A stretch of DNA of 64,000 bases from Cenococcum geophilum 1.58 (Eukaryota; Ascomycota; Dothideomycetes; Gloniales; Gloniaceae). The stretch covers positions 2,195,645-2,259,644 of the forward strand of contig KV748190.1 in assembly GCA_001692895.1 (NCBI GenBank). The letters are read 5' to 3'. Shown here in pieces: positions 1-64,000 of this stretch. Both the position numbers and the translations under genes were made by a program. How positions within the stretch are numbered: position 1 is the first letter of the stretch; every line of letters begins with the position of its first letter. Under the pieces are notes generated by a model. The model was not told where the DNA came from. It made no database searches and saw nothing but the letters and a program-made list of their open reading frames with translations.

Positions 1-1
1 C

Positions 2-560
2 ATTAATGTGGTTCGCTTGCTCTTAGACAATAGTGCGCCTATAAATATATTAGGAGAATACGGTTCCGTACTATAGGAAGTTTTATTATAGGGCCGCGCA
101 GAAATAGTAGAGTTATTACTTAACTATAGGGCTAAAGCTAATCTACCTAGTATAAATACCCCGTTATATACGGCTATACTATGTTATAATAATAAGATTA
201 TAAGGTTGCTATAGAATATAGAAGCTCGGCCCAACTCTAAAACGTAAGAGATAGCTATATACTGCCCCATTAACGCTTATACTATTTAATTAGTTATTAA
301 TTATAGTGTTACGTTTAATAGAGAGGATTTTAATCGGTCTATATATAACGTATAAGTTCCTCTAAAAGAGATAAAAGCTATTATAAAAGTAGTGCGTCGC
401 TACTATAGGTAAAGGAAGCCTACTAGTAGAGTTTGGGAAGCCATCTATTAGTTCTTTAACGTTCTTAAAATACTTAGATAGTTAAATAGGAAATTAAATT
501 TCATCTCTACTATTCTATTTAAAGGAAAAGATTTCTAGGGGGATATCCTAGAACGAAGAT
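2..560 (+). pseudogene. ankyrin-repeat protein, 3' part, decayed
   Basis: One frame read from base 2 gives two to three ankyrin repeats: VVRLLLDNSAPINILGEYGS, then a segment with EIVELLLNYRAKANL and INTPLYTAILCYNNKIIRLL. This is the A-x-x-x-x-x-V-x-x-L-L-L-x-x-G-A pattern of the family. The same frame continues past the repeats for roughly another 100 codons (for example RVWEAIYxFFNVLKILR) with no further repeat. The frame is crossed by several TAA/TAG codons at likely Gln positions, so it is a RIP-type pseudogene. The 5' part lies outside the window. Ankyrin proteins are protein-protein interaction scaffolds; no partner can be named. Sequence from about 560 to 950 is AT-rich, with only weak coding character in the same direction. 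Confidence 0.72.
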
Positions 561-949
561 GTGTCTTAAAATGCCCCAGCTAAGCCTATATTAGTTAGTT
601 CTTTTATAGCTGCATAAAGGGTTAAGGTTAGCACACTCTATATTTTAACTCTTTTATTCATTCCAACTAAGATTTAAAATCCTATTAATTTCGTTCTCTT
701 ATGACGTAAGGGTTATGCTTAAAACATTTAGTAAGATTGCTAAGCTTAACTTTTTCAATTTACTTAGTATTAGGATCTATAATATATCCAACTAATTATA
801 AGCATATTAAATCGGCCCGGATAAATAATATTTATTCTAAAAGAGTAACTATAATTAAAAAGAAAATATTCTAATACCGCAAATAGCAATAACTACAAAA
901 TAGAAATTTACAATATTTTTCTTAGTCTTTTTATTGGTCTCCCTTGCCC

Positions 950-3900
950 TTACTACCCACTAATTAACTAGGAAATGCTATCTTTATAGATTTTTAGCCT
1001 TCCTCTTAGTCTTCCTATAAGTTTCCTCTTACCCTACCGTCTACTAGCTAGCGTAAAAACCCTATCCTTAGCGTATAAAGGAATAACAACGGCTATAGCT
1101 CTTTTTTTCGCTAGCGGGATAAAATTATAGACTAAGGAAAGCTCGCGTAGTACTATTATAGTCTTATATATAGGTATAGTCTTAAGAGTTAGACTCAGTT
1201 TTGCTTATTAAATATTATAAATGCCCTCTCCTCCCACTTAAAGGCTATTTTTAGGGACGAGGCTGGCGGACGTCATACTAGAACATCTAGGTAAGTAACC
1301 TACGTCTATATTAATCTAGCTAACATTAACCTTACTAGGCTAACTAGAGTAGGAGGTAGCGCTAGAGCTTTTGAGCTTATTTTAGGCATTATTAATGTCC
1401 TTATTTCTGCTTAAGGATAATATAGCCATAGGATTTTTAATTTCGTTATTAATAGAATCTTTAGAGTCGCTAGAGGATAATATAGCACTAAAATTTCCTA
1501 GGTCATTGTTAGATTCGCTAGATAACAGTACTATGGTCTATTAGCATACATTTATTCTTTTTCTTTTACCTATTACTAGTTTATCGTCTTTATTAGAGGC
1601 TATAAATGTTTTAAGGGAGTAGTTAATAAAGTTGCTTTTAAATGTTTTATTACAAAATCTCTTACTAATACTAAGGGATTTTTAGATACCTGCCTAGGTT
1701 TTTCTTAGGAGCTTAATAATATAGACGTCCCTAAGGTAGTATAGTAGGTCTTAAGTTTCTAGAAATATCCGTTCATATAAAGGAAATTAGCACTCCTTTT
1801 CACCGTTATATACCGCTTTTTTAATATATTTAGCAATATGTATTTACTATTAGGCTATATAGATAAATTATTACATTTAATTAGTGGCCGGCAAACCAGA
1901 GTCCCTAAGGCAGAAAGGGCAATGTCCGTATATTATAATAGCGTGGTGGAAAATCAATAGTTTATATTATAATAGAATAGTTTCTAGTTAATTTAAGTGG
2001 CTCTAGCAGTAAGCGGTCTATACGCCTTTAATTATAATCTACTTATTATATTAGAAGCAAAATTATACGAAACCAGAGAGGCGCTTAAAACTTCCTTTAG
2101 TGCACTTATAAATATAGAACCACCTCTTATTAGCTTTTAGACTAGAGGGAGAGCTTTTATTAGATTTTATTTAATATAAGTCGCCCTATATTATAGATAC
2201 TACTTACCTATATATTAGTATACGGTATTCTTAAACTAAACACTAGTCATTATTTAGCCGCATATTTAGATAGTACACGTTTTAGCAGTCTTTATAGTAT
2301 AAACTAATTAAATTATTAATGATCTTTATACCCTTACTACTCCGAAAAGGAGTAGGCGTAAATAGCGCATCCGCTAAGAAGTTACGCTTAGGTATAAGAT
2401 GGCGTCTATAAGCAAAAAGCGTACGGTGATAATCCTTAAGGTTAGTCGGATGCTGTAATTTAGCTATATAGCCTTGCTCTTTTTGGAGTCTTTTAAGTTC
2501 GGAGACTGTAAGCTAAGATCTCTTTTTATAGAGTTCTTAACGGCGTGCTTATAGCTCTTATTTCTTATCTTCTATGTTTATCTATTAAATATCCTTTATT
2601 AAAGAGTTAATCCGATCATTAATATTAACAAAATCTGTACGCTGCTTAAGATTATCCTACTCTTTTACTAGCAGGGACTACTATAGCTACAGGTTGCGAC
2701 GCTTTATTATTAAGCGAAAGATTTTAAAAAGATCTTTCCGCAGCTCCATACTAAGAAAACTTCCTTAACCATCTACTATACTTATAGGTGCCGTATAGTT
2801 TAAACGGAAGGTATAAGGATTTTAATAACCCGTAAATACCATTTGCTTATTAACAGAGTATCCATTATCTTTATAAACTATTAGTAAATTACAGCTAAAT
2901 TAGAAGAAAATCCTAGTTAAAGATATATACCGTCTACTTTAATAAGTGCTTCTTTTCGCCTATTATAGACCTTAATTCTATCCTTAAACTTAGCCTATTT
3001 AGACTAGTTACCTAATAATTTATTAAACGAGCCTACTAACCCTATTTTCCTAGTAGGCCCTATACTGCTTATTCTCTATAAGAAGGGCTTGCTTAATATA
3101 TTAGGTTTCTACTTAAGCGGTATATACTCTATATTAAGCTCCGGACAAACTTTAAGGATTTCTTTTATAGTACTATAGTCTTTAAAGGCATTAGATACTA
3201 AAGCTATAGCTAGGATAAAGAAAATTGGGTTTTTAATTAGTATAGGTTGACCCTTATAGAGGGCATATTAAGGCCTGCTAAGGGGGAGAATTAGTTACAA
3301 TTTATTATGGTAATTTATAAGGGGATAAAGTCAAACCTTTCCCTAACAGAGAGATCCTATATAGCCTTTATATATTCTCTGTAATACCCTACTAGTATAT
3401 ATGGTACTCTATCGGTATTAAGAGGTCTATTAGCATTATTGCTACTAATAACCCTATTACTATTCCGCGGAATATTCCTCTAGGCGATAGCTACCTATAT
3501 ATTCTGCTAACACGTTATAGTTAGAGGTAGCCTTTTTAGTACTAAAGTAGTATATTAACCCTGTAATGAAGTCCCTTTCTAAAACCTCGCCGTGCGGTAG
3601 ATTTATATACTTCTCCCAGCCTTATTAGCGTGTAGGTAAATATATATATTAATATAGTGTTATTTATTCTGGTCCCGTTATGGGCATATTTATGCCAGTC
3701 GCTTAACTATAAAAATTTAAGCATTATCCTCTAGTTGGTTACGGTCAAGAAGCCTCGCGCCTAATAGTATTTAGTAACTTTCTTCCTTTTTATAAGTTCC
3801 CTAAATATATACTAAATTTATTTAGTAAGTAGTAGAAAGAAGATATAATAGAAAATTATATAACGAATATTCTAAACTATAGCCCTTACTTAGGCAGGAA

Positions 3901-4640
3901 TCTTATTATAAGTCTCGCGCGCCCACCTTAAAAAAAACCGCCGCTAATATTAGTAAATGGTTTTACCGCTTGCCTTTCCTCCCTTTCTGTGCCTGCGTAA
4001 AACTTTATATAGAAGCTCCACAAAGTATTTAGCGGTCTGTATTGTATAAGGATTAGCCCCTAGATATATCTTTTAGTATCTATCTATTTAAAATTTAGTA
4101 TTACAATACTACTTAAGGAGTATTGGTTTATAAAGAAATGCACTTAATCTAAAGTATCTATATATCGTTATAGAGTTTACTCGTTTAGGGTTTAAGGGGC
4201 TAGTAGATAACTAAGTTGTTAATATATATTACATCGTTATTAAACCCGTTTTTACAAGCGTTTTAGACCTTCTTACTAGCAGAGACCCTTTTCCTATAAG
4301 CCTTAATCTCTTTGCCCTTAACCGAGGGAGTTACTAGCGCTATAGAGATGTAATAGGCAGGGGGGGTATAAGGATAGCGTTAAAGATTTAAGGTTAAAAT
4401 ATAGTGGAAATAGATAGAGCAAGAGCAAAGGGTAGGAAAATTAAAAGGGGATAAGAAGCGACGCTAGGGAGGCTGGAGCAGCTATGGTAAAGGGGGGCCT
4501 ATTTCTACCTAAGGGGCCCACTTCCTGCTGCTCTTCTTCTTTAGTACGGTCTCCGGCTGCTAGTATGCTAACCTTAAAACAAGAGGCCCGATTCCTCACT
4601 AAAAGTTATCGCTGGTTAAAAAGCTATAAGTTTTAGCCAG
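950..4640 (-). pseudogene. DUF3435 tyrosine-recombinase-like protein with C-terminal zinc finger, decayed (copy 2)
   Basis: Minus-strand reading shows the order typical of fungal DUF3435 (often labelled FluG-domain) proteins. The N-terminal helical region is near 4250-3780 (TAKYFVELLYKVLRRHRKGG, IFREFIKRKKVTKYY). The core is near 3430-3050 (LVGYYREYI, then IALVSNAFKDYSTIKEIL and KPNILSKPFL). The linker near 2600-2330 has RRHLIPKRNFLADALFTPTP and FRSSKGIK. A cysteine-bearing segment near 1950-1700 (GHCPFCLRDSGLP) precedes a Ser/Asp-rich tail near 1620-1380. The family comprises tyrosine recombinases, including the captains of Starship elements, but many members are not captains. The frame shifts between segments and is crossed by many stops, mostly at Gln/Trp positions. 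Boundaries are approximate. Recognition rests on recalled family motifs, not an alignment. Confidence 0.72.
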
Positions 4641-4786
4641 CATAGAGTTAGGGTTTAAGTAGGTGAGTGAAGTAAGCGGGTAGGTGGGTTGCAGGTAAGC
4701 CGGGGGTAAGTAGTAGGTAAGTAGAGCAGTAACAGATCCCAAAATCAGACTAACTAAAAAAGGAAGTAGTAAGGTTAAGATCTAGG

Positions 4787-5094
4787 CTATATTACAATTT
4801 ATATAGTTTATATAGTTTGTATAGATTATACAGTTTATATAGTTTGTACAGTTTATACAGTTTGTACAGTTTATATAGTTTGCGCGCTATATAATTATAA
4901 GGTAGCAAAATGCTAGCATTAGTTTAGTAGTTAAGTATTTTACTATAATTTGCTAGCAGATGCTGTAAACTTATTGCAAAATGCGCGGTTTGTACAAATC
5001 GCTAACAACCATATACAACCGCCGCGATCGTATAGTTTGCGGCAATTTGCGGTAAACCGCAACAACCTGCCATAAAAAAAAATTCCTAATGTAG
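4787..5094. mobile_element. candidate small inverted-repeat element (MITE-like)
   Basis: The right end reads AATTCCTAATGTAG, whose reverse complement CTACATTAGGAATT matches the terminus of the element at 40004-40246 (CTACATTAGGAAAAAAATTT). The left end CTATATTACAATTT is a weaker partner. Inside lie a 10-bp minisatellite and short GCAAAATGC/AAAATGCTAGCATT palindromic pieces like the subterminal repeats of the 40004 element. There is no coding capacity and no clear target duplication. The right end is convincing; the left end is tentative. Confidence 0.4.
4796..4888. repeat. 10-bp minisatellite (TTTATATAGT / TTGTACAGTT)
   Basis: About nine tandem copies of a 10-bp unit alternate between forms such as TTTATATAGT and TTTGTACAGT. 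The variants differ by transitions, as expected if RIP or drift acted on a once uniform array. Confidence 0.85.
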
Positions 5095-6652
5095 GCAGAT
5101 AAACTAATAACTAAACTGCCGTTACGATAAACGCGGGCGTAGAGGTAAATATAAGAACTAGAAGAGGCCTTATAAAGGAGGAGATTAATATAAAAAGTAG
5201 AAATAACTAAGCTGGTAGTATTTAATAGGAGTGGGTATAAACGCTTTAACTAGGGGATAGTTAAATTCTTAGGTAGGGGAGAGGGGATTAACTCTATATC
5301 TTATAAAAAGTAAAGTTAGGCTTTAGTATAATATAAGGTAATATTGGCCGTTAGGAAAGGTATCCTCTAAAAAGGATTAGCCCGGCTCCTTGTCTATAAG
5401 GTCCTCCTACCTTCTTTACACCTATCCTTTATATACATCCCTCCCTTCTAGCTATACCACTATTTTACTACGCCTTAAGGATTACACAAACTCTACTAAG
5501 AAGTAGTTTCCTATAAAGATCCTTCTATAAGCAAGCTGTTACTTAGAATAACTATCTATAAGAAGCAACTCTTTTATTTTCTTTACCTCTATATAGAATA
5601 CGCAAAGCAACTATAAGGACTAAGAATCTTCTACTGCACTCCTACCTTATCTCGCTGCTATAGGGAATTAAGAAAAGAAGCTTAGTCCTTTAAAGCTGGC
5701 TTTAAATCCTCTATCTTAACAACTGTTCTTATAAGAAATGACTTTATACGTAGTCTTCCTTCTATCTTCGTTACTAATATGTTAAACGGACGATTAGAAA
5801 TAAGAATTCTATCTATTAAAGAGGGCTTTAGAGCCTCTATATATATACTAGATAGGTAATAAATAGAATAACAACGTAGTCGTTATTTAGTAAGAGAAAT
5901 AGGTATTAATACTTTTAATAAGATATTTAATAAGATATACGAGGTAAGAAGCGGGGTATTAAGATATAGGGTTCTAGGCTTAAAGCCAGTATTAAGATAG
6001 TAGTAAGGAACTCCAATTTAGGTTAATATAATGGCTATCTCTTATAAGCATTATATATTTTTACGCTCTATAGCTTTTAAATTAATATATTAATTTTCCT
6101 TTTAAGCTAAGAGGAGAGTTACTTTACTTTAAGAAATCTTAGTTAAGTATACTAAAGGTTAGAATTAAACGTTATCTAAGTCTTATTAGTTCTTTTAAAA
6201 AATTGTTAATATTTATATTATTAATATATAAAAGTCTTGGCAGGGAGAATCTAACTAATTAAACAACTTTAACCGCTGGTTAAAGTTCCTTAACATCTTA
6301 AGATTTTATATAATAGCCCTTTTTAATTCACCTTTTTCTAGAAAATACTATAAGGCCTTTATTTTAATTTCCTATTATCTCGTTTCGTTTAATTATACGC
6401 ACTTATTTACTTTTCTTAAGCGCTAAAAAGGCACTATTATAACTCTTTTCTTAAAATACCACCTATATACCCGTTGTGCACATAGAATTTTACTATAAAA
6501 ATGCCTAGAACTATGGAACTCCGCTTAAAAAGAAAGCCGCTGCCTCTGCCCCCTACTATCTAATCAATAGCCCTCGCATATTAAGGAAAGGCGTAAATAA
6601 TAGAAGTTATCCTTAGAGCTGCCTAAAGTCACCCAGTTAATTAGTGCGTAAA
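5095..6652 (+). other. unassigned coding-like sequence upstream of element A
   Basis: Plus-strand readings of 100 or more codons are interrupted mainly at likely Gln codons, for example AGFKSSILTTVLIRND and GRLEIRILSIKEGF between about 5690 and 5850. No family is recognised. Element A is inserted at 6652/23260 and the same stretch resumes at 23265, so 5095-6652 was once directly joined to the sequence just upstream of the unknown gene starting at 23311. It could be a neighbouring gene, its 5' part, or another old repeat; the palindromic motif at 6251-6288 points to the last possibility. Confidence 0.4.
6251..6288 (+). repeat. conserved palindromic motif, copy 1
   Basis: The block begins CTAACTAATTAAACAACTTT and contains arms AACTTTAACC / GGTTAAAGTT around a 3-base centre (6265-6287). 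The same block occurs near the 3' ends of elements C (11579-11617), D (25972-26010) and, inverted, E (34357-34397). Here it lies outside any element I can delimit. Confidence 0.8.
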
Positions 6653-7075
6653 TGTAACGGAGCCTTATAGTAGGAACTACGGTGGACTCGTTAATGGGCT
6701 AGGTATATAGGTATTATAAGTAAGTCAACAACGTAATAATAACTGGTGGAGTGGTTGCCTAATAGATTAACTCTAATTATATTCTAAGAATTACTATAAG
6801 GAAGGAACTATCTAGGTAGGGACTAAGGGTCCTTAAATACATAACTGTACTCCTATGAAATCCTTCTTGTATATAATGTACGTCTTATTTATATTAAACA
6901 TAATATCCCTTATATTTAACGTAGCTAATACGTTTAACTATTATATAACTCGCTTACTATTCTTTATTATATAGCTCTACGGGTTCTATCCTAGTTTGTG
7001 CCTATATTAACTAACTAGCTTTTTTTTAACTCTTCTCTAAGTAGTTATAATATTGTACTTAAAGCGTCCGTAACA
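6653..7075 (-). repeat. 3' LTR of element A
   Basis: Starts TGTAACGGAGCC and ends GCGTCCGTAACA. It matches 22838-23259 throughout and, in reverse orientation, the two LTRs of B. GTAAA precedes it. Confidence 0.95.
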
Positions 7076-7839
7076 CCATCTCCCTCCTCTCTATCTTTAT
7101 CCTTAAAAATACCTAGTATCTCTAGGTTATTTACTAGAGGTATAATATCTATCTAATTAATTTGGTTAATATTATTACTTATAATGCCTAAAGCAATTTC
7201 TTCCCTTTCTTAGGTTGAGCGTCGCCTTTATACCGTCTCCTTAATACTATTGCTAGGTAAAGTAATAGCGATTCCTTACTCTTATTGTGCGAAAGAGGGG
7301 TTAAGTTATATTGCGATTGTGAGTCCTTTTAGTTGCTAACCTTCCTCTTATTCTAAATGCACTCGCGCTAATATACGTTTATTATGTGACGTTTGTTCTA
7401 CGTCTAATGTTAAGTATGCGTGTCCTATTACTCTTAATAGTCTTTAAGTTCCCTAAGTAATTTATTATAGGGTCTTATGTTTAATCTGCTGCTGCGAAGC
7501 TTAATAGTAAGCTGGCCTCCGTACTGCTTAAGGTTTAGCGTGCCTTAAAAGAGTCTATACGTATTCTTAAAGCTTAGTATCTAGCTTACGCTTATCTTTA
7601 GCGTTTAGAACGTGTCCGTAAGAAAGTTTATTTAAAGGAGTAGAAGCTTATTTAATAAGGTCTATAGGAACTTAGTAATAAAAGAATAAATTCTCTTTTA
7701 ATAGAGAAGGAAATAACTCCGAGTAGTTCGGTAGTCGCTTTTCCTAAGTCCCCCTTAGGTGGCTTATTCTTTAGCAATCCTTCTTTATTAATATTGCCTG
7801 ACCTCTTCTCTTCTAATACTTCCGTACCTTTTTTATAGC

Positions 7840-10800
7840 GTTCTTTAAATTTTCTAGTGGCTCCTAGGTAGTCTCGTTATAGCCTATTTACTTTACTTTG
7901 TACTATATTTTATTATTAACGTCCTTATAACTAACGATCTTTAAAACTTACTATTCGTCTTCTTCTTATCCTCTGTATATGTCTGCTTTATAAACTAGTG
8001 GCTTAATATCTCCATATACTAGCTTTAGCATTACAATATGCTATATAGGGTAGATCTTTATTTTGGCTAGTAGGTTTAACTTAAATATAACCAGTGAAAT
8101 NNTNTANNTAATTTNNAAAGGTCCTAGTCTNACGTAGTNTANCTTCTTACTTAGTNGTNAACTCTTAAAATTTTTNTATAGTAGCNATACTTTATCTCCC
8201 TCCTTAAGATCTGGTCCCTTAGATCTCTTAGCGTTGTAGTACTTTTTTATTTTTTGCTATACCACCTTAGCTGTTTCCGTAAGGTCTGCATAAAGATTTA
8301 TTAAATTCTCCATTCTTTACTTAGCTATACTACTTATTTTCTTTACTTAACGTGGTAATAATAAGGTTCTTAGCTTATATCTATAATTTACCTTAAATAG
8401 TAACGTACCTATTCCTTTTTATGGTGTTACATTGTATACAAACTATATAATTAGTAATAATAATACCTAATTGTTCTATACATGATTAATATAATGCCTT
8501 AGGTACTACTCTAGTGTCTAATTTAATCTTTCTATTTAACCGTCTGTCTATAGATAATATGTAGTGGAAGTTGCTGCTTAAACTTTTTACTCTGCTAGAA
8601 ATACTTCCTAAAATGCTACTACGAATCTTGGATCTCTATCTAATATAATTTTACTTAGTGCTCTATGTCTTATAAACACTTCTTTAATATAGATTCTAGT
8701 AATATCTTCCGCTAATATTTCTTCTGTATATGCTATAAAGAACCCCTACTTTATAAGCTTGTCTATTATTACTAAGATCGCGTTATAATTTTGTCCGGTA
8801 ATAGGGTTTCTTAACTTTAGTAACTTAATAATAAAGTTCTATAATATAACCTCCTATGGTCTCTAGTATTTTAATAGGTTGTAGCTTTTTATATAGCTTA
8901 TGCCTTGTTAGTTTATTTCTTTAGCAATTTAGATATTTTTTTATAACTTATCTTGCTAGTCCCTAGATTCTATTAATAATATACTCCTCTTAAAGCCTTA
9001 ACACTAAGCCTATAGCTCTATTATGTCCTTAAGTTAGTCCCTTATAGAATAACTTAACAAATTCTTTTATAATGTGTTTTGGCACGTACGTTGCTTCTTA
9101 GTTTTTGTACTACTCTAAATTCGGATCCTCTGTTTGTATATCTTGGATCTTTCGCGACTATTTACTTTCTGGTGATTTATGGGTCTAACTATTCTCTATT
9201 ATTGCTGTAATTTTTAAATAATTATATTTAATTAGTCTATCTGTGTTTTTTCGCAATAAAGCCCCTAATGGCTTTTCGTTATTTTATAGTTTAGCTTTTT
9301 TGCTTAGAGCGTCTGCTTATATATTTTCTGTACCCTTGGTATACTAAATCTTAAAATAGTATTCTGTAAGCATTTCCGCCTATCTAACCTATCTATAATT
9401 AAGTTCTTTTGTTATTAGGAACCCCGTTAGGTTTTTATAGTCCGTCTTAACTATAAATAGTTTTTCTATACCTTATAAGAATAACCTCTATTTTTTTAAT
9501 GTTATAACTATACCTAATAACTCCTTATTATAGATGTTATAGTTTAGTTCCGGTAGTGTTATCTTTTGACTATAGTATACTACTAGGTGCCATCCATCTT
9601 AATATTTCTATAGGAAGTACGCTCCTAGTGCATAGTCTAATGTATTTGTTTTAACCACTATCTCTAACTATGGTTAATAGATTTTAAGAACTAGTTCCTA
9701 GGTGAACAACTATTTGATCTTCTTAAATAGTTTCCTTTATTCCTCTCCCTATGCCTATAGTTCTTCTTTTTTTGTTAATCTTGTAAGTGGCTTAATATCC
9801 TTTAACTATTAAGCTATAAACCTTCTATAGTAATTGCAGAACCCTAAGAATAACCTTAATTGTGTTATATTCTTTGGCTTTTGCCAATTTACTATAGCCT
9901 TAATCTTCTTTGGATCTATACTAAGTTGGCCTAGTTTAATAATAAATCTAACGAAATTGGTCTTCCTGGTGAAGAATTCGCATTTCTTAATTGCTACTAG
10001 CATCTGTTCTTCTTGTAGTCTCTTTAAGACCTATTTAACGTGTTTTTTATGTTCTTCCTTACTTACTAAGTAGATAATAATGTTGTTAAGGTATACTATA
10101 ACAAATTCATCTAAATGTTCTCTTAATATATTGTTAATGCACTTCTAAAACGTTGCTAGTGCGTTTATAAGCCTAAATTGTATAACTAATGGTTTATATA
10201 GTCCTTTCTTTGACTTAAAGGCTGCCTTTTATTTATTGCCTTCCTTAATTCTAATCTAATAGTACGCCTACCTTAGATCTATCTTTATAAAGATTTGCGC
10301 ATTACTAATCCTATTTTAGATTTTGCTAATTAAGGGTAAAGGATACCTATCCTTTCTAGTAATGCTGTTTAACTGTCTATAGTTAATATATAGCCTAAGT
10401 TTTCTATTCTTCTTTAGTACGAATAGTACTGGATATCCTGCTAATAACTATAATGGTCTAATGTATCCCTTTTATAAGTTCTCCTAGATAAACTCTTTTA
10501 GTGCTCTTCCTTCTTCTTTAGTAAGCTTATAGATTAGAAAGAACCTTAGACTCGTTCCTTTTTCTAACTCTATTTTATAGTCCTATGCCGCGTATTTTAA
10601 TAGCTTTTTACTTTCTAGTAACCATAGCTTTTTACTATATTTGTAGTATCTCTTTGGTATATAACTTAATCCTTAATTGGTTTCTTTATATATTGCTCCA
10701 ACCTAGTACTATACCATTTTAGTTTGTTATTATATCTTATGTTATTGTATATCTCTAATATTAACCTAATCTGTAACCCAATTGATCTTTAGATTATATT

Positions 10801-11190
10801 TCTGTAACTAAGGTATTCCTAATACTGCCTTATTATTTCCTAATAGTAATATATTAAAAGACACCTTAACTTATCTTCCTTTAATGGTTATCTAGATTAG
10901 TCCTATTTTAAGATTGATAATACCTCCTCTATAGGCTATTAAATCTCCTAAAATTATTACTAATAGGTAAAGATACTCCCTTTATCTATGTAGTAGCCCT
11001 ATTTTTTTTAACTACTATTAGTAATATATAGTTCCTTATTACTTTATTATCTATTAATACTTTAAACTGTTAATCTTGCCATTTAATTTTTAGATTTAGG
11101 TGTTGTCTTTAAATTCCTTTAAGGGTCTAAGGCTCTACTACTAGCTCCCTCTAGTCCTATAGGCCTCTACTTTTCCTAACTCTTAGCTAC
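7840..11190 (-). pseudogene. element A pol region (protease to chromodomain), fossil
   Basis: Minus-strand reading gives the hinge between reverse transcriptase and RNase H in a 64-residue open stretch at 9809-10003 (for example MLVAIKKCEFFTRKTNFVRF and LRLFLGFCNYYRRFIA), typical of Ty3/Gypsy pol. Integrase and a C-terminal chromodomain follow toward lower coordinates, by match to copy B. Broken many times. Domain limits are transferred from B by offset. Confidence 0.85.
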
Positions 11191-11195
11191 TTAAT

Positions 11196-11381
11196 TGTTA
11201 CGGTGCTGCAATAAAGTAGACCAAATAACTATGTTGTGGTATGAAGAGGAGAAGAAGGTAAAAAGGGGTATCGTATACGAATAGTAGGGCCAGCCGCCGA
11301 GGCGCTAGTGGTGGGCTAGCTAATGGTAAGAAACAGTACAAGACAGTATGGAACAGTATACAACAAGTCAGTGCCGTAACA
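11196..11381 (-). repeat. 3' LTR of element C
   Basis: 186 bp, starts TGTTACGGTGCTGCAATAAA and ends GTGCCGTAACA. It pairs with 19599-19784 with scattered transition differences. The internal block GCCGCCGAGGCGCTAG resembles GCCGCCAAGGCGCTAG in the LTRs of D and E, so the two families are related. Confidence 0.95.
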
Positions 11382-11467
11382 GTACTCCCCTCCCCTAAAA
11401 GGTTTGGTCCCTAAACCGAATAGGTAACTCTAAACCGAATAAGTAACTCTAAAAACAGGCAATGCGC

Positions 11468-11494
11468 GATTTTCTATCCCGGGGATAGAAAATC
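11468..11494. other. perfect hairpin in element C 3' non-coding region
   Basis: Arms GATTTTCTATCCC and GGGATAGAAAATC are fully complementary across a single G. It lies between the 3' LTR and the conserved palindromic motif of element C. It may be an RNA hairpin of the element; no function is shown. Confidence 0.7.
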
Positions 11495-11578
11495 CTAATT
11501 AGTCGGCTTAGTAAATGGAGTCGGCAGAATTCCACACCGCCCTCTAAATCGGTCTAGCGCTACGCCTTTTATAAGAAT

Positions 11579-11617
11579 CTAACTAATTAGACAACTTTAA
11601 CCGGCGGTTAAAGTTCT
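11579..11617 (+). repeat. conserved palindromic motif, copy 2 (element C)
   Basis: Begins CTAACTAATTAGACAACTTT with a 23-bp palindrome at 11593-11615 (arms AACTTTAACC / GGTTAAAGTT, centre GGC). It lies between the chromodomain end and the 3' LTR of C. Confidence 0.85.
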
Positions 11618-11830
11618 ATAATATCTTAACTATTATATAATCAACCTTGGCATAACGACTCTCCTTTATCTTATGCCCAGTCTAGAGGTCCTGGCTTCTT
11701 AGGGTGTTGCTTATAAAACTTAAGTAGTGCGCGCTCGCACCCTTTTAGGGATTTCTTGGGTTCCTAGGTTTCTTTATTGTAATACTTCTACTTAATACAG
11801 TATGTTAAGCCATGCTCGTCTATTTATTTA

Positions 11831-12685
11831 CTGTTGGTTGCAAAATATCGGGAACTCGCTTAGAGCGACGACGTCGCGCATCTACCCTACCATCAAAACA
11901 ATATACCCCCTATAGCCCTACCAATATGGCTCCAATTTATATAAATAAGGGCTTATTTTATAACTTTACTTTAAGGCTATAAAATAAGGTTTTATTTATA
12001 TAATTTGAAGCCAAATTGGTAGAGCTATAAGGGGTGCTTATTTTTGGGGGGAGAGGGGCCAGATTAGTCAGCGCAGAGCCTCAATTTAAGTTTTACGGCC
12101 ACCCCCTATAGCCCCACTAATATAGCTCTATATTTAATAAATAAAGNCCTATTTTATAGCCCTAGAATAGAGCTATAAAATGGGCCTCTATATATAAAAA
12201 TTGGATTAATATTAGTGGAATTATATAGGGTAATATATTGCTGCGGCTTGGCGATTTTTACCAATATTTCCAAAACGGCAGTATACCCCCTATAGCACCA
12301 CCAATACAGCTCTATATTTAATAAATAAAAACCTATTTTATAGCCTTAGAATAGGGCTATAAAATAGGCCTCCATTTATAAAATATAGAGCTATATTAGT
12401 GGGGCTATAGGGGGTAGCCGTAAAACTTAAATTAAGGCTCTGCGCTAACTAATCTAGCCCCTCTCCCTCTAAAAATAAGCACCCCTTATAGCTCTACCAA
12501 TTTGGCTTCAAATTATATAAATAAAACCTTATTTTATAGCCTAAAAGTAAAGTTATAAAATAAGCCCTTATTTATATAAATTAGAGCTATATTGGTAGGG
12601 CTATAGGGGGTATATTGTTTTGATGGTAGGGTAGATACGCGACGTCGTCACTCTAAGCGAGTTCCCGATATTTTGCAACCAACAG
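11831..12685. mobile_element. 855-bp palindromic MITE (Tc1/mariner-like, TA target), inserted in element C
   Basis: Both ends read CTGTTGGTTGCAAAATATCG inward and are flanked by TA (11829-11830, 12686-12687), which fits a Tc1/mariner-type target duplication. The inverted arms match over at least the first 95 bp with only two C/T differences and continue for about 400 bp to a centre near 12258. The arms themselves are built of shorter imperfect palindromes around CCCCTATAGC...GCTATAGGGG, so it is a palindrome of palindromes. There is no coding capacity. It splits the chromodomain segment of element C and is therefore younger. Confidence 0.9.
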
Positions 12686-12689
12686 TATC

Positions 12690-14930
12690 GTGTACATTAA
12701 GGATCTTCTTAAACTCCTACTTGTCTGTAATATTGCCGTTATCGTCCCTTTTAGCTATCCTACCTATGACGTTATAACGTTCCTCCTTATTAATGCGTGC
12801 TTGGCTAGGGATCTCTTTAGGGAACTAGAGGCAGACTTTTAATATATAGAAAGACTTATTAACGCGAATGTAGTCTAGGAGGTCTACTATAACTGCCCCT
12901 TTATAGGTAGCTAAGACGGGCCAAGGTCTATCCCAATTGTTATCCTACTTCCTCTTAGGCCGGTTAGTCTTTATATTTTTAAGGCTAACTATAACCATAT
13001 TATCCTTTTTGAATATTATACCTTTATCCCGTTTTATATTGGCGTTATCTTTATAGCATTACTAGGAGATATAGGCTAGGGCCTTAAGCTAAGTTAGGAT
13101 ATGCTTAAAGTGGTTCGCAATAGTATTAGCTTATAGGTACTCTTTCTTTATATATACGGATAGGGCTAATAGCTAGAGGCCTACTAGTTTGACGCCTAAA
13201 CGTGGGTTATAGCTATAGTTAGCGAAGAACGGTAAGAATTTTGTGGTTTTGTTAACCTAGTTATTTATAGCAAACTTAATAAGGGGGAGCTAATCTACCT
13301 AGTTGTCTTGGGTGAAGCTTATAAAGGCGTGTAGGTACTTATTCATTGCTACATTAATAATCTCGGTTTAGCTATCTATTTTAGGGTGCTATGCGGAACT
13401 AGGGCTTAGGGTTACCTTTAGGCGCTAATTTAGGCGATGCCAGAAGTTAGATATAAATAAAGAGCCTCTATTAGAAATAATAGTATTTAGAGCACTATGT
13501 AACTTATAGACAGTGTGGATAAATGCTTTAACAAGCTCCTTAATATCTAGGCTAGTAACAGAAATAAAGTGTCTTATCTTTATTAGGCGGTTAATAACGA
13601 CAAAGATATGTTTATATGTTTTGCCATTACAAAGGCACTTAGGTAGGTTAACGACGTGGTTAATAGAGATATTAGTTTACGGGCGGACTGGTAGTTCTAG
13701 TGGTTTTAGGAAACCGGGTGGTGCTAAGCATAGGGTCTTTATACGGAAGTAGAGAGCGTAGTCTTTTATAAAGGTAGTTGTGAACTGTGAAATACCTAGC
13801 TACTAATAGGTTTAATTAAGGAGGTTTAGTGTCTTAACGCGGCCTAGGTGGCCCACAGGACCTAAACTATACGTGCGGTATATAACTTCTAGTTAGAGTT
13901 TAGGCGAATTAGGGATAAATACTTAATTCCTATAGTAGATCAGGCCGTTAATAATTAAATATTTGGATTTATTATAGCGGAGTAACTTCCTAATCTATTT
14001 AGGCCAACGGCATGCTTTACGGCCTTTCTGTTTGCGTAGCGCAGCTAATATATCCCTAGCGAGTTTATTCTCCTTATAGGTATTCTTAATAAGCTCCTTA
14101 AGGGGTTTTTTCTTAGGCTTTAGGTCTATTACTACTATAAAGTCTTCAACGCTCTAGTTTTAGAATTTGCTTAGTAGCTCTTCTAGGATAGCGGGGTTAA
14201 CTTTCTTTGGTGGCAAGATAACGCGGTCTCGGTATCGTAGGTGTTTATTACTAGCGTTAGCAGGTGCTACGCCTAGGAGGCGGCTAAGAGCGTCTAGAAT
14301 TGTGGCTTTAGTGTTAGGCCTATAGGTAATAATAAAGTTAAACTAAGAGAGGAACTTAGCCTAATGGACTTGGCGCTGGTTTAGTTGTTTTATTATTATA
14401 AAGGTCTGGAGGTTCTTATGGTCTGTAATAATCTTAAACGGTTACTTAGTTTCTTATAGTTTGGGGCGCCATTCTTTTAGTGCTTTTACGATTGCTAGGA
14501 GCTCCTTATTGTATATTTTATAGTTATATTTAGGGGCGGAGTGCTTAGCGGAGAAGAACGCGACTAGCTTAAGTTTACTATTTTCGCCAGCCTAGTAAAG
14601 CACTCCTCCTAAAGCCTAGTTTGAGGCGTCTGTCTCTACTACGGTCTTCTTTATATAGTTATAGTACGCTAAGACCAGTGCTGTGGTGAACGCTATTTTT
14701 AGGGTCTAAAACGCCTATGCTTGGTCAGGGCTCCATAACCAGTTAGTGCTTTTCTTTAGTAGCCTAGTTATGGGCTTAACTACCTTAGAATAGCCTTGGA
14801 TAAATCGTCGGTAGAAGTTCGCGAAGCCAAAAAATTGCTATAGTTCCTTAACTGACGTCGGGTCCTTCTATTTCTATAGGGCCTGTACCTTCTTAGGGTC
14901 TATAGTTATGCCGTTAGTCAAGATAATTAA
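12690..14930 (-). pseudogene. element C RNase H-integrase region, fossil
   Basis: Minus-strand reading gives the segment ILTNGITIDPKKVQA just inside 14930, then RNase H and integrase-like stretches toward 12900 and the first strand of a chromodomain next to the MITE. Many breaks. Domain limits approximate. Confidence 0.75.
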
Positions 14931-14935
14931 GCTAA

Positions 14936-15698
14936 GGGAACGTTCGGTTGCAAATCGCCTCCATTTCATAATCTGTTCAATCCGTGCGCCTTTTAGTGTC
15001 GCCCATTTTGTAATTAGTGGCGGCTACTACCGTGGCTCATTTGAATATGTAATTGAGTCGATTGTTTGGTTGAGGCTCCATAATAAGGCTCCAGATTTGA
15101 CTTCGCATAATGCGTGATTGACGTCGGTGAGCGATTTGAATGAGGCCCTCTCTGCCACCAGGCCTCTATCGCGACTCCCTACTTTNGTGTAGTAATGGAG
15201 CCTCCTTAGCTAATGCCCTCTGCGATCGACGCTTTCTATACTTTTGCCCACCTCCTGTAGGAGCTGTAGTAGGGTTACAGTGACGCCCGCAACGCCCCGC
15301 GACGCCCGCAACGCCCTAAAAATAAGCTTATTGCGATTATATAAGGTTAAGATAATAATATATTATTATATAAAGGCTTGCAAATGCGACAGCAGTATCG
15401 CGATTAGGGTGTGTGGAGTTGCCATATCGTCACTTTGGCACGCATGTGGGAGCTCTATATTAAAATGGAATATGGAACAGGAGCTCGAAGCTACATATTA
15501 AAACAGTGCCAAGAGCTCTATTTCAACTACTATATACAGTATAGCTTGCAAATTTAACGCGCTTACCGATATGGAGGAGCTCCATATTCAAAAGTCGCCA
15601 TATTTACCGAACGACACCCTCATATTCATATTTGAGCTCCATTTCGGTTACAATATGGAGCCTCCATATTCGTAACGGAGGTGCAACCGAACGATCCC
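14936..15698. mobile_element. 763-bp PIF/Harbinger-like MITE inserted in element C
   Basis: The terminal inverted repeats are GGGAACGTTCGGTTGCA (left) and GGGATCGTTCGGTTGCA (right, reverse complement): 17 bp, one mismatch. The 3-bp duplication TAA (14933-14935, 15699-15701) fits the TWA target rule of PIF/Harbinger. It separates codons of a reverse-transcriptase segment of C that otherwise read on. Base composition differs from its surroundings: CA and CG dinucleotides survive, so it either arrived after the main RIP episode or was too short or rare to be mutated. The interior has repeated GAGCTCCATATT-like blocks in both orientations and GCAACGCCC...GACGCCC repeats. Open frames at 14908-15117 and 15244-15501 look fortuitous. 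Confidence 0.82.
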
Positions 15699-15701
15699 TA
15701 A

Positions 15702-18700
15702 GGTATTTCGTTTTTATAGCGTAGAACTTAAACTTATTAATATTAATCTAAAGTCTAGCATTACTAAGTCTCTAGATAATTTTATTTATATATTTTATGT
15801 ACTTAGCGCGTGTTTTTAAGAAAATAAGGACATTATTAAGGTACGCAGTGTAGTAGTTATTAAGGGTGTTATGTAGAATATGGTTAATATAGTTCTGGAA
15901 TATAGCGGGCGCGTTATAGAGACCAAACGGTGTAACTAATATCTTATAGAGTTTAAACCGGGTAATAAATGCTATAAGCTACTTATAGCCTTCCGTAATC
16001 CAGATCTGGTTAAACGTAGCAATTATATTAAGCTTAGTAAAGTACTTAGCACTATAGAGTGCGTTAAGTGTCTTACGGACTAGTAGCAATGGGTACTGAT
16101 TTTTTATAGTAACTATATTTAGGCCTTAATAGTTATAGCAGATTTATATACCGCCGCTAGGTTTTGCTATAAGGAAGAGGGGTACAGCGGCTAGTGAGGT
16201 TAATTTGCGGATAAAACCCTTATCTAGTATTTTGTTGATCCACTTCTTTACATAACTAAGTTTAGCGGGTAAGAGTGGTCTGTTTTTATAATATAGGGCC
16301 TACTTTCTAGGTATAATCTTAATTTTGTGGTCCTATAGTCGGTAAAGGGGCAGCTTCTCTATATTTTTAGGGAGGAAGTGTTTAATATATTCGCGAAACT
16401 CTTTTAGTAGGCGTTATAAAATATCTCTATAGGTTAATCCTAGTTTGCCTTTTAGAAATTTTTTAATATTGGTGTTAACTATCTTTCGGCGTAGAAACTT
16501 AGACTTAGTTTTTAGATTCGTTTTAAGGAAGTTATAAAAATAGGGGGGTAGCGCTTTTTAGGCTTCCTCCATTATATAGTCGCCTTCTACTAGCCGGCGG
16601 AAAGACCTTTCTAATAGGTTTAGTACTTCTACTAGGCCTATAGGCAGTTCTTTAAGCAGCTATTAGTGTTCTTCTTATTTAACTAGTTTTACTAGCTCCG
16701 CTATATAGATCCTTATCACTTTTACGTCTTTTTATTTATAAAACTAGGTGAAATTAATGGTACGGGTGTATCTAATATTGTCTAGGTTGGGGCGTGTCTG
16801 GTTCTCCGGTGCTATAGCCGGGCTAGTACGGTTTAGTTAGCCCAGGAGGGCGGAAACGAGGCGGCGGCCCTATATAGTACGCGTGGGAGACAGGTATAAG
16901 GTTAAGCGTTACGGGGAGAAGGTCTTAATTACTCTAGTTTTGGTCTTAGCTATAACGCTCTTAGCTGTTATATATGCGGTTATATATACATATAGCAAAT
17001 AGCTTAAAGTTAGGTGTTTTATTAGCTGTTTTAGGTTAAGCGGGTGTATATAGGGGACTTATAGTTCTGGCAGTGTTTATTTTTTTAGGGGTAGGGCGGT
17101 AGTTTAGTTTTCCAAAATCTTCGCTTTATTTACTGTATATATTAGCTCACTAGTATTAGGCACCTCTTTTACTATCAGCTAACGGTATCTAAGCGTTAGC
17201 TGTGTAATACGTCCGTATAGTGCTACTTGGTTATAGTTAGGGATATACTATAAAAGATAGTTATAGGCGTAGTAATTAGAATTAAACTTAAGCTCTAGAA
17301 CGGGGAAGTCTAGTCTTAGGTTATGCTTTTTAAGCTAGGGCATTCTAAGAATTACTAATATTAAGGGTAATAACTTTATAACGTAGAAAAGTATAGATTC
17401 TATATAGTGGCTAATTATCATTTTTGCTGTAAAGTAATAGGTAATAAAGCTAGATAGGAGTCCGTTAGTAAGGCGGAGTGGTTTTAGAACTAGGAGTCTT
17501 TTTATTATAATATTATGCTTTTTTATAAGTAAGTCTTCGTCTATAAATACTGGTGCTATACTACTACTGTTAACGAGGCTTACTGTTTTAATAAAAGCTT
17601 CTAGAAGTAGGTTGTATAGTAAGGAGAGGTAGGTCTAAATAAGGATAGCATTTTTATTATTGTTTGCTATTCTAAGGTTAAGTGGTAGCTAGCTTAAAAT
17701 AAGGTCTAACTAATCTAGTAGTATAGATCTAATTCTTTTATCCTCCTCCCCGTATAGTTCTAACCCTTAAAGGCGACTTAGTTTAAGGGTTAGTCTTTTA
17801 ATAACTAGATTGTGGGGCTTAGCTAGTAGCTATAATTTTAGCTAGTATATCCTAATATATTGGTCTCTAACGGTGTATATATGCTAAGGGGTACTTTACT
17901 AAGGATATAGCCGGTCTTACGATTAGTAGTAATATAGAGTACTTATCCATAGTTTGTGTACGGGACTATTAGCTAGGGCTATATTAGGGAAGGGAATCGC
18001 GGGGGTAGGTCTCTGTATTTAAACCTACGTCCCCATCCGTAGTTATTATTTTAGTTACTATCCCCTTTACTAAAGAATCTGCCGCGGCTAGGAGGGGGTT
18101 AGCGCAGTGGTATTAGGAGGGGATTTAGGTTTATCTTAAGGTTATAAGCATTTTTTTAGTAGTTGGGTTAACTACATGCTATACAGAGTCTGTTATCTAT
18201 ATAATGTCTTTAGACATTATTAGGGAGGCTACTACTACTATTACCAAATTTAACGGCGTTAAGGTCTATTAGGTTATTCTATGGTGCTAGTGCTAAGGTA
18301 TTATTATTAGGTAACGCAGGTTAATATCCGCCAGCGGTGTTTAGCTTAGTGGCATTTAGCTTAGTATAGTGGGCATAGTTCTATAAGTTGTGAGCAAATA
18401 TATCCATTTGCTTGCTCTAGCCCTTATAGTTAACATTATTAATTTTACGGCTAAGGGTAAGGGCTAGGTCCTTTATTTTAGGGGAAGTATTCTTTTTAAG
18501 TAAATCCACCTTTTATTCCTTAGTCTTGTTTGCTTTAATTATTAACTTATTAAGCTCTGCTTTCTAGGGCTAGTAATTACGCTTACCTTAATATAAAGTA
18601 TCTAACTTATTTTTAGCTGCTTAGGTTATATCCATAGTCTTATAATATCTTCTTATATATATGAACATGGACTCTCGGTTAGAAAAGGTCCATTTACTTA

Positions 18701-19400
18701 GGTTATTTAGGTGTATACATAGCATATTAAGGCCATATTTAATATAGTTATAGGCCTTATCTATTAGCATGTCTGATATATAGAGGACTTTGTCCATTAG
18801 GGTCTTAAAGTACTTTACATCCCTTTAGAAAACGCCTTAGATCTTTATTTCCTATATTTTAAATTTTTCTTACTTTTTAATTGGTGATCCCTTGCCGTTA
18901 AATAGGGTTAGATCTTTTGCTTTATGCTTTTTTCTATAGGGCTTAGCTAGAAGAGGGGAGCTAGTTATAGGGTTTATATTCTTATTAGCAATGGCCTAGG
19001 TAAGTATAGCGATCTAAAAGCTTAGGCTTTATATGGTCTTAGTATATATAAAAGCTTACTGTTTGTATTATTTAACACGCAGTTTAAGTATCTTAAGGGA
19101 GTTAATTCTATGCTAAGCTTTTTTAAGTTAGGATGTTATAGTTTAACCTTTATTATAGACGGCTTAGAGACCGCTCTTAACGCTAGTTAAAAAGGTTATA
19201 CATATAGAGAGGTGCTAAAAGGTTCCTACTACATTAAGGTCCTTAGGGTACTCTAGACCACTTCTAATTGCCTAGGTAATATAGGTATAAAGGGTATTAA
19301 AGAGGTAGGCGAGCGCTTTGCGTGTGTTTATTAACGGGGTATTATTTATATTTTAGTTACCTATTTTAAGGGATCTAGGTAGGGCAATTAAAATCTTATA
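15702..19400 (-). pseudogene. element C gag-protease-reverse transcriptase region, fossil
   Basis: Minus-strand reading gives TPFGLYNAPAIFQNYINHIL near 15930-15870, a signature of Ty3/Gypsy reverse transcriptase, followed by FKFYAIKTKYL just before the MITE. Protease and gag lie upstream toward 19400 by position. Broken many times. Confidence 0.85.
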
Positions 19401-19598
19401 AGGCTGGCTGTAATACTAAAATTGTTAAGACTATTTAGAACTATATTAAGACTATGCTGAGGCTATACTAAGACTATAGTACGGTGTTATTAGTTACGTC
19501 GGGTTGCGATTATACTAGGAAAAACGGAGACTATAGATGGAGGTGGTAGACTAAGAGGGCAAAGATCGCGACGGGGCGTAAGAGGAGATACCACAAAC

Positions 19599-19784
19599 TG
19601 TTACAGTGCTGCAATAAAGTAGACTAAATAACTATGTTATGGTATAAAGAGGAGAAGAAGGTGAAAAGGGGTATTGTATATAAATAGTAGGGCCAGCCGC
19701 CGAGGCGCTAGTGGTAGGCTAGCTAACGGTAGGAAACAGTATAAGATAGTATGGAACAGTATGCGACAAGTCAGTGCCGTGACA
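19599..19784 (-). repeat. 5' LTR of element C
   Basis: 186 bp, the same length as the partner LTR, followed by TTAAT. Differences from the partner are mostly transitions. Confidence 0.95.
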
Positions 19785-19789
19785 TTAAT

Positions 19790-22700
19790 CCTATTATACT
19801 TAGCTTATTTTTTAGCTAATACCTAGTTCACTTTTTATTTTTAATATACTATAGATAGGTGTTTTCTAGATATTCCTACTATTATTATCCATCTAAGCAT
19901 TCTTCCGTAAGGAATCTTTCTGGTTAAAGTATTAAATCTCCTTCCTCTTAGACTTCTACTGGATGCCAGCCGTATATATACTTAGCATTCCTATACTATT
20001 ACTTATCTATTATCCAGTATATCCTTATAAGGTATTTCCGATTCTTTTCTTTTAAATTCTTGTGTATTTCGCATATATTATCTATATATACAATCTATAA
20101 TAGCGTATAGTATACTAGGTGCTTTAGGTTAACTCTTGGCTCGTTTTTGTCCTTAAGTTTAAACCTTTATTATGCTAATTTAAACGTTATAACTTTATTT
20201 ATAGGTACTAAGACGCGTTTCTTGCTTTTTTAGTCCTTTAATTATTCCTCTAGATCCTTTAATATTATAATTAGTGCTCCCTTAATATGGTTTATTGCTT
20301 TTTCCGTAATTAGGTGGTTTTGGATAACTTTTTTGTCTAACTATATATAGAAATCTTCCTACTCGTTGTTGTGTCGCTGTCTATACTACTTTTAGTATAG
20401 CTACTAAAGTGTATACGGTTTATTTATAAGGAAGTATCTTCTTATTACTGCGTTATAACAGCCCTTTATATATTATTCTTTAAACCTAATAGGAATCCCT
20501 AGATCTTCTTTTTATTCTAGTTTAGTAAGCCATTTAGCTCTTAGTGTACCTGTTCTTAGTTTATTAGTAATTCTTTATATAAATACTCTGTCCTTTATAC
20601 GTCCTAATATACTAAATCTCTTATTTAGTTTCTGTTCTTGCTATAAGGTAATTCTCGCTCTAAATTCCTCTATAGTTTCTTTTTTTTTGCGTCTTACAAG
20701 TAGATCCTTAAAGTTCCCTTACTTCTTAATCTTAGTATTAAGCTTTTAATCTTTAGTCTAAACATCTTATTTAACTAGTAAGTCCTCTAGGTCTATATAT
20801 CTGTCTCCCAGTCTAACTACTATTTAAATCGCAGATTCTCTAATCTGTAAAGAAGCTTCTTGCCTTTTACTTATAGGTGTCCTAATTTACACTCCAAATT
20901 CTTAATCCCTTGGATTCTTTAATCCTAAGCTTACTTCTAACTTGAGCTTAGCTTCAGCCTTAGTCTAACTAGGCTTTACTAGTATCCTCGTCTTATTTTA
21001 AGAGTCCTGGATCTTACTTATCTCTTTTTAAGAATCTTATACCGTTAGGAACACTTGTCCCAAGCTTATTTATATATTCTTAAACTAAGCTACTACTCTA
21101 CTCTATCGGTTATTATCCATTATAGGTCTCTAAGCGTACCCTATCTTATCTTAAAAATCTTAGTTATCTCTTATCTTATTTTAAAAATCTTAAGCCTTTG
21201 GCCTTTTACCTTTATTAAGTGGTAAGCTAGCACTAACAGTCGTCTACTTACTTAATCGTCTCTAGATATTACTCCTTCTATCTTATAAAGCGATAGATAC
21301 TGTATCTAATGGTGTTATAATGCCCGTTACTAAACCTTACTCTATAACGGTCTTAGTCTCTACTTCTATTACATTATTAAGGTTTAGATACCCCCAGTTA
21401 GTTTCCTTACTATCCTCGCCACTATTAATTAATAAGTACTCTAACTCTATTATTATTGTTGCTAATCCTTATCTATATATTACTGTAATATCTTAATCTA
21501 GCTCGTAAAGTTAATCCTATTCTTTATCTAACTCTTTAGTTTCTTTAAGTCCTCTTAACTTTAGCTCTTATAGCCAATAGCTTGCTCTATACTTAGCGTC
21601 TTTATAAATTTAGTATACATTATTATAATAAAACGCAAAACTTCTAATTGAACATTCTTTTATTCCTTATAGTGCACTATTATCTCTTTATATGTATATA
21701 TTATATACTACTGGTCTAGTTCCCTTTACTACGTAATAACTCTAACCACTTCTACAGTCTCTAGCAAAATAACCCTATTTTCCGTAATTTATATAAGCTC
21801 CATTTTTAAACTATTATTTTTACTATAGAGTCTGCTTAAACGTCTTCTACTACTAAGATTCTTAGTTTAGCCTATACTCCTTAGTCCTGTAATTACTTAA
21901 TTCTTAACCTCTAGGTTTCTATAGTTTCTTATTCCATCTTCTATAGGTTTTTTTAGTACCGCTTAGGTCTATTAGCTCTACGCCATACTATAGTTTCTAA
22001 TTTAGCTTTAGTTATTACGTGCTTTGCGTTTTATATAACTGTAGAACTCTATCCTAGCCCTTCTTAGCCTGTTCCCTTTAGAAGATCCTATTATTAATCT
22101 TAATTGCTTAATCTATTAATTCCCTTAGGGTATCCGTATCTTCTATTAGAATAATTACGTCCTAGACTTTAGCCTTAAGTCCCTATTTATACTGTGCTAT
22201 AAGCGCCTTATTATTCCATTTAACCTATATAGTAAGTATTTAAAACTACGTCGTGTACTTAATTGCTAAAGTTCGCTGTGTTAGGTTCTAAAGCTTTCTT
22301 TTTGCTATTGTTATTACTTCTGGGTCCCTAAATATTTATATAAGTTGTTCTATAAATCCTGCCTAGCTAGAAAACACAAATTATACCTTTTAATTGGTAG
22401 TAGTTATTCCGTTAGTCTGTATTTCCGTTAAGTAGGGTTTAAACTATTTAAGTGCCCTTCCTATTAAGAATAGTCCTATATAGGCTATCTGATCCATTAA
22501 CGTAGCTAACTTAGCCCCTTCTTATATGACTTTAAAATGCATTTACGTTAGAAATCCTTTAAGCTTTAATCTCTCCCCTAAGAATTGTTTAATTAAAGGT
22601 AACTTAACCTTTACTGCTCCGATTCTATTAAGTCTTTCTTTAAGTATTTAGTTATTCTCGTTTAACCTATTAACAATTTCCTATAACTGCCCTACCGTGA

Positions 22701-22837
22701 CTGGTTGTAAGTTAGTATCTTGCATACTTATATCTCTACTTAACTTTAAAGTAGTTACTGCCGTTAACGGCGTTATAGTGGCTGCTTTTGGTGGCATGTT
22801 ATTTAACTTATTAAAACTATAACTGTAGTAGTAATTG
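19790..22837 (-). pseudogene. element A gag and spacer region, fossil
   Basis: This half of A lies on the far side of C. Minus-strand reading starts near 22798 with a gag N terminus (MPPKAATITPLTAVTT) and reaches a CCHC-like zinc-knuckle segment near 21750, then a charged spacer. Homologous to 52137-55140 in copy B. Many breaks. Confidence 0.82.
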
Positions 22838-23259
22838 TGTAACGGAGCCTTATAGTAGGAACTACGGTAAACTTATTAATGGGCTAGGTATATAGGTATT
22901 ACAAGTAAGTTAATAACGTAATAATAACTAGTGGAGTGGTTACCTAACAGATTAACTCTAATTGTATTCTAAGAATTACTATAAAAAAGGAACTATCTAG
23001 GTAGGGATTAAGGGTCCTTAAATACATAACTGTACTCCTATAAAATCCTTCTTGTACGTAATATACGTTTTGTTTATATTAAACGTAATATCCCTTATAT
23101 TTAACGCAGCTAACATATTTAACTATTATGTGACTCGCTTACCATTCTTCGTTATATAGCTCTACGGGTTCTATCCTAGTCTATACCTATATTAACTAAC
23201 TAGCTTCTTCCAACTCTTCTCTAAGTAGTCGTAACATCATACTTAAAGCGTCCGTAACA
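22838..23259 (-). repeat. 5' LTR of element A
   Basis: 422 bp, starts TGTAACGGAGCCTTATAGTA and ends GCGTCCGTAACA, followed by the duplicated GTAAA (23260-23264). Confidence 0.95.
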
Positions 23260-23310
23260 GTAAATATTTATTATAGTTTAACGCAAATTATTTTAAACTA
23301 GGAGTATAAT

Positions 23311-25556
23311 ATGGTTAAGGCTATAAAAAATATAAAAATTAAAATTAAGAAGGATGCGGAGCTTAAGGGAAACTTAAAAGGTAAAGAGTGGAAAAATACA
23401 TTTATAGACATTAGAAAGCTCTCTAAGATTACCTATAAGATTAATAAGATTAAGGCGGTGCGGGATATAATTAGGAAGAAATAGGGAGAGGAGCTTTTAG
23501 AAGGTCCCTATAAGCTCTTCTATATATACTACGCACTAAAGAGCATCCGTATCTTTATCTATTAGGCAAAAAGGGGTCAGGTCTTTAAAAAGGATGCGTT
23601 AAAAATGGTTAATAATGCGATACTAAACCGCCTAAAACTTTTGAAGGCTAGAATTTTAAGGACTCTATATCTAACGCCTTTAGACTTTTTTACCGCGTAT
23701 AAGTTCGGATTAGTAGTTAATAAGGAATTAGTTAAGAAATAGAAGCTCGTTTATTATCTAAGCTAGGGCTATAAGCTTTTAGTACTAGCCTTAACTATTA
23801 AGATTAAAAAGGAATCTCTACCAGAGCTAGTTACCCTAATACCTCTACTATTGCCTTTTAAAGAGATTAAGGGGTTAAACGTAAAGATGCTGCGTAGCTT
23901 ATTTCTGTTTAGAGGTAGGGTTCCTAAAGCGTAAGAAGAAGACTCTAAATCTAATAGATCCACATCTTTAGAGAATAGCCTTATCGCTAACTTCCTACAG
24001 AAATGTAAGGCTAAAAAGGCTTCTAAGAGATCCCTAAAAAAGAAGCTAAAGATAGGACCTACGGAACCTCTAGCTTCTAGTAGAGCTAATAGGCAAAAAG
24101 AAAAGGTAGCTGTAATCGCTAAAGCTAATAAAGAAGTAATTGTTAGGAAAATATAGATAAAGCGGAAAATAAAATGCTTATATTATTCTAAAACGCTAGT
24201 TAAACTAATTAAGACCTTTAATTCGAAGAAAGAGCTAAAGGGCGGTATATTGGCTATCTTATAATAGTTTATTACGGCCTAACAAGAAAATAGAATAAAA
24301 GTCCGCGCATTATACTAAATGCATCTTTAGAAAATAGTAGGGTTATTAGGGTTAGATGCTAGTGTTTCTTCTATAAATTTATATTTATAAATCCACTTAA
24401 TCTCTAAGAACTATAACGCTGTTAATATTCTCCGGATAGCCAAAAGCTCTTACTTCTAGTTTAAAAGAGATAGCCGCCCTAAATATACGAATAATAGTCT
24501 TAGAATTTATACTTATTCTACTATATAGCCTAGTAATTTCCTAGTAGACCTTATAGGATTAAGAAAGCTTATATTAGGCTTAAAAGGAGAACTTAAATAG
24601 GACCTATTCGGAATCTACTATACCAATTTATTTAAATAGTAGATAAACGCCGGAATTCTAAACATTTTTAAGGAGGAATTTAACATGTACGCGTATTATT
24701 TGCGTAAGACCGCTAAAAAGGACGATAGCGGTATTCTTCGAACTATATACTATTTACTACTATAATAGGTAGTTTAAATAGATTTAGAGTACTACTAGTA
24801 TATAGTGGCTCTACGCACTAATAATACTACTCGTTTTATTGCGTATTTAAGCTACGCACTCCGGTTCCTTAAAGGCCACCTTTCTAAAAAATAGAACTTA
24901 GATATTGACCTTCTCTAAGTATATAAAGGAGGGCCAAATTCTAGAGAAAGTTGGCTTTATTCTTATATTTCCTTAATTAATAAGGGAAGTTAGTTCTATG
25001 CAGAGCTCCTACCTAAAATACATTAGCATATACCGGAATAGGTAGGTTTACTTTAAGAGTATAAAGAACTTAATAGCTAAAGGCGTATTAAGAATATAGA
25101 AACAGCTTAGACTAAAGCTAATACTAAGAAGTTTAAGCTTAACTAGACGCCCATTACATTAAGAACTAGTAAAGTGCGATTTATAAAAGCTACTATTACG
25201 CAAAAAGCCTCTTAAGCTACATTAAGCCGCCTAATTATTATACTAGACTTAATTATAATCCTATTAAATACTAGGAGATTAGAGATCCCTAGGCTTAAGA
25301 GCTAGTAGGTGGTTATATAGATAAATCTAAATATCTTTCCCCTAGTATTAACTCCTACTAGCAGGCCTATTACTAATATTCCTCTATACAAATTCCCAGC
25401 CTATATATAACTGTAGGTAAAGAGCGCTCTTTTAAATGCTTTAGTTAGAAGACTTTTATAGAATAACCCTTAAGTAAGGGTAGAACGGCAGATAATCCTA
25501 GATCCTACCTTAAATAATAAATATAAAGTATTTTAGGAAAGATATAGGGCGCGTAT
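23311..25556 (+). pseudogene. long unrecognised gene, 5' part (continues at 37939)
   Basis: From ATG at 23311 a single frame runs to 25556, about 750 codons, interrupted by TAA/TAG codons almost all at plausible Gln/Trp positions, which is RIP decay of a real gene rather than chance. Early residues are basic (MVKAIKNIKIKIKKDAEL). Legible stretches include NRLKLLKARILRTLYLTPLD near 23620, a Lys/Ser-rich segment near 24000-24080, and DLIGLRKLILGLKGELK near 24550. I see no transmembrane block, zinc finger or catalytic motif I recognise. Element D entered inside the frame and the reading resumes after it. The gene is plus-stranded, with a former 5' neighbour at 5095-6652. It could be a host gene family or an unrecognised protein of a mobile element. 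Confidence 0.6.
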
Positions 25557-25768
25557 TGTTACAGCTTATACAAATACCTCTAGACCGAAGCTTGTAGAAT
25601 GCTGTATTACGAAGATACTAAGCTAAGAAGAAGGGAAAAAGGGGTCGCTAGGACCGATGTAAACAAATATATAGGGTGAGCCGCCAAGGCGCTAGCTCTA
25701 GGCGAGCCAATCGCGGGTCGGCAGAATATGGCAGAATTTAGTAGGTAACGTGCGATAGCGCCGTTACA
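25557..25768 (-). repeat. 3' LTR of element D
   Basis: 212 bp. The block GCCGCCAAGGCGCTAGCTCT and the end CGCCGTTACA match the other D and E LTRs. Preceded by CGTAT. Confidence 0.95.
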
Positions 25769-25971
25769 TTACCCCCCTCTTTAAAAGAAAGCCTGCCCTT
25801 AGGCTTAGTTAGAAATAGGGTAGCACTAGGCTTATAAACATAGGATTATAAAATATAAGATAAGAAGATAAAGGGGATATAAGTGCGTCCGGACTAAGTA
25901 CAAAAGGCAATTATAGGCTAAGTAAAAGCATTAGGCTAGAAAGAGTAGCCGCTAAAAGTCTTAGCACAGAT

Positions 25972-26010
25972 CTAACTAATTAAACAACTTTAACCGGCGG
26001 TCGAAGTTCC
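25972..26010 (+). repeat. conserved palindromic motif, copy 3 (element D)
   Basis: Begins CTAACTAATTAAACAACTTT, with left arm AACTTTAACC and a right arm that carries two substitutions. It lies between chromodomain and 3' LTR, as in C. Confidence 0.82.
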
Positions 26011-26099
26011 TAGACATCTGAAATTTTATAGTATTAGCAGAAAACAGCAAAATATAGCAGAATTTGGCAGACAGCTATATTAGGGCTTTAGGGCGTTTT

Positions 26100-28619
26100 T
26101 ATCCCTATATTCTTCCGGTAACTTATTATCTTTATTATACTAGCATTCTATCTATTTATCTAAGTACTTTAGGGGTCTAGGCGTATTAGGGTATTAGTTA
26201 TAGAACTCTTTAAGCTTCTAAAGGCAGCCTATAAAGTTCTATATAGGGTACCAGGTTAGGTCTAGATTATAGCCCTTCCATTAAATATAGTATTTTAGCG
26301 TTCCCTATACTATCTTATAGGCTAGTATTTTATTAACTTCCTATTTATTATTACCGTTTACTTAAACTAGTAGGGGAGGCTTATTCTTTTATCTAGGTAA
26401 TAGGTTATTTATAGCTTTCCATAACTTATCTAGTAAAAAAATAGGGTAAACCCTAATTAAATCTAGGAGCTTTACCTTATATAAGTTGCCTATCTTCTTA
26501 AGAACCTTATACGGTCCTACTATCTAGTAGTCTAGCTTATAGCTAGGTCGTTCGGTCTTCCAATTCCTTATTATAACCCAGACTATATCCCCAGAGGTAA
26601 AGTCGGGCTCTTAACGGTGTTTATTTACCTGCTATTCCATTAACCTTTAAGCTTTTTTTAGGTTCTTACGGGCTACCGTCTAGGCTTCCTCTAAGCATTT
26701 AGCGAACTGTTAGGCCTTAGTATAGGATAGCTTCTCTTATACAGTCTAGGGTTCTTCTGGCCTTTTCTAGTTAAAGCTTATATAGGGTAAGTATCCCATT
26801 TCTAGCTAAATTAGGGCAAACCCTATAGAGTTATAGGGTAGGGTTGCTTAGGCGTAGTCTATTAAGGGTAGTAGTTCTAACTAGTTATCTTAGAAATAGT
26901 TAATAAAGGGCCTAAGCCTCTAGTCCAGGTACTAATTTACAATCTCCGTCTAACCGTCTATCTAGGGGTAGTAAGCTATAAAAAGCTTTAGCTTAATGCC
27001 TAAGATCTAGGTAAACTTATTCTAGAAGGCTAATATAAACTATAGCCTATAATTAAACATAATAGTATCTAGTAGTTTATAGATTTGGTAGACGTAATAG
27101 ATATATAGCTAGGCTACCTCTTTAGCATTGATATTCTTATAATAGGGAATTAAGAATAGGCGTTTGTTAAAGCGGTTAACTATAACCATAACTATATTAT
27201 ATCCGTTACGGTCCCTAGGTAGTTTATAAAAGTCTATAAAGATATACTACTAAGGGCGCTCTAGTATTGGAAGTAGCTTAAGTAGTCCTAGTGTCTTATT
27301 TTATAGGATTATAGCTCTCCTATAGTCTTTATAGTTCTATATATATTAATTAATATCTATAACTATTCTTAGCCAATAATAGCGGCAGTTAATAATTTTA
27401 CGGGTCTTATTCTTGCTAGGGTATACTATAAAAACTTAGCAATAAGCTTCGCGGATTAGTTTAGTCTATAAATTGTTAACGTTAGGGACTATAAGCCGCT
27501 CCTAGTATAGAAGCAACCCTTCCTCCGCTTTAAAATTAGGGTCTTTCTTTACAGCCTAATCGCGGAGGGCCTTTAAGGCGTTAGCCGTGCGGTTTATAGT
27601 TAGGAGGCGGTTAATTAGCCCTATTAGTTTATTTAAGGTCTCCTCTATTAATACTAGCTCATTTAGCTAGGAGTTTAGCTTCTTAAGGATCCGCAGGTTA
27701 AGCTATTTAAAATAAAGGAGGGCGCGCGTCCGATATTAGGTCTTTAGCTCATCCTAAGGTCCTACGTCTTATTCTCTTTAAGTTAGGGTATTAGCCTTAG
27801 AGTTTTGCTTACTAAAACAATATATAATTATAAAAAAGAATTAGAAGAGTGTCTCGGCCTACTAGGCTTATTATTTAGTAAGCTACTTTATAGTTATAAA
27901 GTACTCTAGGGCTTTATAGTCTATATATATCTTAATCCGGGAGTTTATACCTTTAAGCTCTACACGCTATTAGGAGAGTAATTAAATAATAGCTAGTATC
28001 TCTTTATTATATACTTTATAGTTATACTTAACCGGGTCTATTATTTTTAAGAAGAAAGTAATAGGGTACTATTTACCGTCTAAATATAACTATAATAGGA
28101 TTCCCGCTATAACCTTATTAAAGGCGTCCGTTTCTAGCATTAATTTAAGGTCTAGGTTATAGTAATAAAGGACTAGGGAAGAGATAAGCTAATTCTTTAT
28201 CTCTTTAAAGGCTTCTATATAGTTATTATTAAAAATAAAAGGCGTATCCTTCCTAGTTAGTTATATAAGAGGTTTTACCATAATTCTATAGTCGCGGATA
28301 AACTAGTAGTAGAAGTTATAAAAACTAAGGAAGAATTAGATTCCTTTTACTATATAAGGGGGCTTCTAGTTGCGGATTACCTCTACCTTCTTAGGGTTAA
28401 CCTTAATTCCTTCTATAGTCACGATAAACCCAAGGTATTTTATACGTTTTACCCTAAACTTATATTTCTTAATATTAACTTATAAGCCCGCGTTCCGTAG
28501 TTTCTCTAAAACCTTCTTAATATAAACTTAATACTTAAGTTTGTTGTCCAAGTATATAAGAATATTATCTAGGTATACCGTATAAAACTTATTAAGGTAA
28601 TTAAAAAGAACGTTATTTA
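26100..28619 (-). pseudogene. element D 3' pol region (reverse transcriptase end to chromodomain), fossil
   Basis: Minus-strand reading next to E gives NKFYTVYLDNILIYLDNK, the end of a Ty3/Gypsy reverse-transcriptase core, followed by RNase H and integrase stretches matching E. Many breaks. Confidence 0.82.
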
Positions 28620-28624
28620 TATAC

Positions 28625-28835
28625 TGTAACAGCGCTATTACACATTACCTGCCAAATTCTGCCATATTCTGCCGACCTATAATTGGCCCGCCTAAAGCTA
28701 GCGCCTTGGCGGCTCACCCTATATATTTATTTACATTAGTCCTAGCGACCCCTTTTCCTTTTCTTTAGCTTAGTATCTTTGTAATATAGTATTTGTTTAA
28801 GCTTCGGTTTAAAGGCATTTATTTAAGCTGTGACA
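28625..28835 (+). repeat. 5' LTR of element E
   Basis: 211 bp, TGTAACAGCG...GCTGTGACA, preceded by TATAC. It is the inverted counterpart of the D LTRs. Confidence 0.95.
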
Positions 28836-29065
28836 TTATACTAAGCTCTCCCTACCTTGCCTAGGAAGGCCTTAATAATATCCCACCCCAAAGAAACTTC
28901 GTCTGCAATAACGCATTAACGTACTATACTTAGATACTAAAACAACTCTACATTACCTAGAAAGGCCTGGATAATATCCTACCTTATAAGCCAGACAGGA
29001 CTGGACCTATACCCCCAGAATCAAAACTAAAGCGTATAATACCGACGAACCTTAGGAAGCTAACG

Positions 29066-30290
29066 ATGGCACCTAAAGCAAGCTCATCTAAAAAAGCTGC
29101 CTCTACCCGAAAGGAACCTAAGATCTAATTAGGATCAGAAATCAAAGACAATAATGATGTTATAGACATACGCGAGCAGATTCGCGCCCTCGCAGCCAGC
29201 CAGGAAGCCAATTATCTTAAAGCAAGAAATATACAAGAGACCCTATAAGAGATCCTAGAAAGCCTTACAGCCCTATAAAATAGCCTAGCTTCCCCTTCTC
29301 AAAGCCCTAGCCGACCTATTTACTCTACTAAATGCGATATACTAGGGAGTATGGATATAATAACGAAGTAATTAAAGTCCGTTAAGCTCTTTAACCCCCT
29401 ACCACTATCTAACGGGATAGACCCTACCTTTAAGAATTAGAGGATTTAAGTATAAGGAAAGCTCCGCGTTAACTATAACCATTTCCTTTTCAAAGAAGCT
29501 AAAATACTCTACCTCTTTAGTTAAACTACTAGGGACACCCAACGGCACCTTTACGCCAAGTTTAAGGACGACTCCTCTGTCCAATTTATATCTGTTAATA
29601 AGATAATATAGTACCTAGCGGCTATCTATATTAACCCGAATAAAGTACGGAATACCCGTTATAATTATAATTACCTAATAATAAAACCGAACCAACCCTT
29701 TGCTAAATTCTAGACTTAATTTCTATACCTTACAGGAGAAGGCTAGGTTCCCCTTAAGAACTACTAATTAGACTTATATAATAAGCTAATAATCCGGCTA
29801 TAAGAAAAGATCGCTGTAACCTTAAATAACCTACTAACCTATAAAAGACTTGTAGCTCGTTACCTATTATTAAACTTAAAACTAAAGCGGATTAATACCT
29901 GCCCTAATTAGTAGAAGTGACTCTATAATAATTAAAACTCGCCAGCTATACCTATAGGAGCTAGAGTAGGAAGATAAGTTACAACTACTCTTATACTAAA
30001 GGCGGTTATAACTACGTACTGGTAAGCCTCGCCCGACTAGCTACGTACTACACTATTAACTAGTATTCGCCGTAATACTCTAATTAACCCTGCCTTGGCT
30101 ACGTGCTTTAACTATAATAAGTAAAGTTACTTTATTTTATCCTGCCTAGAGCTAAAGAATATAGGCGATATTAAGGAGATGGAGAAAGGAGAAACGTCCA
30201 ATAAATTAGGAAAAGAAGAACCCTAGGGAAAGACTCCCCCCTAGGGTACCCTATTGATCTCAAAGAGATTAATCTTAGTTAGTTAATAGG
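29066..30290 (+). pseudogene. element E gag, fossil
   Basis: The N terminus MAPKASSSKKAASTRKEPK is followed by a coiled-coil-like stretch (REQIRALAASQEANYLKARN), usual for chromovirus gag. D has the equivalent near 37490 on the minus strand. A cysteine-bearing knuckle-like region lies near 30100. Many breaks. Confidence 0.8.
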
Positions 30291-30359
30291 TAGAAAGTAT
30301 TTTACAGTTCTATATATAGTATCTTAAAATGGATATAGAGTTAATATAACCGCCCTTAT

Positions 30360-33300
30360 TAACACTAGAGCAAATAGCTTCGCCTTTATAAATACTGCCT
30401 GTATAAATAATATTGCTAAGTTTTTAAATACAGAAGCTATCTAACTAGAGAAGCCTGTTTAGGTAAAGGGCTATAACGGCCAAGCCGGTTGGCCTATTAC
30501 CCACGTCTTAAAGTTATATATCGCTCTTAACAGACGACGCTAATATAGTATCCCCTTTTGTATTCTAGACCTAGGGTCCCATAATATAATCCTTAGACGA
30601 AAATAGATATCCTATTTTAATATTTAGTTAAATATATAAAAAAGACGGTTTGTCTGGCCAAAGGATAGACTAAGGTTACCCTCCTTTATTAGGGAGATCC
30701 GAACCAACCGCAAGATACTAGCCGTAAGGGGTAACCCTACCTACTAGTAGAATGTCCGGGCCCGTGACCTAGCCTTTACCTAAGAGGACGCCCACCGCGA
30801 AGCTAGAAAGAACTCTATACCAATAAAGATACTCTCCCAAAGCGCTATATTTAAAGAGGACTCTACGTATAGAAGCGGGATAGATAATAATATAGATAAT
30901 ATCTAAATCGCATAGATCTAACCGTTATGAAAAAGAACGTATTAATAGGATATAAGGGATGACCTCTAAAAGATATAATAGGAGCTAAAAGGAGTAATAA
31001 TAACGCCAGTACCCTGGAAGTCCCTAAAGTTATATACGCCCCTATTATTAGTTAACCCCCCTACCGTAGACATCGCCGTAATTAGCGCTGTAGTGTTCCA
31101 CTTTAATATATATTAGAAGGACAATAAGGTCTTTATAACGAGCCTATATAAGATTAACCAAATTATTAATAATAGAGAGGAAAGGCTAGATAAGGAAACC
31201 GATAAGGAACTAGTTAAACGCCTTCTTCCTACTATTTATATAGGCTATAAGGATGCATTCTTAAAAGCGGCCTTAGATAAGTTACCCCCCTACCAAACAT
31301 ATAATTACAAGATTTAATTAAAGGCCAATAACTCGCTAGGCTATAGCCCCCTTTACTATTAATTAACGGATAAGCTAAAAGCAATAAAGTAGTACTTAAT
31401 TGATAACCTGGATAAAGGGTTTATCGAGCTAAGTTAAGCCCCTTTTGCTTCCCCTATCCTGTTTATAAAAAAGCCTAATAGAGGCCTTCGTTTTTATATT
31501 AACTATTAAAAGCTAAACACTATTACTTAAAAGGACCGGTATCCTATTCCTTTAATTAACAAGACCCTTATACATCTAAGCCAGGTAAAGATCTTTACTA
31601 AACTTAATATCCGCCAAACTTTCCACCAAATTAGGATAAACCCTATATCTAAAGATTTAATAACGTTCCGTACCCACTATAGTTCCTATAAATATAAAGT
31701 TCTTCCTTTTAGACTAATAAACGGACCGGCTATATACCAAAGGTATATAAATAACGTTCTTTTTAATTACCTCAACAAATTCTATACGGCATACCTAGAT
31801 AACATTCTTATATACTTAAACAACGAACTTAAGCATTAAGTTTATGTTAAGAAGGTCCTAAAGAGGCTACGGAACATAAACTTATAAGTTAATATTAAGA
31901 AATATAAGTTTAGGGTAAAACGTATAAAATACCTCGGGTTTATTATAACTATAAAAGGAATTAAGGTTAACCCTAAAAAGGTAGAGGCAATTTATAACTA
32001 AAAGCCCCCTTATACAGTAAAAGGAATCCAGTCCTTCCTTAGTTTTTGTAATTTCTACTACTAGTTTATCTATAACTACGGAATTATAGTAAAACCTCTT
32101 ATATAACTAACTAGGAAGGATACGCCTTTTGTCTTTAATAATAGCTATATAAAGGCCTTTAAAGAGGTAAAAAATCGGCTTATCTCTTCCCCAATCCTTT
32201 ATTACTATAACTTAGACCTTAAATTAATGCTAGAAATAGACGCCTCTAATAGGGTTATAGCGGGAATCCTATCGCAGTTATATCCAGATGGCGAATAGTA
32301 CCCTATAGCTTTCTTCTTAAAGATAATAGACCCGGCTAAGTATAACTACGAAGTACATAATAAAGAAATACTAGCTATTATTTAATTACTCTTCTAATAG
32401 CGTGCAGAGCTTAAAGGTATAAACTCCTGAATTAAGATATATATAGATTATAAAGCCCTAAAGTACTTTATAACTATAAAGCAGCTTATAGGGCGATAAG
32501 CCTAGTAGGCCAAAATACTCTCTTAATTCTTCTTTATGATTATATATTATTTTAGCAAGTAAAACTTTAAGGCTAATGCCCTAACCCAAAGAGAATAAGA
32601 CGTAGGACCTTAGAATAAGCTAAAGACCCAATATTAGACGCGCGCCCTCCTCTATCTAAAACAGCTTAACCCACAAATCCTTAAGAAGCTAGACTCCTAG
32701 TAAAATAAGCTAGCACTAATAAAGGAGTCCTTAAATAAGCTAATAGGGCTAATTAACCGCCTCCTAACTATAAACCGCACGGCTAATGCCTTAAGGGCCC
32801 TCTGCGAATAAGCTGTAAAAGGAGACCCCGATTTTAAAACGGAGGAAGGATTACTCCTATACTAGAAGCGGCTTATAGTCCCTAACATTAACAATCTATA
32901 GACTAAACTAATCCGCGAAGCTTATTACTAAGTCTCTATAGTATACCCTGGCAAAAACAAGACCCGTAAAATTATTAACTGCCACTACTACTAGCCGAGA
33001 ATGGTTGTAGATATCGATTAATATATATAGAACTACAAAGACTACCAAAAAGCTATAATCCCACGGGATAAGACCCTAGGACTACTTAAGCCACTCCTAA
33101 TACTAGAGCGCCCTTAGCAACATATCTCTATAGACTTCTATAAACTACCTAAGGACCGTAACGGATACGATATGGTTATAGTTATAGTTAACCGCTTTAG
33201 TAAACGCCCGTTCTTAATTCTATATTACAAGAACATTAATGCTAAAGAGGCAGCCCGGCTATATATCCATTACGTTTACCAAATCTACAAACTATTAGAT

Positions 33301-34230
33301 ACTATTATATCCAATTATAGGCTATAGTTTATATCGGCCTTCTAGAATAAGTTTACCTAAATCCTAGGCATTAAGCTAAAGCTTTCTATAGCTTATTACC
33401 CCCAAACAGACGGTTAGATAGAGATTGTAAATCAGTACCTAGACTAGAGGCTTAGGCCCTTTATTAACTATTTCCAGAACAACTAGTTTAAATTACTACC
33501 CTTAATAGACTACGCGCAAGCAACCCTACCCCACAACTCTATAGGGTTTGCCCCAATTCAGCTAGAAATGGAATACTTACCCCGTATAAGCTTTGACTGG
33601 AAAAGGCTAGAAGAACCCCAGACTATATAAGAGAAGCTATTCTATACTAAGGCCCAATAGTACGCTAAACAATTAGAGGAGGCCTAAATAGTAGCCCGCG
33701 AGAACCTAGAAAAAGCTTAGAGGTTAATGGAATAGTAGGCAAACAAACACCGTTAAGAGCCCGATTTTGCCCCTAGTAATATAGTCTAGGTCATAATAAG
33801 GAATTAGAGAACTAAACGACCCAGCCATAAGCTAGACTACTAGATGGCAGGACCGTATAAGGTTCTTAAGAAGATAGGTAACTTATACAAGATAAAGCTC
33901 CTAGACTCAATTTGGGTTTACCCTATTTTCTTACTAAATAAGTTACGGAAAGCTATAAACGACCTATTACCTAGACAAAAAAACGAGCCTTCCCTACTAG
34001 TTTAAGTAAACGGTAATAATAAATAGGAGGTTAACGAAATACTGGCCTATAAGATAGTACGGGGAGCACTAAAATACCATATCTAATAGAAGGGCTATAA
34101 TCCTAACCCAACCTAGTACCCTACGTAAAACTTTATAGGCTGCCCCTAGAAGCTTAAAGAATTCTATAACTAATACCCTAATATACCTGGACCCCTAAAA
34201 TACCTAAACGAATGAATAGAATGCTGGTAT
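30360..34230 (+). pseudogene. element E pol with chromodomain, fossil
   Basis: Protease end near 30560-30640 (FCILDLGSHNIILGRK). Reverse transcriptase with PFASPILFIKKPN-like and YLDNILIYLNNELK segments near 31450-31830. RNase H near 32200-32560 (LMLEIDASNRVIAGILSQL). Integrase near 32900-33740 (VIVNRFSKRP near 33190). C-terminal chromodomain near 34030-34200 (EILAYKIVRGALKYHI), which in chromoviruses is thought to read histone marks and direct insertion to heterochromatin. Many breaks. Confidence 0.88.
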
Positions 34231-34356
34231 AATAAAGACGATAAGTTACTAAAAGAATATAGGGACAAAAACGCCCCAAAGCCCTAATATAGCTGTCTGC
34301 CAAATTCTGCCATATTCTGCCGTTTTCTGCTAGTACTATAAAATTTCAGATATCTA

Positions 34357-34397
34357 GGAACTTTAACCGCCGGTTAAAGTTATCTAATTGGTCAAAT
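34357..34397 (-). repeat. conserved palindromic motif, copy 4 (element E)
   Basis: Reverse-complement copy of the block, with intact arms AACTTTAACC / GGTTAAAGTT around GCC on the plus strand. Same place in E as in C and D: after the chromodomain, before the 3' LTR. Confidence 0.85.
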
Positions 34398-34602
34398 CCG
34401 TGCTAAGACTTTTAGCGGCTACTCTTTCTAGCCTAGTGCTTCCACTTAGCCCACAATTGCCCTTTGTACTTAGTTAGGACGGACTTATATCCCCTTTATC
34501 TCCTTATCTTATATTTTTATAATCCTACGTTTATAAGCCTAGTACTACCCTATTTTTTCTAACTAAGCCTAAGGGCAGGCTTTCTTTTAAAGAGGGGGGT
34601 AA

Positions 34603-34813
34603 TGTAACGGCGCTATCGTACGTTACCTGCCAAATTTTACCATATTCTGCCGACCTGCGATTAGCCCGCCTAAAGCTAGCGCCTTAGCGGCTCACCCTAT
34701 ATATTTGTTTACATCGGTCCTAGCGACCCCTTTTCCTTCTCTTTAGCTTAGTATCTTCGTAATACAGCATTCGTTCAAGCTTCGGTTTAGAGGCATTTAT
34801 TTAAGCCGTAACA
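34603..34813 (+). repeat. 3' LTR of element E
   Basis: 211 bp, TGTAACGGCG...GCCGTAACA, followed by TATAC. The purine run AAAGAGGGGGGTAA lies immediately before it as a polypurine tract. Confidence 0.95.
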
Positions 34814-34818
34814 TATAC

Positions 34819-37500
34819 CTTTAGTACATAGCCAGTCCGTTTACTAGTCTAAAAAAAAACTTTATATTTATAAGAACTATAACGGGTATAGAACGTTATT
34901 AAATCTTTAGATATAGGGTTTATCCTAATTCAGTAGAAAGCTTAATAGATATTAAGTTTAGTAAAGATTTTTGCCTAGCTTAGACGTATAAGGGTCTCGT
35001 TAATTAAAGGAATAGGGTACTAGTCCTTTTAAGTAATAGCGTTTAGCTTTTAATAGTTAATATAAAAACAAAGGCCTTTATTAGGCTTTTTTACAAATAG
35101 GATAGGGGAAGTAAAAGGGGCTTAACTTAGCTTAATAAACCCTTTATCTAGGTTATCAATTAAGTACTACTTTATTGCTTTTAACTTATCCATTAATTAT
35201 TAGTAGAGGGGGCTATAGCCTAGCGAGTTATTAGCTTCTAATTAAATCTTATAATTATACATCTGGTAAGGGGGTAACTTATTTAAGGCCGCTTTTAAGA
35301 ATATATCCTTATAATCTATATAAATAGTAGGAAAGAGGCGTTTAACTAGTTCCTTATTAGTTTCCTTAGCCGGCTTTTTCTCCCTATTATTAATAATTCG
35401 GTTAATCTTATATAGGCTTATTATAAAGACCTTATTGTCCTTCTAGTATATATTAAAGTAAAACACTATAGCGCTAATTGTGGTGATGTCTACTATAGGG
35501 GGTTTATATAATAATAGGGGTATATATAACTTTAGGGGCTTCTAGGGTACTAGCGTTATTATTACTCCTTTTAGCTCCTATTATATCTTTTAGAGGTTAT
35601 CCCTTATATCCTATTAATACGTTCTTTTCTATACCGGTTAGATCTGCGCGACTTAGACATTATCTACATTACTTTCTATCCCGCTTCTGTATATAGAGTC
35701 CTCTTTAGACGTAACGCTTTAGGAGAGTATCTTTATTAGTATAGAGTTCTTTCCAGTTTCGCGGCGGGCGTCTTTTTAGGCAAAGGCTAGGTTACGGGCC
35801 TAGACATCCTACTAGTAGGTAGGGTCAGCCTTTACGGCTAGTATCTTATAATTAGTTCGAATTTCCCTAATAAATAAGGGTAGTTTTAGTCTATCCTCCG
35901 GCTAGATAAATTGTCTTTATTATATATTTAGCCAAATATTAAAATAGGACATCCATTTTCGGCTAAGGATTATATTATAGAACCCTAGGTCTAGGATGTA
36001 GAAAGGGATACTATATTAGCGTTATCTATTAAAAGCGATATATAACTTTAATACGTGGGTAACCGGCTAACCAGCTTAGCCGTTATAGCCTTTTACCTAG
36101 ACAGGCTTCTCTAATTAGGTGGCTTTTATATTTAGAAATTTGGCAATATTATTTATATAGGTAGTATTTATAAAGGCGAAGCCATTTACTCTAGTATTAA
36201 TAAGGGCGGTTATATTTACTCTATATCTATTTTAAGATACTATATATAGAATAGTAAAATGCTTCCCACCTATTAACTAACTAAGATTAATCTCTTTAAG
36301 ATTAATAGGGTACCCTAGGGGGGAGTCTTTCCCTAGGGTTCTTCTTTTCCTAACTTATCAGACGTTTCTCCTTCCTCTATCTCCTTAATATCGCCTATAT
36401 CCCTTAGCTCTGGGCAAGATAAAGTAAAGTAACCCTCCTTATTACAGTTATAGCACGTAGCCAAGGCGGGGTCAATTGGGGTATTACGACGAGTACCAGT
36501 TAAGGGCGTAGTACGTAGCTAGTCGGGCAAGGCTCGCCGGTGCGTAGTTGTGACCGCTTTTGGTGCAAGAGCAGTTGTAGCTTATCTTCCTACTCCGGCT
36601 CCTATAGGTGCGGCTAGCGAGTTCCGATCGCTACGTAGTCGCTTCTACTAATTAGGGTAGGTATTAATCCACTTTAGTTCTGTATCTAAAAATAGGCAAT
36701 AAGCTATAAGTCTTTTATAGGTTAGTAGGTTATTTAAGGTTATAGCAATCTTTTCTTATAGCCGGATTATTAGCTTATTATATAGGTCCAAACGGTAGTT
36801 CTTAAGGGGAACCTAGCCTTCTCCCGTAAGGTATAGGAATTAAGTCTAAAATTTAGCAAAGGGTTAGTTTGGTTTTATTATTAGGCGATTATAATTATAC
36901 TAGGTATCCTATACTTTATTTAGGTTAATATAAATAGCAGCTAGGTGCTATATTATCTTATTAATAGATATAAATTAGATAGGGGAATTGTCCTCAAACT
37001 TAGCTTAAAGGTGCCATTAGGCGTCCCCTATAGTTCGACCAAAGAGGTAGAGTATTTTAGCTTCTTTAGAAAGAAAATAGTTATAGTTAATATGGAGCTT
37101 TCCTCATACCTAAATCCTCTAATTCTTAAAGGTAGGGTCTATCCTATTAGACAGTGGTTAGGGGTTAGGAAGCTTAACAGACTTTAATTATTTTGTTATT
37201 ATATCCGTACTCCCTAGTATATCATATTCGGTTAAGTAAATAGGACAACTAGGACTTCTGGAAGGGGGGGCTAAGCTTTATAGGGCCGTAAGGCTGTCTA
37301 GGATCTCTTATAGGGTCTCCTATATACTTTAAGCTTAGAGACAGTCGGCTTCCTAATTGGCCATTAGGGCACGAATCTATTTATATACGTCCATACTGTC
37401 ATTATTATCCTCAATTTTAGATCCTAATTGAATCTCATATTCTTCTTAGGTTAGGGCAGCTCTTTTAAATAAGCTTACTTTAGGTGCCATCATTAGCTTT
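34819..37500 (-). pseudogene. element D gag-protease-reverse transcriptase region, fossil
   Basis: The minus strand carries the 5' half of D: gag about 37490-36350 (acidic N terminus with DNNDSMDVYKQIRALMANQE-like residues), protease about 36250-35950, and the first part of reverse transcriptase up to the E insertion. Homologous to 29066-31800 of E. Many breaks. The open stretch at 36945-37187 on the plus strand is an antisense shadow of gag. Confidence 0.82.
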
Positions 37501-37721
37501 TTAGGGTTTATTAAAATTGTATAATTCGGTTTTAATTCCGGGGGTATAGGTCTAGTCCTATCTGGCTTATAGGGTGGGATATTATTAAGGCCTTCCCAGG
37601 CAATGTAGAGTTATTTTAGTGTCTAAGTATAGCGCGTTAACGCGTCGTTGCAGATAAAGTTTCTTATAGGGTGGGATATTATTAAGGCCTTCCTACGTAG
37701 GGTAGGGAGAGCTTAGTATAA

Positions 37722-37933
37722 TGTTACAGCTTATATAAATGCCTCTGGACCAAAGCTTATAGAATACTATATTACGAAGATATTAAGCTAAGAAGAAGGG
37801 AAAAAGGGGTCGCTAGGACCGATATAAACAAATATATAGGGTAAGCCGCCAAGGCGCTAGCTCCAGGCGAGCCAATCGCGGGTCGGCAGAATATGGCAGA
37901 ATTTAGCAGGTAACGTGCGATAGCGCCGTTACA
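37722..37933 (-). repeat. 5' LTR of element D
   Basis: 212 bp, TGTTACAGCTTATATAAATG...GCGCCGTTACA, followed by CGTAT at 37934-37938. Confidence 0.95.
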
Positions 37934-37938
37934 CGTAT

Positions 37939-38800
37939 TACTAAGGCTATTTAGAATAGCTTTAAAGAGCTAAAGAAATTTAAATAAGAAGTGTTTAGAG
38001 TAAAGTCTTACTTTTTAGCAAAAGAGTAAGGATATAGGCGTCCTATAGATAACCTAGAATATCCTAAAGACCTAATTTTAGACCTAGAAAATAAGAATAA
38101 CTTAGTTAATATGGCTTTTAGCGCTTCCCCGTTAACTAAGTATAGTTTTAAAGGCTATACTAAAGGCAAGAATAGGGCTGTTACGCCTTAAGGCATTAGG
38201 ACTACTACTCTATACCTTAATCCTGGTATCCTTAATAATAAAGTAGTGCCTATAGAAGTCAACCGTAAACTAAAGGATCTAAGTAAGCCTAAGGAAGATA
38301 GCCCCCAGGATACTGCCCCTAAACGATTATTAATAGTTATTAATACTTTAGGAGACACCAATAAACCAGTAATATTATACCGCCTAACGCCTTCACCAAT
38401 TTCGGAAAAAGGTGCTACTTTAGAAGAGTAGGCAATTAATTTTAGTATTCTAAAATCTCCCTTATAGAAGAAAATGTAAGCGGAAATAGATACTGTTTAA
38501 AGAAGAGTGTCTTTAAAACTTAAAGCTGGAGCTGTTAATATATAAAAGGATATAAGTGCGGAAATTAAGGTAGAGGACGTCGCAGATAAAGATAATAGGC
38601 AAAATATAGAGATAATGATTAAGGACGGAGTATAGGCTACTTTAGAGAAGTTAGGGGAGTATTAGGTATTAGATTGTCTTCTATTTTTTAGGCATTTATT
38701 ACCTACTAAGAACATTATAAGGAAACGTTAGGGGATAACGTTTTAGGTAGAGGAGGTAATATAGTAGTATCAAATACCCTTAGTTATTTTGGGTTGTTTT
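37939..38800 (+). pseudogene. long unrecognised gene, 3' part (continues from 25556)
   Basis: The frame interrupted at 25556 resumes here after the CGTAT duplication: lysine-rich KELKKF, then a 61-residue open stretch at 38246-38431 (MPIEVNRKLKDLSKPKEDSP) and an acidic/amphipathic C-terminal part near 38540-38660 (ISAEIKVEDVADKDNRQNIE). Stops again fall at likely Gln codons. The legible coding character fades after about 38700-38800. No family recognised. Together with 23311-25556 this was a protein of about 1000 residues or more. Confidence 0.55.
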
Positions 38801-40003
38801 TCTTTTTATATATAGGAGGTTTAGGGCTATATATATATAACGGAAGAAGCTTAGGTTCTGGCCTTACTAATAAACAATTTAATTCTTTTCTCCCCTCTAC
38901 TTGTTCTTCTACCCTACTGGTATAATTAGCTAAAAGGTAGGAAGTATTAAAATTGCTTAACTATTAAAAAGTTAGTAAATATACTTCTAAAACGCCCTCT
39001 CTGGTTAACTCTAATATATATATAATTACCTATTTAGGTTAGAATTAAGAATCTAAACTAAATTAAAATCTACTTATATTTATCTAGATTTCGTATTAAC
39101 CGTATTAAAGTATTATTAGAATAGCAATAGCTTACCTTACCCTTTATAACCGCGATAAGGACTAAAACCTCTTCCTCTTTCTTATATCTAGTGTGTTCTA
39201 AATATATTATATATTTAGGCTTTATAAGCTTAATAGACTATAATTCGCAGGCAATAGCACCTAAGTATTGCGCAAAGTAGGCTAGCGTGGGGGTAGGCTT
39301 AGAGAGAGTCGCGGTTATATAGCGGATATAGTAGCGACTAATATAGCGACACTAGTAGTAGCGGTAGATATAGCAGTATTAGACAGGAAGTTAATTAATA
39401 AAGTTTAACTCTAGCTCGGCGTCAAATTAACACTAGAAATCCTAAATATCGCATCTATACCCTATAAAGAAGGGTATAGTATACAATTATATTTAAGACC
39501 GGCTGCACGCAACTCCTACTATAGACTTTTAGATAGTAGATCTGCGTGCTCCCATTTGTTTATATAGTCATTAAGGCGTTTGCATATAGTAATTAGGTGG
39601 AATTAATATGCTATTTAATATAGCAGAGTATATAGAATGGCAACAGTATAATATATTAGAAATAGAGCAGATTTACTAATAGCTATAGGTACTGCTAATA
39701 TCTAAGCCTATGTCTAAAGTCTCTTAAGAATATAATTCTTTTTGGCATCTAAATTTGCCCCCTTCTTATTATATATTTTACGTTCGGGCGTTCTTAACTA
39801 AAGTAAATAATTATAGCGACTACAGCAGGAGCCTTTATTAGTATTAGCAGCAACTAAAGCGTTAGGCTTAGCGAAATACTTATATAGTATTTCCTTAATA
39901 CACTTGTGGTCGTTACATAGCTAGAAAAACTTATCTCCCATCTCTATACGCTTCTACTTATCTTCCTTTTTACCTCCCTACTTTAATTAGGTGGTATCGC
40001 TAG
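38801..40003 (-). other. unassigned sequence with a possible minus-strand coding remnant
   Basis: Minus-strand reading near 40000-39800 gives IEMGDKFFxLCNDHKCIKEI and further residues with few stops other than likely Gln codons. The Cys/His spacing loosely recalls the zinc-finger start of some hAT-type transposases, but I cannot confirm a family. Another legible stretch lies near 39560-39440 (SLQQELRAAGLKYNCILYPS). Nothing recognisable between 38800 and 39300. The reading ends abruptly at the inverted repeat starting at 40004. Confidence 0.35.
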
Positions 40004-40246
40004 CTACATTAGGAAAAAAATTTACTAGCATTTAATTTTACTTTTTTACCATTTTAGCATTTTCTAGCATTTCTAGCATTTTTTAGCATTTAGCAGCTAA
40101 ATGCGGCATTTATTACTAAGTACTAGCATTTAGCCGCCAAATGCCGCATTTATAATTAAGTATTAGCATTTAGCTGCTAAATGCTAGAAAATGCTAAAAT
40201 GGCAGAAAAGTAAAATTAGATGCTAGTAAATTTTTTCCTAATATAG
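40004..40246. mobile_element. 243-bp MITE-like inverted-repeat element
   Basis: The ends CTACATTAGGAAAAAAATTT (left) and CTATATTAGGAAAAAATTTA (right, reverse complement) match over about 65 bp. The interior holds three short palindromes of the type GCATTTAGCNGCTAAATGC. No coding capacity. A target duplication is not clear. A third, related terminus lies at 44042-44107, so the real element may be longer. Confidence 0.75.
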
Positions 40247-40254
40247 AGGCTCCG

Positions 40255-40549
40255 CATAAAGTTTAAAGTTCTGCACAAAGTTCCGTACGAAGCTCTGCGC
40301 GAAGCTTTACACAAAGCTCTGCACGAAGTTCTACACGAAGCTCTACACGAAGCTCTACACAAAGCTCTACACGAAGTTCTACACGAAGTTCTGCACGAAG
40401 CTCTACATGAAGCTCTACACGAAGCTCTACACGAAGTTCTACACGAAGTTCTGCACGAAGCTTTGCACAAGGCTCTACACGAGGCTCTACATGAGGCTCT
40501 ACACAAAGCTCTATACGAAGCTCTGCACGAAGCTCTATACAAAGCTCTA
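40255..40549. repeat. 12-bp minisatellite (GAAGCTCTACAC), left part
   Basis: About two dozen tandem units of GAAGCTCTACAC with variants (GAAGCTCTGCAC, AAAGCTCTACAC). Long repetitive open frames here arise because the unit is a multiple of three. The array is interrupted by the Fot1-like element and resumes at 42382. Confidence 0.95.
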
Positions 40550-42379
40550 ACGGGTTAGCCACCCAGACGAGACAGCCACCCACTCGAGACAGTGCACGGA
40601 CCAGAAAATCAAGATCAATTTGATATCAAAATCAATAACCCAAATCTATTACATAAATACACTATAATCCATTGGTAGTTCCTTCCAAACCTTCTTTGCA
40701 AAGATAATAACTCCTTATAATATAGCCCTCCTTTCCTTTGCTGTAGTCTCTTCCTGCTCCTTTTAAAGCTTTTCCTTGTTCTTCTTTTGAGCCTTAGCCA
40801 CAGATAGAACTCGCGCCTTCCCATATGCAGCTTTTGTCTTACTGTAACGCTGCTTCTTCTGCTTTTTAAGAAGCTCTTAATTCGTTCGCTTAAGGATTAT
40901 ATTATCAGCTACCGTACTTAAGGTAAACTGCTGAATATTGTGTATAACTTCAGAATGAAAGGGTAATGCACCTTGTAAAAGCTGCCTAAATATAGCCGTA
41001 AGTTTCTTCTCTATGGAAGGAGACATAGGTATATCAAATCAATGGCCGTTCTTGTCCGTAAAGCTTATGCAAGGAGTCGTTAGCTAAGTCGTTGGCTAAG
41101 CTATTGGCTTAATCTTTTATAAAATAACTAAAGGATTAAACGGTAGAAGACCTGTTGCTTGCTATGCACTTGCTATATTCGTGGGTGATATAGCTTTATA
41201 TCGTGCAGCTTGGTAATACTTAAGGAACTTAGGCTTAGTAATATTAACAGCTCTATAAAACGCAAAGTTGTAAAGGCGCTTTTTATAAGCTCTTGCCAAA
41301 GGACTAAATATACCAACATCTAGGGGTTAAAGTAGGTATGTCGAATGAGGTAGTAGACAGAGGGGGATAATCTTGTAAGTCTCGCAATACTTAGCGAACT
41401 GTATTAACACGTCGCTCTTATGTCCGTTAAGAATTAATAAGCGATAGATTCCTTAGAGTTATGGCTTTGTATATTAATTGAAGTATTTCAACCAATTAAC
41501 TGCAATATCTAAATTTATCCACCCTGAATCGCTTACTTAAATAACTGTCTCGTGATCAAGTTCGGGTAATATCCAAGATCGTTATACTTGTTTCCCTTAA
41601 AATATAAGGTAGGGAGGTAATTGATATTGACCTCCCGATATACACTCAATAATAGACACCCAATCGCGATTGCCTGGCTCCGTAATAAAGGCTTAAGCCT
41701 CCAATTAAGGAATAAGCACCTTAACCTTATCGCCCACCCCCATCGCAATTCCTTTCTCATCCATATTATATTAATCGCTCGGGGGAATCGCGTACTTGGC
41801 AACGGTAGCTTTATAAAGGCTAAACCATTCCTTAATAATATTTAGATCCTTAGAATCCTTTCGCTTTTAATTAAGGCCTCGGGCAAATTAAGCTTAAAGC
41901 TCTAGGTGTCGGGCAAGGAAGTTTTTATACCAGTGTTGACCAAGCTCTAGAGGACACTTCTTTGCAATAAGGATACTTTTAGCCATAGATTCAAGGTGTT
42001 AAATTTGAGGTGGCCAACCCCAAGCTCCCATTATATTAATCCATTTAACTAGAGAGGACTCCTCAATAACCGAGAGCTTTTGAAGCTTTTGGTGATACTC
42101 CTTGCTTAATTGGCGGCCGTTACGACGGTGGTAAATAGAAGAAGGCGACAGGTTGTATATTTTGGCAAGCTCACGGCCAGATAGGTCAGGATTGGCTTCT
42201 AATAATTGAAGAACAATTTGCATACGATCTTCCTTGCTAAGCGATAGCGATTTGGGGGTGGTAGAGGACATGGTGGTGGTGTAGTAAAAGGAGTATTTTG
42301 ATGTTTTGATTTTGATTTTGGTAGGGGGTCCGTGCACTGTCTCGAGTGGGTGGCTGTCTCGTCTGGGTGGCTAACCCGT
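40550..42379 (-). mobile_element. Fot1/pogo-type DNA transposon (Tc1/mariner superfamily), inactive
   Basis: 1830 bp with perfect 53-bp terminal inverted repeats (40550-40602, 42327-42379; outer bases ACGGGTTAGCCACCC) and a TA duplication on both sides (40548-40549, 42380-42381). The size fits the Fot1 group. It carries one transposase frame on the minus strand and lies inside a minisatellite, whose units flank it on both sides. Identical inverted repeats suggest a fairly recent insertion, though the transposase frame already has many RIP-type stops. Confidence 0.93.
40615..42271 (-). pseudogene. Fot1/pogo DDE transposase
   Basis: ATG at 42271 opens a CENP-B/psq-type helix-turn-helix region (EANPDLSGRELAKIYNLSPS, SIYHRRNGRQL). 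A second DNA-binding part follows (KNFLARH), then the DDE core: NMDEKGIAMGVGDK (first Asp), LLILNGHKSD, where the usual second Asp is Asn (a G-to-A change), and LLPHSTYLL with PLDVGIFSPL (third Asp). The C terminus is basic and coiled (KKQKKQRYSKTKAAYGKARV), ending at 40615. Stops lie mostly at CAA-derived TAA codons after codon 90, and the 1657-bp span is not a multiple of three, so at least one frameshift is present. The transposase would cut at the inverted repeats and insert at TA. It cannot now make a full product. Confidence 0.93.
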
Positions 42380-42381
42380 TA

Positions 42382-42690
42382 CACGAAGCTCTACACGAAG
42401 CTCTACACGAAGCTCTACACGAAGCTTTACACAAGGCTCTACACGAGGCTCTACACAAAGCTCTGCATATAGAGGCTCTGCACGAGGCTCTGCACGAAGC
42501 TCTACACGAAGCTCTACACAAGGCTCTGTACGAAGCTCTACACGAAGCTCTGCACAAAGCTCTATATAAAGCTCTACACGAAGCTCTGTATAAAGCTCTA
42601 CGAAGCTCTACACAAAGCTCTACATATAGAGGCTCTGCACGAGGCTCTGCGCGAAGCTCTACACGAAGCTCTACACAAAGCCTTTGTGTG
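42382..42690. repeat. 12-bp minisatellite (GAAGCTCTACAC), right part
   Basis: Continuation of the 40255-40549 array beyond the transposon, about 25 units with variants, including two inserted ATATAGAG blocks (near 42470 and 42627). The TA duplication shows the transposon entered a TA inside a unit. Confidence 0.95.
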
Positions 42691-42842
42691 TGCGCGCGAC
42701 ACACTACTATCGGGTCCCCGCTATATTCCCGATAGCCTCTACACATGCCTCTGCCAAGTATACCCCCTATATACACCTAGGTAGCCACCTCATTTTTTAC
42801 CCTTCCTTACATCCTCCCTACCTAGGAAGACACCAGAACGAC
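42691..42842. other. short unique spacer between minisatellites
   Basis: Non-repetitive and C-rich, with most CA dinucleotides kept. Contains GGTCCCCGCTATATTCCCGA and CACCTAGGTAGCCACCTC. No gene recognised. Confidence 0.6.
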
Positions 42843-43290
42843 AGCCAGCAGACGACCGTCGCCGGAGCCAGACGACCGTCGCCAGAGCTAGATGACCGTC
42901 AGAGCCAGACGACCGTCGTCAGAGCCAGACGACTGTCGCCGGAGCCAGATGACCCGTCGCCAGAGCTGGACGACCGTCGTCAGAGCCAGACGACCGTCGT
43001 CAGAGCCAGACGACCGTCGTCAGAGCTAGACGACCGTCGCCGGAGCCAGATGACCGTCGCCAGAGCTAGACGACCGTCGCCGGAGCCAGAATGACCGTCG
43101 CCAGAGCTGGACGACCGTCGTCAGAGCCAGACGACCGTCGCCGGAGCCAGATGACCGTCGCCAGAGCTGGACGACCGTCGTCAGAGCTAGACGGCCGTCG
43201 CCGGAGCCAGATGACCGTCGCCAGAGCTAGACGACCGTCAGAGCCAGACGACCGTCGTCATCGCCACACGACCGTCGCCAGAGCCACACG
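42843..43290. repeat. 20-bp minisatellite (CAGAGCCAGACGACCGTCGT)
   Basis: About 22 tandem copies of CAGAGCCAGACGACCGTCGT with alternating variants (CCGGAGCCAGATGACCGTCG, CAGAGCTGGACGACCGTCGT) and a few shortened units. It is CG-rich and not RIP-mutated, in sharp contrast to its surroundings. The open frames over it are products of the repeat, not a protein I can support. Confidence 0.95.
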
Positions 43291-43357
43291 ACAACCGTTC
43301 GAACGACCAGCCAGCGAACACGATAAACGATTCGATCGATCGATCGAATTAAGGTGA

Positions 43358-43566
43358 CATAGACAGGTAGGCACAGATAGGTAGGCATAGACGGGTAGGT
43401 ATAGACGACGGACAGACAGACAGGTAGGTTAGGTAGCAAGCAGGTAGGTAGGTAGGCAGGTAGGTAGGCAGGCAGACAGGTAGGTAGGCAGGCAGGCAGG
43501 CAGGCAGGTAGTAGTAGGTAGGTCAGTAGGTAGGCAGGTAGGTAGGTTGGTAGGTAAGCAGGTAGA
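43358..43566. repeat. GGTA/GGCA tetranucleotide-type tract
   Basis: Long purine-biased tract of GGTA, GGCA and CAGA tetramers (AGACAGGTAGGTAGGCAGGC and similar), degenerate at the 5' end and regular near 43440-43520. Confidence 0.93.
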
Positions 43567-43728
43567 AGAGAACCGTCGCTATATTATATTAAATTATCTA
43601 AAATAATATAATTTATTTTGCACCAACTGCGTAGGAAGAGTGAATGGTGTAAGGAGGGTATTATATATAGAATGCGCGAGGAGGGGCATTATATATTAAT
43701 TGCGCATTAAGTGCAAAAATGCCGTAAT

Positions 43729-44005
43729 TAGCTGCACTATATTATTAAATACAGCAGTATGCCGCACTGCATTATTAAATATAGCAGTATGCCGCACTGC
43801 ATTGTTGAATATAGCAGTATGCCGCACTATATTATTAAATACAGCAGTACGCAGCAGTATGCCGCACTGCATTGTTGAATATAGCAGCTATGCCGCACTA
43901 TATATTATAAATGCAGCAGTACGCAGCAGTATGCCGCACTGCCATTATTAAATGCAGCAGTATGCCGCCACTGCATTATTAAATACAGCAGTATGCCGCA
44001 CCTTA
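43729..44005. repeat. 30-bp minisatellite
   Basis: About nine copies of a 30-bp unit made of ATTATTAAATACAGCAGTAT plus GCCGCACTGC. Some copies have lost or gained a few bases, and some carry an extra ACGCAGCAGT block. Sequence between 43567 and 43728 is AT-rich and unassigned. Confidence 0.93.
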
Positions 44006-44041
44006 GTCGATACCATACGCTACACGTTGTAGTGCGCGGAA

Positions 44042-44107
44042 TGCGCATTTGGCCGCCAAATGCTGCCAAATGCTGTAAAAATGCTGGTAAATTTTTTCCT
44101 GACGTAG
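44042..44107. repeat. isolated terminus related to the 40004 inverted-repeat element
   Basis: The reverse complement begins CTACGTCAGGAAAAAATTTA, then CCAGCAT and GCATTTGGCGGCCAAATGC-type palindromes, matching both terminus and subterminal repeats of 40004-40246. It lies just after the last minisatellite, so it could be the true right end of a 4.1-kb element starting at 40004. Confidence 0.6.
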
Positions 44108-44299
44108 TAAGTTATCTAAGTTTATAGAGTCAACTAACGGTGATTAGGATTGGTGTAATGGTAACGGTTAAGAGGTAGAAGAAGGGTGGGATAATAATAA
44201 TAATAATAATTCATTGCTTAACGTCCAATTTGGATCCCTATTGGGCCCACGCGGACTACTCCTTATTTACATATAGGGAGAAAACTCTATTTAAGAAAA

Positions 44300-47200
44300 A
44301 TGAGAAAACCCCGTAATCTATCTCCCCGCCTTTTAGGACTCGCCTACTTAGCGCCTATAAGTCGCCTATAGTGCTCTACTACCTTACTATTTAACCTTTT
44401 TAGGAACCACTGCTACCGTAATAAGCCTACGGACGCGCTAGTATTATAAACTATTACTTTACTACTATAGAGTTACTAGGGGGCACCTATTACTTACCCC
44501 CTTACCTTCTATTACTATTTCCCTTATAACCCAGAACTAATTTAGTATATTTTAACTAATAAGCTACTAGGTAACCGCCTTAAGGCCTTTTTATATTAAG
44601 AGCAGTGTATTATAGTTCTTTATGCTAGCTGCTAAGAGCATTATTTCTTAATTAGTGTGTAGGGGGTATAGTAGTATTACGTGTTTTAGTGTCTGTCTTA
44701 GCCAGCTATATTTATATTTTGGGCTACCTACTAGGATACCTACCTAGTAAAGCCAATTTTTTAGTCCTATTATTCCTATTCTTAAGAGTATTGCTATTAT
44801 ATTTTCTGCCTTTATTAGGCCTTCTTAAAGCCCTTAGGTATTTACCCCCTATAGTATTAACTATACTATAGCTTAGGTTTATCTTGCCTAAGTTAGCCTC
44901 TATACCTTTAACTTATATTTACCTCTTTAGCGTTAGTCTAACCAGTATTATATTATAGTAGATGGTTTCCTAGCGTTCTTATATATTTTACTTTAGCTCC
45001 TTTCTCTATCTTACTATTATCTTTACTAACCTCTTACGCGTCTCCCTTTCTCCTCTATATAGGCCTAGGCCCTAAAGTGGTACTATTCTTCTTTTGCTTT
45101 TTTTACCTGTTTCTTTAATATCTCTTCCCTACTTTAGGGTTATTGGTTTATTCTCCTATAGGGTACCCTAGGGTCCCTCTATAGTTTACTTAGGCGTGTC
45201 TTAATATACTTTATAATATTAGAGTTACGTTTATTTTACGTCCTTTATATTATAGCGGCTTTAATATATAACTATAGGGGGGGAATATTGGATTCCTTCT
45301 TAAGTAGTACTATAGCCGTTCGCTTATACCCGCCTATAATACTCTAAAGGTAGGCTGTTTGGACCTTTTAAAGTGGTTTAAGAAGTAATTTAGGGGGGCC
45401 CTTTTTAGTTTCTTTAATGGCCTAAATACTAGATCTATATGTTATAGTTAGCCGGATAACTGCTATATATAGTAGGCGTAACCTCTAAAAGCATAGACCC
45501 TATATAGAATTAACAATCCTAAATAAAGCGATAAACTATGCTTAGCCTTTATAGGCCGCTTGCGCCGTATATACGCTCTACCGGAGCTTACTGTCTACCT
45601 ATACTCCTAATACCCTTAGGCCCTAAACTAGTTAACCCCTAAAGCCTTAGATGCGAATTATATACTAGAGATCTATAGATTAGTTGCGTTTTCTTATAAA
45701 ATGGATTAGCTAGTATTTCTTTAGTAAGAACTGGACTCTATAACGTTTTGCCTATTCTATATAAGTGTTATAGGCTTTCTCTAATATTCTATAATTCTCT
45801 ACGGCTATTAGCCCGTATATAATTAGGTTTATATTATTAACAAAGCCTATTCCCTAGGTTGCCCCTTCCTTAAAGGAGTTAAGCAGGTTACTTATAAAGA
45901 AAAGGAAGAGTATAGGCGAGAGGGGTAATCCTTATAGTATTCCTGTTGTAACTGTAATAGGGGGGCTCTAGTATTCGCTAAAGACTAGTAATGTTTCTTT
46001 CTGGCCTATAAACCCTTAGATAAATTATATAATCTATTCTAAGAAGCCCTTTACCCTAAGGATATACAGGAGACGCTCGTGGGGTATATTATTGTAGGCA
46101 CTACTAATATCTAAGCTAAGTATTAATACTATAAAGTCCTTTTGCATTACCTATGTGGATTTAATGGTAGTAGCGAGTAGCGTAAGTGCTAATAGTATTA
46201 AGCGGTTCTTTCTTGCCCCTATTTAGCTTTATAGTAATAAGGCGTATTCCTCTACTATATCTACTATATATTCCGCTATTACCCTTTTTAAGATCTTGCT
46301 AAGGGTGTTTTCTAAGGTAATAGGGCGGTAGCTTTCTGGGATTAAGTAATTTGCTTTACCTTTTTTTTATAGGATAACCGTTATTATAGATCTTCCGAGT
46401 TGTGGGTAGTAGCCTATAGTAAAGTATGCTCTAGCTATATCTATAAGCTAAGGTGCTATAAGTGGCCCATAGGTTTTTAGGGCCTTATTTAGAATCCTAT
46501 CTAGTCCTAGTGCTATATTATTTAAAAGGCGGCTAATAGTCCTAGCTATTTCCTCTATTATTATGTCGCTATTAACCCGTAGGTAAGTCACTGGTATTTC
46601 GCCTATAATATTACTAAGGTCTACTAGAGCTAGTTAGGGAAAGAACCTTTCTATAAGGATCTTTGCCTTCTTATTATTGTCGTTTATAGCCTATAATTGT
46701 CCTGCTCTTTATAGGGGTAGTAGGTATAGGTCTTTTACTAGGCGCCCTGCCTTTTTCTTTACCTATTTTACTATAGCCTAAAGGCCCTTATTATAGGGGA
46801 GGCTTGGGTTAAAAGTATACTCGTTTATAAACCGTCTCTAGTTATTCTTTACTTCTTTTTTTAGGGTATTCTTTAGCTAGTTTCTTATGTCTTTATATTA
46901 TCTCTTATCTTTAGGGTTATAGCTGCTTATATATTTCCTTCTTACTTATTGTTAGCTGGTAACTAGAACTGCGTATTATATAGACTATATATATCGCGTA
47001 TAGGGGCCTGGTTTTAAGATCGGGCAGTGCTCTTCTAGCCTATTTTTAATTGCTACCTAAATCCTTTCTAGTCTTCGGTTGATTTCCTTAGGGGTAGCCA
47101 ATAAGCCTTGCTTATTTAGTATTAGGTGGATTTCTTCTAGGTCTTAAAGTTGTTATTTAACTATATTAAGGAAACTGTTTATCTTAAGCTTCCTTATTAC

Positions 47201-47960
47201 GTATCTTTTCCTATTTAGTTACGCTTTAGTATCTAGGTCTAGCTATATTTAGATAGGGATATAGTCTAAGGTAAGTGCCTATTCTTCTTTAGGGTTATAC
47301 CTTTTAAGTCTCTANTATAGGCCTTTNTCNATAAATNTAAGGTTAATTATACTTNTAGCNGTGCCTNNTTGCNATNTAATTGCTCCTAGGGGGGTAGCTA
47401 GCTTAAGGCCCTAGATATCTATAGCTCTTAGTAGGCACTCTAACTGTTAATCTGCAGTAATATAGATACCCCCCTACTATAGGTAGTAGAGGTTTATATC
47501 TCTTAGTAGGATAAACTTTATACCTTTGGTTTCTAGTAAGCTTATTACTAATATAATATTCTCTATTTATAGGACCCCTTTAACCCTAAGGTTATACACA
47601 TTAATAATTTATACCGGTCCCCTATATATTTAGATTGTTATAACTATAGTATCTGGGTTAACTACTTACTATAACTATAAGGACAGGCTAATAGCCTTAC
47701 TGATTATAAAGCACACGTGTATAGCTGCTTTTGGTTTATATAGAAGCTAGAATTCTTAGGGGCAGTATATTAATTATATAAAGGTATTATAATACGGTTC
47801 TTATATAGCAAAGATATAGTATTTCTCTAAGTCTAAACTGTTTAGTAGGGGCCTTGCGAGGCGGTAGTTTATATTGCCGCAGTTATACTATATAATGGAT
47901 AGGTAGCGGACCCCTGGTAAGGGTCCTTTGACTTTCCTTTATTTCTTACTTCTTCTATTT
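44300..47960 (-). pseudogene. LINE ORF2: endonuclease-reverse transcriptase
   Basis: Endonuclease (about 47950-47280): YRGPVQIINVYNLRV near 47610 is the conserved NVYN strand; a DINLYHP-like catalytic segment lies near 47500. Reverse transcriptase (about 46650-45600): YRPITLENTLSKILKRVI, VLILSLDISSAYNNIPHERL (A motif), GLPLSPILFLFFISNLL (B motif) and GFVNNINLIIYG, where the usual FADD/FVDD-type Asp pair reads Asn-Asn by G-to-A change, then RVLGVQVDSKL. The C-terminal part from 45500 to 44300 is less legible and may include an RNase H-like or zinc-knuckle region. Stops are many, mostly at Gln/Trp codons. The enzyme would nick the target and copy element RNA in place. Confidence 0.9.
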
Positions 47961-47999
47961 TTACTTTCTCTAAAATATTTGGAGCTTCTATCTCTTATG

Positions 48000-49665
48000 T
48001 CTATACCCTAGTTACTACTTATTTTATATAGAGCTTTTTATTCCCGTATCTTATATTCCTATTAGCGCTTCTATATCTAAATCTATTATTATTACCGGTT
48101 CTTCCCCTATTCTTACTAGTCGGCTATATACCCTTTATAGGTTGGCTATAAATGTTATATTTGCCGCATTAAGTCTAATTCTTAATTATCCTAGTCTTAA
48201 GCCTACTGTTGCTATCTATAGGGGTCTTCCTATGGGGCGTCCTCTCCCTTATGTCCCCTATAACCCTTATATCCCTAATCGGTCTAGTAATATTGTACGG
48301 CGTTGCTTCTAGCCCATTAAGGCTTAGGATGGCTGGCCTAGCCCTCTAGTATTAAAGGTAGGAAATGCTAGGAAGGCGCCTACGTCCCTCTAGCTTATCG
48401 CCTATTATTTCTATTTATATAACCTAGCGTACAGTTATTCCCGCAGCTATTAAGCCCTTACCTTCTATCTCCTGTATTTAATGTAGTTTTCTCTTTCCTA
48501 CGCCTTATATATGCTTTAGTGGCAGTTCGCGTATTTTATTTAGTCTTAATTTAAGTAATGTCTTATATCGTAGGGGCCTATATAGTGGCCGTAGCACACC
48601 TATACTGCGTATATAGATTAGGTGTGTCCCTATTATATACAGCAATAGCATTATTTTAGGCGTAGTCTATAGTTATAGAGCCTTATGTTATATATAAGGC
48701 CATTTATAATTATTCCTTTTTAGATAAGGAGTTTTTGTATTCCTAGTATATATATGCTAATAATAAGGGAGCTATACGTTCGTCCGGCGTCTCCCTAGCG
48801 AGTTTTTAGCAACCCTTATATTCTCTTATTGTTCTTATTATATACTTAGTTTATATTTTCCTATTAAAGCTATTAGATTTAGGTGATTTTGAGTCCTAGT
48901 ATAAGGCGTTCCGTTTATCTTATTATCTTCTATATAATTGCTATATTGTCCGCCTAGCGTCCCTTTTCTACCCTAAGGCTTATAGAAACCGCTAGGACTT
49001 TAACTAGGTAATCCTTACGGAGTACTTTTATGCCAATATATTCTCCTAGCCTATCCCCTACCCTTACAGCTCGTTCCTTTGCCTATTAGTCCTTTAAGGT
49101 AACTCTAATATCTCCGCTCTTAAAGTATTAGACTATAATAGCGTTATAGACCTCTTTACGTATCTCTATAAGGACTTCTATTTTTAATTATCCCTTAAGC
49201 CCCTCTACTTATTTTATATTTAGTCGTATTATAATTATATACCCAGTTATTAACTTAAGGGGGGTAGGTTCTCTATACTGTAAAAGCGCAGCTACGGCGG
49301 CCTAGGTACGGTTCGCCAATAAGGGGGAGTTATACTTATTTTTAATTTTGCTTAGCCGTTAGAGGATTTAATTAAGGGTTTACTGGAGGGGCGCCTAAGG
49401 TTCGCTAGACTAGCGGAGCTATTCTACTAGCTATATTAGTTCGTTATAGCTAACGGTTACTCCCCTATAATTTTAGATACTAGACGCATCTAATAGGCTT
49501 TATATTTTGTTAGATGCCTTCTTAATAGAGGTATTTCCGCTTTATGGTATAGTATTCGCCCGTCTTTATTATGGAGGGCCATTGCTAGGCATAGTTCTAG
49601 CGGTCACGCGCGAGTGCGAGCCACCGTCGTTTAATGTATGCCTCCCCTGCGATGCATGCATCTTA
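48000..49665 (-). pseudogene. LINE ORF1 (gag-like RNA-binding protein)
   Basis: A start codon near 49665 gives MHASQGRHTLNDGGSHSRVT and a readable region to about 49330 (VTVSYNELIQLVEQLRQSSE). A segment near 49160-48960 follows (SGDIRVTLKDQQAKERAVRV, ADRLGEYIGI-like), resembling the nucleic-acid-binding region of fungal Tad-type ORF1. The 3' half is RIP-mutated. It overlaps the antisense open frame at 49507-49731, which I reject. Confidence 0.7.
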
Positions 49666-49759
49666 GGGGGATTCTCTAGGTGTTTTTTAGGGTTCTTTTG
49701 GTTGGTTTTAGTCTTTTTGGGCCAGGTGTAGCAAGAGCTCTAGTTAAAGTAAATATTAT

Positions 49760-50930
49760 AGGACAAATAAATATTCGCTTTTAGGCTAAGGGTAGGATAA
49801 TAGTACGTAAGACTATCGCTATTAACAAGAATTTAAACAGTATACTACCTTTAGCTTTAACTATGGGAGTAGGTTTTATTCGCTAAAGCACTAGTATTTA
49901 AATAGAAAGATTACTTTAGCCCTTTTACTATTACGGCTAGCTTAACTACTACGCTGTAAAAGAAGAGAGAAATATAGTTTAGGCGCTGGTATTATATATA
50001 TAACCACTCTACGGACATCTAAAAGATTAACGCTAATCCTAATAGCCTCCGTAGCAAAAATAATTTAAATCTTAAAAGACTCTACTAGTTTTCTAAACTT
50101 AGCTAGTATTAACTTCTTACTAAATAATAAGATTGTTTAATGGAATACGGCTATAATTAAGTAGGTAATGTTCTTAGTATATTAAGCTAGATATAGCTGC
50201 TATAGGTACTTAGACATACTTCTGTACGCCTTTATAGCTTAGAGTTTAGTATTAAAAAAATATAATAGTCTTTGGAATCTTATGCGGAGTAGCTAAGCGG
50301 CTTCCTCCCTAAAAGACGGTAGAATTAATATATGTTTTAATAGTTAGAGGATTAATAGCCTTATTAAAAAGGAAGCGAAGCGAGGTGTATTTAGCAATTT
50401 TATCCTTTAGTATCTAGCTAAGATAAAAGACAAGCTCTTTGCGGGTAATAGAAGTCTACTTAAGGTGTATATTAGTGTTATTAAAGCCTAACAATTTCTT
50501 TACTGTTTTTAACGTTTCCGGATTTAAAGTTATAGAATAAGTAAACCACAAAACTAAGCTTCCAATTAGATTGCGTATATAGCGTAGCTACGTATACTTA
50601 GGGCGAAACTTCTTGCCCCATTATATAACAAAATAAGCTTTATTAATAATAACTAAGGCTAATCGCTTCTCAAACTTAGGGTCTTTAAGTAGAGAACGGA
50701 AATTTGGTATACTGGTAAGCTTAGGGCTAATAAAGATATAGGTATATAGGCCGGCTCTTACATTCTTAATTGCTTTATCTATATCCTTAATATCGGCGTT
50801 AAAGAGCAGCGTATTACCACCAATTTAATTAACCTTTTAAACTTGCTCTTTTGCAATCTTGTTTAGAGGAAGAAATACTAGCAATATAGTATTTTTATAA
50901 AGGATTAAAATTACTAGTAATAATTGGGGT
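49760..50930 (-). pseudogene. RecQ-like ATP-dependent DNA helicase, partial
   Basis: Minus-strand reading covers the core from motif Ia to motif VI: FLPLNKIAKEQVQKVNQIGG near 50880-50800, a YTYIFISPKLTSIPNFRSLL stretch near 50740, motif II near 50650 (ALVIINKAYFVIQWGKKF, where DEAH has become NKAY by G-to-A type changes), motif III near 50560 (LWFTYSITLNPETL), motif V near 50010 (IIFATEAIRISVNLLDVRRV, VVIYIIPAPK) and a damaged motif VI near 49950. The Walker A motif and N terminus are not seen; the C terminus ends before the LINE. RecQ-like genes are common in fungal subtelomeres. Frameshifts and many RIP-type stops are present. Confidence 0.82.
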
Positions 50931-51500
50931 CTTGGTGTTGGAGCATCCAAATTCGGATAGTTTGGACGCTGCTTTTAGAGGCTCCAACACTGCGTCGAAC
51001 CCCGCAACCCTTACCGCCCTTAGGCGTGTCACCCCTGTCACCGCCCTTACCCCTAGTCACTACCCTTACCTATAAAACCTACTATATTAGAATACTGCGG
51101 CCATCAAAGCGCTTACCCTTTAGGTCCTTAAAAGTTGACCCAGTTAGCACTATAGAGGAAGGATATAAATACTTACGCCAGCCTCTTACCTAACCCGCCT
51201 CTTTTTCATTGCCGCCATTTGCAACTTACCTCTCTCTATTTTAACACCGTAACTTTCTTAACCTAAACTATAGATCTTATTCCTTATTTTATTCTTTTAG
51301 CGTATATCTTTACTCCTCCCTCTTACGCGCTTTAGTTGCTCTTTACTACTCCTCCATTGCCGTTCCACCTATAATTATTATACTCCTCCTACCCGTAGCC
51401 CTACGTTACTTTATCGTCCTTCTCCGCTTCCCTTTTATTTCTTAAGTCCTTACCTTTCTCCTAGCATATTATTGCCCATATTTGGTCTTATAAGATAACG
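50931..51500. promoter_or_regulatory. less mutated spacer between divergent RecQ-like and DUF3435 genes
   Basis: It keeps CA/CG dinucleotides. An inverted repeat GTGTTGGAGC / GGCTCCAACAC spans 50931-51000 and encloses CCAAATTCGG...TTTGGACGC. From about 51200 the plus strand is pyrimidine-rich (CTCCTCC, CTTCTCCGCTTCCC), as in many filamentous-fungal promoters. The open frame at 50924-51193 has no recognisable product. I infer a shared upstream region; no defined promoter element is proven. Confidence 0.4.
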
Positions 51501-51669
51501 ATATAGGCTTAAAGACAGCCCTAATGAAAGAGAGTTAAGTACGTAGGGGATTATTATAAATTTTTTGGCAAAAAGCTAGTACTATAAGGTTTAGTTAAAG
51601 TAGAGTATATAAATACTACTAAGATCAATATAAGCGGAGTATAGGAGAAATAGAAGCTATAAGTTAAGT
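51500..51669 (+). pseudogene. DUF3435 recombinase-like gene (copy 1), 5' part, split by element B
   Basis: A short coding-like stretch, plus strand, with residues such as RSIxAEYRRNRSYKLS just before the B insertion. The frame resumes at 59689 after the TAAGT duplication. The start codon is not clear. Assignment depends on the strongly recognisable 3' part. Confidence 0.6.
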
Positions 51670-52091
51670 TATTACGGACGCTTTAAGTACGATGTTACGA
51701 CTACTAGGAGAAAAGTCGGAAGAGGCTAGTTGGTTGATACAAGCACGGTCCAGGATGGAACCTGTGGAACCATGTGATGAGGAATGGTAGCCAAAGTCAC
51801 ATAAGGTGCTACGTAAGGAACGCGAGAAACGAAGGAAACTCACGTACCTCACGTATAAGACGTACATCACGTATAAGAAGGATTTTATAGGAGTACGGTT
51901 GTATATTTAAGGACCCTTAATCCCTACCTAGATAGTTCCTTCCTTGTAGTAATTCTCAGAATACAATTGGAGTTAATCTATTGGGCAACCACTCCACCAG
52001 TTATTATTACGTTGTTAACTTAATTTGCTTTACCTATATACCTAGCCTAATAATGAACCCACCGTAGTACTTACTATAAGGTTCCGTTACA
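51670..52091 (+). repeat. 5' LTR of element B
   Basis: 422 bp, the reverse-oriented counterpart of the A LTRs, preceded by TAAGT. Differences from 59262-59683 are mainly transitions. Confidence 0.95.
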
Positions 52092-52136
52092 TAATTACTA
52101 CCTAGTTACGGTAACAAATACAGAAGTTAAACAATA

Positions 52137-53250
52137 TACCACTAAAAGTAGCCACCATAACGCTATCGACGGCGGCAACTACTTTAAGGTCAGGAGGTAA
52201 TACCAGTATAGTAGATACTGACTTACAGCAACCTGTAACGGTCGGACAACTACAAAAGATAGTTAATTAACTAACGGAAAATAATACGGCACTAGAACAA
52301 CGGATTAACGGGATAGGAGCAGCAAAGGTTAAGTTACCATTAATTAAAAGATTCTTAGGAGAAAGATTAAAGCTTAAAGGATTCCTTACGTAAATGCACT
52401 TTAAGGTTGCGTAAGAGGGAGTAAAGCTAGCAATACCTATGGATTAAATAGCGTATGCAGGATTGTTCTTGTTAGGAAGAGTACTTAAATAGTTTAAGCC
52501 TTACCTTATAGAGATACAAGCAAATGGAATAACAACGATAAACCAGAAAGTACGGTTTATATTCTTAAGCTAGAATAGATTTATAAAGCAACTTATATAA
52601 ATATTCAGAGATCTAGAGGCAATAACTACAGCAAAAAGGAAACTTTAAGACATTACGCAACGAACCTCAGCCATTAAATATATAACGCAGTTCCAAACAT
52701 TAGCAATATAAGTTAAGTAGAATAATAGGGCGCTTATAGCACAGTATAAACAGGGACTTAAGGCTAAAGTCTAGGACGCAATTATTCTAATAGAAGATGT
52801 GGACACCCTAAGGAAATTAATAGATTAAGCGATTAAGATTAACAATAGGATCTTCTAAAGGGAATAGACTAAGAGAGGTTAGGATAGAGTTCTATAGTCG
52901 TATAAGGCGCAGAACACGCAACAATAAAAGCCAAATTAAAAACTATAGTATGGCGTAGAGCTAATAGACCTAAGTAGTACTAAAGAAGCCTATAAGAGAT
53001 GGAGTAAGAAACTATAGAAACCTAAAGGTTAAGGATCTAGTAATTATAGAACTAAGGAGCATAGGCTAAACTAGGGATCTTATTAGCAGAAGACGTTTAG
53101 GCGGACTCTATAATAGAGTTAGTGGTTTAGAGATAGAGCTTATATAAATTACGGAAAATAAGGTTATTTCGCGAGGAATTATAAAGATAGTTAGAGTTAC
53201 TATGCAATAAAGGGAACCTAACTAACAGTAGAAGATATACACGTATAGAG
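52137..53250 (+). pseudogene. element B gag, fossil
   Basis: Gag reading begins at a position equivalent to the MPPKAATITPL start of A. It contains LKGFLTxMHFKV-type stretches and ends in a CCHC-like segment (GKQGYFARNYKD near 53150). Many breaks. Confidence 0.8.
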
Positions 53251-55249
53251 GGATAATAGTATACTGCAAGGAACAAAAAAGTATTTAATTAAAAGTTTCG
53301 CGTTTTATTATAACAACGTATGCCGAATTTATAAAGACGCTAAGTATAGCGCAAGCTATTAGCTATAAGAACTAGAGTTAAGAGAACTTAAAGGGACTTA
53401 AGAGTTAGATAAAGAATAAGATCGACTCTATAAGCTGGATTAAGATATTACAGCAACATATAGATAATAATCAGCAATAATAACAATGGAGTTAGAGTAC
53501 TTATTAATTAACAGCGATAAGGATAGTAAAGAAACTAACTAGGGGTATCTAAACCTTAATAACGCAATAGAAGTAGAGACTAAGACCGCTATAAAGCAAG
53601 GTTTAGTAACAGGTATTATAACACCATTAGATACAGTATCTATTACTTTATAAGACGGAAGGAGTAATATCTAAAGACGATTAAGCAAGCAGACAACTGC
53701 TAGTGCTAGCTCACCACTCAATAAAGGCAAAAGGCTAAAGGCTTAAGATTCTTAAGACGAGATAAGGCACACTTAAGGACCTATAATAGACGAAAACCAA
53801 TAGAGTAGGGCAGTAGCTTAGTTTAAGAATATACAAATAAGCTCGGGATAAGAGTTTCCTATGGCATAAGATTCTTAAAACGAGATAAGTGAGATTTAAG
53901 ACTCTTAAGATGAGATAAGAACACTACGGACGCCTAGTTAAACTAAGGCGGAAGCTAAGCTTAAGTTAGAAGCAAGCTTAGGATTAAAGAATCCAAGGGA
54001 TTAAGATTTTAGAGTACGAATAAGGACACCTATAGGTAAGAGGTAAGGAGCTTCTTTATAGATTAGAGAATCTATAGCGTAAATAATAATTAGACTAGGA
54101 GACAGATATATAGACCTAAAGGACTTATTAGGGGAATATAGTGTTTAGCCTAAAGATTAAAAGTTTAATACCAAGATTAAGAAGCACGAAGACTTTAAGG
54201 ATCCACTTGTAAAACGCGAAAGAAAAGAAACTATAGAGGAATTTAGAGTAAGAATTATCTTATAGCAAGAACAGAAACTAGATAAAAGATCTAGTATATT
54301 AGGACGTATAAAGGATAGAGCGCCAGTATAAAGAATTACTAATAGGCCGAAAGTAGGCATACTAAGAGCTAAGTGGCTTACCGAACTAGAATAAGAAGAG
54401 GATTTAAGGATTTTAATTAGGTTTAAGGAACGACATACTAAAGGTTGTTATAACGCAGTAATAAGGAGATACTTCTTAACGGACAGACTATATATACTTA
54501 AGCAGCTATACTAAAAGTAGTATAGGCAAAGATATAATAATAAGTGGGAAGATTTCTATATATAGTTAGATAAGAAAGTTGTCCAAAACCACCTAATTAT
54601 AAAGAAGGCTATAACTTACATTAAGGGGGCCTTAATTATGACATTAAAAGATCTAAAGGAGCAATTAGAGGACTAGAGAAGCGAAAGACGAATCTTAGTA
54701 CCCGCGAATAAAGTTATAACGCTTAGATTAATATAAGAGAGGTTTAAACTCTAGGACGAAAACGAGCCGAGAGTTAACCTAAGACATTAAGTATATTACA
54801 CACTATCGTAAATAGCATGCGCGGATAATGTATATAATATGCATAGAGCACTAAAGGATAAAAACTAGAAGTATTTAATAAGGATATATTAGATGACGGA
54901 TAAGGCGAAATATTAAAACGCTAAGTATATGCATGGTTAGCACCTAGTAGAAGTTTAAGAATAAGGGGACTTAATACTTTAACTAGAAAAATTCCTTACG
55001 GAAGAATACCTAGATGGACGACAATAGTGGAAATATCTAAAGAATACCTATCTATAGTATATCGAAGACAAAAAGCAAACTAAGTATTAGCCTAAGTTAG
55101 ACTAAGTATAAACAGGATTAAGCAGCTAATAGTTAGGAAAAGTAGAGGCCTATAGGACCAAAGGGAACCAGTAGTAAAACCTTAAACCCTTAAAAGAATT
55201 TAAGGATAACACCTAAATTTATAAGTTAAATAGCAAGATTAACAGTTTA

Positions 55250-58200
55250 AGGCATTAATAGATAGTGGAGCAATAAGGAACTATATCTCGCTAGTAGCAG
55301 TTAAAAGAATAGGGTTACTACATAGATAGAAGGAACACTCTTATTTATTAGTAACAATTTTAGGAGATCCGATAGCCTATAGAGGAGGCATCATTAATCT
55401 TAAAATAGGACCTATTTAGCTAACCATTAAAGGAAGACTAGTTAAGATGTCTTTTAACATATTACTATTAGGGAATAATAAGGCAGTATTAGAAATGCCT
55501 TAGTTATAGGAATATAATCCAAAAATCGATTAGGTTATAGGTTAGGTCGATATTAAAGATATATAACGCCATAAGATGCGATAATAAACTAAGATAGTAT
55601 AGTACTAAGTTGGAGCGATATATAAAGAGACTAATTAAGGATTAAGCTATGTACCAAAAAGATACTATAAGTATGGCAAGAAACTATGGTTACCTAAGAG
55701 TAAAAAGCTGTTAAAGTATATAGTATAGGACCATAAGATAGAATTAGAACCAAAAATAAGTCTAAGGTTCTTTTCAATCTATAAGCTTACTAAAGAAAAA
55801 GGTAGAGCATTAAAAGAGTTTATCTAAGAGAACTTATAAAAGGGATATATTAGACCATCGCAGTTATTAGCAGGTTATCTAGTACTGTTTATACCAAAAA
55901 AAAATAGCAAACTAAGGCTGTGTATCGACTATAGATAGTTAAACAGCATTACTAGGAAGGATAGGTATCCTTTACCCTTAATTNGNAANATCTAANANAG
56001 NATAGGTAATNCGNAAATCTTTANAAAGATAGATCTAAGATAGGCGTACCATTAGATTAGGATTAAGGAAGGTAATAAATGGAAGGCAGCCTTTAGGTTG
56101 AAGAAAGGACTATATAAACTATTAGTTATATAATTCGGGCTTATAAACGCACTAGCAACGTTCCAGAAGCGTATTAACAATGTATTAAGAGAACACTTGG
56201 ATGAATTTGTTATGGTATACCTTAATAATATTATTATCTACTTAATAAACGAGAAAGAATATGGAGAATACGTTAAATGGGTCTTAAAGAGACTACAAGA
56301 AGAACAAATGCTAGTAGCAATTAAGAAATGCGAGTTCTTCATAAGGAAGACAGATTTCGTCGGATTTATTATTAAACTAGGCTAACTTAGCATAGATCTA
56401 AAAAAGATTAAGGCTATAGTGAATTGGTAAGAACTAGAGAACATTACGCAGTTAAGATTATTCTTAGGGTTTTGCAATTACTGCAGAAGGTTTATAGCGC
56501 AATGGTTAAAAGATATTAAGCTATTTACGCGGTTAATAAAGAAAGAAGAACTATAGGTATGGGGAAAAGAACAATAAGAACTATTTAAAAAAGTTAAGAG
56601 GTTATTTACCTAAGAGCCAGTTCTTAAGATCTATTAACTAGGACTAGAAACGGTCGTAGAAATAGATATATTAGACTTTATACTAGAAGCATACTTTACG
56701 TAAAAGCATCTAGATAGATGGCATCTAGTAGCATACTATAGTTAAAAGATAACACTACTAGAACTAAACTATAACATCTACAATAAGGAGTTATTAGGTA
56801 TAGTTATAGTACTAAAGAAATAGAGAGCATTCTTACAAGGTATAGAGAAACTATTTATAGTTAGGATGGACTATAAGAACCTAATAGGATTTCTAATAAT
56901 AAAGGAACTTAACTAAAGACAGGTTAGATGGGCAGAAATGCTTATAGAATACTATTTTAAGATTTAGTATACTAAGGGTACGGAGAATACACGAGCAGAC
57001 GCTCTAAGTAAAAAGGCTAAACTATAGAATAACAAAAAGCCATTAGGGGCTTTACTACGAAAGGATACAGACGGATTAATTAGGTATAATTATCTAAAGA
57101 TCGCAGCAACTTAAGAGGATAAGTTAAAGAAAGTCTACAAGATACTAGAAAGCTTTTAGGTATAAAGAATTCTAGAAGTATAGCTAGAAGATCTATAGTC
57201 GGATATATATAAAAACTAAAAAGTAAAGTATATCCTAAAAAGCATAGCAGAGTAGTTCGTAGAGGACTTCTATAAGGGACTAACTTAAGGATATAATAGA
57301 GCTATGGGCTTAGTGTTAAAACTCTAGGAGGAGTATATTATTAATAGAATCTAGAGGATAGCTAGGAAGGTTACTAAGGAGTATCTAGATTACTAAAGAA
57401 ATAAACTAATAAGGCATAAGCTATATAGAGGGCTATAACCTATTAAAATACTAGAAAGGCTATAGGAGGTTATATTATAGGACTTTATTATTAAGTTGCT
57501 AAAATTAAAAGACCTTATTACCGGACAAGATTATAACGTAATCTTAGTAATAGTAGATAAGCTTATAAAGTGGGGATACTTTATAGCATGCACAGAAGAA
57601 ATCTTAGCGGAAGATATCGCTAGAATTTATATTAAAGAAGTGTTCGCAAGATATAGAGCACTAAGTAAGATTATATTGGATAGAGATTTAAAATTCGTAG
57701 TAGTATTCTGGGAAGTATTCTTAGCAGAGTAAGGAGTTTAAGCAGTAACTTTTACTGTATATTATCTACAGACAGACGGTTAAACGGAAAGATTAAATTA
57801 GACACTAGAATAGTATCTAAGGCACTATATTAATCACGCATAGAATAATTAGGTATTACTATTACTAGTTATACAGTTTACATATAATACAACACCATAA
57901 GAAAAAATGGGTACGTTACCATTTAAGGCGAATTATAGATATAAGCTAAGAATATTATTATCGCTATGCTAAGTAAAGAAAACAAGTAATAGAGCTAAGT
58001 AAAGAATAAAGGATTTAATAAATCTTTATATAGACCTCATAGAAATAGCTAAGGTGGTACAGTAAAGAATGAAAAAGTACTACGATGCTAAGAGATCTAA
58101 GGGACCAGATCTTAAGGAGGGAGATAAAGTGTAGCTACTATATAAAAATTTCAAGAGTTAACGACTAAGTAAGAAGTTAAACTATGTTAGACTAGGACCT

Positions 58201-58520
58201 TTTAAAATTATATAAAGGATTTCACTAGTTACGTTTAAGTTAAACCTACTAGCTAAAATAAAGATCTACCCTATATAGCATATTGTAATGCTAGAGCTAG
58301 TATACGGGAATATTAAGCTATTAGTTTACGAGGCAGACATATATAGAGGACAGGAAGAAGATAAATGGTAAGTTTTAAGGATTATTAGTTATAAGGATAT
58401 TAACAATAAAACATAGTATAAGGTTAAGTGGATAGGCTATACTAAGACTACCTAGGAGCTACTAGAGAATTTAAAGAATGCTATAGGAAAGGTATAGGAG
58501 TATTAGAAGAGAAAAGGTCA
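55250..58520 (+). pseudogene. element B pol with chromodomain, fossil
   Basis: Protease (ALIDSGAIRNYISLVAVKRI near 55250). Reverse transcriptase (VLFIPKKNSKLRLCIDYR near 55880). Hinge (MLVAIKKCEFFIRKTDFVGF in the open stretch 56197-56385). Integrase (LKDLITGQDYNVILVIVDKL in the open stretch 57496-57732). C-terminal chromodomain near 58400-58500 (YKVKWIGYTKTTxELLENLK). The order marks a Ty3/Gypsy chromovirus. Many breaks. A cluster of ambiguous bases lies at 55984-56026. Confidence 0.9.
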
Positions 58521-59243
58521 GGCAATATTAATAAAGAAGGATTACTAAAGAACGAGCTACCTAAGGGGGACCTAGGAAGAGCGACTGCCGAACTACTTAG
58601 AGTTATTTCCTTTACCACAGAAAGAGAGTTAGTTCTCTTATTACTAAGTTCCTGTAAACCTTGTTCTATAAGTTTCCACTCCTTAAAACAAACCTTTTTA
58701 CGCACCTTCTTAAGACGGATTAACCGAGCGGACGTAGTAAGACGAGAATTAAGGGCACGTTGTTAAGTATTAGCAGCCTCCTTCTTAGCGTTATAAGAAT
58801 AATAAAGTTCCGCCAGAGTAACAGACAGCTTATTATTAAGCTTCGCAGCAGTAGATTAAATACGAGACCCTATAACAAATTACTTAAGGAACTTAAAGAC
58901 TATTAAGAGTTATAGGACGCGCACACTTAGCGTCAGAAGTAGAGTAAACATCGCAAGACGATTAAATATTTGCTTTAGTGCACTCTAAATAAAAGGAAGG
59001 TTGCTAAGATAAAGGACTCGCTAACGTAATATATACTAACCCCTTTTTTAAGCAACAAGAACACGGAGATGGTATTATTTCACTAAGTAATAATATTACA
59101 GCAATAGTGCGAGCACGACGTTGCGCGTGTGAAGAAGAAGAAGCTTTAGGTATTATAAGTAACGATATTAACTAAATTAATTAGACGGATATTACACCTC
59201 TAGTAAACGACTTAGAGATATTAGGTATCTTTAAGGACGAAGA

Positions 59244-59261
59244 TAAAGAGGAGGGAGATGG
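59244..59261 (+). promoter_or_regulatory. polypurine tract of element B
   Basis: AAAGAGGAGGGAGATGG directly precedes the 3' LTR, as expected for the plus-strand primer of LTR elements. Element A has the same tract, reversed, at about 7076-7100. Confidence 0.85.
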
Positions 59262-59683
59262 TATTACGGACGCTTTAAGTACGATATTATAACTACTAGG
59301 AGAAGAGTCGGAAGAGGCTAGTTAGTTAATATAAGTATAGTCTAGAATGGAACCTATGGAACTATATAATAAGGAATAGTAGCCAAAGTTATATAAGGTG
59401 CTATGTAAGGAACGCGAGGAATAAAGGGAACTTACGTACCTTACGTATAAGATATACATTACGTATAAGAAGGATTTTATAGGAGTACGGTTATGTATTT
59501 AAGGACCCTCAGTCCCTACCTAAATAGTTCCTTCCTTATAGTAATTCTCAGAATATAATTGGAGTTAATCTGTTAGGCAACCACTCCACTAGTTATTATT
59601 ACGTTGTTAACTTAATTTGCTTTACCTATATACCTAGTCCAATAATAAACCTACCGTAGTACCTACTACAAGGTTCCGTTACA
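59262..59683 (+). repeat. 3' LTR of element B
   Basis: 422 bp, ends GGTTCCGTTACA, followed by TAAGT. Confidence 0.95.
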
Positions 59684-59688
59684 TAAGT

Positions 59689-62090
59689 ACTTATTATCTT
59701 ATAAATCCTACTTACTAGCAATTAGATATTGTAAAGAAATTAACTAAAATCCTACTAACTTTTTAGCATCTTTAACCGTAGGACATTATATAGCGTTCTT
59801 TAGATGGGTTTTAGATTACTTCCCTTATATATAGAAGAAATCTAGTCTCCACTAGTACTAGAGAGTGCTTAAGATGTTATTTAAAGAATATATAAATAGC
59901 TAGATAAAAGATAATGTAATAAAGGACGTAAATAATATATAGATTCCCTTTATAAAGACTAAAAGCACTATTACTAATATAAGTGCTATAGTATATTAAA
60001 ATCCTAAGGAAGATATATAATCTTAATATATCCATATAGGACAAACTAGTATTATTAGTTAACAACCTTCTTTAAGTGTTACACTACTACTAGGTGCTTA
60101 ACACCTGGGTATATCCTAATAAGAAATAGCGGTTGCTCCTTACTTTATTATTGCTATATACTACCTATACGGGGGCTCGGCTATACTTGCTAGTTAACGC
60201 GGCTATAAAGAGGGTTAATAAGGTTATAGAGAGCGACACAGAAGAGGCTAACCCTTATAATAATATTAATGAACTTAACAATGGATACGAAAGCGCATAT
60301 TTAAATAACGGCGAGAATAATAAGGACAAATCCTCTTATGTAGGCATAGATACGAATAAGTTAAAATTAATACTCTACTAGGATGTTATAATACTTGCAG
60401 TATAAGTTAGGGACTGTATAGTACTAGCTATATTTATTATAATAATCTACAGAAAGGGGGAGGATCGAAAGCCTTAACCGTAAGTATTCCTATTTTATTT
60501 CCCTTTATTTATAGGCTAATAGGTTTATAGAAAAACGTATAAAGTATATTAAAATCCTAACCCTTTCCTTTATCCCATTGCCCTTATAGTTACTATAGGA
60601 CTTTATAATAATGCCTTCGCCGTCTTAAATATATAAGACCCCAAACAGATTCTACATACTCGGGTACCCACTTAAAAACTATACAGAATCTTTAGGTAGA
60701 AGAAAAGTAAACTAAATAAGCCTATATTTTACGAACTAGAATATTATAAAGGCTAAACTTCCACGTCTAAAAAGAGCCCTATACCCCTACGCGCTAAAAC
60801 TTCTTGCCGTTATATAAAGCGACTAGGACGCAATATTGGTCTTAAGTAGCTATTGTCGCAATTATATATCTAACGCGCCACTGGAAATGCTATTAATAGT
60901 ACGCTCTTCCTTATTAGCTTAATTCTACTTATTCTATAGATCTAGGCTAACTTTACCTAAATTTACAGACGTGGTAACTACCGCTAAATAAAACTAGGTT
61001 ATAGGCCATTCTTACAACAGCATATTTTAGTTTTATATTAACTAGCGCGTTAAGTGTGACGTCTAGGCAGCATATTTAGATGAGCCATCCAATAGGGCTT
61101 TAGTAAAGGTTATAGGAAATATAAGCCTAATATTTAACCCGTATACGCTAAAAGGGTTAACTAAAGAGCAGTTATGCGAAGTTATAAATTACCCAAAGAT
61201 AGTTAAGTTGCGTTAGTAGAGAGACAATTTAATAAAGAAAATAAAATAGATATAAAATAGCTTTAAGCCTTTTACTCCTTCTAATAAAGAAGACCTTATT
61301 TAATAGAGAAAAGAAGCAAACGCTACTCTAAATTAAAAGATAAAGTATTTATAAGATAAGGTAGAACGGGTGATTAGAGAAGCGTATTACCTAATAATTT
61401 AAGCGCTGCTAACTAGGCCGCCACTATTACCTACTAGCTAAAGGAGCGGGCCCGTATTATAGAATTACTTAGCAGCCTATATAGAGATCTTGCGGAGCTA
61501 GTGTACCTTAACCAGCGGATCGATTTTATCCGAAATTTTATAAAGTTATGCTTATGTTAAGAGGCTTAATAACAAAATACGCCTTCTAACTCGTTAAAAG
61601 GGATAGCTATAAAGTAGGAAGATTTTATAACGCCTTATTTATTCCCTTTAGAATATAACCCTCACTAGTGCCTATTTTATATAGGTAATAAGCGTTTACC
61701 TTACTAGCAGAGGATTTTCTATTAGAGTTGGCTAGCTAAGATAATAAACTATATTAAGGATAGCTATCTCTATTTATTTGCACTAGATGTAAAAATTCCC
61801 TATAATTATCCAGTATGTAAGAAAAGGCATATAATATTAAATAGCGTTTTACACTTTAAAAGCTATACTTAAACTATTTATAAAGTAAAGCATTAGGTTC
61901 TAAAGATAAATTCTATATAACCTTTCTACCTTTATTACAATAAGTATATTATACTAAGGAAGCTAGAAGAAGAGAGAAGGAAAAGAGGGTTTGATTTTAG
62001 TAGAGTGTAATTTGGCGAGGGTATAATTCTTAGTAAGGGTTGCAATTTTAGTAGGGATTTTTTATAGAAGAATAATCTGTGTCTAGGTGC
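59689..62090 (+). pseudogene. DUF3435 tyrosine-recombinase-like gene (copy 1), main part
   Basis: Strong family features in order. Helical N-terminal region near 59730-59880 (CKEINQNPTNFQHL). QRLLLTLLLLYTTYTGAR at about 60145-60195, the recombinase box with the presumed catalytic Arg in YTGAR. A variable acidic insert near 60220-60370. YRKGEDRKPQPxVFLFYFP near 60450-60510. IALIVTIGLYNNAFAVLNIQ near 60590-60640. RATGNAINS near 60875, the second box. IRNFIKLCLC near 61535. A C2H2-like region near 61680-61880 (GNKRLPYQQRIFY, then YPVCKKRHIILNSVLHFKSY). The family includes Starship captains. Element B split the 5' end. Stops at Gln positions and a few frame changes show RIP decay. An 82-residue stretch at 60133-60381 is still open. 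Confidence 0.85.
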
Positions 62091-62212
62091 GCTGCCTCTT
62101 TAAGTTTAGCGGGGCCCCGATACCCGTTTTATAGGTATTAATCCCTTACTTAGTTAACCGCTGCTTTTAACGTTTATAAAATGCTTTATTACTATATAAT
62201 TACAGCACCTAT

Positions 62213-62301
62213 TGTACCAAACGCGTGCTTACGCGTTCGGTACACCAGGTACGTGTTTATGCGTTTAGTGCACCAACCACTCGCTTACGCGTCTGGTGCA
62301 C
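62213..62301. repeat. triple palindromic unit (TGYACCAAACGCG...)
   Basis: Three consecutive units of about 32 bp, each an imperfect palindrome with outer bases TGTACC/TGCACC and inner CTTACGCG, for example TGTACCAAACGCG...CGCGTTCGGTACA and TGCACCAACCACTCG...GCGTCTGGTGCA. They lie just upstream of the retroelement at the right edge and may belong to its LTR. Confidence 0.75.
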
Positions 62302-62539
62302 TTATAAAGCACTAATTAATTAGGGGGGAGGTGCATTAGTATATAGACCACGTAGTCTGCTTTATACAATCAACAGTTACTATCTAAACAAGTATACAAT
62401 ACTACATGTATTTCGTGCCCGTGGATACAACTTACTCGTGTTATTAAGTTAGTATAAATACTGATTAGTAAGCGCGCACAGATCAGCAATCACTTAATAC
62501 CTCCCCCTAAGCGATACATACGACAGCGACCACCCGTTT

Positions 62540-64000
62540 AGACTCCTAGTACGACCTACTAAAAGGTCGGAAGTCGGGGATTACGGACTTATCTCCAACT
62601 CTATATACTTATTTAAGTCTTAGTACGGTTTACTAGAAGTTATAGACGCGAATATAGACCTATACGGAACCCCTACCCTTAACCTCTTTAAACCTTAAAC
62701 CCCTATTTCTACTACACCCTCTTTTAACACCTCTAATGTCTTTTCAGACCCCTTACGGAGACCCCCTACCCTTCTATAAACCGTTATAGACCTGTTAATT
62801 ACCTTTACGGACCGTTATGGAGACCTCTTACCCTTCTATAAACTACTACGGACCTACTAACCGCCTTTATAGACCCTATAAGACCTCTACTACCCGCCAC
62901 GTATTATATAGTATAGCAGATATTAGCAAGCAAGTTAGCGAAGGTCAAAAGAAGTGGAGATAAGGCGTTGACGTTACGTCTATAAACGACGTTAACAACT
63001 ATATTAGCTTTAAAATCCTTAAATATAGACACTTTAAGCTTATAAATAACGACCTATGGGAGCAATATAAGGAAGACTTTGCGGACTTTACGGAAGCTAT
63101 TTTTAAGGCTTGCAACCCTACTGCTATCTATAACCTACGAACCCTTTTACGTCACTAAGGTGTATAGGTTAAAAGGGATAAACGAGTCACTGTTGCACGG
63201 TCTCTATACGACATACTATATAAAGAGAACTAAACGGAATAGACTAAAGAGTAGATCTTAGATTATATTAAAACCAGCGACCTCTTTACCTCCTTTAAAC
63301 TTAATAGAATCTCTGGCCTTATAGCTAACCTATTTAACTAAATTCGTTCTATAAACCCAAGTGGTATTAGAATTAATCTTACTAGCCAAAGTATACCTAA
63401 TACTTAAGTTACGGACCATAATACCCCCGTAACCCAAATTACGGACTATAATACCCCTATAAACTAAAATACGGACCAAATTACCCCTATTATTTAAGTT
63501 ATAGATCCGTAAGCCATATATCCGTAAGCTATAGATCTATAAGTTATAGATCCGCAACCTACCTAAGTAAAGACCTATGGTAAAGAGCTAGCTAACCTAG
63601 CTAAGCTCTATACCAACAAATCTAAGTATAGCGGTAAAAATAATAACTTTAACTTTAAACTTACTATCTTTACGGACCTCTATCGGAAGGCTAATATTCC
63701 TAAATAGAAATTTAGCTAAGCCTACTCTACTATACTGCGCGGCCTAGCACTTAACCACTACTACACTAACCTTAAGAGCAACCCCCTTAGTGTTCCCTTT
63801 AATAAGCTATGCGAAGCTACGCGTAACTACTTTAAAGAACCGGAATATAAGCGTAATATTCTTACCTAATAGAATACGACTAAGCTATGGACCGTAATTA
63901 ATAAGAACACTAAAAAATTAACTATAAAGTGCCTGTAAATTCTTATTAAAGACCTTCGGCACCTATAGCACGGCCTTAACACTAAGCTTTAAATAGACAA
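62540..64000 (+). pseudogene. retroelement gag, fossil, incomplete at window edge
   Basis: Plus-strand reading gives KILKYRHFKLINNDLWEQYK near 63020, a Pro/Thr-rich linker of short repeats near 63390-63560 (TDHNTPVTQITDYNTP), then a conserved gag-like region from 63600 (LAKLYTNKSKYSG, NNFNFKLTIFTDLYRKANI, LRGLALNHYY, EATRNYFKEPEYKRNIL, LIKDLRHLQHGLN). Such regions are typical of gag proteins in fungal Copia-like elements. It is open only in pieces and runs off the window. Confidence 0.72.

Follow-up and report, generated by a model that had tools for sequence, protein, structure and literature searches.

At this locus a long plus-strand frame, broken by a retroelement and scattered with stop codons, raises the question of whether it once encoded a protein and, if so, to what that protein belonged. 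We analysed the whole 64,000-nucleotide stretch that contains it (the window, C15:2195645-2259644) and compared it with its own assembly, a single genome of 177.2 Mb in 162 contigs. The frame is very probably the remnant of a gene killed by RIP, deriving from a large TIR DNA transposon that also carried a DUF6589 gene and a RecQ-like helicase, and in which the long gene was present as two paralogues.

The interrupted frame and its surroundings in the window

The original prediction had placed a plus frame at ATG 23311, open to 25556 save for stops of the RIP type, and this is what we found: the 748 codons of this first section (part A) hold 39 stops, of which 26 are TAG, 13 are TAA and none is TGA. 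The five remaining frames over 23311..25556 contain 43-102 stops each. The motif CGTAT is present at 25552-25556 and again at 37934-37938, and the frame picks up in register at 37940, after the second motif, to end near 38734 (part B). The predicted resumption behind a CGTAT duplication is therefore correct, and the joined frame runs to about 1015 codons where about 1000 had been estimated. In each of the three closely similar copies (C9, C24 and C44), parts A and B are contiguous, which represents the empty site of the insertion (D).

Dinucleotide RIP indices are strong across nearly all 2-kb bins of the window, the exception being 40-44 kb, and an open frame arising by chance in such AT-rich, RIP-mutated DNA has to be weighed. 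It had been asked whether shuffled AT-rich controls would give frames as long; in none of 500 sequences simulated with a dinucleotide (Markov) model did the best forward frame have as few as 39 stops (mean 71, minimum 49). In the window itself, at least 14 of the 498 other stretches of 748 codons in six frames have only 29-36 stops, a point in favour of chance, and a low stop count alone is weak proof because these stretches have fewer stops than part A. They fall within other elements and in the GC-rich section at 40-44 kb. The decision between chance and a gene comes from the genomic copies described below.

Homologous sequence extends on either side of the frame. At 5092..5778 (+) lies an apparently non-coding leader of the gene unit; it is 74-90% identical to the DNA that precedes the gene on C9 and C24, and its left neighbour, 4788-5093, is another repeat. 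Homologous copies identify the continuation of the leader at 6030..6652 (+), which ends in GTAAA, and the end of the leader together with the first 748 codons lies at 23260..25556 (+). The second CGTAT and the last ~265 codons follow at 37934..38734 (+). The region behind the gene, 38735..40006, is 84-89% identical in other copies and runs into a convergent helicase part. A piece of that part, 44105..44199 (-), directly adjoins both 40006 and 49788 in other copies. The element is interrupted at the end of a RecQ-like helicase fragment at 49788..50915 (-), which matches Helicase_C at E 0.0095, below Pfam's own cut-off, and whose counterpart on C2 is similar to RecQ structures.

Insertions D and E1 are not part of the transposon. 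E1 (6653..23259, LTR about 430 bp) is an LTR element with the duplication GTAAA, split by a third LTR element nested within it at 11193..19791. A sister of E1 with an RVT_1 match, E2, is present at 51670..59691, and both are copies of one 8-kb LTR element. Insertion D (25557..37933, LTR about 215 bp) is a 6.2-kb LTR element within a reverse copy of the same element; model hits in the inner copy (RVT_1 at E 4e-24, RNase H, integrase zinc and Tf2-1-type SH3) mark it as Ty3-type. The gene had been described as split by a chromovirus. A Ty3-type LTR insertion it is, but one made of two nested copies, and no chromodomain match was obtained at E 0.01 in the three plus frames scanned.

Copies of the gene and constraint on the protein

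As DNA, part A has at least 41 matches in the genome including the window (40 scored of 105 candidates) and part B at least 72 (40 scored of 106 candidates). As protein, part A matches at least 60 places, again including the window (60 scored of 255 candidates), and every match passes through 24-54 stops. No intact copy was found among these 60 scored of 255 candidates, so that the advice to look for unmutated relatives, followed here in the fungus's own genome, yielded none. A tblastn comparison gave 70 HSPs in the loci retrieved, with some overlap among them; 29 are longer than 700 codons and contain 0-2 gaps. A single frame is kept for more than 850 codons (850-1020) through the A/B junction in 29 rows, corresponding to 25 distinct places, four rows being overlapping loci. 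A host gene with a single retroelement insertion is ruled out by the multiple genomic copies.

For part A we aligned 31 distinct copies; a 32nd row (L001) is the window itself over again, and this row was left out of the constraint and stop-column tests and is still included in the within-group transversion figures. The copies form three groups, comprising a first paralogue (23 rows), a second paralogue (3 rows) and the window's group (5 rows: the window, C9, C24, C44 and C71), the last of which is nearer to the second paralogue, the one next to the helicase. Within groups, DNA identity is about 80-92% and transversions amount to 0.2-0.6%, the differences being nearly all transitions, as expected of a copying burst followed by RIP. 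Fixed transversions between groups are informative on protein constraint because RIP cannot make them. Counted by codon position 1/2/3, they number 10/8/27, 9/5/17 and 2/4/20; synonymous changes are in excess (p 0.0004, 0.007 and 0.017), and Kn/Ks is 0.32-0.36. Codon columns with a stop in at least 95% of the 31 copies number 5 of 747 in the gene frame, against 18-60 in the other five frames.

The excess of transversions at third codon positions and the scarcity of fixed stop columns, together with the simulations, speak against a chance open frame, which is refuted because of the genomic copies and to which we give practically no credence. On the pattern of its substitutions, the ~1000-codon frame is the remnant of a real protein gene that was killed by RIP, and the two inferences first drawn from its stops, that the protein was real and that it was repeated in the genome, both hold.

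The protein had been called unmatched to any family, and this remains the case. From the 25 places keeping the frame, 15 copies were aligned for family searches. Scanned singly, they gave no family match in Pfam (best E 0.018, in one of the 15) or NCBIfam (best E 0.026, in one of the 15), and the structure-based search that had been proposed, with a profile of the 15 copies against the PDB, found no match (best E 1). RIP mutation reduces the sensitivity of family scans; the blank result carries some weight, since similar scans did detect DUF6589 and RecQ in likewise mutated neighbours. Single-sequence structure prediction of part A produced no usable fold (pLDDT 36.3, pTM 0.23).

Ends, target duplications and gene order of the element

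The element starts with TTGTCTCGTTCCCAGAC and finishes in its inverted counterpart, with a hairpin directly inside each end; the inverted repeats at both edges read TTGTCTCG[T/G]TCCCAGAC. Among the matches listed, 17 of 23 other left-end places begin within one base of L066:1592, and 33 of 39 other right-end places finish at L062:1029-1033 (a hand count with split matches joined). Some right-end places belong to a related family with the same end. The hairpin stems differ in sequence between the left and right ends, and folding of one left and one right end gave z-scores of -4.4 and -4.6, with none of 200 shuffles as good.

Ten end pairs were compared for target duplications. With only transitions allowed, eight carry an 8-bp duplication, and four duplications are exact; the C9 pair has an exact 9-bp duplication, and for the C60 pair no duplication was found. 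Among 90 mismatched end pairs used as a control, three pass the 8-bp criterion, none is exact and the best has 7 identities. Many element copies are interrupted. For uninterrupted ones, the end coordinates give a length of about 16.5 kb (C33, C36 and C60) to 17.1 kb (C3, C18 and C24). Judged from its sequence, the long gene is part of a DNA transposon that is 16.5-17.1 kb long and bounded by inverted ends.

The gene order within the element is DUF6589 (+), two tandem paralogues of the long gene (+,+) and a convergent RecQ-like helicase (-). C24 has two copies of the long gene with the DUF6589 gene upstream, and the latter, in this RIP-mutated copy, matches the Pfam family (PF20231) at E 1e-17, which passes the family's cut-off. 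In C2 and C153 the long gene occurs twice in tandem, the paralogues having 77% DNA identity, and is followed by the convergent helicase frame on the minus strand, which matches Helicase_C at E 0.0011, below Pfam's own cut-off. Searched against the PDB, the C2 helicase frame finds solved RecQ/WRN helicases (best E 1.5e-8).

This order was compared for the first 40 of 64 DUF6589-type rows against 60 gene places and 36 of 41 helicase-side rows, the counts being lower bounds; two of the 40 rows are pieces of one C44 copy. At least 34 of the 40 have the long gene on the same strand no more than 45 kb downstream, at least 33 have the helicase within 60 kb downstream, and at least 23 have a listed left end. 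Both gene copies are found at 1.4-1.6 and 6.8-7.5 kb in at least 13 rows. Viewed from the long gene, at least 52 of 60 places have the helicase downstream. For six of the 40 rows no gene copy is listed within that distance: pieces of the gene are present at C5:4397914, C30 and C1, the C15 row is the window's copy, and for the C13 and C37 places no gene copy was present among the matches listed. The suggestion that the frame was perhaps an unrecognised mobile-element component is thus borne out by its position within a TIR transposon of ~17 kb that also encodes DUF6589 and a RecQ-like helicase.

Since the right 474 bp also occur alone at many places, we considered an LTR element. Among 40 scored of 262 candidates, only C76 has a 474-bp piece near a left end, and the four lone pieces inspected run leftward into a repeat array and not a terminus; this candidate was rejected. 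A tandem array of 5.4-5.9 kb units was also rejected, being accounted for by the two tandem paralogues per element.

The remainder of the window's copy can be sought elsewhere on C15. The break at 50915 coincides, allowing for the duplication, with the base where a right part starts (C15:2453726-2454722). The only left end on C15 among the matches listed, at 1970668, shares the exact duplication CTTACTTC with the end of that right part. From these two correspondences we infer that the right part of the window's copy probably resumes at C15:2453726 and that the copy is apparently one insertion with its ends 484 kb apart, stretched by later nested insertions, several of them visible in the window. 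It would provide an example of a single insertion spread over such a distance by nested elements with its duplication still recognisable.

Proposed roles and comparison with known systems

The DUF6589 profile scores at least 102 places in the genome (of 274 candidates), and 101 of these 102 are outside the 64 listed places of the element, only C36 being common to both lists, so DUF6589 is widespread apart from this element. Because it occurs with other sequences too, we take DUF6589 to be the putative transposase. Some stop-free DUF6589 copies are found at contig starts. The profile has no match in the PDB, the literature searched holds no relevant mention of DUF6589 or PF20231, and the family is not known to have an activity or a described function. 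As the copies show, the element multiplied in the genome and was afterwards heavily mutated by RIP, the genome's own defence. In the mechanism that we propose, the RecQ-like helicase may have served as a replication or repair helper, aiding the processing of ends or gaps, and the long protein might assist as an accessory factor by binding either the target or the hairpin ends. The protein-level constraint in the diverged paralogues and the usual retention of the gene in the element point to such a factor; as no domain was found and no usable structure obtained, this role is a guess.

The long gene may instead be cargo, a host or foreign gene that was captured by the transposon and duplicated and that plays no part in transposition. 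The presence of two tandem copies, as captured genes can show, would fit, as would the lack of similarity to any transposition protein in Pfam, NCBIfam or the PDB and the two DUF6589-type places, on C13 and C37, without the gene among the matches listed. However, the gene is downstream in at least 34 of 40 DUF6589-type rows, often at a fixed distance, and the constraint on the protein would need a separate reason, and we consider capture rather unlikely. An exchange of roles, with the long protein as the transposase and DUF6589 as the accessory part, is distinctly improbable in our estimation: the protein is large and conserved and DUF6589 is not known to have an activity, but almost all scored DUF6589 hits (101 of 102) lie outside the 64 listed element places.

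On another reading the sequence is no transposon but a subtelomeric block of repeats, of the kind known from telomere-linked RecQ helicases and propagated through recombination. The RecQ-like helicase, the stop-free DUF6589 copies at some contig starts and the 7 of 30 gene loci less than 100 kb from a contig end would fit. Two sources describe such repeats, namely subtelomeric RecQ helicase repeats in Mycosphaerella graminicola (PMC4522978) and the subtelomeric, RIP-degraded repeat X26 with a RecQ helicase in Stagonospora nodorum (PMC3017866). Yet 23 of the 30 loci lie over 100 kb inside their contigs, counted from either end, and the sharp inverted ends and 8-bp duplications are likewise at odds with this reading, which is disfavoured and which we regard as very unlikely.

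The element is best read as a TIR transposon, possibly of a new superfamily. A fuller proposal, which we put forward tentatively while leaning slightly against it, is that giant fungal DNA transposons of this kind constitute a new superfamily, which would combine a DUF6589 transposase, hairpin-bearing TIRs and 8-bp duplications with a self-encoded RecQ-like helicase and a new family of ~1000-residue proteins required to transpose. With this assignment an orphan frame becomes a component of a defined mobile element, DUF6589 (at least 102 places in this genome) gains a testable candidate role as transposase, and a RecQ-like helicase is shown to be carried inside a TIR transposon. The element apparently has no earlier description in the literature searched; among the titles and abstract beginnings surveyed, no element of this make-up is described.

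Of the features of class II TIR transposons, the element has inverted ends at sharp shared edges and a target duplication of fixed length, 8 bp; for the DDE/RNase H transposase of this class, DUF6589 is the candidate. The ends of hAT transposons differ from its ends, and neither a hAT transposase nor a hAT dimerisation domain gave a Pfam match in the element pieces and frames scanned, in which RIP reduces sensitivity. The 8-bp duplications are shared with hAT transposons, for which they are usual according to PMC12730594. Helitrons have no TIRs and no target duplication and use a Rep-helicase, whereas the element has TIRs and 8-bp duplications and its helicase is RecQ-like. Starships are large multi-gene fungal elements, and large size and several genes are in common; their captain, a DUF3435 tyrosine recombinase, had no Pfam match in the element pieces and frames scanned, where RIP lowers sensitivity. 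Telomere-linked RecQ and X26 repeats (PMC4522978 and PMC3017866) resemble the element in that a RecQ-like helicase gene is present in many copies among AT-rich repeats of a fungus. In contrast, the element is mostly interior in contigs, and its helicase gene is inside TIRs with 8-bp duplications and accompanied by other genes. The KDZ (Kyakuja-Dileera-Zisupton) elements are likewise fungal TIR transposons, and Zisupton makes 8-bp duplications as the element does, with extra genes present in some (PMC12730594). The element differs from them in its TTGTC...GACAA termini, DUF6589, RecQ-like helicase and two copies of the long gene, and no Pfam match to the KDZ transposase domain was seen in the pieces and frames scanned, in which RIP reduces sensitivity and DUF6589 was still detected. 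DUF6589, a family not otherwise known to have a described function, is here placed within a defined transposon.

Insertions in and beside the split gene

The RIP-mutated gene of about 1000 codons is interrupted at positions 25557-37933 of the window by what the original prediction described as one chromovirus. The insertion itself is borne out; it is not a single element, consisting instead of a 6.2-kb Ty3-type element that sits near the middle of its own reverse copy. A motif of approximately 70-90 bp is found both in the leader of this gene and just inside the LTRs of unrelated retroelements, at window positions 6229-6317, 11574-11641, 25953-26038 and 34329-34412. A further insertion, at 40006-44105, is GC-rich in part and carries only weak RIP mutation; within it, 12-bp arrays occupy 40287-40549 and 42380-42681, and 42849-43292 is a 20-bp minisatellite.

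Termini and extent of the transposon

One left and one right end of the 16.5-17.1 kb transposon to which the gene belongs share the exact 8-bp target duplication CTTACTTC, and this pair, 484 kb apart (G000:C15:1970668-2454722), encloses the window. At 4788-5093 of the window, a sharp-ended repeat of approximately 300 bp, present at dozens of places, adjoins the left piece of the transposon. Among the matches listed, window 2-4786 has one long relative, on contig C4, and at the left edge of the window a frame (5-241) resembles ankyrin repeats (Ank_2, E 0.0003, under Pfam's cut-off). A related family with an internal repeat array (C14, C1:1217689, C4 and C29) ends in the same 474 bp as the right side of the transposon; in the C1 case a left end starts eight bases behind the 474-bp piece.

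DUF6589 places without stops

The transposon also carries a DUF6589 gene, and DUF6589 places free of stops occur at least eight times in the same genome (contigs C9, C42, C74, C149, C41, C43, C75 and C88). Four of these occupy identical coordinates, 16-1248, at the starts of C9, C42, C74 and C149. The stop-free places possibly represent a young or subtelomeric DUF6589 element.
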